From Oscillospiraceae bacterium (lineage in GTDB: Bacteria; Bacillota; Clostridia; Oscillospirales; CAG-272), in NCBI GenBank assembly GCA_015064155.1, contig SVST01000012.1, positions 1 through 64,000 on the forward strand: a stretch of 64,000 nucleotides of DNA, read 5' to 3'. The position numbers were made by a program, and so were the translations under genes. The notes under the pieces are model-generated. The model was not told the origin of the DNA, did not search any database, and worked only from the letters and a program-made list of their open reading frames with translations. This document shows, piece by piece, positions 1 to 64,000 of this stretch. Every line of letters starts with the position of its first letter. Positions within the stretch are counted from its first letter, which is position 1.

Positions 1-1862
1 ATATCCTCAACCCGTCTTGCCGTCTCGCGTCTGTTCATAAGAACGGCGTTGACAAGCAGTGACGACTCTGTCTTAAATGCGGTTATCTCGATATCCTCGG
101 CAGCGTCGGAGACGAGAGTGGTGTCAAGCCCTGATGCGTATTTGAGAAGATTTACGAATACGTTTCTGCAGTCGTAAAGATCGGTCGATTCGATCGAGAC
201 CGCGGACCATATAACAGTACCCTTTCCGAACTTTTTCATTGCAACGGCGGGGATGCTCGTTTTTATTCCGGGGGGATCCGAGTGGATCGACGCGAACCTT
301 TTCTCGCTTCTTGCCGTATAGGGCAGGGTGAGCGTTGCGAAAACGTCGACTTCGTCAATTCCGCGGACGATGGGGGCAGTACCCTTAAAATTCATCGGGT
401 ATTTTTCGTTAAAGTATTCAAATTCGTCTTGAATTGCCGCTTTGGGAGAGACGTAAACTACTGTCTCCTTCGTTCTTCCCTCAACGTAAGCTCCGAAAAA
501 TTCCTTTAGCAGTTTTTTGTTGTCCGCGCCGCTGAAATATAGCGTTCCGCCGTCGCGGACGTATTTCACGAGTCTTTCGGTATCGTAATCATCCTCTGAC
601 GTGAGACAGGGCGCAACGATTGCTTTGTGCTTATAGAGATCGGCAAAACCGCCCGTTATTCCGCATAAAATATTTTTTTCGATCAAAGCTTCAAGCGTTT
701 TGACTACACCGAGATAATTAGTGTATCTCTCGCCCCGCGGATTAAATTTGCTTTTGAGAGAATAGTAAAGACCGATATCCTCGATAGGCTCGCCTTTATA
801 ATAAGGCTCGTAAGGGATAAGCTCTGAGAACACCTCGCCGAGTTGTCGGTAGACTCTCTCGTCCATAGTGCCGACGGGGTCTATAGCATCTATGAGGAGC
901 GTTGCTCCGTGGTGCGCCGCCGTAAGGAAAAACGCACTTTTCATAATATCGGGCGATTTTATCTGCGTATGCGCGGAAAGTCCCGGCGCGCAACGTGTGA
1001 ACATATGCTCAAACGGTTGTTTTTTGCTGATGCTTCTGTAAAATTTGCAGGTGAAGGAATGACCGTAAACACCGGTGTCAAGGTCGCCTCCCACATAATC
1101 GCAAGCAGATATGACCTCCTCGGCGTTAGCGCTTTTTCCGTCAGGAAGTGCCGAGAACGCGACGTTATGCTCAACGCTTACTCCGGGCATTAAGGCTTTT
1201 GTGAGCTTCGTGACCCAATTTGCGAATTCACCCATCCACTCTCGACGTTTACGCATATGGAGCAGCCATTTTTCATCCGACCAATCCTCAACGGTCGGAA
1301 GTTCCTCTCCCGTTTCTTTTAAGTATCTTGCGCGGCAATGACTGCAATAGCACATATGCGGCCAATAGAGCATATCGTAGAACATTCCGTCAAGCTCGGT
1401 GTACTCTGTCATCTCGCGTATCTGCTCTTCGGTGAAATTGAGATAATCGGGATTATTGGGACAAACAAGTCCGTATCTCGAGCCGCGGAACGCTCCCCTT
1501 TCGGGAGCTTTTCCCGCATCCTCGGCTTTCACTATTCTCCACTCGGGATGATTGTCATAAGCCCAATTATTATAAATGAGGCTGTAATATCCCGTAACCG
1601 AGATCCCCTCCGCGCGGCAGGAGGATATAAGCTCCTTGAAGGTATCCTCACGTCCGATAAACGCGTTATGCATCTTGCCCGTTTTCGTGGGATAATTGCA
1701 AAGACCGACGTGAGATTGAAGATATATCATTGCGCTTTGAATCTTAGCGATCTTTAGGTTTTTAACGTATTCCTCCCCTGAGAACTCCGAGAGAAATGCG
1801 GGATCCCAGTCATCTATATGCATATCCAGCAGGTGACGCCTGTATGATTTTTCGTACCACAT
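1..1862 (-). CDS. Glycoside-hydrolase-like protein with trimerisation-like domain, 3' partial
   Basis: The frame is open from the ATG at 1862 leftwards for 620 codons and runs off the window at base 1 with no stop, so the C-terminus is missing. An AGAGGT ribosome-binding site lies five bases before the ATG. The first ~330 residues look like a TIM barrel of the hypothetical glycosyl hydrolase type (GHL6-like): MWYEKSYRRHLLDMHIDD start, then DGMFYDM followed by a CYCSHC cysteine pair. The part after about residue 380 resembles the GATase-like trimerisation domain of GH42-type enzymes. There is no signal peptide, so a cytoplasmic sugar hydrolase is likely; substrate unknown. It is divergent from the PocR/AraC regulator, which may control it. 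ATA and AGG codons are commoner than in the housekeeping genes further on. Confidence 0.7.
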   Translation of the reverse strand, partial: MWYEKSYRRHLLDMHIDDWDPAFLSEFSGEEYVKNLKIAKIQSAMIYLQSHVGLCNYPTKTGKMHNAFIGREDTFKELISSCRAEGISVTGYYSLIYNNWAYDNHPEWRIVKAEDAGKAPERGAFRGSRYGLVCPNNPDYLNFTEEQIREMTEYTELDGMFYDMLYWPHMCYCSHCRARYLKETGEELPTVEDWSDEKWLLHMRKRREWMGEFANWVTKLTKALMPGVSVEHNVAFSALPDGKSANAEEVISACDYVGGDLDTGVYGHSFTCKFYRSISKKQPFEHMFTRCAPGLSAHTQIKSPDIMKSAFFLTAAHHGATLLIDAIDPVGTMDERVYRQLGEVFSELIPYEPYYKGEPIEDIGLYYSLKSKFNPRGERYTNYLGVVKTLEALIEKNILCGITGGFADLYKHKAIVAPCLTSEDDYDTERLVKYVRDGGTLYFSGADNKKLLKEFFGAYVEGRTKETVVYVSPKAAIQDEFEYFNEKYPMNFKGTAPIVRGIDEVDVFATLTLPYTARSEKRFASIHSDPPGIKTSIPAVAMKKFGKGTVIWSAVSIESTDLYDCRNVFVNLLKYASGLDTTLVSDAAEDIEITAFKTESSLLVNAVLMNRRETARRVED

Positions 1863-1893
1863 AATTTACCTCTTTTTATTTTTGATTTTTTTC

Positions 1894-1922
1894 TTGATTT
1901 TATCATAAAAAAGTAGTATAAT
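1894..1922 (+). promoter_or_regulatory. Sigma-A promoter for the PocR/AraC gene
   Basis: TTGATT at 1894-1899 and TATAAT at 1917-1922 are separated by 17 bases. It lies in the divergent gap and points to the regulator starting at 1992. Confidence 0.65.
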
Positions 1923-1991
1923 CAATGCATATTAAGACTGGAAAATAGCATTTTGGGTTTTTAAAAATCAAAAACGAGATAAGGAGAAGGT

Positions 1992-2831
1992 ATGCTTGAC
2001 GTTATGATGCCCGAGCTGATTCGGGCAACGAAGGATTTTTACAATATAGCGGGTATAAAGACCGTGCTTTACGACGCCGACAGAAGATTTTTGTATTCCT
2101 ACCCCTCATCAATGTGCGAATTCTGTAAGGAAATAAGGAAATGCCCTATTCTTACCGAGAAATGCTTTGAATGTGACAATCACGGGTTTGACGTATGCGA
2201 TAAAACTATGAGGCCTTACGTATATAAATGCCATATGGGTCTATCCGAGATAATTACCCCGATCGTAGAAAACGGAGTTATAATCGGGTATATGATGATA
2301 GGTCAAATACTTATGGAGGGTGACACCGACAGGGTACGGGCGCTTATAGATCTTGCCGAAGAAAAATACGGCGTAAATAAGTCTACGCTTTTATCCGAGC
2401 TTGATAAAATAAAGCTCTCAAGCCGTGATTTTTTAGACTCCGCGATCGGTGTTCTGACTATGTGTATATGCTATCTGTATACCAATAACATAATAGTAAA
2501 GCGTGACGGCGGACTTGGCGCAAGGCTCAGAAAATATATAGACCATCATATTGACGGAGATCTTGCGATAGGAACTCTGTGCAAGATGCTATACGTATCA
2601 AAAAGCAAGCTCTATGCTGTCTCAAGATCCGAGTTCGGTATGGGAATTTCGGACTATATACAAGAGCAACGAATGAAAAAAGCGAAAAAGCTCTTGCGTG
2701 AGACCAATAATATGATCTCTGCTATCGCTGCCTCTGTCGGCTATGCAGACGCAAATTATTTTACCCGCGCATTCAAGCGGGAAACAGGAATGACACCTAA
2801 AAAATACAGAGAGCAAAAAACAGTTGAATAA
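1992..2831 (+). CDS. AraC-family regulator with N-terminal PocR sensory domain
   Basis: A 279-residue transcription factor. Residues 1 to about 160 match the PocR ligand-binding sensory domain, with its typical cysteine-rich stretch (CEFCKEIRKC, then CFEC) and a PIVENGVIIGYMMIGQ core strand. Residues ~175-275 form an AraC-type double helix-turn-helix ending in the signature SVGYADANYFTRAFKRETGM. PocR domains are known or predicted to bind small metabolites; the ligand here is unknown. AAGGAG precedes the ATG. It is divergent from the glycoside-hydrolase-like gene at 1-1862, so local control of that gene is a reasonable inference. Frequent ATA codons set it apart from the core genes. Confidence 0.88.
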   Translation: MLDVMMPELIRATKDFYNIAGIKTVLYDADRRFLYSYPSSMCEFCKEIRKCPILTEKCFECDNHGFDVCDKTMRPYVYKCHMGLSEIITPIVENGVIIGYMMIGQILMEGDTDRVRALIDLAEEKYGVNKSTLLSELDKIKLSSRDFLDSAIGVLTMCICYLYTNNIIVKRDGGLGARLRKYIDHHIDGDLAIGTLCKMLYVSKSKLYAVSRSEFGMGISDYIQEQRMKKAKKLLRETNNMISAIAASVGYADANYFTRAFKRETGMTPKKYREQKTVE

Positions 2832-2874
2832 AATGACTTTTTTAAAATTTTCTTTGGCTTAAATAAAAAATATT

Positions 2875-2913
2875 GGACACATCACCAGCGCAAAAGCCCA
2901 AAATGATGTGTCC
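2875..2913. terminator. Palindromic repeat, copy 1 (bidirectional terminator)
   Basis: GGACACATCA (2875-2884) and TGATGTGTCC (2904-2913) form a perfect 10-bp stem around a 19-base loop. An A-rich stretch precedes it and a T-rich one follows, so it can end the plus-strand regulator and the converging DUF4886 gene. The same stem with a near-identical 19-base loop recurs at 4785-4823. Confidence 0.75.
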
Positions 2914-2941
2914 TATTTTCATTTTTTAGTCTAGAAAATGA

Positions 2942-3727
2942 TTACCGATCAATTTTAGACGGTGTGATCTCAAAGGGGGCTTTAATGGCATTATTCGCCG
3001 ACTCGATCGCGACCTTCAAGGCGTATTCGTCCACTCCCTTGGGCACCCATGAAACGCTGTCGATGGGCAGACCGGTGATCGAAGCAATAAAAGTAAGAGC
3101 CGCAATATATCTTCCCTTGTCCATGCTCAAATGGTAGCAATCGCGGGTCAACAGTCCGATTTGCGAGGTGCGCGCGTTTTCAACGGCAGTTCCCGTGGGA
3201 ACCAGCAAATCAACCAAGGGGTTGGAGCAAACCATTTCTTTTGTAACTTCAATCAGCTTTTCGCGCATGAGGGCGGTGTTTCCTTCGTAGGAAACAATTT
3301 CATGATGCTGGCTGGTGTGTTCGCCCATCCAAGTCAAATTGAATGCAATTTTGGTATTCTTGGGAGCAAGCTCCTTGATGTACTGAATCAGCGGGGTCAG
3401 ATTTCTGTAGTAATGGGAAGAGGTATATCGGCTGGGTGCTTTTGTACCGTGTTGGATGGCAATCCAATCCCAATCGTCGCTCTTAATGGCATCGCTGATG
3501 CGATAGCCGTCAACCACCGACCAACCGTCTCCCGTGTTGGTGTGATACGCATATGCGGGAAGATCTCCCATAGCGTGTGCGTAGTGCATGTCAATCGAGC
3601 AAGCACCAACAAACAGCACACCAAATTTGATGTTTTGAATGCCAAGGTCTTTTGCCACACCCGCAGTATGCTGCATGGTGTCAACCGCAAAGCTGTTTCC
3701 GACAAATAAAATTTTAAGAGAATCCAT
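2942..3727 (-). CDS. DUF4886 SGNH-type hydrolase
   Basis: A 261-residue protein of the DUF4886 group within the SGNH/GDSL hydrolase fold. The nucleophile motif FVGNSFA near the N-terminus (Ser about residue 12) and a C-terminal D-x-x-H (RDCYHLS) would form the catalytic set; a deacetylase or esterase acting on sugars is the usual prediction for such proteins, not proven. There is no signal peptide. I chose the ATG at 3727 rather than an in-frame TTG at 3733 because AAAGGAG lies eight bases before the ATG. It has no obvious promoter of its own: the nearest is the consensus one at 4017-4045 in front of the broken transporter gene, so it may live on that transcript. Codon use resembles the core genes. 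Confidence 0.8.
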   Translation of the reverse strand: MDSLKILFVGNSFAVDTMQHTAGVAKDLGIQNIKFGVLFVGACSIDMHYAHAMGDLPAYAYHTNTGDGWSVVDGYRISDAIKSDDWDWIAIQHGTKAPSRYTSSHYYRNLTPLIQYIKELAPKNTKIAFNLTWMGEHTSQHHEIVSYEGNTALMREKLIEVTKEMVCSNPLVDLLVPTGTAVENARTSQIGLLTRDCYHLSMDKGRYIAALTFIASITGLPIDSVSWVPKGVDEYALKVAIESANNAIKAPFEITPSKIDR

Positions 3728-3744
3728 ATTCAAAGCTCCTTTGT

Positions 3745-3976
3745 TTATACTATCAGTATCGCAATAAATGCGAACGACGACAGCAGCATAATAGAATGAT
3801 CTGCAAGATACGAAACGGTCACGTTATTCGCAAAGGTGTTAAAAACCTTGCACGGTAAGAATACGTTGATAAGAAGCACCGAGATAATGTCGCTGTGCGA
3901 GGTCTTGTCCTTTTTGAGCTTTCCGAGCAACCATCCCGCCAACAGAAAAATATATAAGATTGAGAGTTGTCTTCAT
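3745..3976 (-). pseudogene. Auxin efflux carrier (AEC) family transporter, frameshifted N-terminal fragment
   Basis: Starting from the ATG at 3976 the product begins MKTTLNLIYF, then one base shift moves the coding into the frame LAGWLLGKLKKDK...ISVLLINVFLPCKVF, which is the conserved first two helices of AEC permeases. A TAA then ends it after about 75 residues, where a full transporter has about 300. So the gene is both frameshifted and truncated. It still sits behind a perfect consensus promoter and runs straight towards the DUF4886 gene, so the remnant may act only as a leader. The family call rests on the helix pattern alone. Confidence 0.6.
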
Positions 3977-4016
3977 ACAAACTGCAAAAGATCGCCCCCC
4001 GAATAACTTTTTTATT

Positions 4017-4045
4017 ATTATACCATGTGAGAATATGACTGTCAA
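4017..4045 (-). promoter_or_regulatory. Perfect consensus sigma-A promoter
   Basis: On the minus strand TTGACA (4040-4045) and TATAAT (4017-4022) are 17 bases apart, both hexamers exact. Transcription runs into the AEC remnant and on to DUF4886. Confidence 0.8.
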
Positions 4046-4146
4046 TCACCGCAGAAAAATAAAGTTTTCTTCCGAGCCGGTTTTACTTTGAAATATATTG
4101 AAAGATAAAGGTGGCACATCAAATGAAAGTGAGACAGCCCCAAAAT

Positions 4147-4451
4147 TCAACGGTTTATCTTTCTCGTTTGCAGCTCGCGGAAATTTTGCTCGTAAACGCC
4201 TACCGAAAGCGGCTCAATGTAATGGCAGCTCGCTTTCAGCGCCTCCTCGGTGGGATACGAGGAATAATATCCGCCGCAAAGCCCCTCTCTGTCGCAAGCC
4301 GCCTTCAATTCGGGGAATGCGGTGGCGGTATCGTGGTCTGCTATGGCAATAGCGCGATATCCCTCTTTTTTGCGATTGCGACAAGCTCGGCAGGGGTGTA
4401 CTGTCCGTCCGAATGAGTGGAATGTGTATGCATATTTGCGTATATCTTCAT
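4147..4451 (-). pseudogene. PHP-domain phosphoesterase, frameshifted and truncated
   Basis: From the ATG at 4451, behind GGGGAG, the product reads MKIYANMHTHSTHSDGQYTP, the metal-binding start of PHP phosphoesterases (H-x-H...D). Around 4366-4371 a run of six A (minus strand) leaves the frame one base short; the next frame continues EGYRAIAIADHDTATAF, a second PHP metal motif (DHD). The similarity fades soon after and a stop comes at 4147, so only about 100 of the usual 250-plus residues remain. A TATAAT-like box lies upstream near 4490. The frameshift is in a homopolymer, so a sequencing error could explain that part, but not the truncation. Confidence 0.65.
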
Positions 4452-4471
4452 CTGCTCTCCCCTTTCCGTAA

Positions 4472-4774
4472 GCATTTTCGTTTGAATATATTATATCACC
4501 GATACGTTTTTTTGCAATAGTTTTTTTCGAAAATCCCGTCACCAAGCTGTTCTCGGTTGCGTTTAACGGAAAGCCTACCGTATGCGGAGATTATCTTATA
4601 ATATGCGACAGAGTAAACAGCAAGATCGCAATATACGAAATTTCCACGGGCACTCATATCGGAACGCTTACGGTCAACGGTAACCCCGACATAGCGTATT
4701 CCGACGGTAATACAGTATATGTTCCTCTCGGATATCAAGGTGTTCCGGCAATAAATACCTCAAAAGCATTTTAA
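4472..4774 (+). pseudogene. Unidentified C-terminal gene remnant
   Basis: This frame is open from 4472 to a TAA at 4774 but has no credible start codon or ribosome-binding site. It reads like the end of a larger secreted or beta-propeller-like protein (NPVTKLFSVAFNGKPT, then NSKIAIYEISTGTHIGTL), with the blade-like pattern of short strands. The upstream end meets the head of the PHP pseudogene. The palindromic terminator at 4785 follows ten bases after the stop, as expected if this was once a real gene end. I cannot name the family. Confidence 0.45.
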
Positions 4775-4784
4775 AAATAAACAA

Positions 4785-4823
4785 GGACACATCACCAAGG
4801 CGAAAGCCCAAAATGATGTGTCC
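4785..4823. terminator. Palindromic repeat, copy 2 (bidirectional terminator)
   Basis: Same perfect stem as at 2875 (GGACACATCA 4785-4794, TGATGTGTCC 4814-4823) and a loop of equal length; in this copy the loop can form a small GGC-GAAA-GCC hairpin. It follows the remnant stop and faces the end of the GGGtGRT gene. AACTTTTTATT follows. Confidence 0.75.
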
Positions 4824-4912
4824 AACTTTTTATTGTTCAATTTTGTGCGATTTGATTTTGACAAAGCCTCAATGAAGCCCTGCAAATCTCAAAAAGCCTT
4901 ATGCCGCAAGGA

Positions 4913-5911
4913 TTATTTGCAAGCCTCTTCGATAGCTACAGCTACTGCTACCGTCATTCCAACCATGGGGTTGTTACCTGCGCCGATAAGTCCCATCATC
5001 TCTACGTGTGCGGGAACCGAGGAAGAGCCTGCGAACTGTGCGTCGCCGTGCATTCTACCCAAGGTATCGGTCATACCGTAGGAAGCGGGGCCTGCAGCCA
5101 TGTTATCGGGGTGCAGGGTACGACCCGTACCACCGCCCGATGCAACGGAGAAGTACTTCACGCCGTTCTCGGTACACCACTTCTTGTAGGTACCTGCAAC
5201 GGGATGCTGGAATCTGGTGGGGTTGGTGGAGTTACCGGTGATCGATACGCCAACGTTCTCCAGTCTCATGATTGCAACGCCTTCCGGAACGCTGTCGGAG
5301 CCGTAGCACTTAACCTTTGCTCTGTCACCGTTGGAGTAAGCGGTTTCCTTAACTACCTTAACCTCTTCGGTGAAGGGATCAAACTCGGTCTGAACGTAGG
5401 TAAAGCCGTTGATTCTGGAAATGATCATAGCGGCATCCTTGCCAAGACCGTTCAAAATAACGCGCAAGGGCTTTACGCGAACCTTATTTGCGTTCAGTGC
5501 GATCTTAATTGCGCCCTCTGCAGCCGCGAAAGACTCGTGACCTGCCAGGAAGCAGAAGCACTCGGTCTCCTCGGAGAGGAGCATTGCGCCGAGGTTACCG
5601 TGACCAAGACCAACCTTACGGTTCTCAGCAACCGAGCCGTTGATGCAGAATGCCTGCAGACCGATACCGATTGCAGCAGCTGCGTCAGCAGCCTTGGTGC
5701 AGCCCTTCTTGATTGCGATTGCTGCGCCAACGGTGTATGCCCACTTTGCGTTCTCAAACGCGATGGGCTGGGTTTCTTCAACGATCTTATAGGGGTCGAT
5801 GCCCTTGGCATCGCAGATCTCCTTACACTCATCAATGGAGGAGATGCCGTATTCCTTCAGGACTGCAAGGATCTTCGCCTCGCGTCTTTCATAACCTTCA
5901 AAATGTGCCAT
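4913..5911 (-). CDS. GGGtGRT protein
   Basis: A 332-residue protein carrying the name-giving motif GGGTGRT at residues 259-265, within SVASGGGTGRTLHPDN. The family is common in anaerobic Firmicutes and has no settled function. It is soluble, with no membrane segment or signal peptide, rich in glycine-alanine helices, and ends with a GAGNNPMVGMTVAVAVAIEEA helix. AAAGGAGG precedes the ATG at 5911. The gene follows by 19 bases the NifU-like scaffold gene, its regular partner in related genomes as I recall them, and pduL lies upstream; the three are probably co-transcribed from the promoter at 7367-7395. Confidence 0.88.
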   Translation of the reverse strand: MAHFEGYERREAKILAVLKEYGISSIDECKEICDAKGIDPYKIVEETQPIAFENAKWAYTVGAAIAIKKGCTKAADAAAAIGIGLQAFCINGSVAENRKVGLGHGNLGAMLLSEETECFCFLAGHESFAAAEGAIKIALNANKVRVKPLRVILNGLGKDAAMIISRINGFTYVQTEFDPFTEEVKVVKETAYSNGDRAKVKCYGSDSVPEGVAIMRLENVGVSITGNSTNPTRFQHPVAGTYKKWCTENGVKYFSVASGGGTGRTLHPDNMAAGPASYGMTDTLGRMHGDAQFAGSSSVPAHVEMMGLIGAGNNPMVGMTVAVAVAIEEACK

Positions 5912-5930
5912 GTATCTGTTCCTCCTTTGA

Positions 5931-6647
5931 TTATTCCTTGCGGGGATCGATGTACTTCACAGCGTCAGCAAATCTGCCGTAAGTACCCTTGGACTTCTCG
6001 TATGCTTCGTTGGGCTCCATACCCTTCTTGATGAAGTCGGTCATCTTGCCCAGAGAAACGAACTCATATCCGATCACCTGGTTGTCTGCGTCCAAAGCCA
6101 TTCTGGTGCAGTAGCCCTCGGTCATCTCGAGGTAACGAACGCCCTTTGCCTTGGTTCCGTACATGGTACCAACCATGGATCTTTCACCCTTACCGAGGTC
6201 TTCCATACCTGCACCGATAACGAGACCGCCCTCGGAGAATGCAGACTGGCTACGACCGTAAACGATCTGGAGGAACAGCTCTCTCATTGCGGTGTTGATT
6301 GCATCGCAAACGAGGTCGGTGTTCAGTGCTTCCAAAAGGGTCTTGCCGGGCAGGATCTCTGCTGCCATTGCTGCGGAGTGGGTCATACCCGAGCAACCGA
6401 TGGTTTCAACCAAAGCTTCCTCAATGATACCGTTCTTAACGTTCAGCGAGAGCTTACAAGCGCCCTGCTGGGGTGCACACCAGCCCACACCGTGGGTGTA
6501 TGCGGAGATGTCGGTGATCTCCTTTGCCTGTACCCATTTGCCCTCTTCGGGAATGGGCGCGGGACCGTGGTTCGGACCCTTTGCTACGACACACATTTTT
6601 GCAACTTCTGCGCTCATAGCGTACTCGCAAGAAAATTCTTTGCTCAT
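5931..6647 (-). CDS. Iron-sulfur cluster assembly scaffold-like protein (NifU/IscU N-domain)
   Basis: A 238-residue protein whose first half is like the NifU/IscU scaffold fold. Cysteines at about 57 and 64 (GWCAPQQGAC) and 85 (ETIGCSGMTHS) occupy positions where scaffold cysteines occur, but the third canonical IscU cysteine is not clearly in place, so cluster building is not assured. The C-terminal 100 residues (VRYLEMTEGYCTRMALDADN) are specific to the version that pairs with GGGtGRT. AAAGGAG lies before the ATG at 6647. It sits between pduL and the GGGtGRT gene on one strand. Function as a true scaffold is inferred from fold; a specialised maturation role for its partner is possible. Confidence 0.8.
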   Translation of the reverse strand: MSKEFSCEYAMSAEVAKMCVVAKGPNHGPAPIPEEGKWVQAKEITDISAYTHGVGWCAPQQGACKLSLNVKNGIIEEALVETIGCSGMTHSAAMAAEILPGKTLLEALNTDLVCDAINTAMRELFLQIVYGRSQSAFSEGGLVIGAGMEDLGKGERSMVGTMYGTKAKGVRYLEMTEGYCTRMALDADNQVIGYEFVSLGKMTDFIKKGMEPNEAYEKSKGTYGRFADAVKYIDPRKE

Positions 6648-6721
6648 GATTTCTATCTCCTTTTTTCTTGATTCACTTTTATATGGAACGCTTTGAGAAA
6701 GCGTACGAAACCGATATGCGA

Positions 6722-7297
6722 TCAGAGGATGATCTCACCGTAAACCTCACCGAATGCGCCTGCTGCATTGCATTCATCGGTGTCGATGTGCATTGCAAGT
6801 GCGAAATTGGGGTGTACGCGGCAAACGACGTCATCAAAAATCGTGGTGCGCTCGCTCTCGATCTTTACCTTAACGATCTGCTTGTCCTCAATGCCGAATG
6901 CCTCTGCATCAGCGGGGGTCATGTGGATGTGTCTTTTTGCGATGATTGCACCTGCGTCGATTTCGATTTCACCTACGGGGCCGACCATCTTCAAGCCGGG
7001 GGTGTTTTCAACGTCACCACTCTCGCGAACGGGAACATTCTTCAGACCCAGTACACGGGCATCGGTGTAGGAAAGTTCTACCTGATTTGCTTTACGCGTG
7101 GGACCAAGTACGCTTACTGCAAGGGTACCCTTGGGGCCTACCAAAGTGATCTTATCGTTTGCGGTAGCAAACTGACCGGGCTGGCTGAGCATCTTCTTTA
7201 CGATCAGCTCGGCTCCCTCTCCGTAAAGAGCCTTTACAGCATCCTCGGTCAAATGGATGTGTCTTGCGGAGGTTTCGACTAAAACTTTGTTTGCCAT
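6722..7297 (-). CDS. pduL: Phosphate propanoyltransferase PduL
   Basis: A 191-residue PduL-type phosphotransacylase, which interconverts acyl-CoA and acyl-phosphate. The two zinc-binding histidine motifs are present: ARHIHL (His13, His15) and AKRHIHM (His123, His125). I took the ATG at 7297 (MANKVLVETSARHIHL), with AGAAAGG upstream; a longer reading to 7363 would begin upstream of the likely transcript start. No N-terminal encapsulation helix like those that target PduL to bacterial microcompartments is seen, and no shell genes are nearby, so this is probably a housekeeping phosphotransacetylase for acetate formation. Operon head of the PduL, scaffold, GGGtGRT set. Confidence 0.92.
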   Translation of the reverse strand: MANKVLVETSARHIHLTEDAVKALYGEGAELIVKKMLSQPGQFATANDKITLVGPKGTLAVSVLGPTRKANQVELSYTDARVLGLKNVPVRESGDVENTPGLKMVGPVGEIEIDAGAIIAKRHIHMTPADAEAFGIEDKQIVKVKIESERTTIFDDVVCRVHPNFALAMHIDTDECNAAGAFGEVYGEIIL

Positions 7298-7366
7298 GAT
7301 TGTAAACCTTTCTTTTATGTGAATATTTTTTTGACGGTTGCGGGGGATAAAATCCCATTCCATATT

Positions 7367-7395
7367 ATTATACCATTTTTTTTATCGGTTGTAAA
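7367..7395 (-). promoter_or_regulatory. Sigma-A promoter for pduL operon
   Basis: On the minus strand TTTACA (7390-7395) and TATAAT (7367-7372) are 17 bases apart, about 70 bases before the pduL ATG. Confidence 0.7.
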
Positions 7396-7513
7396 GACTG
7401 TTTTTTCAAAATTGTTGCGGCATAAACGAATTTTTTTTGGTAATAATGATAAAGAACGGGGATTTTGGGGTATCTTGCAGCGAGTTTAACGAGAAGCAAA
7501 GGATGGTATCGGA

Positions 7514-8260
7514 ATGGACGAGAAGAAGTCGAACGGCACGGAAGAGAACGAAAAGGCGCGCGAAGAAGCACGCAAGATTCTGTTGGAAAATATTGCCGAG
7601 GGCGGAGGCAGCGTTGCAGAAAATGCGCGGGAACGCTTTCACTGTATTTCCATCATCGGGCAGATTGAGGGGCACTATCTTTTGCCCGAGGGACAGAAGG
7701 CAACCAAGTACGAGCAGCTTTTGCCCCTTTTGGTCGAGCTGGAGGAGGATGATTCGGTTGAGGGCATTCTTTTGCTTTTGAATACGATGGGAGGCGACGT
7801 GGAGGCGGGACTTGCTCTGGCGGAACTGATCGCATCGATGACCAAGCCAACCGTATCTCTCGTTTTGGGGGGCGGACATTCGATCGGTGTCCCGCTTGCG
7901 GCATCGGCGGATCGATCACTGATCGTCCCCAGCGCGACTATGACCCTGCATCCCGTCCGGATCAGCGGCATGGTGATCGGGGTTCCGCAATCGTTTCGGT
8001 ATATGACCGAGATGCAAAAGCGGATCGTTGCCTTTATCTGCGCGCACTCCAAGGCACGGGCGGACGACCTGAATCGACTGATGCTTCGCCCCGATCAGAT
8101 TGCTACCGATTGCGGCACCATCCTGGAGGGGAAGGAAGCGGTGGAATACGGGATTATCGACGAGGTGGGCGGCTTGGACCGTGCGTTGGAAATTTTACGG
8201 GAGCTTTCGAACAATATCAAAACGCATCATTCATTGACCAAAAACGAAAATAAGAATTAG
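7514..8260 (+). CDS. ClpP/TepA-like serine protease
   Basis: A 248-residue cytoplasmic protein of the ClpP-crotonase fold, closest in type to the TepA-like group. Key pieces: LLLNTMGGDVEAGLALAE, the oxyanion and hinge region; GGGHSIGVPLAAS with the likely nucleophile Ser123; and TMTLHPVR with His146. The first 40 residues are charged and probably extend outside the core. There is no transmembrane segment. A weak AAAGGAT lies about ten bases before the ATG at 7514. The gene stands alone: pduL is divergent on the left and a terminator follows on the right. Substrate unknown; a role in protein quality control or secretion is only a family-level guess. Confidence 0.82.
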   Translation: MDEKKSNGTEENEKAREEARKILLENIAEGGGSVAENARERFHCISIIGQIEGHYLLPEGQKATKYEQLLPLLVELEEDDSVEGILLLLNTMGGDVEAGLALAELIASMTKPTVSLVLGGGHSIGVPLAASADRSLIVPSATMTLHPVRISGMVIGVPQSFRYMTEMQKRIVAFICAHSKARADDLNRLMLRPDQIATDCGTILEGKEAVEYGIIDEVGGLDRALEILRELSNNIKTHHSLTKNENKN

Positions 8261-8275
8261 TCTTATTATAAAAAC

Positions 8276-8300
8276 GGCGAATTTTTTTCGCCATTTTTTG
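8276..8300 (+). terminator. Intrinsic terminator
   Basis: GGCGAA (8276-8281), five T, TTCGCC (8287-8292), then ATTTTTTG. It follows the ClpP-like gene by 15 bases. Confidence 0.75.
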
Positions 8301-8361
8301 TTTTTGCTCGGAAAAGTTATCGGCTTGCGTGGAAAAAGCCGCAAAAAAGTGTAAAAAACTC

Positions 8362-8390
8362 TTGCACGGAAGTATATAATATGATATAAT
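8362..8390 (+). promoter_or_regulatory. Sigma-A promoter of the exonuclease-thiI-aspS run
   Basis: TTGCAC (8362-8367), 17 bases, TATAAT (8385-8390). The leader to the start at 8523 is about 125 bases; I see no clear riboswitch in it. Confidence 0.7.
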
Positions 8391-8522
8391 ATATTGGTAT
8401 GTGCTTTTTCCGATTTGACGGGAAAAAGCACCAAATTGTAAACCGTCATACGGAAACCGGCATCCGCTGCAAGCTCTCGCAGGCGTGTATGCAACAGGTC
8501 CGAACGGTAGGAAGGAAAAACT

Positions 8523-9605
8523 TTGAAACAAACCATGAAACTGCGCTCGGGCGCAACCATTCCCCATCTGTCGCTCTGTGAGGCAGAGCAAAAGCATTAT
8601 CTGACGAGAAACGTTCTCAACAAAATGCACCTGATGCCTGCGGGCGACCCGATTGCATACGACGAAAATGCAGACGGAAGCATCACCTATTTCTTTGACC
8701 CCTCTCACGTAGTCGAGGCACCGCCCGAGCTTTGGTATGCTCCCGCGCAAAAGACCGAAACCCGCACCCTGGAAAGCGGCAGAGAGGTGGTTCGAATGAG
8801 CACCAAGCGCGCGGCTGCTTGCGGATATTACACCAAGGAACGCTTGGACCAGATGAACTACGACGTGATTGAGGAGCCGGTTGCCTATACGCTCCGCAAC
8901 GACAAGAGTGTCATTTACTTTTACGACAAAAAGACCGCTGTTCGCCGTCCCCTGATGTGCGTTGCGTGCGGAAAGGAAATTCGGTACCGTCGCAAGCTGT
9001 GTCGGGCTTGCTTTGATGCGGATCTTGCGGTGCGCCGCGCCGAGGGGGACGAGCATCGAAGTGCTTTCTATCACATGAAGCGTGAGCGCGTGCTGTTCTT
9101 TGATTTGGAGCTGACCGGTGTTTACACGCACGACGAGATTCTGTCGGTTTCGATCGTGGACGGTACGGGACGGGTGATTATGGACACGCTCGTCAAGCCC
9201 GCGCACAAGAAAAAGTGGAAGCAGACCGAGAAAATTCACGGAATCACGCCCGATATGGTACAGGATGCACCGAGCCTTGACGATATTACCGACCGCATCA
9301 AGGAGCTGTTTGACAACGCCGATATTTTGATTGCATACGGCATCTCCACCGACTACAGTCACATCAAATACATCTATGATACCGAGGAGGAGCGCGAGGC
9401 GTTGCATAAAAAGGCGCGTTGTGCGGCAACCGAGTTCGTGCGCTTCCAATCCGAGCACTATCCCGATCTCGTACACGCATCGCTCAGTGATGCGATGGAA
9501 CGCTTGGAGATCGAATGGGACGGCGTTGCGCATACGTCGATTGCCGATACCATCGGTTGCGCCAAGGTTTGGGAAAAGCTCTTCCCGCATTACTACGACA
9601 ACTGA
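8523..9605 (+). CDS. DEDDh 3'-5' exonuclease with N-terminal zinc-ribbon region
   Basis: A 360-residue protein. Residues ~185-355 are a DnaQ/RNase T-like exonuclease: FFDLELTG gives the D-x-E pair (Asp194, Glu196), ILIAYGISTDY the middle Asp, and HTSIADTIGCAKVW the final H-x4-D. In front of it is a cysteine quartet (146, 149, 160, 163; CVACG and CRAC) that should bind zinc, and before that ~130 residues I do not recognise. The TTG at 8523 fits better than the ATG at 8535, because AGGAAGG lies seven bases before the TTG and nineteen before the ATG. It heads a run of genes for tRNA, rRNA and translation, so an RNA-trimming role is plausible; a DNA role cannot be excluded. Confidence 0.82.
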   Translation: MKQTMKLRSGATIPHLSLCEAEQKHYLTRNVLNKMHLMPAGDPIAYDENADGSITYFFDPSHVVEAPPELWYAPAQKTETRTLESGREVVRMSTKRAAACGYYTKERLDQMNYDVIEEPVAYTLRNDKSVIYFYDKKTAVRRPLMCVACGKEIRYRRKLCRACFDADLAVRRAEGDEHRSAFYHMKRERVLFFDLELTGVYTHDEILSVSIVDGTGRVIMDTLVKPAHKKKWKQTEKIHGITPDMVQDAPSLDDITDRIKELFDNADILIAYGISTDYSHIKYIYDTEEEREALHKKARCAATEFVRFQSEHYPDLVHASLSDAMERLEIEWDGVAHTSIADTIGCAKVWEKLFPHYYDN

Positions 9606-9619
9606 GGAGGGAACGAAAA

Positions 9620-9937
9620 ATGGATTTTCTGTTTGGTTTTAACAAGCCTACCCCACAAGATGAGTTCACGTCGATTTTGACGACGGTGCACGACCCGATT
9701 GAGTTGAGCATCGTTCGGAGCATCTTGGACGGTGAGAAAATTCCTTACCGTGTGTGTGAACGCGGAAGCGGTGGGATGGTAAAGGTGATTGCGGGATACT
9801 CCACGTTCGGAACCGACATTATGGTACCTGCCGAGACACTGGCAATGGCACAGGAGCTGTTGGATGCTTATCGCAACGGGGACGTGGTAGAGGATGAGCT
9901 CCTCGAAGCCGACGGTGAGGACGGAGAGGAAGCATGA
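9620..9937 (+). CDS. DUF2007 family small protein
   Basis: A 105-residue acidic protein with the DUF2007 (putative signal-transducing) pattern: a ferredoxin-like fold with IELSIVRSILDGEKIPY and a later MVPAETLAMAQELLD helix. Its last 20 residues are almost all Asp and Glu. GAGGAGGG precedes the ATG at 9620. It sits 14 bases after the exonuclease and overlaps thiI by four bases (ATGA), so it is translationally coupled to thiI. In other bacteria DUF2007 proteins are often tied to PII-like or regulatory roles; nothing here fixes the function. Confidence 0.78.
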   Translation: MDFLFGFNKPTPQDEFTSILTTVHDPIELSIVRSILDGEKIPYRVCERGSGGMVKVIAGYSTFGTDIMVPAETLAMAQELLDAYRNGDVVEDELLEADGEDGEEA

Positions 9938-11112
9938 AAGAAATCTTACTTTGTAAATACGGAGAAATCGTCCTGAAGGGCGCGAACCGACGCTATTTTG
10001 AGGATGCTTTGTGCAAGACCCTGCGGTTTCGTGCCAAGCATTACGGAAATTTTACGATCACGCGTTCTCAAAGCACGCTGACCATTGAGCCGATTGACGA
10101 ATTTGCCGATATCGACGGTATGTTTGAGAGTGCCTCCAAGGTGTTTGGTATCGTTGGCATCAGCCGTTGTGCCGTTTGCCAAAAGGATATGGCGGCAATT
10201 GAGGAAACGGTGAGAGCCTATATTCCGCAGTTTTTGGAGGGAAAGAAGAGCTTTAAGGTCGAGGCAAAGCGTTCTGACAAGCGTTTCCCCTTGGGTTCGA
10301 TGCAAATTTGTGCGGAAGTGGGCGGATATATTCTGTCCGAGATGCCGCAGCTGCGCGTGGACGTGCACAATCCCGAAATCGTGGTACACGTGGAGATCCG
10401 CGAATTCTTTGCTTACGTGCATGCGGGGCAATTTAAGGGTGCGGGCGGTATGCCCGTAGGCACCAACGGAAAGGCACTGCTGCTTTTGTCGGGCGGAATT
10501 GATTCCCCCGTGGCGGGCTACATGATCGCAAAGCGAGGGGTGTTGCTGGAGGCGGTTCATTTTGAGTCCTTCCCATACACCAGTGAGCGCGCAAGAGAAA
10601 AGGTGTTTGAACTCGCGCGCGAGGTTGCGCAGTACGCGGGCTCGTTTAACGTCCACGTGGTGTCACTTACGCATATTCAGGAGGAGCTCGTCAAGCATTG
10701 TGAGGAGGATTACTTCACGCTTCTGTTGCGTCGCTACATGATGGCAATAGCCGACCGTTTGGCGCATAAGCTCGGATGCGGCGGCTTGATTACGGGCGAA
10801 AGTCTTGGTCAGGTGGCATCGCAGACCATGCAGGCAATCGGTGTGACCGACCCGTTGGCAACGCTTCCCGTGTTCCGTCCTTGCATCGGTATGGACAAGG
10901 AGGAAATCATTCGGGTGGCGCGCAGCATCGGCACCTTCGAAACCTCGATCCAGCCATTTGAGGATTGCTGTACCGTGTTTACCCCCAAGCATCCGCGCAC
11001 GCGTCCCGAGCTTGCCAAGGTGATTGCCGAGGAGCAAAAGCTTGACTTTGAGGCACTGGTGGAAGAGGCGTTGAACGGGGCTTACGTGGAGCGCATCAGA
11101 ACCGAATTTTGA
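9934..11112 (+). CDS. thiI: tRNA 4-thiouridine synthase ThiI
   Basis: A 392-residue ThiI, which adenylates uridine 8 of tRNA and transfers sulfur from a cysteine desulfurase to make 4-thiouridine; it can also feed thiazole synthesis. Visible parts: N-terminal ferredoxin-like and THUMP domains (residues 1-165), the PP-loop SGGIDS at about 186-191, and EDCCTVFTPKHP with the catalytic cysteine near residue 348. The C-terminal rhodanese domain of the E. coli enzyme is absent, as in Gram-positive forms. The start overlaps the DUF2007 stop. The sulfur donor could be the NifS-type desulfurase at 42037-43212. Confidence 0.95.
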   Translation: MKEILLCKYGEIVLKGANRRYFEDALCKTLRFRAKHYGNFTITRSQSTLTIEPIDEFADIDGMFESASKVFGIVGISRCAVCQKDMAAIEETVRAYIPQFLEGKKSFKVEAKRSDKRFPLGSMQICAEVGGYILSEMPQLRVDVHNPEIVVHVEIREFFAYVHAGQFKGAGGMPVGTNGKALLLLSGGIDSPVAGYMIAKRGVLLEAVHFESFPYTSERAREKVFELAREVAQYAGSFNVHVVSLTHIQEELVKHCEEDYFTLLLRRYMMAIADRLAHKLGCGGLITGESLGQVASQTMQAIGVTDPLATLPVFRPCIGMDKEEIIRVARSIGTFETSIQPFEDCCTVFTPKHPRTRPELAKVIAEEQKLDFEALVEEALNGAYVERIRTEF

Positions 11113-11132
11113 AGCGAGGATGATACAGGACT

Positions 11133-11693
11133 ATGGAACAGAAGTATTATCGCATGAACATTGCCGGATGTGAACGGCAGCTTCCGCTTTGCAAATTGAA
11201 CGAGGAATTGCAGATCGCGGGCTTTGTGATGTTCGGGGATCCCGAACTGACCACGGCGTGTGCCGAGGAGCTTTTGAAAAAGGCTCCCCCGTACGACTAC
11301 ATGCTGACGGCCGAGGCAAAGGGAATCCCGTTGGTGCACGAAATGGCGCGTCTTGCCGACAATCAGAGATATTTCGTGGCAAGAAAATATCCCAAGCTGT
11401 ATATGACGGGGATCATGGAGGTCACCGTGCATTCCATCACCACCGATAAAGAGCAAACGCTGTATTTGGACGCTGCCGACGCGGAATTGATCCGCGGCAA
11501 ACGCATTCTTTTGGTGGATGACGTTGTGTCCTTGGGCGAATCGATGCATGCCCTGGAGCAGCTGGTCAATGCCGCGGGCGGCACCGTGTGCGGCAGGATG
11601 ACCGTGCTTGCCGAGGGGAATGCCGCAAACCGAAACGACTTGATTTATCTTGAAAAACTCCCACTCTTCGACAAAGAGGGAAAGGAACTGTAA
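11133..11693 (+). CDS. Adenine-type phosphoribosyltransferase-like protein
   Basis: A 186-residue type I phosphoribosyltransferase. The PRPP-binding loop is clear: KRILLVDDVVSLGESM near residues 125-140, with hydrophobic strand, DD pair and flexible loop. The middle part (MLTAEAKGIPLVHEMA) matches adenine phosphoribosyltransferases, where that helix frames the purine. It differs enough from standard apt that another base, or a regulatory role, is possible. It begins 20 bases after thiI, and aspS starts one base after its stop. Base salvage is the family role; coupling to tRNA genes may be only operonic. Confidence 0.78.
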   Translation: MEQKYYRMNIAGCERQLPLCKLNEELQIAGFVMFGDPELTTACAEELLKKAPPYDYMLTAEAKGIPLVHEMARLADNQRYFVARKYPKLYMTGIMEVTVHSITTDKEQTLYLDAADAELIRGKRILLVDDVVSLGESMHALEQLVNAAGGTVCGRMTVLAEGNAANRNDLIYLEKLPLFDKEGKEL

Positions 11694-11694
11694 A

Positions 11695-13497
11695 ATGGCT
11701 GAATTACTGAATCAAAACGATAAGCGTACCCACTATTGCGGACAGGTCAGAGAATCCGACATCGGCAATCCCGTTTGTGTGATGGGCTGGGTCCAGAAGC
11801 AACGCGACCTTGGAAACCTGATTTTCGTCGATCTGCGTGACCGTTCGGGAATCGTACAGCTTGCCTTCGACAACGATACCGACAAGGAGATCTTTGACAA
11901 GGCATTTTCGGTTCGCGCCGAATACGTGCTTTCGGTACACGGAACCGTCCGCGCACGTGCAGAGGGGGCGACCAACCCCAATCTTCCTACCGGTATGGTG
12001 GAAATTTTCGTAACCGAAATGAAGATTTTGTCGGCGGCACAGACCCCTCCCTTTGAGGTCAACGACGCAAAGCGGGTCAAGGACGAGATCGCCCTGAAGT
12101 ATCGCTATCTTGACCTGCGCCGTCCGTCCATGCAGCGCAATATTCTGATGCGTCATCAAATCGCAAAGGTTGCGCGTGACTACTACTATGAGAACGGCTT
12201 TTTGGAAATCGAAACCCCGATGATGATTAAGTCCACGCCCGAGGGCGCACGCGACTATCTGGTTCCCAGCCGTGTACACAAGGGCAGCTTCTACGCGCTT
12301 CCGCAGTCGCCTCAGATGTACAAGCAGCTTTTGATGCTCAGTGGCTACGACCGTTACATTCAGCTTGCCCGTTGCTTCCGCGACGAGGACCTGCGTGCCG
12401 ACCGTCAGCCCGAGTTTACCCAGATCGACCTGGAGATGTCCTTCGCGACGCAAGAGGATATCATGGCAATGAACGAGGGCTTTATCAAGCGCGTCTTCAA
12501 GGAGGTTTTGGACGTTGAGATCGAAACTCCGCTTCCTCGCATGACCTTTGCCGAGGCAATGAACCGTTACGGCTCGGATAAGCCCGATACGCGCTTCGGC
12601 ATGGAGATTTTGGATTTGAGTGACACCGTGAAGTCCTGCGGCTTCGGCGTATTTACCTCTGCGATTGAGGCGGGCGGCTCGGTTCGTTGCATCGTGGCAA
12701 AGAATGCAGCCGGGACGTTGACCAGAAAAGAGATCGATAAGCTGACCGAGCACGCAAAGGGCATCGGTGCCAAGGGCTTGGCATATATCCGCTGGGTAGA
12801 CGACGCTCCCAACTGCTCGTTTGCAAAATTCCTCTCCCCCGAGGAGCTGCAGGCAATCCTGACAGCAGGCGGTATGGAGCAGGGTGACGTGATGCTGATC
12901 GTAGCCGACAAGAACAAGGTGGTTTTGCCGACGCTTGGCGCACTGCGTACCTTGCTTGGCAAGAAGCTCGATCTGATCGACGAGGGTAAGTTTAATTTCT
13001 TGTGGGTTGTGGAGTTCCCGTTCTTTGAGTGGAACGAGGAAACCGAGCATTGGGATGCGATGCACCATCCCTTTACCATGCCGCTTCCCGAGTGCCTGCC
13101 CGCGCTTGAGAGCGATCCCGGCTCGGTTCGCGCACAGTGCTACGATATGGTGCTCAACGGTGTGGAGCTTTTGTCGGGCTCGATCCGTATCACCGACTGG
13201 CAGCTGCAGGAGAAGATGTTCCGCGCGCTCGGCTTGACCGAGGACGATATCGCGCGCAAGTTCGGCTTCCTGGTAGATGCCTATAAGTACGGCGCACCGC
13301 CTCACGGTGGCTCGGGCATGGGACTTGACCGTCTTGCAATGGTGATGACCGGTGCAGATTCTCTGCGCGACGTGGTTGCCTTCCCGAAGGTGCAAAACGC
13401 AAGCGAATTGATGTCGCAGTGTCCTTCTCCCGTTGCCGACGCCGATCTGGAGGTTCTCGGAATTGCCGTGACCGTATCCGAGGAGTCCGCTGAATGA
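11695..13497 (+). CDS. aspS: Aspartyl-tRNA synthetase
   Basis: A 600-residue bacterial-type AspRS (class II). It has the N-terminal OB-fold anticodon domain (GNPVCVMGWVQKQRDLGNLIF), motif 2 (ARCFRDEDLRADRQPEFTQI), the bacterial GAD insertion domain in the middle, and motif 3 (GSGMGLDRLAMVMTG). The ATG at 11695 follows AAAGGAAC within the end of the preceding gene; a longer upstream reading to 11650 would overlap that gene and lacks a site. Whether it is discriminating or also charges tRNA-Asn cannot be told from this window. Confidence 0.97.
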   Translation: MAELLNQNDKRTHYCGQVRESDIGNPVCVMGWVQKQRDLGNLIFVDLRDRSGIVQLAFDNDTDKEIFDKAFSVRAEYVLSVHGTVRARAEGATNPNLPTGMVEIFVTEMKILSAAQTPPFEVNDAKRVKDEIALKYRYLDLRRPSMQRNILMRHQIAKVARDYYYENGFLEIETPMMIKSTPEGARDYLVPSRVHKGSFYALPQSPQMYKQLLMLSGYDRYIQLARCFRDEDLRADRQPEFTQIDLEMSFATQEDIMAMNEGFIKRVFKEVLDVEIETPLPRMTFAEAMNRYGSDKPDTRFGMEILDLSDTVKSCGFGVFTSAIEAGGSVRCIVAKNAAGTLTRKEIDKLTEHAKGIGAKGLAYIRWVDDAPNCSFAKFLSPEELQAILTAGGMEQGDVMLIVADKNKVVLPTLGALRTLLGKKLDLIDEGKFNFLWVVEFPFFEWNEETEHWDAMHHPFTMPLPECLPALESDPGSVRAQCYDMVLNGVELLSGSIRITDWQLQEKMFRALGLTEDDIARKFGFLVDAYKYGAPPHGGSGMGLDRLAMVMTGADSLRDVVAFPKVQNASELMSQCPSPVADADLEVLGIAVTVSEESAE

Positions 13498-13546
13498 CAC
13501 ACGCGTTGGCGGATTGAAAATTTGCTTTGATAGAAAGCGAGAGGAA

Positions 13547-13573
13547 AAAGAGGTGGCACTTTTGCCCCTCTTT
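13547..13573 (+). terminator. Possible weak terminator or attenuator hairpin
   Basis: AAAGAGG, a bulged T and GGCA pair with TGCC and CCTCTTT around a four-base loop; GTCCTTTTCG follows, a poor T-tract. It lies between aspS and the U32 gene and may only reduce read-through. Confidence 0.4.
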
Positions 13574-13595
13574 GTCCTTTTCGATAGAGGTGTTT

Positions 13596-14915
13596 ATGCC
13601 CGAACTGTTATCCCCGGCGGGGAATTTTGAAAAGCTTCGTGCGGCAATTCTGTACGGTGCGGATGCCGTCTATTTGGCGGGGCAGATGTTTGGTATGCGC
13701 GCCGCCGCCGATAATTTTACGGTAGAGGAGCTTTATGCGGCGGCGGAGCTTGTCCACGCACACGGAAAAAAACTGTATTTGACCGTCAATACCATGCCGC
13801 ACGTGTCGGAATATCCGCTTTTGCGGCAATTTTTGACCGACATCAAGGATGCGGGAATCGATGCGATGATCGTTGCCGATCTCGGGGTGTTTGCCACCGT
13901 GCGTGAGCTGTTGCCGAATATGGAGATTCATATTTCCACGCAGGCAAGTATCGTCAGTCCCGCATCTGCCCGTGCCTATGCCGCAATGGGCGCAAAACGC
14001 TTGGTGCTGGCGCGCGAGCTGACTTTGGCGGAAATCAAAGCCATTCGCGCAGAGCTTCCCGATGACGTGGAGCTGGAGGCATTTATCCACGGCTCGATGT
14101 GCGTGTCGTACAGCGGAAGATGCCTGCTGGCAAATGCCTTCAACGGGCGCGACGGAAATCGCGGAACCTGCTCTCAGCCTTGCCGTTGGAATTATTCCAT
14201 CGTTGAGGAAAAGCGTCCCGATATGCTCTTTCCCATCGAACAGCAGGAGAACGTGGGGACCTTTATCATGTCCTCCAAGGATATGTGCATGATCGAGCAT
14301 ATCCCCGAGCTGATGGAAAGCGGAATTGCCTCCTTTAAAATTGAGGGACGCATGAAGAGCGCGTATTATACGGCGGTTGTCACCAACGCATACCGCATGG
14401 CGATCGATACCTATCGACGCGATCCCGAGGGTTACCGCTTTGACCCTCGGTGGCTTGAGGAGCTGGAAAGCGTTTCGCATCGCGAGTACGGAACCGGCTT
14501 TTATTTTGACGATCCCATGCAAAATCCGCAGCTTGTCAGCGCGTGCGGATATCTGCGCGAAAAGGCGTACTATTCCACTGCTACCGAGTTTGTTTCCGAG
14601 GAAGCAGACGCGATCGTTTCGCTCAGTGTGCCGCTTGAAAATGAAAACGGCAGACTGTATCGCTTTATTCAGCGCAACAAGGTGTCTATCGGCGAGGATG
14701 CCGAGCTGATCTCTCCCGGCAAGATCGGAAGAGGCTTTGGCGTGCGCGAATTGTACGCACCCGACGGCGGAGCGCTTGAATCCACTCCCCATCCCTCCAT
14801 GATCTATTGGTGCCGCGTACCGTTCGCCGTTTGCGAGGGGGACATTATGCGCGCCTGTTCGGGAAAGGGCTTGGAGATTCGCGCCAAGGACCGCTTGAAG
14901 GGCTCGGATTGCTGA
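13596..14915 (+). CDS. U32 family protein (TrhP-like, tRNA hydroxylation)
   Basis: A 439-residue member of peptidase family U32. The diagnostic stretch is LEAFIHGSMCVSYSGRCLLA followed by GNRGTCSQPCRW, whose cysteines (CVSYSGRC, CSQPC) hold an iron-sulfur cluster in family members. Proteins of this size and pattern in B. subtilis (TrhP1/P2) are needed for prephenate-dependent 5-hydroxyuridine formation in tRNA, and this is the best guess here; the old peptidase label is doubtful. AGAGG lies before the ATG at 13596. Its place after thiI and aspS supports a tRNA-modification role. Confidence 0.85.
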   Translation: MPELLSPAGNFEKLRAAILYGADAVYLAGQMFGMRAAADNFTVEELYAAAELVHAHGKKLYLTVNTMPHVSEYPLLRQFLTDIKDAGIDAMIVADLGVFATVRELLPNMEIHISTQASIVSPASARAYAAMGAKRLVLARELTLAEIKAIRAELPDDVELEAFIHGSMCVSYSGRCLLANAFNGRDGNRGTCSQPCRWNYSIVEEKRPDMLFPIEQQENVGTFIMSSKDMCMIEHIPELMESGIASFKIEGRMKSAYYTAVVTNAYRMAIDTYRRDPEGYRFDPRWLEELESVSHREYGTGFYFDDPMQNPQLVSACGYLREKAYYSTATEFVSEEADAIVSLSVPLENENGRLYRFIQRNKVSIGEDAELISPGKIGRGFGVRELYAPDGGALESTPHPSMIYWCRVPFAVCEGDIMRACSGKGLEIRAKDRLKGSDC

Positions 14916-14952
14916 TGTTATACGTTATGTTGGAAAGGAGAAAATCGAAACG

Positions 14953-15837
14953 ATGGATATGGTTTGGGAATGGCTGAAGGCACTGCTGTACGGGATCATT
15001 GAGGGCATTACCGAATGGTTGCCCGTAAGCTCTACGGGACATTTGATTTTGATTCAGGATTGGCTTCCTTTTTCGTTTACGAACGACGAGATGCTCCTTT
15101 CGGAGTACTCCGAAATGTTTCAGGTTGTGATCCAGCTGGGGGCAATCCTTGCGGTAGTCGTTTTGTTTTGGCACAAGCTGTGGCCGTTTTCCGCGAAAAA
15201 GACGGCACTCCAAAAGCGTAACACCTGGGCTCTTTGGGGGAAGGTGATCGTTGCCAGCATTCCCGCGGCTTTGGTGGGAATCGTGGGCGACATGCTTTTG
15301 GAAAAGGCAAGCGGTAAAGATATCGACGGTTGGCTGTACAATTCCTTGGTGGTTGCCGCCGCATTGATCGTTTACGGCATTGCTTTTATCGTGATCGAGC
15401 ATTTTCAAAAGGGGCGTACGGCAAAGGTTGAAACGGTGGAGGAGATTACCCTGAAGGATGCGATGCTGATCGGCTCGTTTCAGGCACTTTCCATCGTGCC
15501 GGGAACGTCGCGCTCGGGATCGACCATTCTCGGCTCTATGCTGTTGGGTCTTTCCAGAACTGCTGCGGCAGAATTTTGCTTTTTCATGGCAATTCCCGCG
15601 ATGGTGGGAGCCAGCGGAATCAAGGCTCTGGGATTTGTCAAATACATCACCGAAGAATCGGTTACCGTTCCCACAACCGCATGGGTAACGCTGGCAATCG
15701 GTTGCTTGGTTTCTTTCCTTGTGTCGTTGATCGCAATTCGTTTCTTGATGGACTTCGTGAAAAAACACAGCTTCTCGGTGTTCGGTGTGTACCGTATCGC
15801 GCTGGGACTTCTCGTTCTTCTTTTGTGGGTGCTTTGA
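14953..15837 (+). CDS. uppP: Undecaprenyl-diphosphate phosphatase UppP
   Basis: A 294-residue integral membrane protein of the BacA/UppP family, which recycles the lipid carrier for cell-wall synthesis. The two signatures are present: GIIEGITEWLPVSSTGHLIL near the N-terminus, with the acidic pair and SSTGH, and VPGTSRSGSTILGSMLLGLS around residue 180, with the catalytic arginine. About eight membrane segments are visible. AAAGGAG lies twelve bases before the ATG at 14953; an ATG two codons later is possible. Its stop is six bases before rnmV. Confidence 0.95.
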   Translation: MDMVWEWLKALLYGIIEGITEWLPVSSTGHLILIQDWLPFSFTNDEMLLSEYSEMFQVVIQLGAILAVVVLFWHKLWPFSAKKTALQKRNTWALWGKVIVASIPAALVGIVGDMLLEKASGKDIDGWLYNSLVVAAALIVYGIAFIVIEHFQKGRTAKVETVEEITLKDAMLIGSFQALSIVPGTSRSGSTILGSMLLGLSRTAAAEFCFFMAIPAMVGASGIKALGFVKYITEESVTVPTTAWVTLAIGCLVSFLVSLIAIRFLMDFVKKHSFSVFGVYRIALGLLVLLLWVL

Positions 15838-15843
15838 GTCTGT

Positions 15844-16443
15844 ATGGAAAAACGATTGAAGATCCCTTATCCCGTGATCGTGGAGGGAAGCTATGACCGC
15901 CTGCGTCTTCAAAACGTGATCGAAGCGCAGATTTTGACTACCGACGGATTCGGTGTATTCAATCACACGCAAAAAGCCAAGCTGTTTCAAGCCTTGGCAA
16001 AAAAAACACCGATTATTTTGTTGACCGACAGCGATGGCGCGGGGAAGCTGATTCGCTCGCATCTGTCCTCTATGATTCCCCCCGACCGGTTGATCCATTT
16101 GTATGTGCCGCGAATCAAGGGCAAGGAAAAGCGCAAGCAGGCTCCGTCAGCCGAGGGAATTCTCGGGGTGGAGGGCATGGAAAACGAGCTGTTGTACCGT
16201 TTGTTTTTGCCGTATGCCGATGCGGAAGCCGTTGATGCTCGCATTGCGGAAAATCCGCTTTCTAAATTGGATTTTTACGAGGATGGACTGACGGGCAGGG
16301 AAGACAGCCGCGACGCGCGCGATGCCTTTGCCGAAAAATTGGGTCTTCCCGCGGGAATGACTCCCAACGCACTGCTTGCGGCGGTTCGTGTGCTTTGCAC
16401 GTATGAGGAATACTGCAGATTGGTTGGAAGAACCGAGAAATGA
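15844..16443 (+). CDS. rnmV: Ribonuclease M5
   Basis: A 199-residue RNase M5, the Toprim-fold enzyme that matures 5S rRNA precursors in Firmicutes. The Toprim metal ligands are Glu14 (VIVEGSYDRL) and the DxD pair Asp62/Asp64 (LLTDSDGAG). The rest matches the DUF4093 C-terminal domain, which binds the rRNA with ribosomal protein L18 in B. subtilis. No clear ribosome-binding site precedes the ATG, so it is probably translated by coupling to uppP. It ends this run of plus-strand genes, with a strong terminator eight bases after the stop. Confidence 0.92.
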   Translation: MEKRLKIPYPVIVEGSYDRLRLQNVIEAQILTTDGFGVFNHTQKAKLFQALAKKTPIILLTDSDGAGKLIRSHLSSMIPPDRLIHLYVPRIKGKEKRKQAPSAEGILGVEGMENELLYRLFLPYADAEAVDARIAENPLSKLDFYEDGLTGREDSRDARDAFAEKLGLPAGMTPNALLAAVRVLCTYEEYCRLVGRTEK

Positions 16444-16451
16444 AATCAAAA

Positions 16452-16483
16452 AACAAAAGGGAGTCGTGCGACTCCCTTTTGTT
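16452..16483. terminator. Strong bidirectional terminator
   Basis: A perfect 15-bp stem (16452-16466 with 16469-16483) around a TG loop, with A-rich and T-rich flanks. It lies between convergent rnmV and the zinc-ribbon gene. Confidence 0.85.
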
Positions 16484-16527
16484 TTCCATCTAATATCAGT
16501 TGTTCAGTCCGATACGAAGTGGATTGA

Positions 16528-16854
16528 TTAGTCCTGTGCTTTCTTACGCTTCTCAAAGCAAGCGCTGCAGTAAACAGGTCTGTCATTGGAGGGCTGGAAA
16601 GTGATCTTTGCCTCTCCGCCGCAGTCTGCGCACACAGCAGTGAAGTACTCTCTGGGAGCTTTGCCGGCGTTCTTCTTTGCATCGCGGCAAGCTTTGCAAG
16701 CCTTCGGCTTATTCAAAAAGCCTTTTTCTGCGTAGAATCTCTGCTCGCCTGCGGTGAATACGAACTCATTACCGCAATCCTTGCAAACCAGAGTCTCATC
16801 TACGTACTCTTTTTCTTCAACTGCTACTGCTTCGTTGATCTCGTCCTGGAACAT
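16528..16854 (-). CDS. Double zinc-ribbon protein (CxxC-x17-CxxC type)
   Basis: A 108-residue protein with two zinc ribbons: Cys 24/27 with 53/56, and Cys 75/78 with 96/99. The second has the CxxC-x17-CxxC spacing of a named small family of Firmicutes and archaea with unknown function. The middle is basic (KKNAGKAPREY), which may bind nucleic acid. I chose the ATG at 16854 (MFQDEINEAV), preceded by AAGGGG; the longer reading from 16911 has no site. It lies 98 bases downstream of the sigma-factor gene and could share its transcript. Confidence 0.8.
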   Translation of the reverse strand: MFQDEINEAVAVEEKEYVDETLVCKDCGNEFVFTAGEQRFYAEKGFLNKPKACKACRDAKKNAGKAPREYFTAVCADCGGEAKITFQPSNDRPVYCSACFEKRKKAQD

Positions 16855-16952
16855 GTTTAGTACCCCTTGTAAAAAAAATATGTTTTGCCCTTGTCGGATT
16901 TTAACCGACACCTTTGATTTCTCAACGCTCTGATTAAGCTATTCGGGCATCT

Positions 16953-17546
16953 TCAGTCAGACGCGGAAAGAACCGTGCGAAGCTTTTTTCGGATACGGTA
17001 GATCGCATTCTGTACCGATTTTTCATCCTTTTCCATGTGCGCGGCAATTTCCTTTGCCGTACGTCCCGAAAGGTACATCCACCAAATGCGGTTTTCGTAT
17101 TCCGAAAGCTCGCCCTGCACCAAGCGGTACAGTGACAAATAATTTTCTTCCTCAATCAAACGGTCTGCGGGAGTTCCCTCGACGTTGGAGGATTCCTCCA
17201 GCATGGCTTCCTCCAAGAGCACTGTTTGTCCACTCTTTTTTTGCGTTCTCCAATAGGAGATCAACCCGTTTCGGATGCAGAGCTTTGCGTACGCTCCGAA
17301 GGACATGGAGGAATGCTCTCCGTCAAAATGCATCAAGGCATGGAAAAAACAGAGAATCGCCTCCTGACGGAGGTCCTCCCTGTCAAATGCCATTGATAGA
17401 GTATTGACAAATTGCCGAGTCATGGAATCAATCAGCGGTGCGTACAGATCGAGCAAATCCTCAAACGCTTGCTGATTGCCGTTTTTTGCCGCTTGGAGCA
17501 GGGCAGAAAGCTGTTTCTCAGATGCGGGATCGAATTTGTTGCTCAT
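16953..17546 (-). CDS. Sigma-70 family RNA polymerase sigma factor (SigH-like)
   Basis: A 197-residue sigma factor with regions 2 and 4 only. Region 2: FDREDLRQEAILCFFHALMHFD, then FGAYAKLCIRNGLISYWR. Region 4: ENRIWWMYLSGRTAKEIAAHMEKDE with the helix-turn-helix. Size and layout resemble SigH/Spo0H-type factors rather than extracytoplasmic ones, and no anti-sigma gene adjoins it; which sigma it is cannot be settled. The reading frame extends to 17651, but that end lies inside the -10 box, so the ATG at 17546 is the likely start with a ~95-base leader. The site before it (AAAGG) is distant and weak. Confidence 0.82.
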   Translation of the reverse strand: MSNKFDPASEKQLSALLQAAKNGNQQAFEDLLDLYAPLIDSMTRQFVNTLSMAFDREDLRQEAILCFFHALMHFDGEHSSMSFGAYAKLCIRNGLISYWRTQKKSGQTVLLEEAMLEESSNVEGTPADRLIEEENYLSLYRLVQGELSEYENRIWWMYLSGRTAKEIAAHMEKDEKSVQNAIYRIRKKLRTVLSASD

Positions 17547-17649
17547 GGAATTACTGCAAGCCTTTCTTGACGGGGATAACGTGATCTTGTGTTTCTCGCA
17601 GAAGAGGAATTTTCGAAAATTTATTTCGGTTTCCGTGCTACTACGTACC

Positions 17650-17677
17650 ATTATACCATACTTTTGTCAAATGTCAA
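17650..17677 (-). promoter_or_regulatory. Promoter of the sigma-factor gene
   Basis: On the minus strand TTGACA (17672-17677), 16 bases, TATAAT (17650-17655). It excludes starts upstream of about 17640. Confidence 0.75.
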
Positions 17678-17837
17678 GCCTGATTTTTTGTAAAAAATTG
17701 TAGAAAGTATACAGTTTTTTAAAAAGATTGACTTTTTTTACAAAAATAGGGTGCATCTGTTTGATACTTTTCACAAAACAAAAAAGCCGAGTTGTTAATT
17801 TTTTACAGATAATGTTTCAAAAAATTGTAAAAAAATG

Positions 17838-17876
17838 AAAAAGACGGTTCCGATTTTTGCTATCGACCGTCTTTTT
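17838..17876 (-). terminator. Terminator of the DUF4364 gene
   Basis: AAAAAGACGGT (17838-17848) pairs with ACCGTCTTTTT (17866-17876). On the minus strand it ends in a T-rich stretch. It lies just after the DUF4364 stop; the remaining gap up to the sigma-factor promoter (17680-17837) is AT-rich with no gene that I can see. Confidence 0.75.
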
Positions 17877-17887
17877 TTCTTCCTTTT

Positions 17888-18445
17888 TTATTTGTCGAAC
17901 AAATAATTGACGTTTCCCGCGAGAAGTGCCATCACACCGCGATAGATCACGTCGGGACGGTCTCGGAAATTCTCCCGCATTTGTCTGGAACGGTATTCCG
18001 AGTCCACGTTTACGGTGGTTTGCATCAAAATTTTGTTTTTTTCGCGGATCATGACCGTGACGTTGTAGGTTTGGTCGCCCATCGGCTCGTAGGTGCAGTC
18101 CACCGTGATGCCGCGCCGCTTGAAATCGAGATACCGCAGCGCGCAGGTCAGGCTTTGATCGAGAATCGAGGGGAGCAGGTCACTCTTCATGCTTTCGGCT
18201 ACGATGCTGCCCTTTTTGGTAACGGCATAAAGTGAGTCGCCCGTGTCAACGTCTTTCCCGACGTCTTCGATCAGTCCGCCGTCCAAAAGCTCGTGAAAGG
18301 CTTCTGCGAAATCAAGGTACATGATATAATCGGTTTGCATCACGATGTCGTTGACCGTGACGTAATCCATGGGATAATTGATGTTTTTCATCAAATACAG
18401 GACGAAGATTTTTACATTATTCATACTTCCGATTGGTGAAGCCAT
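17888..18445 (-). CDS. DUF4364 family protein (winged-helix)
   Basis: A 185-residue protein of the DUF4364 family, frequent in Clostridia. The first 90 residues look like a winged helix-turn-helix (VKIFVLYLMKNINYPMDYVTV, then a recognition-helix-like segment and SLYAVTKKGSIVAESM as wing), so DNA binding is likely. The second half is a beta-rich domain of unknown use. AAGGAGG stands eight bases before the ATG at 18445. It is divergent from hom with a 134-base gap; regulation of hom is possible but not shown. Confidence 0.85.
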   Translation of the reverse strand: MASPIGSMNNVKIFVLYLMKNINYPMDYVTVNDIVMQTDYIMYLDFAEAFHELLDGGLIEDVGKDVDTGDSLYAVTKKGSIVAESMKSDLLPSILDQSLTCALRYLDFKRRGITVDCTYEPMGDQTYNVTVMIREKNKILMQTTVNVDSEYRSRQMRENFRDRPDVIYRGVMALLAGNVNYLFDK

Positions 18446-18516
18446 ACAAAAACCTCCTTTTTGGGAACGCTGAAATAGAGTATATCACATTTTTTTAAAA
18501 AATTCAATAGTTTTGT

Positions 18517-18545
18517 TTGCAATTTGACAATTTTTGTGGTATGAT
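18517..18545 (+). promoter_or_regulatory. Promoter of hom
   Basis: TTGCAA (18517-18522), 17 bases, TATGAT (18540-18545). Confidence 0.6.
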
Positions 18546-18579
18546 ATAAGGGAATTGAATTGGAAAGGATTTTCAAACG

Positions 18580-19797
18580 ATGATTCAAATTGCTATTTTA
18601 GGCTTTGGCGTGGTCGGAAGCGGCACGGCAGAGGTCCTTACCGAAAACTGTAAGCTGATTGCAGAGCGTTGCGGCGACGAGGTTTGTGTCAAGTATATTC
18701 TGGATCTGCGCGAGTTTCCCGATCACCCCTTGGGAGATCGCGTCGTACATGACATCAATATCATTTTGAACGACCCCGAGGTCGTGCTTGTTGCCGAGAT
18801 GATGGGCGGTGCGCATCCTGCGTACGACTTTACCTGCGCCGCTTTGCGCGCGGGCAAGCACGTGGTCACCTCCAACAAAGAGGTCGTTGCGACCTTCGGT
18901 GTAGAGCTGTTGGAGCTGGCAAGACAGAATTCCGTGAGCTACTTCTTTGAGGCGAGTGTGGGCGGAGGCATTCCGATTATCCGTCCGATGCAGACCGACC
19001 TTGCATCCAATAAGATTTTGTCGGTCAGCGGCATTCTCAACGGAACCACCAACTTTATCTTGACCAAGATGAAGGACGAGGGCGCGGAGTTCGCAGATGC
19101 CTTAAAGGAGGCACAAAAGAACGGCTATGCCGAGGCAAATCCCGCCGCCGACGTGGAGGGCTTGGATGCTGCGCGGAAGATCGTGATCCTGGCGGCATTG
19201 GCATACGGAATTTTGCTGGATCCGAACAAGATTTCTACCGAGGGAATCACCAAGATCACCTCGCTCCATACCGCCGTTGCCGAAAAGCTTGGCGGTGCAG
19301 TCAAGCTGATCGGACACACCGAGCTGATCGACGGCAAGGTCTTTGCACACGTTTCTCCCTATCTCGTTCCCGCGCAAAATCCCATCAGCCACGTTGACGG
19401 GGTGTTTAACGGTATTTTGGTAGACGCGAACATGCTGGGACGCGCACTCTTCTACGGTGCGGGTGCCGGAAAGCTTCCCACCGCAAGTGCCGTGGTTGCC
19501 GATATCATTGATATTTTGTCGAACCGTGCGTCCGACCGTATGTCGCCTGCTTGGGAAACTGCCGACGCGGCTTCGGTTGCCGATGCCGCCGATTACGTCT
19601 GCCGTCGCGCGGTTGTAATTAACGGTTGCTCCGGCTGTGCCGAGAAGCTCCAACACGCACTGGGTGCCGACGGATACGTATGCGTCAAGGACGGAACCTA
19701 TGCGGTTGTCAGCCGTCCCCTGACCGCAGATGCGGCAGCAAATGCTGTGGCAGCTGTTGGTTTGCAGGCGGTGTTGACGCTTCCCGTTTTGGATTGA
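18580..19797 (+). CDS. hom: Homoserine dehydrogenase
   Basis: A 405-residue enzyme that reduces aspartate semialdehyde to homoserine for threonine and methionine synthesis. Seen: the NAD(P)-binding GFGVVGSGTAEVL at the N-terminus, then SNKEVVATFGVELLELA, the catalytic-domain signature NGTTNFILTKM, and AEANPAADVEGLDAARK with the substrate-binding Glu and Asp and the catalytic Lys. The last 80 residues match a shortened ACT-like regulatory tail (VVINGCSGCAEKL...DGTYAVVSRP). GGAAAGGA precedes the ATG. No thrB or thrC adjoins it; it stands alone between DUF4364 and the repeat region. Confidence 0.95.
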   Translation: MIQIAILGFGVVGSGTAEVLTENCKLIAERCGDEVCVKYILDLREFPDHPLGDRVVHDINIILNDPEVVLVAEMMGGAHPAYDFTCAALRAGKHVVTSNKEVVATFGVELLELARQNSVSYFFEASVGGGIPIIRPMQTDLASNKILSVSGILNGTTNFILTKMKDEGAEFADALKEAQKNGYAEANPAADVEGLDAARKIVILAALAYGILLDPNKISTEGITKITSLHTAVAEKLGGAVKLIGHTELIDGKVFAHVSPYLVPAQNPISHVDGVFNGILVDANMLGRALFYGAGAGKLPTASAVVADIIDILSNRASDRMSPAWETADAASVADAADYVCRRAVVINGCSGCAEKLQHALGADGYVCVKDGTYAVVSRPLTADAAANAVAAVGLQAVLTLPVLD

Positions 19798-19821
19798 TGG
19801 TCGTATAGTTCATATTGTTAT

Positions 19822-19879
19822 GCGGGGAGGAACTTTTGAAAAAGTTCCTCCCCGCACCCCTCTTCAAACTTTCACAGCA
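19822..19879. repeat. Palindromic tandem repeat, copy 1
   Basis: A perfect inverted repeat (15-base arms 19822-19836 and 19841-19855, GAGGAACTTT core, loop TGAA) followed by CACCCC, TCTTCAAACTTT and CACAGCA. It repeats almost unchanged at 19894. The arm can act as a terminator for hom. Confidence 0.8.
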
Positions 19880-19893
19880 TTTTGGGGGCTTTT

Positions 19894-19955
19894 GTGGGGG
19901 AGGAACTTTTGAAAAAGTTCCTCCCCCACACCCCCTCTTCAAAACTTTCACAGCA
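19894..19955. repeat. Palindromic tandem repeat, copy 2
   Basis: Same order as copy 1: inverted arms of 16 bases (19894-19909 and 19914-19929, loop TGAA), then CACCCCCTCTTCAAAACTTT and CACAGCA. The pair fills most of the 331-base gap between hom and the BspA-like gene. Elements of this type recur in gut Clostridia genomes as far as I recall; copy number here needs a genome search. Confidence 0.8.
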
Positions 19956-20052
19956 ATTTTTTATTGCGTGAGAGTTTTTATTTTTTGTGTCGGACGCTCG
20001 GTACTGCCGAAATATAGATTTATCAAACATATATCTTTTTACTTGGATTGCA

Positions 20053-20081
20053 TTGACAAATAAAAAGGCATATGCTAAAAT
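20053..20081 (+). promoter_or_regulatory. Promoter of the BspA-like gene
   Basis: TTGACA (20053-20058), 17 bases, TAAAAT (20076-20081). Confidence 0.7.
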
Positions 20082-20128
20082 AGGATTTAGGAATCATCCA
20101 AAAAAACTTGACAAAAGGAAGCAAAATC

Positions 20129-22129
20129 ATGAAAAAGATCTGTTTAGCGGTGCTCGTTTGTCTGCTCGTTTGCGGACTGTTGCTTACGTCGTGTAACAAA
20201 GCAGAACCGATTGGAATTGCCAAAAGTGAAATCAACGAAAACGGTGAGTTGGTGATCACCTACACCAACGGAACCACCGCGAACCTTGGAAAAATCACAG
20301 GAGAAGACGGCAAAAAAGGTGACAAAGGTGATGTGGGTGCTACAGGTCCGCAAGGGGAAACCGGAAATGGTATTTCAAAAGCAGAATTGATCAACGGTGA
20401 GTTGATTCTTACCTACACCAACGGAAACGTTGCCAATCTTGGAAAAATCATTCAAGAAAACGATTTGGATTTTTATCCCTTACCCGATGGTACGTATGGT
20501 GTGATGATTGGAAAGTCTATATTTCTCGAAGAGATTGTTATTCCCGAAACCTACAATGGGAAGGCGGTAACACAGATTTTACCAAACGGCTTTAACAGTG
20601 CTACCAATTTAAAAACAATTGTCATTCCCAATAGCGTCACAAGCATCGGTGATTCTGCGTTCGCTGGTTGCACAAGCCTTACAAGCGTCACGATTCCGGG
20701 CAGTGTCACAAGCATCGGTGATTATGCGTTCAAGGGTTGTAGCGGCTTGACAAGCATCACGATTCTTGACGGTGTCACAAGCATTGGCAATTATGCGTTC
20801 TGGGATTGCACAAGCCTTACAAGCATCACGATTCCGGGCAGTGTCACAAGCATCGGTGATTATGCGTTCAAGGGTTGCAGCGGCTTGACAAGCATCACGA
20901 TTCTTGACGGTGTCACAAGCATTGGCAATTATGCGTTCTGGGATTGCACAAGCCTTACAAGCATCACGATTCCCAGCAGTGTCACGAGCGTCGGTGGTTA
21001 TGCGTTCTCCTCTTGCAGTAGCCTTACAAGCGTCACGATTCCCAGCGGTGTCACAAGCATCGGCGATTATGCGTTCCGTGATTGCAGTAGCCTGACAAGC
21101 ATCACGATTCCGGGCAGTGTCACCAGCATCGGTGATTATGCGTTCCGTGATTGCAGTAGCCTGACCACCGTTCATATTACCGATCTTGCCGCATGGTGCA
21201 ATATCAACTTTTTCGGTTACGAATCTAATCCGTTGTATTATGCAAACGATTTGTATCTGAACGGCAAATTGGTAACGGAGCTTGTTATCCCCGATAGCGT
21301 CACAAGCATCGGCAATTATGCGTTCTATGATTGCAGTAGCCTGACAAGCATCACAATCCCCGATAGCGTCACAAGCATCGGTGGTTCTGCGTTCGCTGGT
21401 TGCAGTAACCTGACCACCGTTCATATTACCGATCTTGCCGCATGGTGCAATATCAACTTTTTCGGTTACGAATCTAATCCGTTGTATTATGCAAACAAAT
21501 TGTGTCTAAACGGCAAGTTGGTAACGGAGCTTGTTATCCCCGATAGTGTCACAAGCATCGGTGATTATGCGTTCGCTGGTTGCAGCAGCCTGACAAGCAT
21601 CACGATTCCGGGCAGTGTCACAAGCATCGGTGGTTCTGCATTCCGTGATTGCAGTAGCCTTACAAGCATCACGATTCCGGGCAGTGTCACGAACATCAGT
21701 GGAGGGGCATTCAGAGGTTGCAGTAGTCTGACAAGCATCACGATCCCCGACAGTGTCACAAGCATCGGTGCTTCTGGGTTCTACGATTGCAGTAGCCTGA
21801 CAAGCATCACGATCCCCGACAGTGTCACAAGCATCGGTGATTATGCTTTCTGGGGTTGCACAAGCCTTACAAGCATCACGATTCCGGGCAGTGTCACGAA
21901 CATCAGTGGATGGGCATTCAGCGGTTGCAGTAGTCTGACAAGCATCACGATTCCCAACAGTGTCACAAGCATCGGTGATTATGCGTTCTATGGTTGCACA
22001 AGCCTTACGAGCATCCATTTTCAAGGCACGGTTGGCGAATGGCAGGGCATTTCAAAAAATTACGCTTGGAACTACAATCTCCCCGCGACCGAGGTCAAAT
22101 GCACCAACGGTACGGTTTCTCTCAAATAA
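20129..22129 (+). CDS. BspA-type leucine-rich-repeat surface lipoprotein with collagen-like segment
   Basis: A 666-residue exported lipoprotein. Signal peptide and lipobox LLTSC (Cys22) anchor it outside the membrane. Two short copies of NGELVITYTNGT / NGELILTYTNGN follow, around a collagen-like Gly-X-Y stretch (GEDGKKGDKGDVGATGPQG). From about residue 150 there are some twenty 23-residue LRR_5 repeats of the form SVTSIGDYAFxGCSSLTSIT, interrupted twice by a 50-residue module (DLAAWCNINFFGYES...). Repeats are near-identical at DNA level, including a 138-base tandem duplication (20698 and 20836). Such proteins bind host or microbial surfaces. AAAGGAAG precedes the ATG at 20129; a reading from 20108 lacks a site. 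Confidence 0.93.
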   Translation: MKKICLAVLVCLLVCGLLLTSCNKAEPIGIAKSEINENGELVITYTNGTTANLGKITGEDGKKGDKGDVGATGPQGETGNGISKAELINGELILTYTNGNVANLGKIIQENDLDFYPLPDGTYGVMIGKSIFLEEIVIPETYNGKAVTQILPNGFNSATNLKTIVIPNSVTSIGDSAFAGCTSLTSVTIPGSVTSIGDYAFKGCSGLTSITILDGVTSIGNYAFWDCTSLTSITIPGSVTSIGDYAFKGCSGLTSITILDGVTSIGNYAFWDCTSLTSITIPSSVTSVGGYAFSSCSSLTSVTIPSGVTSIGDYAFRDCSSLTSITIPGSVTSIGDYAFRDCSSLTTVHITDLAAWCNINFFGYESNPLYYANDLYLNGKLVTELVIPDSVTSIGNYAFYDCSSLTSITIPDSVTSIGGSAFAGCSNLTTVHITDLAAWCNINFFGYESNPLYYANKLCLNGKLVTELVIPDSVTSIGDYAFAGCSSLTSITIPGSVTSIGGSAFRDCSSLTSITIPGSVTNISGGAFRGCSSLTSITIPDSVTSIGASGFYDCSSLTSITIPDSVTSIGDYAFWGCTSLTSITIPGSVTNISGWAFSGCSSLTSITIPNSVTSIGDYAFYGCTSLTSIHFQGTVGEWQGISKNYAWNYNLPATEVKCTNGTVSLK

Positions 22130-22133
22130 AATC

Positions 22134-22209
22134 ACCCAATAAAATCAACAAATTGGGGTGGTTCAAATGCATTGCGCATTTGAACCACCCTTTTCTGATT
22201 TTATTGGGT
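22134..22209. terminator. Two-part perfect palindrome (bidirectional terminator)
   Basis: An outer pair of 14-base arms (22134-22147 and 22196-22209, CCCAATAAAATCA type) encloses an inner perfect 15-bp hairpin (22156-22170 with 22176-22190). It fills the gap between the convergent BspA-like and GyrB/ParE-like genes. TTTTCTGATTTTA follows the inner stem on the plus strand. Confidence 0.75.
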
Positions 22210-22219
22210 CAAAGACCTC

Positions 22220-24217
22220 TCAAACGTCGATATCTTTCATATAGCGGTTGCCGTTTTCGGTGATAAACGCCTTACGTGCGGGGAGATTGTCGCCAAGCAG
22301 GGTATCGAAGATCACCTCCGTTGCCGCGGCATCTGCGGGAGATACCGAGATCAAGCGGCGCGTTTCGGGGTTCATGGTGGTTTTCCACATCATGTCGGGC
22401 TCGTTTTCACCAAGTCCCTTGGAGCGCTGCAACGTATATTTTTTATTGCCGAGCTTTTTAAGGATCTCCGCCTTTTCAAACTCGTCAAATGCGAACAGCG
22501 TTTCGTCCTTTGTCGTGATCTCAAACAGAGGAGACTCTGCGATAAAGACCTTATGCTCCTTGAGCAATGTGGGAAGCAGGCGATAAAACAGCGTCAAAAG
22601 CAGGGTGCGGATCTGGAAGCCGTCCTCGTCGGCATCGGTACAGATGATGATTTTGGACCAGCGCAGATTGGACAGATCAAAGGTGCTCATGTCGCTCTTC
22701 TTTTTGCTTTGAATTTCGACACCGCAGCCGATGACCTTTAATAGGTCGGTGATGATCTCGCTTTTGAAAATCTTGTCGTAGTCACTCTTAAGGCAGTTCA
22801 GCGTTTTACCGCGCACGGGAATGATTGCCTGGAACTCGGCATTTCTGCCCAGCTTACAGGAGCCGAGTGCCGAGTCGCCCTCTACGATATACAGCTCCGC
22901 CACGTTGGGGTCCTTGGAACGGCAGTTGACGAATTTTTCCACGCGGTTTGCGGCATCGATCGAGCCGGCAAGCTTCTTTTTGACGTCGATGCGCGCCTTT
23001 TCCGCCGATTCGCGGCTGTGCTTGTTGATGAGTACCTGATTTGCAAACAGCTCGGCGGCTTTGGGATTTTCAATGAAATAGATTTCAAGCTGCTTGCGCA
23101 AAAAATCGTTGAGAGCTGATTCGATAAAGGCGTTTCGAATGGCTTTTTTGGTTTGGTTTTCATACGAGGTGACGGTAGAAAAGCTGTTGATCACCAGCAC
23201 TAAGCAATCGGCAACGTCGGCAAACGAGATCTTTTTTTCGTTTTTGGCATAACGGTTGTTTGCCTTGAGGTAGCGGTCCATTGCATAAACGAATGCCGAG
23301 CGCACCGCATCATCGGGAGATCCGCCGTGCTCCAAGTAGCTGGCGCAATGGTAATACTCCAGCATATTGACCGTGTTGGATATGCAAAACGAGATATCCG
23401 CCTTGAATTTGTAGTCGGGCAGATCCTCTCGGTCGCGTCCCTGCGCCTCCAGGTGCCACGATACGGGAGCTGTCAGCGCGCTGTCCCCAACCGTTTCGCC
23501 AAGATAGTCGGAGATGCCGTTTTGATAGAAGAAGACGTCCTCCGAAAAGCTGCCGTCCTCCTGCTCTAAATGCAGAATAAACCGAATGCCGCTGTTGACC
23601 ACCGATTGGCGGTGCATGACGTTGCGGAAGTTTTCGTGCGGAATGTTGATATCGGTGAAGACCTCAAGGTCGGGAAGCCAATGGACGACGGTTCCCGTTC
23701 TTTTTTCCTTGGGGGACAGAGGACGCTCCACCAGCTCGCCGTCCACCTCGCCTTTTTTGAAGCGGATGCTGCGCTCGGTGGTTCCGTCGTAGGATTTGAC
23801 CACCATGAATGCCGAGCTGTACTGTGTGGCGCAGGCACCCAGACCGTTGAGTCCGAGCGAATACTCGTAGGAGCCCCCGTCGTTGTTGTCGTATTTACCG
23901 CCCGCATACAGCTCGCAGTAAATCAGATCCCAGTTCCAGCGTCCCTCGGTTTCGTTCCAGCCCAGCGGAACACCGCGACCGTGGTCGTCCACTTGAATGC
24001 TTTTATCTTGATATACGGTTACCGTGATCTCGTCACCGTGACCCTCGCGCGCCTCGTCCACCGAGTTGGAAAGGATCTCAAAAAAGGAATGCTCGCAGCC
24101 GTCGAGTCCGTCCGAGCCGAAAATAACGGCGGGACGCTTTCTGACACGGTCGGCACCCTTGAGCGACTTGATACTTTGGTTGTTATATTCTTGCTTCGTA
24201 TTTTTTTTCGTTGCCAT
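22220..24217 (-). CDS. Type IIA topoisomerase B subunit (GyrB/ParE family)
   Basis: A 665-residue ATPase subunit of a type IIA topoisomerase. GHKL ATPase motifs: EILSNSVDEAREGHG, VDDHGRGVPLG and SLGLNGLGACATQYSS. Toprim motifs: LYIVEGDSALGSC and ICTDADEDG. C-terminal LQRSKGLGENEPDMMW is also typical. The N-terminus diverges from standard GyrB, and ATP-lid and transducer lengths suggest a ParE-like or second, lineage-specific paralogue. No A subunit (gyrA/parC) is within the window; downstream is the convergent BspA-like gene. AAAGGA stands before the ATG at 24217. It lies 20 bases after the ybaK-like gene on the same strand and probably shares its transcript. Confidence 0.88.
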   Translation of the reverse strand: MATKKNTKQEYNNQSIKSLKGADRVRKRPAVIFGSDGLDGCEHSFFEILSNSVDEAREGHGDEITVTVYQDKSIQVDDHGRGVPLGWNETEGRWNWDLIYCELYAGGKYDNNDGGSYEYSLGLNGLGACATQYSSAFMVVKSYDGTTERSIRFKKGEVDGELVERPLSPKEKRTGTVVHWLPDLEVFTDINIPHENFRNVMHRQSVVNSGIRFILHLEQEDGSFSEDVFFYQNGISDYLGETVGDSALTAPVSWHLEAQGRDREDLPDYKFKADISFCISNTVNMLEYYHCASYLEHGGSPDDAVRSAFVYAMDRYLKANNRYAKNEKKISFADVADCLVLVINSFSTVTSYENQTKKAIRNAFIESALNDFLRKQLEIYFIENPKAAELFANQVLINKHSRESAEKARIDVKKKLAGSIDAANRVEKFVNCRSKDPNVAELYIVEGDSALGSCKLGRNAEFQAIIPVRGKTLNCLKSDYDKIFKSEIITDLLKVIGCGVEIQSKKKSDMSTFDLSNLRWSKIIICTDADEDGFQIRTLLLTLFYRLLPTLLKEHKVFIAESPLFEITTKDETLFAFDEFEKAEILKKLGNKKYTLQRSKGLGENEPDMMWKTTMNPETRRLISVSPADAAATEVIFDTLLGDNLPARKAFITENGNRYMKDIDV

Positions 24218-24237
24218 TCAAAAATCCTTTCTTTTGG

Positions 24238-24714
24238 TTAGTCCTGTCGCGGCTTGCATACGTCAATCCAAGACACCGCGCGCGAGGCTGTAAACAATTC
24301 GTCGCAATTCAGCCGTACCGCGCTTTGTGCGCTGCCCGCTGCGGGGTAGACGGTATCGAAGCGTTGGAGTGATTGGTCGAGATAGACCGACACTCCCTCC
24401 GGGTTGGCAAAGGGGCAAACACCGCCCACTGCATGACCCGTGGTGGCAAGCGCATCCTCTGCCGACATCATTTTCGCTTTGTAACCGAAATATGCCTTGA
24501 ATTTTGCGTTGTCTATTTTTTGGTCGCCCGCCGTTACGATCATCAAGCAAGTATTCTCTTTTGTGTAAAAGGTGAGCGATTTTGCAATGCGCGCGGGCTC
24601 GGTTCCCACTGCCACGGCGGCAAGCTCCACCGTTGCGCTGGACACGTCGAATTCCAAAATGCGGTCGGCAAGCGCCAACGGTGTAAGGTATGCTCGTACT
24701 TTTTCAACAGACAT
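24238..24714 (-). CDS. YbaK/EbsC-type aminoacyl-tRNA deacylase
   Basis: A 158-residue YbaK/EbsC-fold protein, whose relatives hydrolyse mischarged tRNAs such as Cys-tRNA-Pro. Seen: ARIAKSLTFYT with the conserved Lys, MIVTAGDQKIDNAKFK, ATTGHAVGGVCPFA, which carries the GxxxGGVxPF signature, and VYLDQSLQRF. AGAGGAA lies before the ATG at 24714. A TATAAT-like box lies upstream near 24750 with a poor -35. It precedes the topoisomerase gene on the same strand. Substrate specificity cannot be read from the sequence. Confidence 0.88.
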   Translation of the reverse strand: MSVEKVRAYLTPLALADRILEFDVSSATVELAAVAVGTEPARIAKSLTFYTKENTCLMIVTAGDQKIDNAKFKAYFGYKAKMMSAEDALATTGHAVGGVCPFANPEGVSVYLDQSLQRFDTVYPAAGSAQSAVRLNCDELFTASRAVSWIDVCKPRQD

Positions 24715-24828
24715 TTCGTTTATTCCTCTGAAATTTCAAATCATACGTTTATTATAGCAGAATTTTGTCGATTTGAAAAGGGGGAGATCGACTTTTTTGA
24801 AAAAAACTTATTTTTTGCGTTTTTTCTA

Positions 24829-24857
24829 TTGCAAGTTCCATAAAAAAATAATATAAT
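24829..24857 (+). promoter_or_regulatory. Promoter of murD
   Basis: TTGCAA (24829-24834), 17 bases, TATAAT (24852-24857), followed by further TATAAT-like repeats. Confidence 0.65.
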
Positions 24858-24899
24858 ATAATATAATTGGGTATTGCCGAAGACGGAGGAGGAGTGTGC

Positions 24900-26348
24900 A
24901 TGCAAAAAAAAGAGTGGTTTCGATGCTTGCAGGGAACGCGGGTCATGGTGATCGGATTGGGAATTTCCAATCTTCCGCTGATCGATTTTCTGCTTCAAAA
25001 GGGGGCTCTCGTCACGGCATGCGACGCAAAGGAGCGTGCGGCATTGGGGGACGTTGCCGACCGACTTGAGGCGCGCGGCGTGCGCTTGATTTTCGGGAAG
25101 AACTACCTGGAGAATCTGGAAGCCGACGTACTCTTCCGCACCCCCGGGATTCGACCCGATCACCCGCAAATTCTTGCGGCATTGGAACGGGGAGCCGTGC
25201 TTTCCTCGGAAATGGAGCTTTTCTTCCTGCTGACCCCTGCTCGCATCATCGGCATTACGGGAAGCGACGGAAAGACGACTACGACGACGCTTACGGGCTT
25301 GATTTTAGATGCGCACTGTAAGCGGAACGGAAGAGGCCGTGTCTTTGTGGGCGGCAATATCGGTGCGCCGCTTTTGCCGCGCGTGGAAGAGATGCAAAAA
25401 GAGGATTTCTGCGTGGTGGAGCTTTCCAGTTTCCAGCTGCAAACAATGCGGCAATCTCCCGAAATTTCCGCCGTGACCAATCTTTCGGAAAATCACCTCA
25501 ACTGGCATACCGACATGGAGGAATACGTACGGGCGAAGACCAATATTTTCTTACATCCCGAAAACGAGCGCGTGGTTTTGAATGCCGAAAACGAAGAATC
25601 CATGAAAAGACGGGGGGAGGTCAAGCGTCCCGTGACGCTCTTTTCCTCCAAGAAAACCTCGTTTGCCGAGTTTGACGGGCTTTTGCAACCGAACGATGCG
25701 GCGGTCTATCTGCGCGACGGCATAATTTGCTTCTGTAGTGGCGGAGAAGAAGAGCCGCTTTTGGAGGCTTCTAAAATTCGTTTGCCGGGGCTTCACAATC
25801 TGGAAAATTACATGACCGCCCTTGCCTTGACGCATGATGTTGCCGACCGAGAGGATTTCCTTGCGGTTGCGGAATGCTTTGAGGGGGTTCGTCACCGTTT
25901 GGAAAAGGTGCGTGTTTTGGACGGCGTGACCTATTATAACAGCTCGATCGATTCTTCACCCACGCGTACCGCGGCGGCACTGTCGGCACTTTCTCCCATC
26001 CGCCCCATCGTGATCTGCGGTGGTGCTGACAAAAACTGTGCTTTTCCGCCTCTTGCCGAGTCGCTTTGCAAGCATGCAAAGGCTGTTGTTTTGACGGGTG
26101 CAACGGCGGAAAAGATCAATGCGGTTTTGTCTTTGCGAAAAGAGGTACAAAGCGGTGCTTTGCCGGTCTATCGAAATGCCGATTTTGAGGGGGCGGTTAC
26201 GCTTGCCCGAACGATCGCAAGGGCGGGCGATACCGTGCTGCTGTCCCCCGCCTGCACAAGCTTTGATGCATTTCGGAATTTCGAAGAACGCGGTGACCGT
26301 TTTTGCGCAATTGTGCGCGCATTTCATGAAATGAAGGAGGATGTTTAG
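24900..26348 (+). CDS. murD: UDP-N-acetylmuramoylalanine--D-glutamate ligase MurD
   Basis: A 482-residue Mur ligase adding D-Glu to UDP-MurNAc-L-Ala. The N-terminal Rossmann domain starts with VMVIGLGISNLPLIDFLL; the ATP loop is GITGSDGKTTTTTL; VVELSSFQLQTM, TNLSENHLNWH and YYNSSIDSSPTRTAAALSAL are typical MurD blocks. I placed the start at the ATG at 24900, seven bases after GGAGGAGG; the frame is open further upstream but without a better site. It stands outside any division/cell-wall cluster, with DUF975 directly after it (no gap). Slightly long relative to the ~450-residue norm. Confidence 0.93.
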   Translation: MQKKEWFRCLQGTRVMVIGLGISNLPLIDFLLQKGALVTACDAKERAALGDVADRLEARGVRLIFGKNYLENLEADVLFRTPGIRPDHPQILAALERGAVLSSEMELFFLLTPARIIGITGSDGKTTTTTLTGLILDAHCKRNGRGRVFVGGNIGAPLLPRVEEMQKEDFCVVELSSFQLQTMRQSPEISAVTNLSENHLNWHTDMEEYVRAKTNIFLHPENERVVLNAENEESMKRRGEVKRPVTLFSSKKTSFAEFDGLLQPNDAAVYLRDGIICFCSGGEEEPLLEASKIRLPGLHNLENYMTALALTHDVADREDFLAVAECFEGVRHRLEKVRVLDGVTYYNSSIDSSPTRTAAALSALSPIRPIVICGGADKNCAFPPLAESLCKHAKAVVLTGATAEKINAVLSLRKEVQSGALPVYRNADFEGAVTLARTIARAGDTVLLSPACTSFDAFRNFEERGDRFCAIVRAFHEMKEDV

Positions 26349-27344
26349 ATGAATCAAAATGAATTTGTGATGCAAAGCCACGTCAAAAAGAATGCGGCAT
26401 ATTACCGAGAGCGAGCCAGAGGGGTGCTCAAAGGTCATTATTGGATGACGGTATTGGTTACACTCGTGGCTGTTTTGCTTGGCGGAGCAGTACTTGGTGC
26501 AACGATCCCTTATGATTTGTTTGGAGATTCCGAGGAGCTTCGGGTGGAGATCAAAAACGGGGAAATGACCGAAACGCTGCGGGAATGCCTGCGTTACGTG
26601 AGCAACGGTGATATCGGTGGGCTGTTGGATGCCTATCCGGTTTTGCAGCTTCTTTTGATCGGTATATGCACGGCGGCAATCTTTACGTTGGCATATCAGA
26701 TCTTTGTGGGAGGACCCGTGGCACTTGGGTATCAGAAATACCATCTTGACCTTCAAGACGGAAAGCCCGGCTCTGTGAAGAATCTGTTTGATTACTTTCA
26801 TATCAATTACGGGCAGGCGGTCCTTGCAAGGACATTGTACATCCTGTTGATGACGGTGCTTTCCATTCCGGCAATGCTTTGTTCGGTTTGGTTGCTCGTT
26901 GCGTTGGCACCGGTCGCTTCCTGTGCGCTTGCCGAAAATACGAGCGGTGTTTGGCAAGCCTTAAAAGATGCGCTGCTTCCTTTGCTTGTGACCCTGCTTG
27001 TGGCTGTTTTGACCGCAATTTTACAGATTCCGATACAACTTCGCTATTTCTATGTTACCGTGATTCTTGCGGAATATCCCGAAATCGGTGCTATAAATGC
27101 GTTTCGAAATTCGGCAAATTTGATGAAGGGGAGCAAATGGCGGCTGTTTTGTCTGCAATTCAGCTTTTTCGGTTGGTTCCTCCTGGCAACACTTTGTCCC
27201 TTTGGATTTGATCTGTTGACCCCCTATACACAGGCGGCAAACACGGCTTTTTATGACGACATCGCCAATCGGAGTGCCGCCAAGGAAACCGAATTCCCCA
27301 GCCTGAATCCCGACGATTACAATCCCGACGAGGCGAAATGGTAA
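26349..27344 (+). CDS. DUF975 family membrane protein
   Basis: A 331-residue membrane protein of the DUF975 family, common in Firmicutes and without known function. The N-terminus has the typical RERARGVLKGHYWMTVLVTL, after which about six hydrophobic segments are visible (residues ~33-50, 95-125, 160-190, 205-240, 275-295), and LRYFYVTVILAEYPEIGAINAF is the family's central conserved block. The C-terminal tail is acidic and soluble. The ATG follows the murD stop with no gap, and AGGAGG is inside the end of murD, so the two are coupled. Confidence 0.85.
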   Translation: MNQNEFVMQSHVKKNAAYYRERARGVLKGHYWMTVLVTLVAVLLGGAVLGATIPYDLFGDSEELRVEIKNGEMTETLRECLRYVSNGDIGGLLDAYPVLQLLLIGICTAAIFTLAYQIFVGGPVALGYQKYHLDLQDGKPGSVKNLFDYFHINYGQAVLARTLYILLMTVLSIPAMLCSVWLLVALAPVASCALAENTSGVWQALKDALLPLLVTLLVAVLTAILQIPIQLRYFYVTVILAEYPEIGAINAFRNSANLMKGSKWRLFCLQFSFFGWFLLATLCPFGFDLLTPYTQAANTAFYDDIANRSAAKETEFPSLNPDDYNPDEAKW

Positions 27345-27386
27345 TCGAAAACGCAATGATTTGAAACAGAAAAGGACGAAACGAAC

Positions 27387-28649
27387 ATGATATATTCCGA
27401 AAAAATTCTTGGTCTTGCAAAAGAAGCCGAAGCGGCACTTGCCTCGCATTTTGCGTACATCGACCGTGTAGCCTTTGAAAACACCCAAAAGGTGATGGAT
27501 ACCTTCCGCGAGCATCGCGTGTCGGACGGGATGTTCCAGTCCACCAGCGGTTACGGCTACGACGATCGCGGACGCGACACGCTTGACGCGGTTTGGGCGG
27601 ACGTGATGGGGGCTGAGGCGGCCTTGGTACGTCACAGCATCGTCAGCGGTACGCACGCGCTTACCATCGGGCTTTTCGGTATTTTGCGCCCCGGGGACGT
27701 GATGTATTCGGTGGCAGGCAAGCCGTACGATACCTTGGAGGAGGTCATCGGGCTGACGGGAACCTCCGGGAACGGCTCGCTTGCCGATTTCGGTGTGACC
27801 TACGAGCAAACCGAGCTGAATGCCGACGGAAGCTTTCGATTTGACGAGATCCGCGAAAGGCTTGCGCACTTGGGAAAGCGCGTGAAGATGGTCTTCGTGC
27901 AACGTTCCAAGGGATATCTGAACCGCAAAACGCTGAGCGTGGCGGAAATCGGGGAGCTTGCCCGATTCGTGCATGATATAGATCCCGATATTTTCGTGGT
28001 GGTGGACAACTGCTACGGTGAATTCGTCGAAACGCGTGAGCCGTGCGCGGTGGGAGCTGACCTTGTGATTGGCTCGCTGATCAAAAATCCGGGCGGCGGA
28101 ATTGCGGAAACCGGCGGATATTTTGCGGGAACGGCACGCGCGGTCGAGCTTGTCAGCTATCGGCTAACCTCGGTTGGCATCGGTGCGGAGGTCGGCGCAA
28201 CCCTGGGACAGAACAAGCCGATGTACAAGGGTCTGTTCTTTGCACCGCACGTTACCGCACAGGCACTCAAAACCGCACATCTTGCGGCATATATGTTTGA
28301 AAAGCTCGGCTATCGCGTCGAGCCACGCTGGGATGAGGAACGGCACGATATCATTCAAAGCGTGATTACGGGAACCCCCGAGGGTCTGTGCGCATTTTGT
28401 CGCGGCATTCAGGAGGGCTCTCCCGTGGATTCCTTCGTAACTCCCGAGCCCTGGGCAATGCCCGGCTACGGCGACCCCGTTATTATGGCGGCGGGGGCGT
28501 TTACGCAAGGCAGCTCAATCGAGCTTTCCGCAGACGGTCCGTTGCGCGCCCCCTACACCGCATTCTTCCAGGGCGGCTTGACCTACGAAAGCGGTAAGAT
28601 CGGCATTCTGTGCGCGGCACAGCGTGTCTATGAAAGTCTGCAAGCGTGA
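27387..28649 (+). CDS. Methionine gamma-lyase family PLP enzyme (aluminium-resistance family)
   Basis: A 420-residue PLP-dependent enzyme of the Alum_res family, a branch of the cystathionine gamma-synthase clan. It keeps the fold type I layout: the N-terminal FQSTSGYGYDDRGRDTLD, SGTHALTIGLFGILRPGD for cofactor phosphate binding, VVVDNCYGEFVE with the PLP-pyridine Asp, and SLIKNPGGG with the Schiff-base Lys. The reaction is unproven; a lyase acting on sulfur amino acids is inferred from the clan. AAAGGACG precedes the ATG. Its stop overlaps the hemW start (TGATG). Confidence 0.9.
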   Translation: MIYSEKILGLAKEAEAALASHFAYIDRVAFENTQKVMDTFREHRVSDGMFQSTSGYGYDDRGRDTLDAVWADVMGAEAALVRHSIVSGTHALTIGLFGILRPGDVMYSVAGKPYDTLEEVIGLTGTSGNGSLADFGVTYEQTELNADGSFRFDEIRERLAHLGKRVKMVFVQRSKGYLNRKTLSVAEIGELARFVHDIDPDIFVVVDNCYGEFVETREPCAVGADLVIGSLIKNPGGGIAETGGYFAGTARAVELVSYRLTSVGIGAEVGATLGQNKPMYKGLFFAPHVTAQALKTAHLAAYMFEKLGYRVEPRWDEERHDIIQSVITGTPEGLCAFCRGIQEGSPVDSFVTPEPWAMPGYGDPVIMAAGAFTQGSSIELSADGPLRAPYTAFFQGGLTYESGKIGILCAAQRVYESLQA

Positions 28650-29803
28650 TGCGAACGCTTGAAAAAAAGACGCTTGGCTTGTACTTGCATATTCCGTTTT
28701 GCAGATCCAAGTGTCTTTATTGCGATTTTTGCTCGCAACCGAACCGAAGCGAGTCCGAGCACGCGGCATATACCGAAGCACTTTGCCGGGATCTTCGCGC
28801 ACGTGCAGAGACTTGCTCCGCCTATACGGTGGACAGCGTTTACGTGGGGGGCGGAACACCGACCTCGCTGGCACCTGCCTTGCTGCAAAAAATCCTTGAC
28901 ACGGTATTTTCGTGTTATCATATCGAGCCCCATGCCGAGATTACCGTGGAGTGCAACCCCGCAACCGAAAGCCGTGCGCTGTTCGAGTGCCTTGTTTCGG
29001 CAGGTGCGAATCGTTTGAGCATCGGCGCGCAAAGCGTGCACGACGGGGAGCTTCGTGCGCTCGGAAGATTGCATTGCTTTTCCGATCTCTCAAAAACGGT
29101 GTCCGATGCCCGCGCGGCGGGCTTTGAAAACCTGAGTGTGGACGTAATGTTCGGGATCCCCTTGCAAACCGAAGAGAGCTACTTGCAAACGCTGTGCAAA
29201 CTTTCGGAGCTGCAGCCGAATCACATTTCCGCGTACGGCTTGACCGTGGAAACGGGAACTCCCTTTGGGAGGATGGGGGATCGATTGCGGCTTCCCGATG
29301 AGGAAACCACCCGTCGGATGTATTTTTCGGGGATTGATCTGCTTGCTCAAAGAGGCTTCCGTCAATACGAGATCAGCAATTTTGCGCTTGACGGGTACGA
29401 GTCGCGGCACAATCTGAAATATTGGAACTGTGACGAATATCTTGGCTTCGGTCCCGCGGCGTATTCGGATTTCGGCGGACGACGCTTTGGGAACAGTCGG
29501 GATATTTCCTCCTATCTTGCAAACGAGGATATCACCGAGGAATCCGAGGTGCCCTCTCCGAACGACCGCAAAAACGAGTACGTCATGCTGCGTATGCGTC
29601 TTTCGGAGGGAATTGATTGCCGCGCGTATCAAAAACGCTTCGGCAGCTCCTTTGAAAGCGATTACGGGGATGCTCTTTCGCGATACGTGAACGGGGGATT
29701 CGTGCGGAAAAACGCGCAGGGATATGCCTTTACAACGGACGGAATGTACGTCAGTAATTCGATTCTGTCTGAAATTCTTTGCTTTGATGCAGGAAACTGC
29801 TGA
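28649..29803 (+). CDS. hemW: Radical SAM heme chaperone HemW
   Basis: A 384-residue HemW, the CPO-like radical SAM protein that binds heme rather than acting as coproporphyrinogen dehydrogenase. The cluster motif is CRSKCLYCDF (Cys18, 22, 25), followed by YVGGGTPTSL, ECNPAT, RLSIGAQSVHD and the C-terminal HemW_C domain (RLSEGIDCRAYQKRFG). In many Firmicutes hemW lies with lepA and hrcA; here it overlaps the methionine gamma-lyase-like gene by one base (TGATG), and has no ribosome-binding site of its own, so it should be translated by re-initiation. The window shows no other heme gene. Confidence 0.9.
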   Translation: MRTLEKKTLGLYLHIPFCRSKCLYCDFCSQPNRSESEHAAYTEALCRDLRARAETCSAYTVDSVYVGGGTPTSLAPALLQKILDTVFSCYHIEPHAEITVECNPATESRALFECLVSAGANRLSIGAQSVHDGELRALGRLHCFSDLSKTVSDARAAGFENLSVDVMFGIPLQTEESYLQTLCKLSELQPNHISAYGLTVETGTPFGRMGDRLRLPDEETTRRMYFSGIDLLAQRGFRQYEISNFALDGYESRHNLKYWNCDEYLGFGPAAYSDFGGRRFGNSRDISSYLANEDITEESEVPSPNDRKNEYVMLRMRLSEGIDCRAYQKRFGSSFESDYGDALSRYVNGGFVRKNAQGYAFTTDGMYVSNSILSEILCFDAGNC

Positions 29804-29820
29804 CAAAATCGAAAAAAAAC

Positions 29821-29849
29821 TTGACAAAACGCGTATTGTCGTGTAAAAT
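29821..29849 (+). promoter_or_regulatory. Promoter of the DUF1292 gene
   Basis: TTGACA (29821-29826), 17 bases, TAAAAT (29844-29849). Confidence 0.7.
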
Positions 29850-29882
29850 AAGGTTAGAATACGAAAGGAACGGATTTGAAGT

Positions 29883-30182
29883 ATGGAAACCAACAACGAA
29901 AGAGAATTTTTCACCTTGAACGACGAAGACGGTAACGAGGTGGAGTTTGAATTGATCGGTGCTACCGAATACAACGGAAAGCGTTACTACGCAATGATCC
30001 CCGCAGATGCCGCAGATAAGGCGCAGGAGGAAGAGAACGGCTTTTGCGAGTACGTGATTTTGCGCGAGGAGCAGGATGCCGACGGGGAGATCTCGCTGGT
30101 TTCGGTGGATGACGACGATGAATTCGACGACGTTGCCGATCAGTTTGACGATATGTTCTCCGAGGAGATCGATTACGACTGA
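29883..30182 (+). CDS. DUF1292 family acidic protein
   Basis: A 99-residue, strongly acidic protein of the DUF1292 family (YrzB-like). The family core is visible: FTLNDEDGNEVEFELIGATE, then a tyrosine pair (RYYAMIPAD), EYVILREEQDADGEISL and an aspartate-rich tail (DDDDEFDDVADQFDDMF). In B. subtilis the yrzB homologue sits with yrrK; here it stands alone behind its own promoter. GAAAGGA precedes the ATG. Function unknown. No terminator is seen right after it, so some transcripts may enter the RNA region at 30222. Confidence 0.85.
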   Translation: METNNEREFFTLNDEDGNEVEFELIGATEYNGKRYYAMIPADAADKAQEEENGFCEYVILREEQDADGEISLVSVDDDDEFDDVADQFDDMFSEEIDYD

Positions 30183-30184
30183 TT

Positions 30185-30215
30185 TTGAACTTTTACCTGC
30201 TTAGTGCGTGATAAT
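30185..30215 (+). promoter_or_regulatory. Possible promoter of the structured RNA
   Basis: TTGAAC (30185-30190) and GATAAT (30210-30215), preceded by T as TGATAAT, are 19 bases apart, a long spacer. It overlaps the end of the DUF1292 gene only marginally and would start RNA near 30222. Confidence 0.4.
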
Positions 30216-30221
30216 CGGTGA

Positions 30222-30457
30222 TATGGACCCACAATCGATTAAAGGAGTCTGACACCGCGGTGGTTTGCAGACCTCCCGTACGCGAGATTTCGATTGACTT
30301 GTCTCGACCGCGTTCGGATGCTGGGAGCAGTAAAGCCGCGCCGAGGACACCGCCCTGAACTACAGGGTTCTAATGTTCCGATTACACGGCTCGGTGGGGT
30401 TTTCGAAGCAATTTCGAAAGAGAACGAGCCTTTGCCGACGGTGCGGGCTCGTTTCGT
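30222..30457 (+). ncRNA. Candidate structured RNA, possibly 6S-like
   Basis: The 318-base gap between DUF1292 and the SPFH gene has no reading frame with a credible start, but much pairing and a strong terminator. ACCCAC (30227) can pair with GTGGGGT (30394), closing a ~174-base unit. Inside, GGTGG (30259) can pair with CCGCC (30350), CTCCC with GGGAG (30323), CGAGA (30283) with TCTCG (30302), and a side hairpin CCCTG/CAGGG lies at 30353-30367. A rod with a central bubble and a 3'-side hairpin is the general shape of Firmicutes 6S RNA. A competing hairpin (GGAGTCTG 30244 with CAGACCTCC 30268) exists. The identity is inference. Confidence 0.5.
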
Positions 30458-30460
30458 TTT
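30423..30460 (+). terminator. Terminator of the structured RNA
   Basis: AACGAGCC (30423-30430) pairs with GGCTCGTT (30446-30453), followed by TCGTTTTATC. It lies 40 bases before the SPFH start codon and so would separate the RNA from the gene. Confidence 0.65.
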
Positions 30461-30500
30461 ATCAACAACCAATACTGATGTACATACAAAGGAGAAAAAG

Positions 30501-31796
30501 ATGGGAATTATTAAGGCTTTTAACAGTGCCATCGGCGGCTCGCTGGGCGATCAATGGTTGGAGGTCATCGAGGCCGACAACATGAGTGACACCACGGTTT
30601 TTTGTAAGGGTGTTAAGGTTCGGCGGGATGACAAAAGAAGCAACCGCCGCAGCAGCAACAAGCGAGGCTCTGAGGATCTGATTTCCAACGGCTCGGTGAT
30701 TCACGTGTACGCAAACCAGTTCATGATGCTGGTTGACGGCGGACGTGTGGTGGACTATACGGCTGAGGAGGGCTACTACAAGGTTGAAAATTCCTCCGCG
30801 CCCTCCATGTTCAACGGTCAGTTCGGAGCATCTTTGAAGGATTCCTTCAGCCGTATCAAATTCGGCGGTGTCCCCTCGCAAAAGCAAGAGGTCTACTTCA
30901 TCAATCTGCAGGAGATCAAGGGAATCAAGTTCGGCACGGCAACCCCCGTGAACTATTTCGACAACTTCTATAACAGCGAGCTGTTTTTGCGCGCGCACGG
31001 TACCTATTCCATTAAGGTGACCGATCCCTTGAAGTTCTATGCCGAGGCGCTTCCGAAGGGAGCCGATATGGTAGACATCAAGGATATCAACGAGCAGTAT
31101 CTTTCCGAGTTTTTGGAGGCGTTGCAGGCGGCAATCAACCAGATGTCGGTGGATAATATCCGCATTTCTCAGGTGACCTCCAAGGCGCGCGAGCTGTCCC
31201 GCTACATGGCAAACGAATTGGACGAGGATTGGAAGAATCTGCGCGGCTTTGAGGTGCTGTCGGTGGGTCTTGCCAGCGTAAGCTACGACGAGGAATCCAA
31301 GAAGCTGATCAATATGAGAAACCAGGGTGCAATGCTGGGCGATGCGGCAGTGCGCGAGGGTTACGTGCAGGGTGCCATTGCACGCGGTATCGAAAATGCG
31401 GGCAGCAACAGCGGCGGCAGTGCGCAGGCGTTTATGGGTGTCGGCATGGGCATGGGTGCCGCAGGCAACTTTATGGCAAGCGCATCGGCAACAAATGCTG
31501 CGCAGATGGAGCGCGATGCGGCGGCGAAGGCTACGGCTGCAAAGGCATCTGCCGATTCCTGGACGTGTGCGTGCGGTGCGGTCAATACGGGCAAATTCTG
31601 CTCGGAGTGCGGAGCAAAAAAGCCGATGGCGGCAGGAGCCTGGACCTGTACTTGCGGTGCCGTCAATACGGGTAAATTCTGCTCGGAGTGCGGCTCTGCC
31701 CGTCCGCAGGCAGACCATTGGTTCTGCACCGAATGCGGATATAAAAACACGGGTGACGCAAAATTCTGTGCGGAGTGCGGAAACAAAAGAGCATGA
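30501..31796 (+). CDS. SPFH-domain protein with three zinc ribbons (YdjI-like)
   Basis: A 431-residue protein resembling B. subtilis YdjI. Residues 1 to ~300 are an SPFH/virion-core-like domain (MGIIKAFNSAIGGSLGDQWL start; LRAHGTYSIKVTDPLKFYAE; MVDIKDINEQYLSEFL), followed by a Gly/Met/Ala-rich linker and three zinc ribbons at the end. The first two are near copies with Cys-x-Cys pairs (WTCACGAVNTGKFCSECG), the third has CxxC pairs (CTECG, CAECG). AAAGGAG is before the ATG at 30501. The next two genes are YdjG- and YdjH-like, so the B. subtilis ydjGHI set is kept in a different order. In B. subtilis the set is linked to PspA and envelope stress; here no pspA adjoins. Confidence 0.87.
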   Translation: MGIIKAFNSAIGGSLGDQWLEVIEADNMSDTTVFCKGVKVRRDDKRSNRRSSNKRGSEDLISNGSVIHVYANQFMMLVDGGRVVDYTAEEGYYKVENSSAPSMFNGQFGASLKDSFSRIKFGGVPSQKQEVYFINLQEIKGIKFGTATPVNYFDNFYNSELFLRAHGTYSIKVTDPLKFYAEALPKGADMVDIKDINEQYLSEFLEALQAAINQMSVDNIRISQVTSKARELSRYMANELDEDWKNLRGFEVLSVGLASVSYDEESKKLINMRNQGAMLGDAAVREGYVQGAIARGIENAGSNSGGSAQAFMGVGMGMGAAGNFMASASATNAAQMERDAAAKATAAKASADSWTCACGAVNTGKFCSECGAKKPMAAGAWTCTCGAVNTGKFCSECGSARPQADHWFCTECGYKNTGDAKFCAECGNKRA

Positions 31797-31839
31797 TGTT
31801 CCCAATCTTCCAAAACGCATGAAATAAAGGGGCTTTTTT

Positions 31840-32892
31840 ATGGAAACAACCGTAATTTACCAATGTCCGAACTGCGGCGCGGGTCTTGAATTCGATGCCG
31901 AAAAGCAAAAATTCTGTTGTGAATTTTGTTTGTCGGAGTTTACCGAGGAGGAAGCAAAGGCTGCCAATCCCGAGGACGTTGCCGAGGAAAATGCCGCCAA
32001 GAATGCGGAATACAGCGAGCAGATGCAGGAATATGCTTGTCCGTCCTGCGGTGCGCACACCGTAGCCGACGAAAGCACTGCGGCTGATTTTTGCGCCTAT
32101 TGCCACAATCCCGTGGTTTTGGTGGGACGTTTGTCGGGGGAGATGCGACCTCATCGGATCATTCCGTTTAAATACGACAAGGCAGCGGCACAAAAGAAGT
32201 TTTTGGAGTTTGCTACCCAACACAAATTCGTTCCGCGCGCCTTTTTCTCAAAGGAGCAGATCGAAAAGATTTCGGGTGTGTACTATCCTTTTTGGGTGAC
32301 CGATGCAGATGCCGATACGACAATGCGTGCGTCGGCTACGCGGCTTCGCGTGTGGCGAGTCGGAAACGTCGAGTTTACCGAAACCTCGAACTTCAAGATC
32401 AAAAGAAGCGGTAACATTCATTTTGAGGATATTACCATGTCGGCTCTTACCGAGGCGGATAAGCAGATGCTGGAGGGCATTTTGCCGTATCCATCCGAGG
32501 CGTTGCAGGAGTTCTCCATGCCCTATCTTTCGGGATTCCTTGCCAAAAAGCGCGATATCGAGCGAGCAGATCTTACGGGTGAGGTTCGCGCCCGTATGAA
32601 CCGATATGCCGAACAGATGCTTCGGAACACGGTCAACGGCTACAATGCCGTAACGGTAAAGGAAACCGACGTAAAGATTACGAAAAGCCATTGGGACTAT
32701 TCGCTTTTGCCGATTTGGGTGTTGAACTACCGCGACCGTCGCGGAAAGGTGTATACATACGCGATGAACGGCTATACGGGCAAGGTATACGGAGAGCTGC
32801 CGATCAGCTTCCCGAAGCTCGGGATTTTGCTTGCGGCGGTTGCCGTTCCCCTCACCGCACTCTTTACGTGGATCGGAGGGATGCTGTTTTGA
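31840..32892 (+). CDS. Zinc-ribbon membrane protein (YdjG-like)
   Basis: A 350-residue protein. It opens with a TFIIB-type zinc ribbon (YQCPNCGAGLEFDAEKQKF, then CCEFC), has a second ribbon near residue 65 (ACPSCGAHT, FCAYC), then a ~220-residue beta-rich domain (HRIIPFKYDKAAAQKKFLEF; VYYPFWVTDADADTTM), and ends in a single hydrophobic segment (LGILLAAVAVPLTALFTWIG), which makes it a tail-anchored cytoplasmic protein. Automated pipelines sometimes call such proteins primosomal helicase PriA-like; there is no helicase motif here. AAAGGGG precedes the ATG. It lies between the SPFH and TPM genes. Confidence 0.85.
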   Translation: METTVIYQCPNCGAGLEFDAEKQKFCCEFCLSEFTEEEAKAANPEDVAEENAAKNAEYSEQMQEYACPSCGAHTVADESTAADFCAYCHNPVVLVGRLSGEMRPHRIIPFKYDKAAAQKKFLEFATQHKFVPRAFFSKEQIEKISGVYYPFWVTDADADTTMRASATRLRVWRVGNVEFTETSNFKIKRSGNIHFEDITMSALTEADKQMLEGILPYPSEALQEFSMPYLSGFLAKKRDIERADLTGEVRARMNRYAEQMLRNTVNGYNAVTVKETDVKITKSHWDYSLLPIWVLNYRDRRGKVYTYAMNGYTGKVYGELPISFPKLGILLAAVAVPLTALFTWIGGMLF

Positions 32893-33653
32893 AAAGATCA
32901 ATTTGTTTTTTGCTGGTATTGCTCTCTTTGATGACGTTTTGGATTCCCGTCGATGCACAGATGGCGGAAGCATCGGGCGTTGACGATCGGTACGGAATGT
33001 TTTCTTCCGAGGAGATCGAAGCGATTTCTGCTGTTGCCGCCGAGGAAAGCCAACGCGCGGGGTGTTCCTTGTATATCGCCACGTTCCGTGTTCCGCGAGG
33101 ACTCAGCTCTACCGAAGCGCAGTATACGGGAGAGATGTTTCTGACTCGGCACGGGCTTTCCAAATCCGACGATTTGGTGCTTTTGGTCGTGACGTACGAT
33201 GAAAATAAATCCGAGTATTTTTATAACCTGTATACGTACGGAAAGGCGACGAAAAAGATCAACGACAAGGAAGTTGACTACATTTTGGATCACGACGACG
33301 TGTGGGCAATTAAGGAAGGCTTTCCGGCATCGGGCTGTCAGGCTTTCTTGCGTCTTGCCGCCAAGGGATATCTCGGAAGATTGGGGGCTTCTTACCTCAA
33401 AATCGCCATCATTTCCTTTGTGATTGCGTTGACGTTCGGCTTGATCGTTTGCGGTACGGTTTACGCGTCGTACAAGCAAAAGCAGAAGTCTACCCAATAT
33501 CCGCTTGACCGTTATGCCAAATTGGAGTTGACCGAATCTGCCGATCGGTTTGCGGGCACGTTTGTGACCAAGCGCGTGATCCAAACCGGGTCGAACGGTG
33601 GAGGTGGCGGTTCCTCGCACGGAGGCGGTGGCGGACACCGCGGCGGTCGCTGA
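32889..33653 (+). CDS. TPM-domain membrane protein (YdjH-like)
   Basis: A 254-residue exported protein. Signal sequence (SICFLLVLLSLMTFWIPVDA), an extracytoplasmic TPM domain (residues ~30-165: YGMFSSEEIEAISAVAAEES, LVLLVVTYDENKSEYFYNLYTYGKA), one membrane helix (LKIAIISFVIALTFGLIVCG), then a cytoplasmic tail ending in Gly/Ser/His-rich GGGGGSSHGGGGGHRGG. I chose TTG at 32889, which overlaps the previous stop (TTGA) and has GGAGGG eight bases upstream; the next ATG falls inside the signal sequence. Together with the SPFH and zinc-ribbon proteins it likely forms a membrane complex. Some TPM proteins act on acid anhydrides or in membrane-protein repair; the function here is unknown. Confidence 0.85.
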   Translation: MKRSICFLLVLLSLMTFWIPVDAQMAEASGVDDRYGMFSSEEIEAISAVAAEESQRAGCSLYIATFRVPRGLSSTEAQYTGEMFLTRHGLSKSDDLVLLVVTYDENKSEYFYNLYTYGKATKKINDKEVDYILDHDDVWAIKEGFPASGCQAFLRLAAKGYLGRLGASYLKIAIISFVIALTFGLIVCGTVYASYKQKQKSTQYPLDRYAKLELTESADRFAGTFVTKRVIQTGSNGGGGGSSHGGGGGHRGGR

Positions 33654-33677
33654 CGAATACAAGAATAGCAAATAAAA

Positions 33678-33707
33678 AAGGCACGAAACCGCGCGGTTTC
33701 GTGCCTT
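33678..33707. terminator. Perfect-palindrome bidirectional terminator
   Basis: AAGGCACGAAACCGC followed directly by its exact complement (33693-33707), A-rich before and TTGCTTT after. It ends the YdjI/G/H-like operon and the converging GtrA-GH35 gene. Confidence 0.85.
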
Positions 33708-33715
33708 GCTTTGTA

Positions 33716-35989
33716 TCAAACGATCACGTCGGGCGTTTCGTCCTCCTGCATCTTGTCCAGAACGTGGTGATCCAGAATTCGGACCATTGGATTTTGTACG
33801 GGTTCTTCGTCAAAAACCAAAATTTCGTTTTCGTCCTTCAGAATGGGGTAGGGCAGGTAGAGCGAATATTGCGGACCGATATTCCAGTAGCGTCCGAGAT
33901 TGAAGCCGTTGACTACGATAAAGCCCTTGGTAAAGCCGTCGGGATGGATAAAGCAATCCTTCTTCTCGGGGGCGCGGAAGCTTCCGCGATAGAACGTGGG
34001 AAGATTCGGCTTTTCGTTTTCGATGCTTTTCAGCTTGTCAAGACTGTCCATCGGGAGCGTCCAGATCTCCCAATCGGTTAAGAATTGACGGCAGGACGCG
34101 TGTACGTAAACGTAATCAAGGATGCCCTTGCGGTCGCCCAGCAACACCTCAACACCGAAATTGATACGTCCGAGATTTTCCACCAACAGATCCAGCGTGC
34201 CGCCATCGGTCAGCCAATCGGCGCATTCGATGTACTGCTTTTCATCGTTGCGGTGAATGGTTCCACGATACACACCGTTGAAGTAAACGTGCATACGGTC
34301 AGCCATTTTTCCAAAGACCAAATACTTGGGGTCAATGATTCCTTCGATCTTTTTGCGGTAGAGGATATATCCAAGGCTTTGTCCGAAATGCTCCATGGAA
34401 TAAAGCTGGTTGGACTGGTGGTGCGTGCCGATGTTGTCAAGATTTGCAAACAGACCGCCGGCGGGGGTCAGCTTGACGTCCCCGATATTTTGGACGGGGA
34501 CGGGTGCGGGGCGGGGCAGGTTTTTGCCCAAATGACGCTCCATAACCTTTTGGATTGCAAAATACTTGGGGGTACATTCGCCCCACTCGGTCAAGGGCGC
34601 GTCGTAATCATAGCTGGTGGTGTCGGCAAAGTAGGTGACCTTACGCGGATTGATCGGATCCTTGTAGAAGGCGTTTGCACCGTTATAGAATGCGTAGTTG
34701 GTGCCGCCGTGGAACATGTACATATTGAAGGATGCGTCAAGCTCTAAGTGACGCTCCACCTCGTGTGCAACGATATCCCCGTCGTATTTTCGGAAAGGCT
34801 CGCCCCACTGCGTAAAGTTGCCGACCCAGTGCTCCACACACATACGGGGCGCGTCGGGCATATAGCTGTCGAGCGCATCGTATTCGTAGGTGATTCCCTT
34901 GTGAAATCCGAAATCCAAGCAACACAGACGGTTGCCCGCGTGTCCTCCGTTGAGGAACATCTGACGGTGTCCGTCTGCGGTAAAGATCGGCACGTCGATG
35001 CCGCGATCTTCCAAAAGGCGCGCGCACCATTCCATGTAGGCATGGTCGTTTCCGAAGGAGCCGTACTCGTTTTCTGCGGCTACCATCAAAACGTTTCCAC
35101 CGTTGGTGATCAGGTGCGGCACAAGGTGCGGCAGAAGCTGATCCATGTAAGCGGTTAAGGGCTCGGTATAGGCGGGATCCATCGTGCGCAGGCGGATATC
35201 GGGGTTGGCAAGCAACCATCCGGGGAAGCCGCCAAACTCCCACTCAGCGCATACAAAGGGACCCGGGCGTACGATTGCGTAAAGACCCAGCTCCTGTGCG
35301 GTGGAAAGGAAACGCTCCAGATCCAAGCGACCCGAAAAATCGTATTCACCGGGATGCTTTTCGTGCAGGTTCCATGCGCAGTAGGTTTCCACCGTGTTGA
35401 AGCCTACGTCCTTGATCTTTTGTAAAAGCGCGGGCCATTGCTCGGGGAGCGAGCGGAAATAATGGACCGATCCGCTGTAAATGCGGAAAGGCTTTCCATC
35501 CAAGTAAAATTCACGGTTTTTCCAGGTAAAACGGGAAGCATCGTCTTTTTTTGTATTTTTGCGGAAAACAAACAGCTTACTGAAAATGTAGTTGAGAATA
35601 ATGACCAGCACTGCGGCAACCAGCTTGACGAGATATTCGTTCACCGACAAAATGTCGAAGAAGACAAGGAAGATCCCTTCTTGCAAGAGGAAGGTCAGCA
35701 CACGGCTGCCCGCAAAGCTACCGATTTCACCGAGGATGGGTAAGAATCCTCGGCGTGTACTGCGGAATACCCAAATGCGGTTGGTAACGTAAGCAAAAGC
35801 AACCGCTGCCACCCAGGCAATGAGATTGGCAATGTGAATGAGATAAACTGTTTCTTTGATTGCATCGCCCCAGAAATGGTAGAGCAGAAAGCTGACTGCC
35901 CAGTCCACAACTGTGGTCAGACCACCGAAGATCAGATACAAAAGCTGCTCACGGTAGGTAGACATTAAGTCCTTGATTTTTTTGATCAT
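33716..35989 (-). CDS. GtrA-like membrane domain fused to GH35 beta-galactosidase
   Basis: One uninterrupted 757-codon frame. Residues 1 to ~145 are a complete GtrA-family domain with four membrane helices (LLYLIFGGLTTVVDWAVSFL ... LNYIFSKLFVFRKN, the usual GtrA ending). From ~150 a full GH35 follows: FYLDGKPFRIYSGSVHYFR, the acid/base Glu308 in AAENEYGSFG, and the nucleophile Glu386 in VEHWVGNF, with beta-sandwich domains to the end. The stand-alone paralogue at 40208-42016 starts where the fusion joins (KNREFYLDG vs KDRSFYLDG), so GtrA seems to have been joined onto an intact GH35. With four helices both ends should be cytoplasmic. AAAGGAT precedes the ATG. The cysS gene lies 29 bases upstream on the same strand. 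Confidence 0.88.
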   Translation of the reverse strand: MIKKIKDLMSTYREQLLYLIFGGLTTVVDWAVSFLLYHFWGDAIKETVYLIHIANLIAWVAAVAFAYVTNRIWVFRSTRRGFLPILGEIGSFAGSRVLTFLLQEGIFLVFFDILSVNEYLVKLVAAVLVIILNYIFSKLFVFRKNTKKDDASRFTWKNREFYLDGKPFRIYSGSVHYFRSLPEQWPALLQKIKDVGFNTVETYCAWNLHEKHPGEYDFSGRLDLERFLSTAQELGLYAIVRPGPFVCAEWEFGGFPGWLLANPDIRLRTMDPAYTEPLTAYMDQLLPHLVPHLITNGGNVLMVAAENEYGSFGNDHAYMEWCARLLEDRGIDVPIFTADGHRQMFLNGGHAGNRLCCLDFGFHKGITYEYDALDSYMPDAPRMCVEHWVGNFTQWGEPFRKYDGDIVAHEVERHLELDASFNMYMFHGGTNYAFYNGANAFYKDPINPRKVTYFADTTSYDYDAPLTEWGECTPKYFAIQKVMERHLGKNLPRPAPVPVQNIGDVKLTPAGGLFANLDNIGTHHQSNQLYSMEHFGQSLGYILYRKKIEGIIDPKYLVFGKMADRMHVYFNGVYRGTIHRNDEKQYIECADWLTDGGTLDLLVENLGRINFGVEVLLGDRKGILDYVYVHASCRQFLTDWEIWTLPMDSLDKLKSIENEKPNLPTFYRGSFRAPEKKDCFIHPDGFTKGFIVVNGFNLGRYWNIGPQYSLYLPYPILKDENEILVFDEEPVQNPMVRILDHHVLDKMQEDETPDVIV

Positions 35990-36018
35990 GATTGAAACAT
36001 CCTTTTTGGGGAGGGGCT

Positions 36019-37449
36019 TTACCCGATTTGATAGGTGGTGCCGTCCTTGGTGTCGATCAAGGTGACACCCTTTGCGAGAAGCTCGGCACGGATGCGGTCT
36101 GCCTCTGCATAGTTTTTCGCTTTCTTGGCAGCGGCTCTTTGTGCGATCATGTCTTCGATCTCACGGATCACGGGATCATCGGACACGGGCTTCTGTGCTT
36201 CGGCTTCTTTTTCCCGATTGAGCGCATCTGCCTTTTCCAACAGATCAAGGCAGAGCACACGATCAAAGTCGGCAAGAAGCGCGCGCTTGGTTGCTCCGTT
36301 GGTGTCTGCCTTGAGCACGTCGTAAACGGCGGTGACGGCAAGCGAGGTGTTCAGGTCGTTGTCAAGTGCCTTGGCAAAATTCGCTTTTTGCGCGTCAAAC
36401 GCGGCCCCATCGATTTCGCCGTCCTTTTCCAGTGCCGCAACACGTGCCACCAGCTTGTTGTATGCCACCTTTGCGTTGTCCATGTTCTCGTAGGAGAACA
36501 CCAAGGATTTACGGTAGTGTGATTGCAGGCAGAAGAAGCGGTAGACCATCGGGTCGTAGCCTTTCGACTTCAGCAACGAAAGGGTGAGAAATTCGCCCTT
36601 GGACTTGCTCATCTTTCCCGAATTCGTATTCAGATGCAGAACGTGTACCCACCAGTTGCACCATTTGTGACCGAGATATGCCTCGGACTGTGCAATCTCA
36701 TTGGTGTGGTGGGGGAATGCGTTGTCGATACCGCCGCAATGGATATCAAGCTTATCGCCCAAATGCTTCATGCTGATGCAGGAGCATTCGATGTGCCAAC
36801 CGGGGTAGCCAACCCCCCAAGGGCTTTCCCATTTCAATTCTTGATCGTCGAATTTGGATTTGGTAAACCAAAGCACAAAATCGGCTTTGTTGCGCTTGTT
36901 GCCGTCTTCCTCTACGCCCTCGCGTACGCCAACGGCAAGATCCTCCTCCTCAAAGTTGTGGAAAACGTAGTATTGCTTCAATTTAGAGGTATCAAAATAA
37001 ATATTTCCGCCTGCCTCATACGCATAGCCCTTTTCCAACAGAGAGGAAATGACCTTGATAAACTCGTCGATACAGCCCGTTGCGGGTTCTACGATTTCGG
37101 GACGGCGGATGTGGAGTGCTTCGCAATCCTCAAAAAACTTGTCGGTGTAGAACTGCGCGATTTCCATCACGGTTTTTTTCTCGCGCTTGGCACCCTTGAG
37201 CATCTTATCCTCACCCGTATCGGCATCGGAGGTCAGGTGACCCACGTCGGTGATATTCATCACGCGCGTGACCTCGTAGCCCGCGTAGCGCAGATAACGG
37301 TCAAGCACGTCCTCCATGATATAGGTGCGCAGGTTTCCGATGTGTGCGAAATGGTATACGGTAGGTCCGCAGGTGTACATGCTGACCTTTCCCGCTTCAT
37401 TGGGTATAAATTCGTCTTTGGTTTTGGTTACGGAGTTATAAAGCTGCAT
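36019..37449 (-). CDS. cysS: Cysteinyl-tRNA synthetase
   Basis: A 476-residue class I synthetase. The HIGH-type motif is FAHIGNLRTYIMEDVLDRYL, KMSKS is HLNTNSGKMSKSKGEFL, and the zinc ligands include the Cys in YTCGPTVY and GWHIECSCISM with HHTNEIAQSEA. The C-terminal helical part ends KAKNYAEADRIRAELLAKGV, the usual CysRS tail. AAGGGG stands before the ATG at 37449, which lies 17 bases after the flavin reductase-like stop, so the three genes 38069 to 33716 may be one transcript from the promoter at 38113-38142. Confidence 0.96.
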   Translation of the reverse strand: MQLYNSVTKTKDEFIPNEAGKVSMYTCGPTVYHFAHIGNLRTYIMEDVLDRYLRYAGYEVTRVMNITDVGHLTSDADTGEDKMLKGAKREKKTVMEIAQFYTDKFFEDCEALHIRRPEIVEPATGCIDEFIKVISSLLEKGYAYEAGGNIYFDTSKLKQYYVFHNFEEEDLAVGVREGVEEDGNKRNKADFVLWFTKSKFDDQELKWESPWGVGYPGWHIECSCISMKHLGDKLDIHCGGIDNAFPHHTNEIAQSEAYLGHKWCNWWVHVLHLNTNSGKMSKSKGEFLTLSLLKSKGYDPMVYRFFCLQSHYRKSLVFSYENMDNAKVAYNKLVARVAALEKDGEIDGAAFDAQKANFAKALDNDLNTSLAVTAVYDVLKADTNGATKRALLADFDRVLCLDLLEKADALNREKEAEAQKPVSDDPVIREIEDMIAQRAAAKKAKNYAEADRIRAELLAKGVTLIDTKDGTTYQIG

Positions 37450-37466
37450 ATTCTATGTCCCCTTTG

Positions 37467-38069
37467 TTATTTTACAGATTTTGATTTGTCCGGTACGCGT
37501 GGCTTTTTCTTCTTTTTTGCCACCGAGAAGCCGAAGTGTCCCAGCCGTTTTCCGAGCTCGTAGTAGTCACCGTGTGCGTATGCTACGAGCTCGGCCTTTT
37601 CCAAATGAAGCTTGCCCGTATCATCCACCAGCGTTTCGTTGACGTCAACCGCTACGATATCGGCAAGAAACATATCGTGTGAGCCGAGAGCCACCACGTC
37701 GGTGACACGGCATTCCAATACCACGGGGCTATCCGAAAGGATTGGACAGTCGATCTCTTTTGCTGATTCATACGAGAGATTGCACTTGGCAAACTTGTCG
37801 TTTTTGGCACCCGTACAAACGCCGCACCAATCGGCGGCACGCACCAAGTCCCTGTTCGTGAGGTTGATGGCAAAGACACCGCTTTTTTTGATGATCTCAT
37901 AAGAATATCGCGAGGGACGTACCGAAATATAGGTTTTGGGAGGATCGGAGTTGATGATCCCTGTCCAGGCAACCGTTAATACGTTCTTTCTCTCTCCATC
38001 CGCGCAGGTGACCAGCACGGGCGGTACGGGAGCTAAAAGCGTTCCGCCTCGCCATTTGATTTTTTCCAT
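37467..38069 (-). CDS. Flavin reductase-like split-barrel protein
   Basis: A 200-residue FMN-binding split barrel of the flavin-reductase-like group. Seen: NVLTVAWTGIINSDPPKTYISV with the flavin phosphate contacts, FAINLTNRDLVRAADWCG, and CRVTDVVALGSHDMFLADIVAV. The C-terminus is basic (KKKKKPRVPDKSKS). I placed the start at the ATG at 38069, with AAAGGAG just before; a longer reading to 38102 has no site. It may reduce flavins with NAD(P)H or act as a flavin-binding redox protein. It is next to, but on a separate transcript from, the flavodoxin-like gene. Confidence 0.87.
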   Translation of the reverse strand: MEKIKWRGGTLLAPVPPVLVTCADGERKNVLTVAWTGIINSDPPKTYISVRPSRYSYEIIKKSGVFAINLTNRDLVRAADWCGVCTGAKNDKFAKCNLSYESAKEIDCPILSDSPVVLECRVTDVVALGSHDMFLADIVAVDVNETLVDDTGKLHLEKAELVAYAHGDYYELGKRLGHFGFSVAKKKKKPRVPDKSKSVK

Positions 38070-38112
38070 GCCGTTCTCCTTTCCGCTTCGGCTGTTTATC
38101 AAGACTCCGTAT

Positions 38113-38142
38113 ATTATACCATAATAACTGCGCCCTTGTCAA
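38113..38142 (-). promoter_or_regulatory. Promoter of the flavin reductase-cysS-GH35 run
   Basis: On the minus strand TTGACA (38137-38142), 18 bases, TATAAT (38113-38118). Confidence 0.75.
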
Positions 38143-38168
38143 GTTTTCTGTCGAAAAAGAAAGGGGGT

Positions 38169-38194
38169 CGCTGAAAAAGAAAGCTTTTTCAGCG
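38169..38194 (-). terminator. Terminator overlapping the flavodoxin-like stop codon
   Basis: CGCTGAAAAAG (38169-38179) pairs with CTTTTTCAGCG (38184-38194); the stem includes the TGA at 38189. CCCCCTTTCTTTTTC follows on the minus strand. Confidence 0.65.
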
Positions 38195-38806
38195 CACGAA
38201 ATTGGTGCGGACCTTGGGTTCCTTTACGGGAGTACCGTATGCTTCCTTGCCCAGTGCGATTGACTTCACCAAAAACGCTGTGTTTTCGGCAAGCTCACGC
38301 ACGGTTTGCAATCCCTCGGAATCCTCCAGGGCTTCGCCCTTTTCCGAGCCGTACAGTCCGTTCCAGTAGTGTGACGATGCCACGGGCATACCGCTGATGG
38401 TAAAGTATTTATACAGAGCGTCCAAAGTAGGGGTCTGTCCCATACGTCGCGCGACCGAAACCGCTGCACCGACCTTCATGGTTTTATCAAAGGACGTGCT
38501 GTAAAACAGACGGTTCAAAAAAGAGATCAACGTACCGTTGGCACCGGCATAATAAACGGGCGAGCCGATAATCAAGGCGTCGCAGGCTTCAAAAAGAGGG
38601 GCAATTTCATTCACCGTATCGTCAAATACGCATTTTCCGGTCTTTCGGCAGGATTTACAAGCGATACAGCCGCGGATGTCGCGCGCGCCCACGTGGACGG
38701 TCTGACAGTCCAATCCGTGGCTTTGAAATACGCGCTCCATTTCTTTCAGTGCCAGTGCCGTGTTCCCGTCGGGACGGGGACTTCCGTTGATCATTAAAAT
38801 CTTCAT
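38189..38806 (-). CDS. Flavodoxin-like NAD(P)H-dependent oxidoreductase
   Basis: A 205-residue flavodoxin-fold protein of the iron-sulfur-flavoprotein/NADPH-FMN-reductase type. FMN-binding loop: MINGSPRPDGNTALAL. The cysteine group CIACKSCRKTGKC (residues ~52-64) is where related proteins bind a compact [4Fe-4S] cluster, and GSPVYYAGANGTLISFLNRL is the second flavin loop. The ATG at 38806 follows AAGGAGAGC. A TATAAT box is present upstream near 38855, with no good -35. Likely role: general electron transfer or detoxifying reduction in an anaerobe; partner unknown. Confidence 0.88.
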   Translation of the reverse strand: MKILMINGSPRPDGNTALALKEMERVFQSHGLDCQTVHVGARDIRGCIACKSCRKTGKCVFDDTVNEIAPLFEACDALIIGSPVYYAGANGTLISFLNRLFYSTSFDKTMKVGAAVSVARRMGQTPTLDALYKYFTISGMPVASSHYWNGLYGSEKGEALEDSEGLQTVRELAENTAFLVKSIALGKEAYGTPVKEPKVRTNFVR

Positions 38807-38903
38807 GATGCTCTCCTTGTGCAAAAAAATGTTACAGTATTCTCATTATACAGCAATGCTGTGAAAAAATCTACACAATTTTCAAGAAAAAATCGGAAAA
38901 GAC

Positions 38904-38932
38904 TTGAAAAAACGAAAAAAATTGTTTATAAT
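38904..38932 (+). promoter_or_regulatory. Promoter of the EEP-family gene
   Basis: TTGAAA (38904-38909), 17 bases, TATAAT (38927-38932). Confidence 0.7.
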
Positions 38933-38964
38933 GGGAGTACTTCAGGAAAGGCAGGACTTACCAA

Positions 38965-39693
38965 GTGGCAAAATATTCGGTTATTACTTATAACGACGGC
39001 GACAACCGTACGACGCACGTGGCAGAGATTATTCAGATTCTGTCCGATTACGCGCCCGATCTGTTCGGCTTGCAGGAAACGCAAGAGATTCACATGCCGA
39101 TTTACGCGGAGGGGTTGTCTGCGTATGGGTACGTCTACTTTGATAACGACGGTACCACCTACAACAGCCAGCCGATTTTTTATCGAAAGGATAAGTTTGA
39201 GCTTCTTGAAAGCGGCATCAAGTGGCTTTCCGACACACCCGAGAAGCAGTATTCCAAATTCGAGGAATCTGCGTATACGAGAAGCTATACCTATGCATTG
39301 CTCCGTGATCTTGCCACGGGGGAAAAGCTGCTCATGGTGAACACACACATTGACTATACCTCTGCCGCAAACAAAAAGCAGATCGAAAAGCTGGTTGAAC
39401 TGACGCGCGGGGAGTATGCGGACGTTCCCATGTTTTACACCGCCGATTGGAATATGCGGCGCGATTCGAAAGGATATGCCGCCTTGAATGCGTACGGCTT
39501 CAAGGCAACCGAGGAATTTTTGCCCGATGCCAAGCTTGGGGGGACCTGCGTAGGCGGAACCACGGCGATCGATTTCTGCTTTGTGGACGAGCGCTTTTTC
39601 AAGGGTGTGGCATACAAGGTGATCAATGATCACCCGTACAGCGAAACCGCATCGGATCACTATCCCGTGTACAGTGAGATTGAAACGCTGTAA
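38965..39693 (+). CDS. Endonuclease/exonuclease/phosphatase (EEP) family protein
   Basis: A 242-residue single-domain EEP hydrolase. Metal and catalytic residues: PDLFGLQETQE (Glu), MVNTHIDYTS (His), FYTADWNMRRDS (D-x-N), and the closing SDHYPVY (Asp-His). There is no signal peptide or membrane segment. Substrates in the superfamily range from DNA to phosphoinositides and sugar phosphates; none can be picked here. The start is GTG at 38965; AGGAAAGG lies about 13 bases upstream, a bit far, and no in-frame ATG is nearby. It has its own promoter and terminator. Confidence 0.85.
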   Translation: MAKYSVITYNDGDNRTTHVAEIIQILSDYAPDLFGLQETQEIHMPIYAEGLSAYGYVYFDNDGTTYNSQPIFYRKDKFELLESGIKWLSDTPEKQYSKFEESAYTRSYTYALLRDLATGEKLLMVNTHIDYTSAANKKQIEKLVELTRGEYADVPMFYTADWNMRRDSKGYAALNAYGFKATEEFLPDAKLGGTCVGGTTAIDFCFVDERFFKGVAYKVINDHPYSETASDHYPVYSEIETL

Positions 39694-39706
39694 AAAAGAG
39701 TTTTGG

Positions 39707-39736
39707 GGGACGGCTTTTGGGAACCGTCCCTTTTTT
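39707..39736 (+). terminator. Intrinsic terminator
   Basis: GGGACGG (39707-39713) pairs with CCGTCCC (39724-39730), then TTTTTT. It ends the EEP gene. Confidence 0.8.
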
Positions 39737-39770
39737 GCCCCCTTTTTTGCTTGAAAAGCCGAAAATGGCA

Positions 39771-39799
39771 TTGACAAACCCCAAAAAGTATAGTATAAT
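39771..39799 (+). promoter_or_regulatory. Perfect consensus sigma-A promoter
   Basis: TTGACA (39771-39776), 17 bases, TATAAT (39794-39799), both exact. It drives the 99-residue orphan gene. Confidence 0.8.
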
Positions 39800-39856
39800 A
39801 AAATCAGCATAGTATGCCGTGAGGCAAAACGATAGAGCATGAAGGAGGCTGGTAAT

Positions 39857-40156
39857 ATGGCACAGGACGCACGTCCGTTGGTAGAGGGCAAATACTTGGA
39901 GTATCTGGATAAACCTCTGGTACGCGAGGAAAACACCATTTGCTATGGGGATATGAATGATAAATGTATTCTGATTCTTGAGATCATGTCCTTTAAAACC
40001 GTGAACGGAAAAGAGGTTCCCAAGGATATTTTCATTCAGGTGATCGATTCCAAGGATCCCACCAAGATCATCAAGCAGGGAAAGAAGGACGGACTTTACG
40101 ACGCGTTCAGCATCGGTCTTGTCTGGCTGGACATGGCACTCAAGTCCGCGCAATAA
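39857..40156 (+). CDS. Small conserved-looking protein of unknown function
   Basis: A 99-residue soluble protein. I do not recognise a family. It reads like a single alpha/beta domain: MAQDARPLVEGKYLEYLDKP, a strand KCILILEIMSFKTVNG, another IFIQVIDSKDPTKIIKQG and a C-terminal helix IGLVWLDMALKS. No cysteine cluster, membrane helix or signal. Good evidence that it is a real, well-expressed gene: exact consensus promoter, GAAGGAGG ribosome-binding site, and its own terminator. The ATG at 39857 is preferred over an upstream TTG-type start because of the site. Neighbours give no hint. Confidence 0.78.
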   Translation: MAQDARPLVEGKYLEYLDKPLVREENTICYGDMNDKCILILEIMSFKTVNGKEVPKDIFIQVIDSKDPTKIIKQGKKDGLYDAFSIGLVWLDMALKSAQ

Positions 40157-40169
40157 AATACGAAAAAAA

Positions 40170-40203
40170 TCCGAGCCAACCGCCAAAGCGCGTTGACTCG
40201 GAC
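40170..40203. terminator. Bidirectional terminator
   Basis: TCCGAG at 40170 pairs with CTCGGA at 40197, with inner CGC/GCG pairing; TTTTTTATT follows. It lies between the orphan gene and the converging GH35 gene. Confidence 0.75.
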
Positions 40204-40207
40204 TTTT

Positions 40208-42016
40208 TTATTGCTCGTTTCGATTTAACTCGTGGGTGTCGAGGATGCGAAGGGCGGGCGCGTTCGTTGGTTCCTCGTCAAATATCACGATCTCGTTTTC
40301 TTCCTTTAAGAGTGCTCCCGGCAGATACAGAGAAAACTGAGGACCGATCTTCCAATAGCGTCCCAAATTGAACCCGTTGACGGTGATAAAGCCCTTGCTA
40401 AAGCCGTCGGGGTGGATGAAGCAATCCGTTTGTTCGGCAGCATGGAAATATCCACGGTAAAAGGCGGGGAGATCGTTTCCGTCGTCGGCGGTGCTTGCAA
40501 GACGCTCAAGATTTTCCATGGGAAGCGTCCAAATTTCCCAATCGGTTAAGAATTGACGGCAGGATGCACTGACGTAAACGTAATCTAAAATTCCCTTGCG
40601 GTCCCCCAAAAGAAGCTCGGGGAGTGAGCGCAACCGTCCCATGTTTTCCACCAAGAGATCCAGCGTGCCGCCCTCGGTCAGCCAATCGGCGCATTCGACG
40701 TACTGCTTTTCGTCGTTTCGGCTGATCGTTGCGCGGTGAATGCCGTTGAAATAGACGTGCATACGGTCGTGTACCGTGCCGAAAATCAAATGCTTCGGGT
40801 CGATGATTCCTTCGATTTTTTTGCGGTACAGAATATAGCCGTAATCCTGTCCGAAATGCTCCATGGAAGAAAGCTGATTGGAACGGTAACGGGTGCCGAT
40901 GCGATCGAGATTTTCAAACAGACCGCCCACCCGTTCAAGACGGACGTCCCCAATGCTTTGGACGGGAACCGGCTGCGGACGGGGAAGCTGTTTTCCAAGA
41001 TGCCGTTCCATCACGCGCTGTATCGCAAAATATTTCGGGGTACATTCGCCCCATTCGGTCAAAGGGGCACCGTAATCGTAGCTGGTGGTTTCGGGGTAAT
41101 AGGTGGTTTTTCGGGGATCGTTCGGGTGATCGTGAAAGCTGATTGCGCCGTTATAAAACCCGAAATTGGTGCCGCCGTGGAACATATACATGTTGAAGCT
41201 TGCCCCCAGTGCGAGGTTTTGCTCCACCTCCCGTGCTACGATTTCTGCATCGTAAGGCTTTTGCGGAATTCCCCAGCGGTCGAAATTTCCGATCCAATGC
41301 TCCATATTCATGCGGGGAGCATCGGGCTGAACTGCCTCCAGTGCCGCGTAGAATTGCTCGGTGATTTCCCCTTTCAGTCCAAAGTCAAGACAGCACAGAC
41401 GGTTGCCCGCGTGTCCTCCCGAGAGAAACATCCGACGGCTTCCGTCCGACGTGAACACGGGGACGTCGATGCCGCGTTCCTCTAAGATACGCGCGCTCCA
41501 TTCCATGTAGTCGTGGTCGCTTCCAAAGGAGCCGTACTCGTTTTCCGCCGCAACCATCAGCACGTTTCCGCCGTGCGTGATCTGGTGCTTGGCAATACGC
41601 GGAGCCAATTCGTCCATATAGCGTTCGATTGCCGCGCACAAGGTAGGGTCGGTGGTACGGAATCGGATGCTTTCATCGGCAAGCAGCCACGCGGGGAACC
41701 CGCCGAACTCCCATTCCGCGCAAATATAAGGACCGGGACGCACGATGGCATAAAGCCCCAGCTCGTCTGCAATCGACAGAAAGCGTTCCAGATCCAAACG
41801 ACCCGAAAAATCGAACTCGCCTTTTTGCCTTTCGTGCAGATTCCACGCACAGTAGGTTTCCACGGTGTTGAAGCCTGCGTCCTTGAGCTTTTGCAGCAGC
41901 TCTCTCCATTTCTCGGGAAAGCTGCGGAAATAGTGGATGGCTCCGCTATAAATGCGAAACGGCTGTCCATCCAAATAAAAGGACCGATCCTTCCAATAAA
42001 AACGGGGTTCTTTCAT
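40208..42016 (-). CDS. GH35 beta-galactosidase
   Basis: A 602-residue family 35 glycoside hydrolase that should release beta-linked galactose from oligosaccharides. Acid/base Glu160 lies in AAENEYGSFG and the nucleophile near residue 239 in MEHWIGNFDRWG. There is no signal peptide, so it works on imported sugars. It closely resembles the GH35 half of the fusion at 33716-35989 over its whole length, so the two arose by duplication. I took the ATG at 42016, with AAAGGAG upstream; the frame is open further to 42217 only because of overlap with the desulfurase gene. The desulfurase ends 20 bases upstream on the same strand. Confidence 0.93.
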   Translation of the reverse strand: MKEPRFYWKDRSFYLDGQPFRIYSGAIHYFRSFPEKWRELLQKLKDAGFNTVETYCAWNLHERQKGEFDFSGRLDLERFLSIADELGLYAIVRPGPYICAEWEFGGFPAWLLADESIRFRTTDPTLCAAIERYMDELAPRIAKHQITHGGNVLMVAAENEYGSFGSDHDYMEWSARILEERGIDVPVFTSDGSRRMFLSGGHAGNRLCCLDFGLKGEITEQFYAALEAVQPDAPRMNMEHWIGNFDRWGIPQKPYDAEIVAREVEQNLALGASFNMYMFHGGTNFGFYNGAISFHDHPNDPRKTTYYPETTSYDYGAPLTEWGECTPKYFAIQRVMERHLGKQLPRPQPVPVQSIGDVRLERVGGLFENLDRIGTRYRSNQLSSMEHFGQDYGYILYRKKIEGIIDPKHLIFGTVHDRMHVYFNGIHRATISRNDEKQYVECADWLTEGGTLDLLVENMGRLRSLPELLLGDRKGILDYVYVSASCRQFLTDWEIWTLPMENLERLASTADDGNDLPAFYRGYFHAAEQTDCFIHPDGFSKGFITVNGFNLGRYWKIGPQFSLYLPGALLKEENEIVIFDEEPTNAPALRILDTHELNRNEQ

Positions 42017-42036
42017 CAAAGCGCTCCTTTCGGGGA

Positions 42037-43212
42037 TCAGCGGTGTATTTTCACCAAGCGGTCGATGTTGGCGGCAAGCGATTGGACGAGCCGATCGACG
42101 TCTTCGGTGGTATTTTGCTCGCCGAAGCTGATACGGATCGAGCATTCGATGGCTTCGGGAGAAAGACCGAATGCGGTCAAGGCGCGGCTCTGCCGATTGC
42201 GTGCGTGCGAGGAGCAAGCCGAGCCTGCCGATACGCAGATGCCGTCCTCGGAGAGCGCGTGGAGCATGGTTTCACTGCGAATGTCGGGCAGAGTGACGTT
42301 CAAAATGTGGGGAGCTGCGGTCCCCTTGGGAAGATTGAGCGTTACGGGCAAGGACAACAGCTTTTCGATTGCAGATTGACGCAAAGCGGCAAGGTGAGGA
42401 AGCGTTTTGGGGAGCGTGCGGAAGCCAACCTCGGCAGCCGCGGCAAAGCCCGCGATTCCGATGACGTTTTCGGTTCCCGAACGGAATCCGTTTTCCTGTC
42501 CTCCGCCTTGTACGACGGGAACGAAATCGCGCCGTTTCAGTGATTCCGACGAGGCATAGAGCGCGCCGACCCCTTTGGGACCGCCGATTTTATGCGCACT
42601 GACCGTCACCAAATCCGCCTTGAGCGCGGTGGGGGACAGACGGCACTTGAGATACCCTTGCACCGCATCGGTGTGGGTGACTACGTTGGGATCAACCGCC
42701 TTTGCCATCGAAAATGCACGGGAAATGTCGTACATGGCACCGGTTTCGTTGTTGACCGTCATCATGGATACCAAAAAAACGCGACGGTCCAGGGCGGCGG
42801 CATATTGCTCCCAATCAAGCTCTCCTCCTCGGGTAGCGATGCGAACCACCTCAAACCCGTTCTTTTCCAACGCGGCAAATGCGTTTTCTGCCGCCGGATG
42901 CTCGGAATCGGTGGTGATGATCTTGCCGCCCTTGCGACGGTCCTTTGCGTATGCAGTGCCGAAAATGGCAAGATTGTCGGATTCGGTACCCGAGGCGGTA
43001 AAGGTGATCTGCCCTTGCGTCGGAATGCTGCGAAGCCCCAGCGTTGCCGCAATACGGCGGCGGGAGGCTTCCAAAAGATCGTGCGCGTCCTTTCCCAACG
43101 GATGTAAGGAGGAGGGATTGCCGTAATGCTCCATTGCCTCGGTCATGGCACGCTTGGCTTCGTCGCAAAGCGGAGTGGTGGCACTGTTGTCAAGGTAAAT
43201 GATGTTTTTCAT
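42037..43212 (-). CDS. Cysteine desulfurase (NifS/IscS type)
   Basis: A 391-residue PLP enzyme taking sulfur from cysteine. N-terminal MKNIIYLDNSATTPLCDEA; TASGTESDNLAIFG; the PLP lysine in SAHKIGGPKGVG; the catalytic cysteine in VSAGSACSSHARNRQS. The short active-site loop with SACSS places it in group I. It could supply sulfur to ThiI (9934-11112), since no desulfurase adjoins thiI here, and to Fe-S assembly. The ribosome-binding site is weak; it follows the lipoprotein gene by 14 bases and may be translated from the same transcript. Confidence 0.93.
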   Translation of the reverse strand: MKNIIYLDNSATTPLCDEAKRAMTEAMEHYGNPSSLHPLGKDAHDLLEASRRRIAATLGLRSIPTQGQITFTASGTESDNLAIFGTAYAKDRRKGGKIITTDSEHPAAENAFAALEKNGFEVVRIATRGGELDWEQYAAALDRRVFLVSMMTVNNETGAMYDISRAFSMAKAVDPNVVTHTDAVQGYLKCRLSPTALKADLVTVSAHKIGGPKGVGALYASSESLKRRDFVPVVQGGGQENGFRSGTENVIGIAGFAAAAEVGFRTLPKTLPHLAALRQSAIEKLLSLPVTLNLPKGTAAPHILNVTLPDIRSETMLHALSEDGICVSAGSACSSHARNRQSRALTAFGLSPEAIECSIRISFGEQNTTEDVDRLVQSLAANIDRLVKIHR

Positions 43213-43226
43213 AGGACGTATGTGGT

Positions 43227-44315
43227 TTATTTGAATTCAAACGCAGCCAAAATGGCTTCGAACTCTGCAAGATGTGCATCGAAATAGGCAGGCAGCGCGG
43301 TGTAGGTGACACAGTAGAGCTTGTCCTTGTATGCGGCAATTACCTGCACGTAATGATAGGAGATGCCGCCCACGGTGTAGCGGTAATGGTAGCGATCGGC
43401 GGGACGTTTATCAAGCGTTGCTTCGCTGTCGTGTGAGAACAGCTCGTAGCCGTCAACGCCGGCGGTTGCTTTCATGGCATTCTCGGACATCACAAACAGA
43501 TCGTGCGTGCTGATGTTCGAACCGTCGGGCATATAGGGGATGACGCTGACACTGGTGCGGTCATCGGCAACGTATGCCGAGAAAATACGCTCGTCACGGT
43601 TGACGCTCCAGGTTTTTGGGACGTAGAAGCGGTAGGCAACCTCTCCGTTGGAGGCAAGCTGCATTCCCTCGGGGGCCTTTGCGGAGGTATTCAGCGATTT
43701 GAGGTAGTCGTCGGGCTCGTAGGGAGTGTCCGCGAAAACGAAATTGTCCAGTATTTTTTCCACGTCGGGAAGCAGACGCTCGTAAAGCTCGTCCAACACG
43801 GTGAAGCTGAAGACGTAAAACGCGTTCGCTCGTTCGGTGAGAACCTGCACGAAATGCACGGTTTTTCCGTCTACGTTGCCCTTTTCATGATATCGGATGG
43901 CATTGAGATTATTGATCAAATCGGCAGCCTTGGGGGCAACCTCAACAAAAGAGCCTTGGAGCGAAACCAATTCTAACGTGGGGCGGCATTGCGTGGTATA
44001 AAACCAGTCGATTCGTTCATTGGCGGCATTTTCCGCGTCGGGCGCGGGAAGAGATGTCAGCATTTCCTCGGTGATGGGATATTTTACCATGCTGACGTTT
44101 GAAAGTCTGGTCAGACTGGCATATCCGCCCGAGACGCCGTACGCGAGGTTGGGATTCCACGAGGTGGGAATATACAAGCGGAAATCGGCACCGGGTACGG
44201 TAGCGTTTTGCATTCCTCGCGGAACGTCCTTGTCGGCATCCTTGTTGCAGGACGCAAAGGAGAAAAGCATTGCAACGCACAAAAGGAGCGCGAGCAGTTT
44301 GACTGTTTTTTTCAT
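43227..44315 (-). CDS. Lipoprotein with two DUF1795/PsbP-like halves
   Basis: A 362-residue exported lipoprotein: signal peptide and lipobox FSFASC (Cys23). The mature part seems to be two related ~150-residue halves, each starting with a phrase of the form FRLYIPTSWNP / YRFYVPKTWSV, followed by SVSVIPY-like strands and a closing helix (LLPDVEKILDNFVFAD, FDAHLAEFEAILAAFEF). This is the PsbP/DUF1795-like pattern found in many Gram-positive lipoproteins. Function unknown. GAAAGGG lies before the ATG at 44315. The desulfurase gene follows closely, which may be chance. Confidence 0.8.
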   Translation of the reverse strand: MKKTVKLLALLLCVAMLFSFASCNKDADKDVPRGMQNATVPGADFRLYIPTSWNPNLAYGVSGGYASLTRLSNVSMVKYPITEEMLTSLPAPDAENAANERIDWFYTTQCRPTLELVSLQGSFVEVAPKAADLINNLNAIRYHEKGNVDGKTVHFVQVLTERANAFYVFSFTVLDELYERLLPDVEKILDNFVFADTPYEPDDYLKSLNTSAKAPEGMQLASNGEVAYRFYVPKTWSVNRDERIFSAYVADDRTSVSVIPYMPDGSNISTHDLFVMSENAMKATAGVDGYELFSHDSEATLDKRPADRYHYRYTVGGISYHYVQVIAAYKDKLYCVTYTALPAYFDAHLAEFEAILAAFEFK

Positions 44316-44356
44316 GTTATCAACCCTTTCGAGTGTTTATAATTCTTCAACATAAC

Positions 44357-44385
44357 ATTTTAGCATATTTTCTTGCAAATGTCCA
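44357..44385 (-). promoter_or_regulatory. Promoter of the lipoprotein-desulfurase run
   Basis: On the minus strand TGGACA (44380-44385), 17 bases, TAAAAT (44357-44362). Confidence 0.55.
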
Positions 44386-44498
44386 TAGGAAAGTGTAAAT
44401 TTTTTCAAGCGAACGAATATAGGGAGCAGAACCCTGCCGGATAAGTCTTGCTTTTGGTTAAAAAATTGTTAAATATAAGTTAAATGTAGACAAGGGTG

Positions 44499-44527
44499 TT
44501 TACAAACGAGGAAAAGTATGGTATACT
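44499..44527 (+). promoter_or_regulatory. Promoter of the yybS-gdpP-rplI-dnaB-tilS-ftsH operon
   Basis: TTTACA (44499-44504), 17 bases, TATACT (44522-44527). The rest of the divergent gap 44386-44498 holds nothing I recognise. Confidence 0.7.
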
Positions 44528-44574
44528 ATTATAATCGAAGAACTGTATCTTGAAAGAAAGGAGGCTGTACTGCC

Positions 44575-45816
44575 ATGAACGATACGACGTCCTTTGGAAA
44601 AAGTGAGAATCCGTGGCTTGATTCCTCGTTGCCGCCGATGCAAAAGCGTTTTGCAGTGGTTACGGCAATTGTATTTTTCCTCTCTTCGCTCTGTTTGACG
44701 CTTTGCGTGTACGAGTGGGGTGTGATTCTTTTATTCGTTGCGCTGTTTGCGTACGTGATTTGGATTGCCCGTTCGCCGAAAATTGCGGTTTGGGTGCTGT
44801 CCGGAGCGATTTTTTTGATTCTGTTGAGCTCGACGTTGCTTTTAGGCACACTCTTTCTTTCTATGGTGGTGGGATGTATGAGTGGAGCGTTTTTGCTGAC
44901 CACTCGGCGGTTGCCTCTTCCTTTGATAGCAGCCCTGCCCGTCGTTGCGATTGCGGTATCGGTTGCCGTTACGGGTAGTATTGGAATTGCGCTTTGCTCG
45001 GTTGCGTTTGTGCCGGCTTCGATTCTGTTGGCGGTGGCAACGCGTCGGCATTTTGCTCGCACGTCGGTGCTTTGCTTTGCTATCGGCGGATTTTTACTCA
45101 CAGCCGGTATCGCGCTTGCCGCGTTGGTTTATGACGCCACGGGTAGCTTGAGCCGTGATTCCCTGCAGCATTGCGTGGAAGTCTGCCGCAACGGATTGAT
45201 GGAATTTTTCGTACAGCTTCGAACCGAGGTTCTTGCGCTGATTGCCGAGACCGACGCGGGCGAGGAGGGGCAAAAGCTGCAACAGGAGATCTCAACGGCA
45301 CTTTCGGACGACACACTCCGTGCAATCATTCGGGCACTGTTTAACCTTTTGCCCGCTATCCTTACCGTGGTGGCCGCGGTCATTGCCTTTTTGGGACAGA
45401 TTTTGCTGTTATCCTCTTACCATACGGCAGGACTTGATCGGGTTCTTACCCCCAAGGCGAGAACGCTGACCGTCAGCTTGTCGGCGGCAATTATCTTCCT
45501 TGTCTGCTTCCTTTTGCTGTTTATTCTGCCCGATTCCATGGCATTGGCGGTTGTACAGAATATTTGCTTGATTCTGACACCGATTTTGCTTTTGGTGGGT
45601 GTGCAGACCCTGGTGGCAATGATTACCAAGGCAAAGGGCGCGATGAAAATTCTTTTGATCCTGGGCGTTGGTGCGATGGTTTGCTGCTTTTCGGGCGGTA
45701 TGCTCCTGGTGCTGGCGGCATGGGGAGCGTACAACAGAATTGCCGTGTCGATTCAGCAAAAAATATATGAAAAAATGGGACAAGGACCCAAGGGACCTTC
45801 CGATCCCGAACGGTAA
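44575..45816 (+). CDS. YybS-like membrane protein (DUF2232)
   Basis: A 413-residue membrane protein with about eight hydrophobic segments, matching the DUF2232/YybS family by layout and by position directly before gdpP and rplI, as in Bacillus. The N-terminal half has four close-packed helices (residues ~25-170), then a soluble stretch (RNGLMEFFVQLRTEVLALIA), and the C-terminal half has the FNLLPAILTVVAAVIAFLGQ block typical of the family. Function unknown. GAAAGGAGG precedes the ATG. The sequence is divergent, so the assignment leans on context. Confidence 0.78.
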   Translation: MNDTTSFGKSENPWLDSSLPPMQKRFAVVTAIVFFLSSLCLTLCVYEWGVILLFVALFAYVIWIARSPKIAVWVLSGAIFLILLSSTLLLGTLFLSMVVGCMSGAFLLTTRRLPLPLIAALPVVAIAVSVAVTGSIGIALCSVAFVPASILLAVATRRHFARTSVLCFAIGGFLLTAGIALAALVYDATGSLSRDSLQHCVEVCRNGLMEFFVQLRTEVLALIAETDAGEEGQKLQQEISTALSDDTLRAIIRALFNLLPAILTVVAAVIAFLGQILLLSSYHTAGLDRVLTPKARTLTVSLSAAIIFLVCFLLLFILPDSMALAVVQNICLILTPILLLVGVQTLVAMITKAKGAMKILLILGVGAMVCCFSGGMLLVLAAWGAYNRIAVSIQQKIYEKMGQGPKGPSDPER

Positions 45817-45855
45817 ACGCGTTCGTATCATTTCGATTTGATAGGAGGACTTGCT

Positions 45856-47970
45856 ATGCAAAAGAAGAGAAAAACTGCTTTTCGAACCGACCTGCGTCCG
45901 CCTTTGATCGCGGCGGCGATTATCGGCGGTGCGATGCTGCTCCTTTACACGGTGATCTCGCTTTTGGTGGAGGCCGAGGAGATCCCGATCTACGGCGTCG
46001 CCATCTTTGGCGTTTACGCGCTTTCGGTGATTTGTATTCTGTTTCCGTATCTGAGCCGTTTCCGCCGTATCAAGAGTGCCGACGACGCAGCGGAGCTGCT
46101 GTCTACCGAGATCAGCGATATGTTCCGTTACGTGGTTGATATTCCGTATGCCGTGGTCAGCACCGACGGTGTGGTGAAGATCGTCAGCGGAGCCTTGCAG
46201 GATATTCTGAAATTCCGTTCGCCGATCTGTAACGTGCCGCTGGAGAGCTTTTGCTCGGTTCCCATGAAGGATATCGTGGGGTATGCCTATAACGGCGAGC
46301 AGGTGAAGAACATCAGCTTTACCGAGGACGGGGTTCCGATCGATAATACAAAGCCGATGGTGACTCAGATCGACGGCGTCAGCTACGCGGTGCGCTCCTA
46401 TACCATGCGCTCGCGCGGAAAGGACTATTACTTTACGATTTTCACCGACATTTCCGAAAAGCTTGCCATGCAGAGGAAAATGTACGAAACCGAGCCGATT
46501 GTGGCATACGTTGTTATCGACAGCTTGGAGGAATTGGCGCAGTACATTCGCGTCAGCTACCGAACTGCGGTGAACGAGATTGAAACACGGCTCAAGGAGT
46601 GGGCGCAAAGCTTTGGCGGAATGCTTCGTGAGTACGAGCGCGAAAAATATCTGTTGGTGTTCACGCGTGAAGCACTTGACACCTGTATCCGCAACAAATT
46701 CCGTATTTTGGAAACCATCCGAAGCACGAAATTGGGCGATAATACGTTCCCTGTTACCATTTCTATGGGTGTGGGTGCCGTACACGGCAGCTTTGAGGCG
46801 AAGGCGCGCGCCGCAAGTGACGCGCTTGACATTGCACTGCAAAAGGGCGGTGACCAGGTTGCCGTGAACGACGGTACCACCATCACTCCGTACGGTGGAC
46901 GTACCAATACCATGTACGGCTCTACCACCATTACCTCCCGCGTCAACTCCACGCATCTGTGCAAGCTGATCCGAGAGGCGGGCAACGTGTTGATCATGGG
47001 TCACAGAGGACCCGACTACGACTCGATCGGCTCGTGCGTCGGTCTTGCAAGACTTGCAATCTCTGCGCGGGACGGTGATTCCTCAAAGATTCGTATCGTT
47101 ATCAACCGCGAGCACGTGAACTTCCGCATTTGCTACGATATGCTGGCAAATATTCCCGAGTACCGTTCCATGTTTATCAGCGGAGATACCGCACTCGACG
47201 CGGTTCGCTCGGATACGCTTCTGATTATGAGTGACGTGAACAACGTCAACAATACCGAATGTCCCAAGCTCCTCAAGAGCGTGAAAAACGTGGCGATCGT
47301 CGATCACCACCGCCGTCAGGATCAGCTTTACGAATTCAAGCCCTTGATGACCTACATCCGTCCTGCCGTTGCGGCTGCGGGAGAGTTGGTCAGCCAGATG
47401 CTGGAGCACAGCCCGTATCACGACGCGCTCCTCAAGGAGGAAGCGAATCTGTTGCTGGCAGGCTTGATGCTTGACACCAAGAACTTTACGCAGGGGGCGG
47501 GTATGCAGACCTTTGCGGCGGTGAATTATCTGTACCGACGCGGCGCGCATGCCAACGCAGTGCGGATGCTGTTCACCGAAACCATGTCCAACCTCTTTAC
47601 GGCGTGCGATATCGACAGCCGTACGCGTACCTATCGCGATAAGATCGCGCTTACTTGGCTCAGCGTCGATCATCCCGCAACCGAGGCGGACAACATCGCC
47701 GTGGCGAAGGCGGCGGACAAGTTGATGACCATTGCGGGTATTGAGGCATCCTTTGCCTTGCTGCGCGCGGAGAACACCGTGACCATTTCGGCGCGCTCAC
47801 ACGACAAGATCAACGTACAGATCATTATGCAACGCATGAACGGCGGCGGACACTTTGATATGGCGGGCACGCGCTTGCCCAACACCACGCTTGAGGCTGC
47901 CGCAACACAGCTCAAAAACGTGCTGGACGATTATTTGGACAACGAATATGAATCCGAAAAGCGCCGTTGA
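45856..47970 (+). CDS. gdpP: Cyclic-di-AMP phosphodiesterase GdpP (DHH/DHHA1)
   Basis: A 704-residue membrane protein. Two N-terminal helices (residues ~17-38 and 44-66), a PAS-like domain, a degenerate GGDEF domain (VTISMGVGAVHGSFEAKARAASD) lacking the GGDEF loop, then DHH (GHRGPDYDSIGSCVGLARLA; LIMSDVNNVNN; VAIVDHHRRQ) and DHHA1 with the closing NGGGHFDMAGTRL. This is the standard GdpP order; it cleaves the wall-stress messenger c-di-AMP. AGGAGG lies seven bases before the ATG at 45856. The gene sits between yybS-like and rplI, the usual Firmicutes order. Confidence 0.94.
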   Translation: MQKKRKTAFRTDLRPPLIAAAIIGGAMLLLYTVISLLVEAEEIPIYGVAIFGVYALSVICILFPYLSRFRRIKSADDAAELLSTEISDMFRYVVDIPYAVVSTDGVVKIVSGALQDILKFRSPICNVPLESFCSVPMKDIVGYAYNGEQVKNISFTEDGVPIDNTKPMVTQIDGVSYAVRSYTMRSRGKDYYFTIFTDISEKLAMQRKMYETEPIVAYVVIDSLEELAQYIRVSYRTAVNEIETRLKEWAQSFGGMLREYEREKYLLVFTREALDTCIRNKFRILETIRSTKLGDNTFPVTISMGVGAVHGSFEAKARAASDALDIALQKGGDQVAVNDGTTITPYGGRTNTMYGSTTITSRVNSTHLCKLIREAGNVLIMGHRGPDYDSIGSCVGLARLAISARDGDSSKIRIVINREHVNFRICYDMLANIPEYRSMFISGDTALDAVRSDTLLIMSDVNNVNNTECPKLLKSVKNVAIVDHHRRQDQLYEFKPLMTYIRPAVAAAGELVSQMLEHSPYHDALLKEEANLLLAGLMLDTKNFTQGAGMQTFAAVNYLYRRGAHANAVRMLFTETMSNLFTACDIDSRTRTYRDKIALTWLSVDHPATEADNIAVAKAADKLMTIAGIEASFALLRAENTVTISARSHDKINVQIIMQRMNGGGHFDMAGTRLPNTTLEAAATQLKNVLDDYLDNEYESEKRR

Positions 47971-48017
47971 TAGGGTTGCAAAACGGTAAATATTTCAAAA
48001 ACGGAGAGAATAGACAC

Positions 48018-48464
48018 ATGAAGGTTATTTTATTGGCTGACGTAAAGGGTCAGGGCAAAAAGAACGACGTCATTGAGGTTTCCGACGGATACGGAAAGAA
48101 TTTTTTGATTCCCCGGAAGCTGGCAAAGGTTGCCGACGCGCAATCGCTCAACGACGTAAAAACGCAGGAGTCTGCAAGACTTCACCGCATTGCCACCGAA
48201 CGGGAAGAGGCACGCGCATTGGGCGAACGCTTGAAGTCGATCGTGGTAAAAATCCCCGCGACCTCGGGCGGTGACGGAAGACTGTACGGCTCGATCACCT
48301 CAAAGGATATCGTGGAAAGGTTGCAGGCGGATCACAAGATCACCATTGACAAGCGGAAGCTCGTTTTGAGTGACCCCATCAAGGCGTATGGAAAATACGA
48401 GGTTGAGGTCAAGCTCTATACCGAGGTAACGGGCAAGATCAACGTATTGGTTTGCGAGAAGTAA
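48018..48464 (+). CDS. rplI: Ribosomal protein bL9
   Basis: A 148-residue L9 of normal length. N-terminal rRNA-binding domain MKVILLADVKGQGKKNDVIE with the GYGKNFLIP signature, a long connecting helix rich in charged residues (RLHRIATEREEARALGERLK), and the C-terminal domain (GRLYGSITSKDIVERLQ). The ATG at 48018 has GGAGA upstream. One base separates its stop from the next ATG (dnaB), so they are tightly linked. Confidence 0.97.
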   Translation: MKVILLADVKGQGKKNDVIEVSDGYGKNFLIPRKLAKVADAQSLNDVKTQESARLHRIATEREEARALGERLKSIVVKIPATSGGDGRLYGSITSKDIVERLQADHKITIDKRKLVLSDPIKAYGKYEVEVKLYTEVTGKINVLVCEK

Positions 48465-48465
48465 G

Positions 48466-49806
48466 ATGCAAGACGAATTGATGCGAAAGCTGCCGTTTTC
48501 GATGCCCGCCGAGCAATCGCTTTTGGGCTCGGTGCTGATCGATCCGGCATCCTTGAACGAAATTGCAGATCTGCTCACGTCCGAGGATTTCTATCTGTCC
48601 GAGCATAAGCAGATTTATCTTGCCATGCATGAACTGTTCCTTGCCAACAGTGAGATCGACGTGGTTACCCTGATCGATATGCTGGTGGTAAAGGGCATTT
48701 ACGATAAGTCGGGCGGTGAGGACTACATCCGAACCTTAACCGAGGCGGTTCCCGATGCCTTGAATATCAAGGATTACGCGCGGATTATCAAGGAAAAAAG
48801 CGTTTTGCGACAGTTGATTGCCGCATGCGGTGAAATTTCCGAGGCAGCGTATTCCGAGCAGGAATCTGTGACGGGAATTCTGGACCATGCCGAGCACCTG
48901 ATCTTCAGCATCGCGCAGGGAAGAGATACCAAGAACTTCCGCCATATCAAGGAGGTTTTGGGTGACGTATACTCGCATTTGCACGAGCTGAACACCAACA
49001 AGGAAGCAACGCAGGGCACGCAAACCGGATTTTCCGCGCTTGACCGTGTTTTGGCGGGTATGGGTAAGAGTGACCTGGTTCTGGTAGGCGCGCGTCCCGG
49101 TATGGGTAAGACCTCGTTTGCTTTGAATATTGCAACCAACGTCGCAAAGCAGACCAAAAAGGCGGTTTGTATTTTCTCGCTCGAAATGTCGGCGGATCAG
49201 CTCGTCAGCCGCGTGCTGTCCAGTGAAGCATTGGTTAACAGCTATGCCTTGCGTACGGGTGAATTAAAGCCCGAGGATTGGGAGCATTTGGCGGCTGCTG
49301 CAGGAGAGCTTGCAGGGTGTGATATTTTGATCGACGATACCTCGGGACAAACGGTTACCGCGATGAAGGCGAAGCTGCGTCGCGTGCAGAATCTCGGAAT
49401 GGTGGTCATCGACTATCTCGGCTTAATGCAGGGCGATCATCACAATGACAACCGCGTACAAGAGGTTTCGGAGATCTCCCGTTCGCTCAAAATCATGGCG
49501 AAGGAGCTGATGGTTCCCGTTGTTTGCTGTGCACAGCTTTCGCGCGGACCCGAATCGAGAACCGATAAAAAACCGATGCTTTCCGACCTACGTGACTCGG
49601 GTGCCATCGAGCAGGATGCCGATACGGTTATTTTCCTGTATCGAAGCGAATACTATAAAACCGGAGAGGAAGCCAATCAGGATACCAGCATTGCCGAGGT
49701 TATTATCGCAAAGAACCGACATGGCTCTACGGGTTCTGTCAATATGGGCTGGAACGGTCAGTTTACCAAGTTTATTACCATTGATAAGGAACAGGAAAAC
49801 GCTTGA
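48466..49806 (+). CDS. dnaB: Replicative DNA helicase
   Basis: A 446-residue hexameric replicative helicase (DnaB; named DnaC in B. subtilis). N-terminal domain MPAEQSLLGSVLIDPASLNE; RecA-like motor with Walker A LVGARPGMGKTSFALNIA near residue 205; Walker B LGMVVIDYLGLMQG; motif LSDLRDSGAIEQDADTVIFL; arginine-finger region IIAKNRHGSTGSV. No intein. It follows rplI by one base and overlaps tilS at TGATG. Confidence 0.97.
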   Translation: MQDELMRKLPFSMPAEQSLLGSVLIDPASLNEIADLLTSEDFYLSEHKQIYLAMHELFLANSEIDVVTLIDMLVVKGIYDKSGGEDYIRTLTEAVPDALNIKDYARIIKEKSVLRQLIAACGEISEAAYSEQESVTGILDHAEHLIFSIAQGRDTKNFRHIKEVLGDVYSHLHELNTNKEATQGTQTGFSALDRVLAGMGKSDLVLVGARPGMGKTSFALNIATNVAKQTKKAVCIFSLEMSADQLVSRVLSSEALVNSYALRTGELKPEDWEHLAAAAGELAGCDILIDDTSGQTVTAMKAKLRRVQNLGMVVIDYLGLMQGDHHNDNRVQEVSEISRSLKIMAKELMVPVVCCAQLSRGPESRTDKKPMLSDLRDSGAIEQDADTVIFLYRSEYYKTGEEANQDTSIAEVIIAKNRHGSTGSVNMGWNGQFTKFITIDKEQENA

Positions 49807-51224
49807 TGAAGCAACGAACGATCAAGAATTTTCGCAGTCCATGGGAAATGGCGGGGCTTGCACCGAGTACGCCGGTTTTGTTGGCGTTTTCGGGCGGCGC
49901 GGATTCGCGCGCGCTGCTGCATTTGCTGGCAGAGCGTTCGAAGCATGACGGATTTGACCTGTATTTGGTACACGTCAATCACGGAATCCGCGGAGAGGAA
50001 GCACTCCGCGACCAATGCTTTTGTCAAGCACTTGCCCAAACGTACGGGTTGCCGATCTTTGTAAAAGCCTTAGACGTTCCGCGTATGGCAAAAGAGAACG
50101 GAAAAGGAATGGAGGAAACGGCAAGAGAGGCTCGATATGCCTATTTTGCCGAATTGATGCGCACGCAAGGAATCCCGATTTTGGTAACGGCACATCATGC
50201 CGACGATAATTTGGAAACGCTTCTGTTCCGCATTTCTCGCGGAAGCGGAACACACGGATTACGCGGGATTGCTCCGCAAAGACCCTTTGCAGCCGGTGTT
50301 CTCGTGCGACCCTTGCTGTTTTTTACGCGTAGGGAAATCCTTTCGTACTGTGAGGAAAACGGCTTGGAATTCGTCACCGACAGCTCCAATGCCGATACTG
50401 CGTATACGCGCAATCGATTGCGTGCCGACGTGGTTCCGATTTTGGAGGCACTGTTTGACACACCGCAGAAAAAGGCTACCGAGGCAATGTGCGCCTTGGG
50501 CGAGGATGACGCGTATCTTTCGGCACTTGCCGACGAGCTGTACGAAAAGGCAATTTGCGACGACGGTCTTCGGTGCGAGCCGCTTCGGGATGCTCCGATA
50601 CCGCTTTTCAAGCGCGTGCTGATGCGTTGGGTTGCCGACCATACGGGTCACAGCCCCGAGCGCGTACACGTAGAGGCAATCTCGACACTTCTTTTTTCGG
50701 ATGCTGCCGGCACAGAGGTTGCGCTCACGGGGGATTACGTTGCGGTTTGCGAGCGCGGACTGCTTCGAATTTTGACAAGAGAGCGAGAACCGCTTGACAT
50801 GGGCGAGCTCGCCTTTTGCGAGGGAGAGTCGATTCTTTTCGGGAATCGAGTTCGCCTGACTGTCAAAAAAGACGGGTTGAACACAAATGTTCACAATTTG
50901 GCTACACAGTCGTGTATAATTTTAAAAATGGATTCTGCTATAATAAATAACAGTTTGCATTGGCGTACCGTTCGAAACGGCGATCGATTGCTGCAGGGCG
51001 GTATGCATAAAAAACTGCGAAAGCTGTATGGCGAAGCGGGAATTCCACCGCACAGAAGAGCGCAAATGCCGATTCTGTGTGATGGGGAGGGAATTTTGTG
51101 GGCACCCTTTATCGGTGTGCGCGACGAAATCCCAACCGGGAAGGACGCGTACATGGTGCGTGTTGAGCTTTTGTCCTTGGAAACGGCTTTTGCGGAATCT
51201 CAACGAAACGGAGGCGTTTTATGA
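49806..51224 (+). CDS. tilS: tRNA(Ile)-lysidine synthetase
   Basis: A 472-residue TilS, which changes cytidine 34 of tRNA-Ile(CAU) to lysidine. The PP-loop is [15 protein letters not shown] (SGGADS about residues 29-34), with [18 protein letters not shown] and [11 protein letters not shown] as the other N-domain blocks, and the C-terminal TilS_C domain ([22 protein letters not shown]). Its ATG overlaps the dnaB stop and it overlaps ftsH by four bases. The usual hpt gene between tilS and ftsH is missing. Confidence 0.95.
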
Positions 51225-53377
51225 AAAAACGGGGCTTTTTACATGAGCTTTTGTTCTACGGCATTATTTTGATTGCTATCGTATTCGTGCTCAGCACGCT
51301 GTTTTCAAGCGGCAACAAAAAGGAAAAGCTGACGTACGACGGTGTGGTCAGTTATTTTGCCAACAACCAAGTGGTGTCGGTTGAGGTCAGCGCGAAAAAC
51401 AAGCTGACGATGAACGTGATTGAAGCGGGTGAGGAGAAAACCGTTTCATATAAGCTGAAAAGCTTTGAAATGTTCCATGCGGACGTGGTGGAGCGCTATA
51501 TTACTCCCGCCTTTTCCGCAGAGAAGCTTGTGGACTTCGATAACGACGGAGTTTTGGAAGCGAATGAGGTCAGTATTCTGTCGAAATACGAGCCGAAGCC
51601 CCCCGTCGAGTATCCTTGGTGGATCAGCCTGATCCCGTGGGTGCTGATTTTCGTGGTGATCATTATCATTTACGTGGTATCGATCAACCAAATGAACGGA
51701 AAGGGCGGCGGAAAGTTCAATTCCTTCGGCAAGGCGCGCGTCAAGACCCCCAGCGAGAAGAGCAAGGTGCTGTTCCGTGACGTGGCAGGTGCCGACGAGG
51801 AAAAGGAAGAATTGGTCGAGATCGTAGAATTCTTGAAGGATCCTGCGAAATTCACCAAGCTTGGCGCGAAGATTCCCCACGGTGTATTGCTCGTGGGCCC
51901 TCCCGGTACGGGTAAGACCCTCCTTGCAAAGGCTGTGGCAGGAGAGGCGGGTGTTCCGTTCTTCTCGATTTCGGGCTCGGATTTCGTGGAAATGTACGTC
52001 GGTGTCGGCGCATCTCGTGTGCGCGACCTGTTTGAAACCGCACGGAAGGCTCCTGCTTCGATCATCTTTATCGATGAGATCGATGCGGTGGGACGTCACA
52101 GAGGCGCAGGCCTTGGCGGCGGTCACGACGAGCGTGAGCAGACCTTGAACCAGCTGTTGGTCGAAATGGATGGCTTTGGCTCGCACGAGGGAATCATCGT
52201 CATGGCAGCAACCAACCGTCCCGATATTCTTGACCCCGCATTGCTTCGTCCGGGACGCTTTGACCGTCAGGTCATCGTTAACTATCCCGACATGAAGGGC
52301 AGAGAAGCAATTTTGCACGTGCATGCACGCAATAAGCCGATGGAAGAGGCGGTTGATTTCCATAAGGTCGCGCAGTCCACGGTTGGATTTACGGGCGCAG
52401 ACCTTGCAAATCTGCTCAACGAAGCGGCTCTGTTGGCGGCAAAGAAGAATAAGTCGCTGATCGGTATGGACGATATCGAAGAGGCGTTTATGAAGACCCT
52501 GCTCGGACCGCAGAAGAAATCCAAGATGCGTACCGAAAAGGAAAACAAGCTTACGGCATATCACGAGGCGGGTCACGCGGTGGTTTCCTACTATTGCAAA
52601 AATACCGACCCCGTCAAGCTGATTACCATCATTCCCGCAGGACGTGCGGGCGGTGTGACGGTGAGCGTTCCCGAGGAGGATATCTCTTACACCACGCGCG
52701 GAGATATGGTAGACCGTATCAAGCTCAGCCTTGGCGGACGAATTGCCGAGGAGCTGATTATGGACGATATTTCCACGGGCGCGTCGGCGGATATTCAGCA
52801 GGCAACCAAGGTGGCGCGCGATATGGTAACGCGTTACGGTATGAGTGAGAAGCTGGGCACGGTGCTGTACGGCTCGGATCACAGCAGTGACGAGGTATTC
52901 CTGGGACGCGATTTCAGCTCGGGCAAGAATTACTCCGAGCAAACCGCTGCGGCAATCGATGCCGAAATTCAGCGTATCATTGGCGAATGTTATGCAGAGG
53001 CAAAAGCAATTTTGTCCGAGCATATTGACCGCTTGCATTTTGTGGCGCAGTATTTGCTCAAGCATGAAACCATGGATGCCGATCAATTCGTTGCGGCAAT
53101 GAAGGACGACGCAACCGAGGAAGAATTGGACGCGATTGCCGAGGCAAAGGCAGAGCAAAGCCGCCGCGACAACGAGGAGCGCGCGAAGCGTGATGCCGAG
53201 AAGGCGCAAAAGGAGACGGAAGCACAAGCCGATCCTACCGAGGAGCCGCCCGTTGATCCCGACGGACAATCCGAGGATTTTGCGGAAGATTCCGATGAAG
53301 CAACCGCTGAGTCAGAGCCCGATTCCGAGCCCGAGGCTGATGAATCATCAGACTCGGAGGAAGACCCCGAGGATTGA
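51221..53377 (+). CDS. ftsH: ATP-dependent zinc metalloprotease FtsH
   Basis: A 718-residue membrane AAA+ protease. Two membrane helices (residues ~10-28 and ~133-154) flank an outer domain; Walker A GPPGTGKT at 226-233; second region of homology [20 protein letters not shown]; zinc site [11 protein letters not shown]. Two oddities: residues 105-116 of the outer domain read [12 protein letters not shown], a perfect EF-hand-type calcium-loop pattern (acidic at 1, 3, 5, 9 and 12, Gly at 6), and the last ~80 residues form a long Asp/Glu/Ser-rich acidic tail. AAACGGAGG precedes the ATG at 51221, which overlaps the tilS stop. Last gene of the operon. Confidence 0.96.
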
Positions 53378-53399
53378 TCTTTTGGAAACAAAAAAACAC

Positions 53400-53432
53400 G
53401 GGAGAGAACCGATTTTGGTTCTCTCCCCTATT
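53400..53432. terminator. Strong bidirectional terminator
   Basis: GGGAGAGAACC (53400-53410) pairs with GGTTCTCTCCC (53417-53427) around GATTTT; CTATTTTT follows. It lies between ftsH and the converging GH51 gene. Confidence 0.85.
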
Positions 53433-53453
53433 TTTATGCGTTTTTTGCTTTGA

Positions 53454-54902
53454 TTACTCCATCTCGATCTCAAATGCGGCAACAGCGGCTGCGGGAAGCA
53501 CGGGGGTGCCTTCCACTTCTACGCTCTTGACGTTGAATACGTTGGGATTGAGATAGGTGATGTGGGTCATGGGGTCCTTTGCAACGTAGTGCATGGTGAT
53601 CTTCTTGATCTTTTCCTTGCCCAGGTCGAGATTCAACTCCACTTCGTTGTTCATGTCGGTATTTACCGCGTGAACGTAGACGGTCTTGCCGGTTCTGCTT
53701 GCGGTTGCGTCCACGATACCGGTGGAGGTCAAATCAAGAGCCTTTTCGCCGACGTGCTTGCGGAACAAGCTCATAACTCTTCCGACCGGCTGGAGGTAAG
53801 AGGGCTTGGAGGTGATCGAAACGGGGGTGCTGAGCATAATGGCGTTTACCTGCCATACGTTGCCCATGAAGTCTGCCATGGTTGCGATGTCAAGAATATC
53901 CGAGTTGCGCTCGATGACGTTCAAGCAACGCGCATAGGAAACACCTGCCGCCCAAGTGGAGAGCACGGTGTTACGGCTTTGACCGGGAACGACGAAGTGT
54001 CCTTCGGTCATTGCCAAACGCTTGCCGTTGGCATCCTCACGCATTTTTGCAATGTGATCCTCCATGGAACGGTGCGCGTTCATCAAGTGACGCCAGGTGT
54101 TCTTGGGGCTGATGCGGTAGTTGTCGGCATACAGAGGAGAATAGTCAAGACCCGAGCCGAAGTGATGGTGGAATGCGATGGTATCGATCTCGTCGATCTG
54201 CCCCATCTTTGCGCACCACGTGTCGTCCGCGCCCTTGTAGGATTCGTCACCCCAGCCGAGCAGGCGAATCGAGGGGTCAACCTTGCGCATTGCCTTGGCA
54301 AACTTTTCGGTAACCTTTGCGCATTGATCCGAGGAAAAACCGCTTGCATCGTAGGAGGTTTCGTTACCGATCTGCCAGAACTTGACGTTATAGGGATCCT
54401 CGTATCCGTGCGATTTACGCAGCTTATTATCGGGGTTGTTACAGTAGTCCACCCATTCAGCTGCCTCTTCCGCGGTTCCGCAACGGTCGATTCCGGGCTT
54501 CGGATGTGCCCAACGCTCGCGTCCGTCGGATTCCATGTTGACCACGATCAGCGGCTCGGCATTGACCTGACGGCAAAAATCGACGACCTCATGCGTGCCG
54601 ACGTGGTTGCTGTACAAGCCGTCCCAGCAGTAGTTGACCATCGGAATACGCTTTTCCATCGGACCGACGGCTTCCTTCCAATGATAATAGGAAGCAAAGC
54701 AACCGCCAAAACGGATCATCGTGGGTGCAAGGTCGTCGCGTACCAGGTCGATTACCTTGGGGATCCATCTTTCGTTTGCATAGTCCCAAGCGGCGTCCAC
54801 CGAGGTGTCGCAGGTTCCGAGAGGCTCCATAAATTGCATATAGATGTAAGGGGAAATACTGTGCTTTTCCTTGACGTTGATTTTCAGATTTATTTTTTGC
54901 AT
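53454..54902 (-). CDS. GH51-type alpha-L-arabinofuranosidase
   Basis: A 482-residue glycoside hydrolase of the GH51 type, with no signal peptide, so it trims imported arabinose-containing oligosaccharides. TIM barrel: RFGGCFASYYHWKEAVGP; acid/base Glu181 in FWQIGNETSYDASG; HHHFGSG; nucleophile Glu300 in LAMTEGHF. The C-terminal beta domain ends LPAAAVAAFEIE. Family boundaries with related clan-A enzymes are not tight, so arabinofuranosidase is likely, not certain. AAAGGAT precedes the ATG. An AraC gene is divergent 174 bases away and probably controls it. Confidence 0.85.
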   Translation of the reverse strand: MQKINLKINVKEKHSISPYIYMQFMEPLGTCDTSVDAAWDYANERWIPKVIDLVRDDLAPTMIRFGGCFASYYHWKEAVGPMEKRIPMVNYCWDGLYSNHVGTHEVVDFCRQVNAEPLIVVNMESDGRERWAHPKPGIDRCGTAEEAAEWVDYCNNPDNKLRKSHGYEDPYNVKFWQIGNETSYDASGFSSDQCAKVTEKFAKAMRKVDPSIRLLGWGDESYKGADDTWCAKMGQIDEIDTIAFHHHFGSGLDYSPLYADNYRISPKNTWRHLMNAHRSMEDHIAKMREDANGKRLAMTEGHFVVPGQSRNTVLSTWAAGVSYARCLNVIERNSDILDIATMADFMGNVWQVNAIMLSTPVSITSKPSYLQPVGRVMSLFRKHVGEKALDLTSTGIVDATASRTGKTVYVHAVNTDMNNEVELNLDLGKEKIKKITMHYVAKDPMTHITYLNPNVFNVKSVEVEGTPVLPAAAVAAFEIEME

Positions 54903-54939
54903 GATCGTGATCCTTTCCTATCTTTCGATTTACGGTTTC

Positions 54940-54968
54940 ATTATATCCTTTTACCGTCTTATTTTCAA
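54940..54968 (-). promoter_or_regulatory. Promoter of the GH51 gene
   Basis: On the minus strand TTGAAA (54963-54968), 17 bases, TATAAT (54940-54945). Confidence 0.65.
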
Positions 54969-55027
54969 GCAATAATCGGAACATTTTTTTAAAAAAGTGT
55001 CCTTTTTGTAAAGTTTTTTGGGAATAG

Positions 55028-55056
55028 TTGATTTTCGGGGACAGATATGGTAAACT
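55028..55056 (+). promoter_or_regulatory. Promoter of the AraC gene
   Basis: TTGATT (55028-55033), 17 bases, TAAACT (55051-55056). Its start lies about 90 bases from the divergent GH51 promoter, leaving room for a shared operator. Confidence 0.55.
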
Positions 55057-55076
55057 AACGGTACGGGGGTGAGCAG

Positions 55077-55925
55077 ATGGAAAAGGAACGAAGAAGATGG
55101 AGCTCGTCCGGCTTTTGTGTTGCTGCTGTGGGAATGCAATTTCGTGTGATGACAGCCGGCGGGAGCTTGCGGTTACCGCGTATGAGGGCTTCGGTAGAGC
55201 AGATGCTCACCCGTACGCACACACATTTTACCTATGAATTGCTGTTTGCGCGGAATTGCAGGCTGACCCTGATCACCGAGCACGGCGTTTCCGAGTTTGA
55301 AAACCAAGTGGTGATCGTGCCGCCGGGACTCAAGCATTGTTCGGCACTTGACGAAAGCGGCGGCTATAATTTGTTGGTGCTTCCGCAAAACGTAGCGGGG
55401 GACCGCTTTGACATTGCAGCCGACAAGCCGACCGCACTGGATTTGGACGAAGCACTTGGATTTTATATTGCCCGTCTTGCCGAAGAATGGAACAGCGACG
55501 CGGGAACCGAGGTTGCCGAGCATCTTGCCGCATTGATTTTACACGGAGTATTCGGCAAATTATTGGGACAAGACGCTCTTGCAAGGACTTCCACGCCCAC
55601 GGCAGCGTCGCCCATTGGGATCATTGAGGGGTATATCAACGGAAACTACGAGAAAAACATCAAGCTTGGCGATCTTTCCGAGGAAGTGCATTTGTGCGAA
55701 AAGCAGGTAGCGCGGATCATTCGCCGTGAGTATGGCGTGACGCTTCCGCAGCTTTTGACACAAAAGCGCGTGGGGGCGGCGGAGATGCTTCTCAAGAACA
55801 GCGATCTGAAAATTTCCGAGATTGCCGCAAGAGTTTCCCCCACCGAGGAAAATTATTTTTTCAAAATTTTCAAAGCACAAACCGGTATGTCACCGCTACA
55901 GTATCGCAAGACGTACCGCAAATAA
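55077..55925 (+). CDS. AraC-family transcriptional regulator
   Basis: A 282-residue regulator. The N-terminal ~130 residues look like a cupin ligand-binding domain (THTHFTYELLFARNCRLTL; NQVVIVPPGLKHCSAL), and the C-terminal 100 residues are an AraC double helix-turn-helix (LGDLSEEVHLCEKQVARIIR; ISEIAARVSPTEENYFFKIF; TGMSPLQYRK). In the second helix the usual VGF reads VSP, a small departure. The start at 55077 has GGGGGTGAG upstream. Divergent from GH51 and convergent with the nitrilase-GDPD gene; it likely senses a sugar and controls GH51, by context only. Confidence 0.88.
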   Translation: MEKERRRWSSSGFCVAAVGMQFRVMTAGGSLRLPRMRASVEQMLTRTHTHFTYELLFARNCRLTLITEHGVSEFENQVVIVPPGLKHCSALDESGGYNLLVLPQNVAGDRFDIAADKPTALDLDEALGFYIARLAEEWNSDAGTEVAEHLAALILHGVFGKLLGQDALARTSTPTAASPIGIIEGYINGNYEKNIKLGDLSEEVHLCEKQVARIIRREYGVTLPQLLTQKRVGAAEMLLKNSDLKISEIAARVSPTEENYFFKIFKAQTGMSPLQYRKTYRK

Positions 55926-55931
55926 AAGAGA

Positions 55932-55968
55932 ACGCAGAAGGGTATTTTTGCCCCTCTGCGTCTTTTTT
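55932..55968. terminator. Bidirectional terminator
   Basis: ACGCAGA (55932-55938) with TCTGCGT (55955-55961), plus inner GGG/CCC; TTTTTTG follows. Between the AraC gene and the converging fusion gene. Confidence 0.8.
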
Positions 55969-55970
55969 GA

Positions 55971-57587
55971 TTACTTTTTCTTCGGCAGTCGATGCTTGAT
56001 CGCCGTGCGTACGGTATTGTAGTGGTTGGTCAGCAGGGTATCGATTCCCATATCGAGGAATTTGTTGGCTTCCCCGGGCTTGTTTGTCCAAAAGACGTTA
56101 CAGCGGATTCCGTGCGCGTGCGCCTTGTCGATCATTTCCTGATTGAAATAGGGCTTGTAAAGCTGTACCTTTTGGGCTCCCAATTCAATGGCTCTGTCTA
56201 CGATTTCATAGGGACGCGCACCCAAATGCCCTACGCAAACCGGGATATCGGGTGCGTATGCTTTGAATTGGCGGATATGCTCGTCGGGCTCCAGCATGAA
56301 ATAGACGTGGCGCGCACAATCGTATTTGCGGATGAGTGCAACGATCTTTTTCATACTCTCTTCGGGATAGGGCTCGGTCAGTGAAAGCGGCTTGACGTGG
56401 ATATTCATGATGGTTTGTCCGGCGAATTTTTGCAAAATATCCTCAAAGCGGACGATGGGAAGCTCGCTGTAATCTTCGCTGAATTTCGAGCCGAAATCCA
56501 ATGCCTCCAGCTCGGCAAGGGTATGCTCATAGATCTTTCCCGTACCGTTCGACACGCGGTCGAGGGTGCTGTCATGTGACGACACAATCTCTCCGTCGGC
56601 GGTTGGCCAAAGGTCGAATTCGATCTCCTCGGCTCCCATTGCGATTGCCGCGCCAAAGGCGGGCATGCTGTTTTCGGGCGCAATCTTATTGTATCCGCGG
56701 TGCGAGCAAAGACGGGGATAGGGCATACGGTCCTCAAAGGGGACGATCGCAGGGCCTCCCACGCGGTATTGCCACGGCTTTCTGCCGTATTCGATGTACC
56801 GGTAGTGCGCGGCATCGGGATTTCCGTAGCCCGCAGGTTTGAAATATTTATCGTGCGGATCAAATTCGGCGCAAGCCATGCCAAAACGCCCTTTCATGTT
56901 TTCCAGCACGGTTCCGCGCGGATCGACGATCATCGATGCACCGCAAACGTCGGAGTCTTCTCCGAAGCTGACCGACGAGCGCACCACGTAGGCGTTGGTG
57001 TTATATGCTAAGAATCTGCACATGATTTCAATTGCCGAATGCGTATCACTGCGTTGGAGCGAGCAACCGATGATGATATCCACGTTTTCGCGCGCGATGT
57101 TGGCAAATGCTTCGTAGAAATAGAAATCGTAGCAGGTCAGGAATGCGTAGCGCAAGCCTTCAACCTCCAAAACATAGGGGAAGGACGGCTCAAACGTATA
57201 GTCTTTGTCTAAATTCAGCACGTCGATTTCAAGCGGCGGCAGATGCTTTTTGAAATATTTGCCCAAGAGAGAGCCGTCGCGACCGTAGACGTAGGTGGTG
57301 TTTCGGTAGCCGCCCTCTTCCAAGGAGAGCGCATTGACACAAACGATCGCATTGCATCTTTTGGCGGTTTTGACGCACGCATCCAACAGTACCGTAATAT
57401 ACGTATCGTGATAGTAGAGTGTTTCCTCAAGGGTAGAGGTTGCGCAGGGGACGTCACTGTATTCGGGCAATACGATCAGATCCATGCTTTCGTCGCACTG
57501 CTCCAATAGGGACATTTTATATTGAAAAAACTCTTCGGATTTTGAAACGTCGCGAGAATACGGAGGCTGAAAAATACAAGCTTTCAT
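55971..57587 (-). CDS. Carbon-nitrogen hydrolase fused to glycerophosphodiester phosphodiesterase
   Basis: One 538-residue frame with two enzymes. Residues 1 to ~275: nitrilase superfamily with the Glu-Lys-Cys triad Glu42 (LIVLPEYSD), Lys113/114 (GKYFKKHLPP) and Cys152 (FLTCYDFYFYE). Residues ~290-538: GDPD-type TIM barrel with SHRGYNKIAPENS (His296, Arg297, Glu305), EIEFDLWPTADG (Glu323, Asp325) and His338, ending VFWTNKPGEANKFLDMGID. No signal peptide or membrane segment. An intracellular enzyme cutting amide or nitrile bonds in one half and phosphodiesters in the other is predicted; a phospholipid head-group or teichoic-acid breakdown product could suit both. AAAGGAG precedes the ATG at 57587. 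It has its own promoter. Confidence 0.87.
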   Translation of the reverse strand: MKACIFQPPYSRDVSKSEEFFQYKMSLLEQCDESMDLIVLPEYSDVPCATSTLEETLYYHDTYITVLLDACVKTAKRCNAIVCVNALSLEEGGYRNTTYVYGRDGSLLGKYFKKHLPPLEIDVLNLDKDYTFEPSFPYVLEVEGLRYAFLTCYDFYFYEAFANIARENVDIIIGCSLQRSDTHSAIEIMCRFLAYNTNAYVVRSSVSFGEDSDVCGASMIVDPRGTVLENMKGRFGMACAEFDPHDKYFKPAGYGNPDAAHYRYIEYGRKPWQYRVGGPAIVPFEDRMPYPRLCSHRGYNKIAPENSMPAFGAAIAMGAEEIEFDLWPTADGEIVSSHDSTLDRVSNGTGKIYEHTLAELEALDFGSKFSEDYSELPIVRFEDILQKFAGQTIMNIHVKPLSLTEPYPEESMKKIVALIRKYDCARHVYFMLEPDEHIRQFKAYAPDIPVCVGHLGARPYEIVDRAIELGAQKVQLYKPYFNQEMIDKAHAHGIRCNVFWTNKPGEANKFLDMGIDTLLTNHYNTVRTAIKHRLPKKK

Positions 57588-57620
57588 CGGGATTTTTCTC
57601 CTTTTTGGGAATTTTTCTTG

Positions 57621-57649
57621 ATTATAACACAAAAGTTGCGCTTTGTCAA
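57621..57649 (-). promoter_or_regulatory. Consensus promoter of the nitrilase-GDPD gene
   Basis: On the minus strand TTGACA (57644-57649), 17 bases, TATAAT (57621-57626), both exact. Confidence 0.8.
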
Positions 57650-57690
57650 TTTGGAATACGCAAAAATCCCCGTCGGTCGTCAAACAAAAC

Positions 57691-57728
57691 GAATCACCGT
57701 GCTCTTTTTGCAGATTGCACGGTGATTC
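57691..57728 (-). terminator. Terminator of the GH20 gene
   Basis: GAATCACCGTGC (57691-57702) pairs with GCACGGTGATTC (57717-57728); on the minus strand GTTTTGTTTG follows. Confidence 0.8.
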
Positions 57729-57745
57729 TAAAATAAGAACAATTC

Positions 57746-60109
57746 TTATTCTTTGTTTTCTCCTGCGATTCCAACCAAAATCAAGCCGCAGATGTCCTCC
57801 TCGGCGGGACGGTAGGCAATGGAGGCAATGCTTTTTTCGGGATGTGGGTTTTGCCATACGTAGCCCGTGACGCACAAGGGTTCACCGTTTGCCGAGTGTC
57901 CCTGATAAACGGGGTCGGAAAACCACGTTCCCGTATATCCTGTGTGACGGTAATATTTTTGCGGCATGGGTTCTCCATAGCGGCGGTTGTAGCAGAGGAT
58001 CTGCTGACCGTAGCGAATGGGGGCATTTTCCTCGCTGCCGTCCTCATAGCGGATGCGGTACGTCCCGATTTGGATCGGCTGCTTCCATGCGTCAATCGGT
58101 GCGCTCCACGCGGTGGCATGCAGGAAGACCAATCGGTCGTATCTCGCATTTGCCGTCACCTCGCCGTCGCGCCACAGCATTGCCTGCGGGCAAAGCGCGG
58201 AAAGAGGCGCAAAGGGCTTGTTTTCGGGAGAGGTTGGCAGGGGGAGAAGCGCGGAGGAATAGCCGTTGGGAGCATGGTCGCCGCGCAGCTCGTCGCGCAA
58301 AAGCGGCTGCACGTAGCTTGCAATGACCTCTGTATAGGCGGTGCGGTTGTCCTCTTCATAGTCCTCGGCATTCCAAAGCATTTGGGAAAGATACATCATA
58401 TCCCACCATTTGCCCTTTGTTGCGGGGGTTTCTTCGTCGGTACGCAGCCAAAGCGAAATCTGACCGCCAAGCATCCCATCCCGAGCGATGCGCTTGCGAT
58501 ATCTGGGATAATGCGAGGAATACAGGTTTCCAACCGCCAGCTGATAGCCAAAGGGCAGTAGCTCTTCCTCGATATCCTCCTCGGGGCGGAAATACCAAAC
58601 GAAGTCCATCATCAAAATGTCACGGGGCAAACGCTCGCGCGCCTTTGGGACGTAGTATTTTCTGGCCGGGTCTGCGTGCGGCATATCCGACCAGATCATC
58701 ATTTTCAGTCCTTTTTTCTTCAAATGCTCATACATTGCAGTGACGTGCTCGCAGTAGAGATCCTCGGGGCGTTTGGTTTGGCAACGCTTGCATCGACCGA
58801 TATGATAGATTTCGTCGTGTCCCATGTGAACGTAACGCGCAGGTTTTACCACCTCCACGATCTCATCGATGATATCGTAGATCAGATCGTAGGATGCCTG
58901 CAGGGAGGGACAGTAGCAGTGCGGATAGAAGCCGACGGGCTTGGTGTCGTCCGCGCGGGTATCGACCTCTCCATCGGGTGTTTCGATGCGTTCGGCAAGC
59001 TCGGGATGCGCGTAGGTAATATATTGAACGTGTCCAAGACTCTGTATTTCGGGAACGACCTCAATGCCCAATTGGCGCGCAGAGTCCAAAAGCGAGGAAA
59101 CCTCCTTCTTTTCCAAAACGGTGCCATTCGCAACCATGTCGGAGTGTGGCATTTTCGGTTGCAGTCCGGCATTTGCGTTTGCTTCGGCGCGAAGCCATGC
59201 CTCGCTGATCTCGGGGTGCTTGTCAAAGCGCATACCGCCGGCGAACTCAACGATCAGCATATTGTAACGCAACGGGATCATCAAATAGCGGAACAGACGC
59301 TTGGTGAATTCAAAGTCCTCGCGCGCGGGAAGTCCGATGTGCAAGCCGCGGATTTCCTTGGAGGGTTGGTCATCAACCGATACACGCGGAAGCCCTGCAC
59401 GATCGGAAAGCTGTAAGAGCGTATCGGCACCGTACAGCAGGGCAAGACGCGAAGCCGCTGTGACCACAACGGTGTTGTCGGTGGTTTCCACGGTGTAACG
59501 CTCGTTCAGAAAGGCATCGCTCGTATCCTTGACGAACACAATGCGAAGTCCGCCGTCGCGGGGGGACACGCCGTGACGCTCGTTCAGACGCTCTCTCAGA
59601 AAGCTTGCCGCAAAGACCTCGTCGGGATCGGACGATGCCGACGTGATTTCTCCGATGGGGTCGGTATCGCCGAGCAGGGTCAGCCGTTTCGGCTGTGGCC
59701 ATACGAAGGGCTTGCCGTCGTCGTGCGTACCGAAAACCGAGAGGCTTTCCAGCGTGATCGATTCCAGATCGGCATACAGCCGCACGGTCAAGTCTTGCGC
59801 TATCGCGCCGATCGGGACCGTGATCTTTCCGCCGATTCGCTTGTCGGTTTCCGCGCAGTAAACACCAACGGGCTTGCCGTCACTCAAAACCTCGACCTTT
59901 TTCAGCGTGCTTCTCTCGGCAAACGACAGAACCACCGAACCGACTAAGGAAAGATGCTCCAAGGACACCCGAATATCCAAAGCCGTGTCGAAAACGTCGT
60001 CCCAGTTCCATCGATAACCCCCGTTTTCCGTGACCGAGGGAGGGAGAGGACGGCTGCTGTCGGCATGCGTAAAGGCAATGCTTTTTTGGTGCAAAAGACC
60101 GATATACAT
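57746..60109 (-). CDS. GH20 beta-N-acetylhexosaminidase
   Basis: A 787-residue family 20 glycoside hydrolase. After ~165 residues of beta-sandwich it has the GH20b accessory domain (EVFAASFLRERLNERHG ... RLALLYGADTLLQLS) and the TIM barrel with the catalytic pair Asp432-Glu433 in HMGHDEIYHIG, followed by MMIWSDMPHAD and a long C-terminal part. No signal peptide, so it removes terminal GlcNAc or GalNAc from imported glycans or recycled wall material. AAAGGAG lies 13 bases before the ATG at 60109, a slightly long spacing. It has its own promoter and terminator. Confidence 0.92.
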   Translation of the reverse strand: MYIGLLHQKSIAFTHADSSRPLPPSVTENGGYRWNWDDVFDTALDIRVSLEHLSLVGSVVLSFAERSTLKKVEVLSDGKPVGVYCAETDKRIGGKITVPIGAIAQDLTVRLYADLESITLESLSVFGTHDDGKPFVWPQPKRLTLLGDTDPIGEITSASSDPDEVFAASFLRERLNERHGVSPRDGGLRIVFVKDTSDAFLNERYTVETTDNTVVVTAASRLALLYGADTLLQLSDRAGLPRVSVDDQPSKEIRGLHIGLPAREDFEFTKRLFRYLMIPLRYNMLIVEFAGGMRFDKHPEISEAWLRAEANANAGLQPKMPHSDMVANGTVLEKKEVSSLLDSARQLGIEVVPEIQSLGHVQYITYAHPELAERIETPDGEVDTRADDTKPVGFYPHCYCPSLQASYDLIYDIIDEIVEVVKPARYVHMGHDEIYHIGRCKRCQTKRPEDLYCEHVTAMYEHLKKKGLKMMIWSDMPHADPARKYYVPKARERLPRDILMMDFVWYFRPEEDIEEELLPFGYQLAVGNLYSSHYPRYRKRIARDGMLGGQISLWLRTDEETPATKGKWWDMMYLSQMLWNAEDYEEDNRTAYTEVIASYVQPLLRDELRGDHAPNGYSSALLPLPTSPENKPFAPLSALCPQAMLWRDGEVTANARYDRLVFLHATAWSAPIDAWKQPIQIGTYRIRYEDGSEENAPIRYGQQILCYNRRYGEPMPQKYYRHTGYTGTWFSDPVYQGHSANGEPLCVTGYVWQNPHPEKSIASIAYRPAEEDICGLILVGIAGENKE

Positions 60110-60151
60110 GTTGTTTAAAACGCTCCTTTGTTCTTTCTTTTTTCACTCCGT

Positions 60152-60180
60152 ATTATAGCACGCGCACGAACAAAATGCAA
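60152..60180 (-). promoter_or_regulatory. Promoter of the GH20 gene
   Basis: On the minus strand TTGCAT (60175-60180), 17 bases, TATAAT (60152-60157). Between this and 60347 I see no gene or clear element. Confidence 0.65.
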
Positions 60181-60347
60181 GACGTGTTCCCGAATACGGC
60201 AAAAAAACACCGAAATCTTGCGGTCGGTTTGCAAAAATTGTGCAAGGAATCGATGAAACTTCGGAGATGCGTCAATGCAAAAATACGCACGTAAACGACC
60301 GAATTCTGCATAAACATTTAAAATGTAAACTTTTTTTCAAAAAAGGA

Positions 60348-60376
60348 TTGACAAATAAATGTCAAGGTGTTATAAT
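60348..60376 (+). promoter_or_regulatory. Consensus promoter of the glycine-riboswitch transcript
   Basis: TTGACA (60348-60353), 17 bases, TATAAT (60371-60376), both exact. Confidence 0.8.
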
Positions 60377-60394
60377 AAGCCGAATCAAATAATT

Positions 60395-60506
60395 CGATGA
60401 CGCTGTCGGATCAAACCGGTAGTCGAGAAAACTCTGGAGAATCCCGCCGGGGCGGGTGCCGAAGGTGCAAGGCGAAAGCCGAATCTCTCAGGCAAAAGGA
60501 TAGAGA
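60395..60506 (+). promoter_or_regulatory. Glycine riboswitch (single aptamer)
   Basis: The conserved glycine-aptamer core is plain: CTCTGGAGA (60432), GTGCCGAAGGTGCAA (60456), a GGCGAAAGCC hairpin, then TCTCTCAGGCAAAAGGAT (60484) and AGAG closing P1 with CTCT. The 40 bases before it (60395-60430) look like the reduced ghost-aptamer part of singlet riboswitches. The controlled gene is a glycine/alanine-type symporter, which fits uptake or efflux control by glycine. A hairpin with a T-rich tail (60507-60544) may be the terminator half; I could not show that it competes with the aptamer. Confidence 0.92.
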
Positions 60507-60544
60507 ACAACCGATAAAGGGTTATCTTTGTGCTTTGTTTTTTT
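60507..60544 (+). terminator. Possible riboswitch terminator hairpin
   Basis: ACAA-x2-GATAA pairs with TTATC-x-TTGT, then GCTTTGTTTTTTT. It starts directly after the aptamer P1 and lies 60 bases before the symporter ATG. Weak stem, so only a possible expression platform. Confidence 0.45.
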
Positions 60545-60607
60545 GAGTTGTTGTTTCACGGCAACTTTTTTTGTTTGGCAGAACGTCACGGAGAAAAGGA
60601 GAAAATC

Positions 60608-62056
60608 ATGGAAAAACTCAATTGGCTTGTGTGCAAGATCAATGAGTATACGGCAGACTATATTCTGATCATTCTGCTGGTTGCCGTTGGCTTGTTCTTC
60701 ACAATCAAAACGCGTTTCGTACAGGTTCGCTGCTTTGGCGAGGGTATGAAGCGGATGTTCGGCAACTTTTCACTCCACGGCGGTAAGCAAAACGGAGGCA
60801 TGAGCTCTTTCCAGGCACTGGCAACCGCAATCGCAGCACAGGTAGGTACGGGTAACATCGTCGGTGCCTGCGGCGCGATTTTGGTCGGTGGTCCCGGTGC
60901 GATCTTCTGGATGTGGATCATTGCGTTCCTCGGGATGGCTACCATTTATGCTGAGGCTGTGCTGGCACAGAAGACCCGTGTGGTTGATGCCGACGGTACG
61001 GTTTCGGGCGGCCCCGTTTACTACATCAAAACCGCATTCAAGGGCAAGTTCGGTAAGGCTTTGGCAGGCTTCTTTGCCGTTGCCGCAACTCTTGCACTCG
61101 GCTTCATGGGCGTTATGGTACAGTCCAACTCGATCTCGGGTGCCGTTGCGGGTGTTGCAAAGGTAGACTCGGGTGCAACTGTTCTTGGCGGCGAATACTG
61201 GTATATCGGTGTTATCGTGGGTGCGGTTCTTGCATTCCTTGCAGCTCTCATTATGATCGGCGGCGCAAACCGTATCGCATCGGTTACCGAAAAGATCGTT
61301 CCTTTCATGGCGATTTTGTACATCGTGCTTTGCTTGGTAGTCATCGGTTCTCGCATTACCTATATTCCCGAAACCTTTGGTATGATCTTCAAATATGCAT
61401 TCAAGCCCCAGGCTTTGATCGGTGGCGGTATCGGTATCGCGTTGAAGACCGCAATCAGCATGGGTGCAAAGCGCGGACTTTTCTCCAACGAAGCAGGTAT
61501 GGGTTCGACCCCTCACGCACATGCGCTGGCAAATGTTGAGAAGCCTCACGATCAGGGTGTTGTTGCAATGATGGGTGTGTTTATCGATACTTTCGTGGTT
61601 CTTACCTTGACTGCACTGACCGTTATTTCCACCTTGTATGCAGGAAAAGAAGAATTTTGGAAGATGTGCTACGAAAACAACACGATGCCTTTTGCGAACA
61701 GCAACATGGCACAAGCAGCATACGCAGATGTATTTGGTGCAAACGTAGGTAATATTCTGATTGCAATTTGTCTGTTCTTCTTTGCCTTCTCTACCATTTT
61801 GAGTTGGAGTTTGTTTGGTAAGATCAACTTCCAGCATCTGTTTGGCAAGAAGAGCATTGTGATCTACTCGATCATTTCCACCGCATTCGTATTCCTCGGC
61901 GCGTGCTTGACCAACGATCTGGTTTGGAACCTGACCGATATGTTCAACTACCTGATGGTTATCCCCAACGCAATCGCGCTGATTGCTTTGTCAGGGATGG
62001 TGGTTGAAGCCGTGAAGAGCGCAAAAGCCAAAAAGGCGGCAAAAAAAGACGAATAA
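60608..62056 (+). CDS. AGCS-family sodium:alanine/glycine symporter
   Basis: A 482-residue transporter with about ten membrane helices. Typical AGCS blocks: SSFQALATAIAAQVGTGNIVGA, GGPGAIFWMWIIAFLGMATIYAEAVLAQ, GGPVYYIKTAF, GAKRGLFSNEAGMGSTPHAHA and FAFSTILSWSLFGKINFQHLFGKK. Sodium-driven uptake of glycine or alanine is the family role; the riboswitch supports glycine. The ATG at 60608 follows AAAGGAG; the frame extends upstream to 60530 inside the leader, without a site. A terminator follows the stop. Confidence 0.95.
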   Translation: MEKLNWLVCKINEYTADYILIILLVAVGLFFTIKTRFVQVRCFGEGMKRMFGNFSLHGGKQNGGMSSFQALATAIAAQVGTGNIVGACGAILVGGPGAIFWMWIIAFLGMATIYAEAVLAQKTRVVDADGTVSGGPVYYIKTAFKGKFGKALAGFFAVAATLALGFMGVMVQSNSISGAVAGVAKVDSGATVLGGEYWYIGVIVGAVLAFLAALIMIGGANRIASVTEKIVPFMAILYIVLCLVVIGSRITYIPETFGMIFKYAFKPQALIGGGIGIALKTAISMGAKRGLFSNEAGMGSTPHAHALANVEKPHDQGVVAMMGVFIDTFVVLTLTALTVISTLYAGKEEFWKMCYENNTMPFANSNMAQAAYADVFGANVGNILIAICLFFFAFSTILSWSLFGKINFQHLFGKKSIVIYSIISTAFVFLGACLTNDLVWNLTDMFNYLMVIPNAIALIALSGMVVEAVKSAKAKKAAKKDE

Positions 62057-62078
62057 TATGGGTCTGATCCCATAAAGC

Positions 62079-62114
62079 AAGCCGACAACCGCGAATTTGC
62101 GGTTGCCGGCTTTT
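62079..62114. terminator. Bidirectional terminator
   Basis: AAGCCGACAACCGC (62079-62092) pairs with GCGGTTGCCGGCTT (62099-62112), one mismatch, then TTCGTTTG. Between the symporter and the converging YgjV-like gene. Confidence 0.8.
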
Positions 62115-62125
62115 CGTTTGGTCTT

Positions 62126-62659
62126 TTATTGTTTGTCAATCGATTTCTTTTGAAAGATATGATCAACGCGGACGAACGCGACAAGAACCGAGGAAAGGAT
62201 GACGGCGTGCATGATGAGTCCGCCCCATGCGTGCAGGCAGATATCGTAGACGATCCACGTAATGGCATTGAGCGCACTCCACGTACGTGCCACCACGGGA
62301 CGCTTGCAAGCAACACCGATGGCAAACAGAACGGCTGCCGAACCCGATAAAAGGTCGATGGGGGATTGGTAAAAGATGGCGGAGCAGGAGGCATACAGTG
62401 CGATAAACGCAAGCACGACGGGAAGATGCGGGCGCATCCTTTTCTTGTCGTAAAGGTACATGATACAGCATTGCACCACGGCAATCATCCCGATCGCGAA
62501 TGCGGAATAGCCCTTTTGCAAAAGGTAGGCAAAGGCGGCAAGTGCATTGATGGTGATGTGACCGATCAAAAGCCCTTTCATGGTTTTCATTTGCAGGGCA
62601 ATTACCGAAATCCCCGCTACCAGAATGCTGATCGCTTGTGCGATATAGTAGGTTATCAT
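62126..62659 (-). CDS. YgjV-like inner-membrane protein
   Basis: A 177-residue membrane protein with five or six short helices, matching the YgjV family: YIAQAISILVAGISVIALQM start, LIGHITINALAAFAYLL, then an MYLYDKKRMRP cytoplasmic loop, and ARTWSALNAITWIVYDICLH near the end. Function unknown. The ATG at 62659 has AAAGGAG upstream; a longer reading to 62710 overlaps the promoter. It lies between two sodium-coupled transporter genes, which may or may not be meaningful. Confidence 0.8.
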   Translation of the reverse strand: MITYYIAQAISILVAGISVIALQMKTMKGLLIGHITINALAAFAYLLQKGYSAFAIGMIAVVQCCIMYLYDKKRMRPHLPVVLAFIALYASCSAIFYQSPIDLLSGSAAVLFAIGVACKRPVVARTWSALNAITWIVYDICLHAWGGLIMHAVILSSVLVAFVRVDHIFQKKSIDKQ

Positions 62660-62700
62660 TCGATGGATCTCCTTTGTGTCTTTTCTGACAGAACGCACAC

Positions 62701-62729
62701 AGTATAGCATAAAGAAAAAGCTTCGTCAA
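62701..62729 (-). promoter_or_regulatory. Promoter of the YgjV-like gene
   Basis: On the minus strand TTGACG (62724-62729), 17 bases, TATACT (62701-62706). Confidence 0.65.
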
Positions 62730-62800
62730 GCCCTTTTGTCCTTGTTTTTTGGCATGACGCAAAATTTATGGGAAATAACAATGTTTTTTATCAAGAGGTG

Positions 62801-62829
62801 TTGCAAAAAACAAGAATTTGTGGTAAAAT
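62801..62829 (+). promoter_or_regulatory. Promoter of the NSS transporter gene
   Basis: TTGCAA (62801-62806), 17 bases, TAAAAT (62824-62829). Confidence 0.65.
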
Positions 62830-62867
62830 AATAGAAAATCATCATTTTTATTCGTTTGGAGAGAAAC

Positions 62868-64000
62868 ATGGGTTCAACGAGAAGTTCTTTTACCGGGAAA
62901 TTGGGCTTTGTGCTTGCGGCAGCGGGATCTGCCGTGGGTCTTGGCAACATTTGGCGCTTTCCGTACCTTGCCGCGAAATACGGCGGCGGTATCTTCCTTT
63001 TGGTTTACGTTGCGCTGTCGGTCACCTTTGGCTTTTCCTTGATGGTGGCAGAGATTGCCATCGGCAGAAAAACCGGAAAGAGTGCCGTGCAGGCATTCGG
63101 GGACTTGGACAAGCGGTTTTCCTTTTTGGGATTGCTGGCATCTGTCGTTCCGATTCTGATTTTGCCGTACTACTCGGTGATCGGCGGATGGGTTACCAAG
63201 TATTTTGTCGGCTTTGTCAGCGGCTCTGCACAAGACATGGCAGTCGTGGAGTCCGTTCAGGTGGGGGACAAAGTAGAGCTCGTCTCCTATTTTGACAAAT
63301 ACACTGCAACGGTTACCGAGCCGCTTTTTTGGTTTGCGGTGTTCATTGGCATCACAGCACTCGTCGTGCTGTTCGGTGTGGAAAAAGGCATTGAAAAGGT
63401 CAGCAAGGTGCTGATGCCGGTTCTGATTGCTTTAACTGTTTTTATCGCATGCTATTCGATCTTTACCATTGACGGCGCGTGGGACGGCGTGGCTTATTAT
63501 CTCAAGCCCGATTTTTCCAAGTTCTCGATCATGACGGTGGTTGCCGCGATGGGTCAGCTCTTCTATTCCATGTCGCTGGCAATGGGCATTATGATCACAT
63601 TCGGCTCCTATATGAAAAAGGACATCAACATTGAAAAGTCAGCCAAGCAGATCGAGCTGTTTGACACGGGTGTGGCTTTCTTGGCAGGCTTGATGGTCGT
63701 TCCCGCCGTGTTTGCATTCTCGGGCGGAGATGAGAAAGCCTTGGGGCAGGGTCCCGGCTTGATGTTCGTAACGCTTCCCAGGGTGTTTGAAACAATGACC
63801 GGTGGAACGATCATTGGAGCAATTTTCTTCCTGATGGTGCTTTTGGCGGCACTGACGTCGTCGATTTCCTTGATGGAAACCATCGTTTCGATCTTTATGG
63901 ACAAATTCAAGCTGGGTAGAAAGATGAGCTGCTTGGTTGTCCTTGTAATCTCGGCACTGTTGGGTGTCCCCTCTGCACTCGGATCCAGCGCGTGGGCGAA
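62868..64000 (+). CDS. Sodium-dependent transporter, NSS family, 3' partial
   Basis: The frame is open from the ATG at 62868 (TTTGGAGAG upstream) to the window end, 377 codons without a stop, so the last part is missing. It is a neurotransmitter:sodium symporter-type protein: helix 1 KLGFVLAAAGSAVGLGNIWRFP with the sodium-binding GSAVGLGNIWRFPY, then LPYYSVIGGWVTKY, FSMSLAMG-type helix 6 with GQLFYSMSLAMGIMITFGSY, and LLAALTSSISLMETIVS as helix 8. Bacterial relatives (such as LeuT and TnaT) take up amino acids with sodium. Substrate not readable here. Confidence 0.93.
   Translation, partial: MGSTRSSFTGKLGFVLAAAGSAVGLGNIWRFPYLAAKYGGGIFLLVYVALSVTFGFSLMVAEIAIGRKTGKSAVQAFGDLDKRFSFLGLLASVVPILILPYYSVIGGWVTKYFVGFVSGSAQDMAVVESVQVGDKVELVSYFDKYTATVTEPLFWFAVFIGITALVVLFGVEKGIEKVSKVLMPVLIALTVFIACYSIFTIDGAWDGVAYYLKPDFSKFSIMTVVAAMGQLFYSMSLAMGIMITFGSYMKKDINIEKSAKQIELFDTGVAFLAGLMVVPAVFAFSGGDEKALGQGPGLMFVTLPRVFETMTGGTIIGAIFFLMVLLAALTSSISLMETIVSIFMDKFKLGRKMSCLVVLVISALLGVPSALGSSAWA

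Follow-up and report, generated by a model that had tools for sequence, protein, structure and literature searches.

A putative recent fusion of a GtrA membrane domain with a GH35 beta-galactosidase in an Oscillospiraceae species

Gene organisation and domains of the fused reading frame

The window analysed here comprises 64,000 nucleotides of contig SVST01000012.1 from an Oscillospiraceae bacterium (assembly GCA_015064155.1). On its minus strand, a GtrA membrane domain and a glycoside hydrolase of family GH35 are encoded in a single reading frame of 757 amino acids (33716-35989), which starts with ATG and has no internal stop. Its domains, its neighbours and the features of the joint are listed in Table 1.

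Table 1. Features of the fused gene and its surroundings in the window.
Feature	Position	Strand	Source
Fused ORF, GtrA and GH35, 757 amino acids	33716..35989	-	ORF list and Pfam
GtrA_DPMS_TM domain, residues 18-142	35564..35938	-	Pfam, model
Linker from last GtrA helix to first GH35 strand, residues 142-153	35531..35566	-	Model
GH35 catalytic domain, residues 160-484	34538..35512	-	Pfam
BetaGal_ABD_1, residues 531-645	34055..34399	-	Pfam
BetaGal_gal-bd, residues 664-720	33830..34000	-	Pfam
Terminator-like hairpin and T-run directly 3' of the fused ORF	33674..33705	-	Read by eye
A7 run in the linker	35546..35552	-	Run scan
Out-of-frame ATG, shifted by one base against GH35; ribosome-binding match of 0 bases	35539..35541	-	Sequence, start comparison
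cysS, conserved upstream neighbour of gtrA	36019..37449	-	Comparison with relatives
Flavin reductase, conserved neighbour of cysS	37467..38102	-	Comparison with relatives
Stand-alone GH35 paralogue (B) with own ribosome-binding site and ATG	40208..42016	-	Pfam, alignment, tree

The GtrA_DPMS_TM profile (PF04138) is matched over positions 2-117 of 117 with 70.5 bits, at a curated cut-off of 26.1. The GH35 profile is matched over positions 1-317 of 319 with 364.6 bits. The catalytic domain is above the cut-off and both further beta domains are present (residues 160-720), which places the second half in GH35. Coordinates, frame and Pfam matches thus agree with an initial sequence-only reading that had described a complete GtrA running in an unbroken frame into a complete GH35. 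That reading had also noted both catalytic glutamates. They were recovered in the stretches ENEYG (306-310) and EHW (386-388), with the second glutamate at 386, and both stretches align with the GH35 structures 4mad and 4e8c. We take E308 and E386 to be the acid/base and the nucleophile.

The AlphaFold model of the fused protein, calculated with an alignment of 46 rows, had a mean pLDDT of 80.3 and a pTM of 0.73. It shows two folded parts connected by a low-confidence linker, with residues 145-149 below a pLDDT of 50. The GH35 strands begin at residue 154. Within the GH35 barrel, the parts 206-220 and 244-269 also fell below 50.

The GtrA half

GtrA proteins normally assist the transfer of lipid-linked sugars across the membrane. 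Four GtrA helices are predicted at residues 13-46, 48-74, 82-113 and 118-141 by the model, in agreement with hydropathy and charges. Lysine and arginine residues are unevenly distributed: four in the N-terminus, one in loop 1-2, four in loop 2-3, none in loop 3-4 and five in the C-terminal tail. This charge distribution points to a location of both GtrA ends inside the cell, and hence to a cytoplasmic GH35 half. The placement of the enzyme at the inner face of the membrane, as originally proposed, is a predicted topology backed by the Pfam matches, the charge distribution and the model.

A study of Listeria GtcA names eight residues that are kept in more than 99% of GtcA homologues; conserved and mutated residues include R95, N132, K121, F74, F91 and three more (PMC7389260). 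The fused GtrA retains all eight with an offset of one: A66, N70, V74, F75, F92, R96, K122 and N133. In a comparison with two relatives, the GtrA half had a dN of 0.20-0.22 at saturated dS.

A single PF04138 match, the fused gene, was found in this draft assembly, which is 86% complete. Candidates in the same genome for a three-component system of GT-A, GtrA flippase and GT-C are this one GtrA, two YfhO-type genes and nine GT2 domain matches, which may or may not include the CsbB-like type. In Lactococcus, a single GtrA-type flippase reportedly serves the glycosylation of three polymers (PMC8035078). Should the cell depend on GtrA, and should the missing part of the genome contain no second copy, this GtrA must work with the GH35 attached. 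The fused GtrA probably still serves lipid-linked sugar glycosylation, given that four helices and the conserved residues are kept and that it is the sole GtrA found in the genome.

The two YfhO-type genes flank ruvA, followed by ruvB (G000:C28:35000-50000, 2775-10700). This is an odd neighbourhood for cell-wall glycosylation genes.

The GH35 half and its paralogue

The best solved relatives of the GH35 half are two GH35 beta-galactosidases, 4mad and 4e8c, whose alignments with the fused protein begin at residues 148 and 159, respectively. These structures presumably represent the BgaC type, GH35 beta-galactosidases that lack a signal peptide. The sequence match extends over nearly the whole GH35 part, and the domain order is the same. 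To our knowledge, BgaC-type GH35 are free enzymes; the fused protein carries four additional membrane helices at its N-terminus, and in its subfamily near-invariant columns around the active site are changed.

The stand-alone paralogue lies 4.2 kb from the fused gene on the same contig. It matches the fused frame from residue 152 on with 71% identity and has its own ribosome-binding site and ATG, which bears out the description of a close paralogue starting at the junction. Both GH35 are sister rows in the tree with a support of 100/100 and end branches of 0.23 and 0.18. The paralogue has no signal peptide and should therefore be cytoplasmic. A third GH35 of the genome, on contig C9, has 41% identity and falls in another branch. 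Among 34 other genomes of the genus, only one (G020) encodes a full-length GH35, with 42% identity, and several have partial, weaker matches. Within the genus sample, these matches place the pair of fused and stand-alone GH35 in this species alone.

Pairwise comparison of the fused GH35 with the paralogue over 597 codons (NG86) yielded a dN of 0.207 and a dS of 1.51, values that average over the time before any recent change. On these pairwise estimates, both halves are constrained on average; the fusion is not dated by this. In 43 other GH35, 101 columns show a conservation of at least 95%; the fused GH35 departs at eight of them (304, 338, 359, 391, 399, 432, 433 and 455) and the paralogue at five. 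Four departures are shared: Q to A before ENEYG, N to D, W391N near the nucleophile, and H to F or Q. The shared changes suggest another substrate preference of the sister pair. The extra changes in the fused GH35 may reflect drift, relaxed constraint or an altered specificity.

The draft nature of the assembly (29 contigs, 86% complete, a suspected metagenome bin) raises the question of a chimeric contig that combines the gtrA of one organism with the GH35 of another. This is hardly credible. Such a join would have had to hit both domain edges precisely and keep the frame, the GC3 values of the two sides are similar (0.59 and 0.66; cysS 0.65), and the sister GH35 is found nearby on the same contig.

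The window also encodes a GH20-type hexosaminidase (57746-60109, minus strand) and an alpha-L-arabinofuranosidase-like protein (53454-54902, minus strand). They fit a glycan-degrading lifestyle.

The joint between both halves

The last GtrA codons (...V F R K N T K K D D A S R F T W...) lead directly into GH35. The sister GH35 starts with ATG AAA GAA CCC CGT TTT after an AAAGGAG ribosome-binding site. At the fused boundary, the GtrA stop, the ribosome-binding site and an in-frame GH35 start are missing. Between residues 126 and 170, the only in-frame ATG, GTG or TTG codons are GTG 127, which falls in the fourth transmembrane helix, and TTG 163, which falls in the first GH35 strands. Ribosome-binding matches reach 3 bases for the former and 0 for the latter, so that no in-frame GH35 start at the joint has a match of at least 4 bases. 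Such a match was present for 17 of 22 chosen ATG genes of the window and for 56 of 300 random ATGs.

According to the sequence-only reading, the GH35 half lacks its own ATG. This holds for the frame of the fusion; an out-of-frame ATG had been overlooked. It is located at 35539-35541, in the usual start region of GH35 proteins and a few residues ahead of their first conserved positions. Just downstream of this ATG, the fusion has three C's, the sister GH35 four. By this comparison, a single base separates the fused frame from two overlapping genes, which is the strongest point against the fusion. A one-base error or a recent mutation is thus the main rival to a genuine fusion.

A one-base assembly or sequencing error, or a variant within the population, would hide a gtrA and a separate GH35 that starts from this ATG, with an overlap of a few dozen bases and probably coupled translation. 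The position of the ATG one base off, at the start of other Bacillota GH35, and the missing fourth C are in its favour, as is the fact that the fusion was not found in the other genomes searched. We consider it unlikely. The ATG has no ribosome-binding match (0 bases), whereas the best start of all 39 Bacillota GH35 rows has a motif of at least 4 bases, a count that is biased upwards by the choice of the best start. The GtrA tail, as inferred from frame 2, would have about 16 residues and be longer than in 24 of 26 relatives. A wrong-frame ATG may occur by chance within a few codons in an estimated one of ten cases. No family was split over two neighbouring frames among the 42 window ORFs scanned with Pfam, despite 50 A7/T7 runs in the window. 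These 42 ORFs were taken from 62 tiling ORFs, with mostly shorter ones left out; 37 matched at E ≤ 0.001, one below cut-offs and some partially.

The same single base could have been altered by a real, recent mutation in the strain. Two overlapping genes would have been fused and the product would be made, with a fusion that has no selected role. The absence of the fused frame from all relatives examined and the larger number of conserved-column departures in the fused GH35 than in the paralogue are consistent with such an event. Both domains are complete, however, and the pairwise dN/dS of GH35 is low, though averaged over the time before any recent mutation. We regard an unselected recent mutation as rather improbable.

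The A7 run in the linker had been suspected as the site of a sequencing error. This suspicion was not borne out: an indel in 35546-35552 shifts the GtrA frame and gives GH35 no start. As a full explanation, an error in this run was rejected, as GH35 would remain without a start. The run could also allow ribosomal or transcriptional slippage, with a short GtrA and the GtrA-GH35 fusion produced from one gene, and frame 2 does have a stop shortly after the run. This is very improbable, as an RNA structure is absent downstream of the run (z 0.14) and A7 runs exceed chance only mildly, if at all: the window has 50 A7/T7 runs against a shuffle mean of 36, and 6 of 100 shuffles reached 50. Several of them are located inside intact genes, including gyrB, cysS and the sister GH35. 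With no structure after the run and such runs being common, programmed slippage was dismissed.

Neighbourhood and occurrence in relatives

Relatives of the genus and family have a conserved gtrA neighbourhood. In 26 fetched GtrA loci, a subset of the GtrA matches in relatives, cysS is beside gtrA in 23 (exceptions L021, L027 and L058), and no GH35 match was present in the flanks of up to 1.5 kb in any of the 26. Wider stretches were compared for 15 genomes of the genus and a further one of the family (L081-L096): all 16 have cysS and gtrA, 13 a flavin reductase and none a GH35 match. A genome from another genus of the same family (G826) has the cysS-gtrA pair and encodes its GH35 on another contig. 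In 24 of the 26 loci, the GtrA frame ends no more than 10 residues from the [VI]F[RK] motif. The tails are longer by 19 residues in L032 and by about 50 in L019, neither with a GH35. From the opposite side, 50 GH35 loci (452 kb) contained no GtrA beside an unfused GH35 at E ≤ 0.001. Across the genus, a flippase-type gene is thus paired with the gene for cysteinyl-tRNA synthetase.

The whole fusion was searched in 60 relatives and in samples of 35 genus, 395 family, 394 order, 391 class and 398 phylum genomes. These sets overlap, contain one genome per species and each include the genome of the window; at most two candidates per genome were scored in the large sets, and the class, family and phylum searches were performed at E ≤ 1e-60. 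Among the matches listed for the 60 relatives and for the genus, family, order, class and phylum samples, a second stop-free GtrA-GH35 frame was not present, and recurrence in more than one species was not observed in the searched samples. This result supports the description of the layout as unusual. One match (G718) reaches far back into the GtrA part (45-727) and holds six stops. In plasmid and phage collections, the matches listed (best 10 of 99 and 8 of 8) were GH35-only or GtrA-only. A limited literature search found no published GtrA-GH35 protein; the papers that it listed deal with plants and Phytophthora.

Several candidates were rejected on inspection. An open frame of 769 amino acids with a GtrA match (G051) is extended upstream of GtrA and has no second domain after it. 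A 421-amino-acid frame (G049) overlies genes on the other strand. Part of the GH35 rows with long frames were followed further. Eight GH35 loci, fetched for long open frames or for comparison, all have an ATG immediately ahead of the GH35 part. Fifteen more with long frames or early starts (including G215, G140, G231, G1199 and G1459) were free of GtrA matches at E ≤ 0.01 over the sequence fetched.

The fusion is known from one draft assembly of 29 contigs with 86% completeness. The sequence-only reading had named a stop between the domains in relatives, or a restriction of the fusion to this assembly, as observations that would refute it. Relatives do have a stop after gtrA and the fusion was seen in this assembly only, but the relatives examined also have no GH35 at this place. 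Their stops show when the fusion arose, not that the fusion is false.

Another two-domain ORF in the window (55971-57875, minus strand) combines a carbon-nitrogen hydrolase and a glycerophosphodiester phosphodiesterase domain. Unlike GtrA-GH35, it recurs, with 50-60% identity over both domains in 13 of 34 other genomes of the genus.

Probable origin and possible role of the fusion

The best explanation of the locus, with a probability of roughly 60%, is a young, species-level fusion of gtrA and a GH35 gene. Its product would be a membrane-tethered, cytoplasmic beta-galactosidase with a GtrA that probably works. The fusion may have started with a duplicate of a cytoplasmic, BgaC-type GH35 gene that ended up immediately behind gtrA, within the conserved neighbourhood of flavin reductase, cysS and gtrA. 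Loss of the boundary, that is, of the GtrA stop, the ribosome-binding site and the GH35 start frame, would have turned both into one gene for one protein. The GtrA half probably continues to work in lipid-linked sugar glycosylation. On the cytoplasmic side, the GH35 would hang from the GtrA C-terminus by a linker of about 12 residues and would act as a beta-galactosidase at the inner membrane face. Topology and activity of both halves are inferred.

The pairing is an unusual combination of known families and no new kind of system. The GtrA half resembles Listeria GtcA in the four-helix domain, the eight conserved residues and the occurrence of a single detected copy together with YfhO-type GT-C genes. 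GtcA itself is small and stands alone, whereas the fused protein adds about 610 residues of a glycoside hydrolase.

A sugar enzyme joined to GtrA-like helices has a precedent. Dolichol-phosphate mannose synthase has C-terminal GtrA-like helices, as reflected in the Pfam family name GtrA/DPMS. In that enzyme the helices come after a glycosyltransferase, whereas in the fused protein they come before a hydrolase.

A functional coupling can be imagined in which the sole GtrA of the cell is permanently tied to a galactosidase whose substrate, at the membrane face, would be galactose that is lipid-linked or has just been flipped. The enzyme could edit or recycle C55-P-galactose, or channel released galactose into lipid-linked sugar synthesis, and so set the galactose level of the cell wall. 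We consider this improbable.

If confirmed, the protein would be a natural GtrA-family flippase with a large soluble enzyme on its C-terminus. GtrA would then tolerate such a cargo, which would be useful for topology and tagging work. The fusion would have been caught near its origin, with gtrA still separate elsewhere in the genus and a free-standing sister of the GH35 on the same contig. A possible link of galactoside breakdown with the handling of lipid-linked galactose would also come into view.
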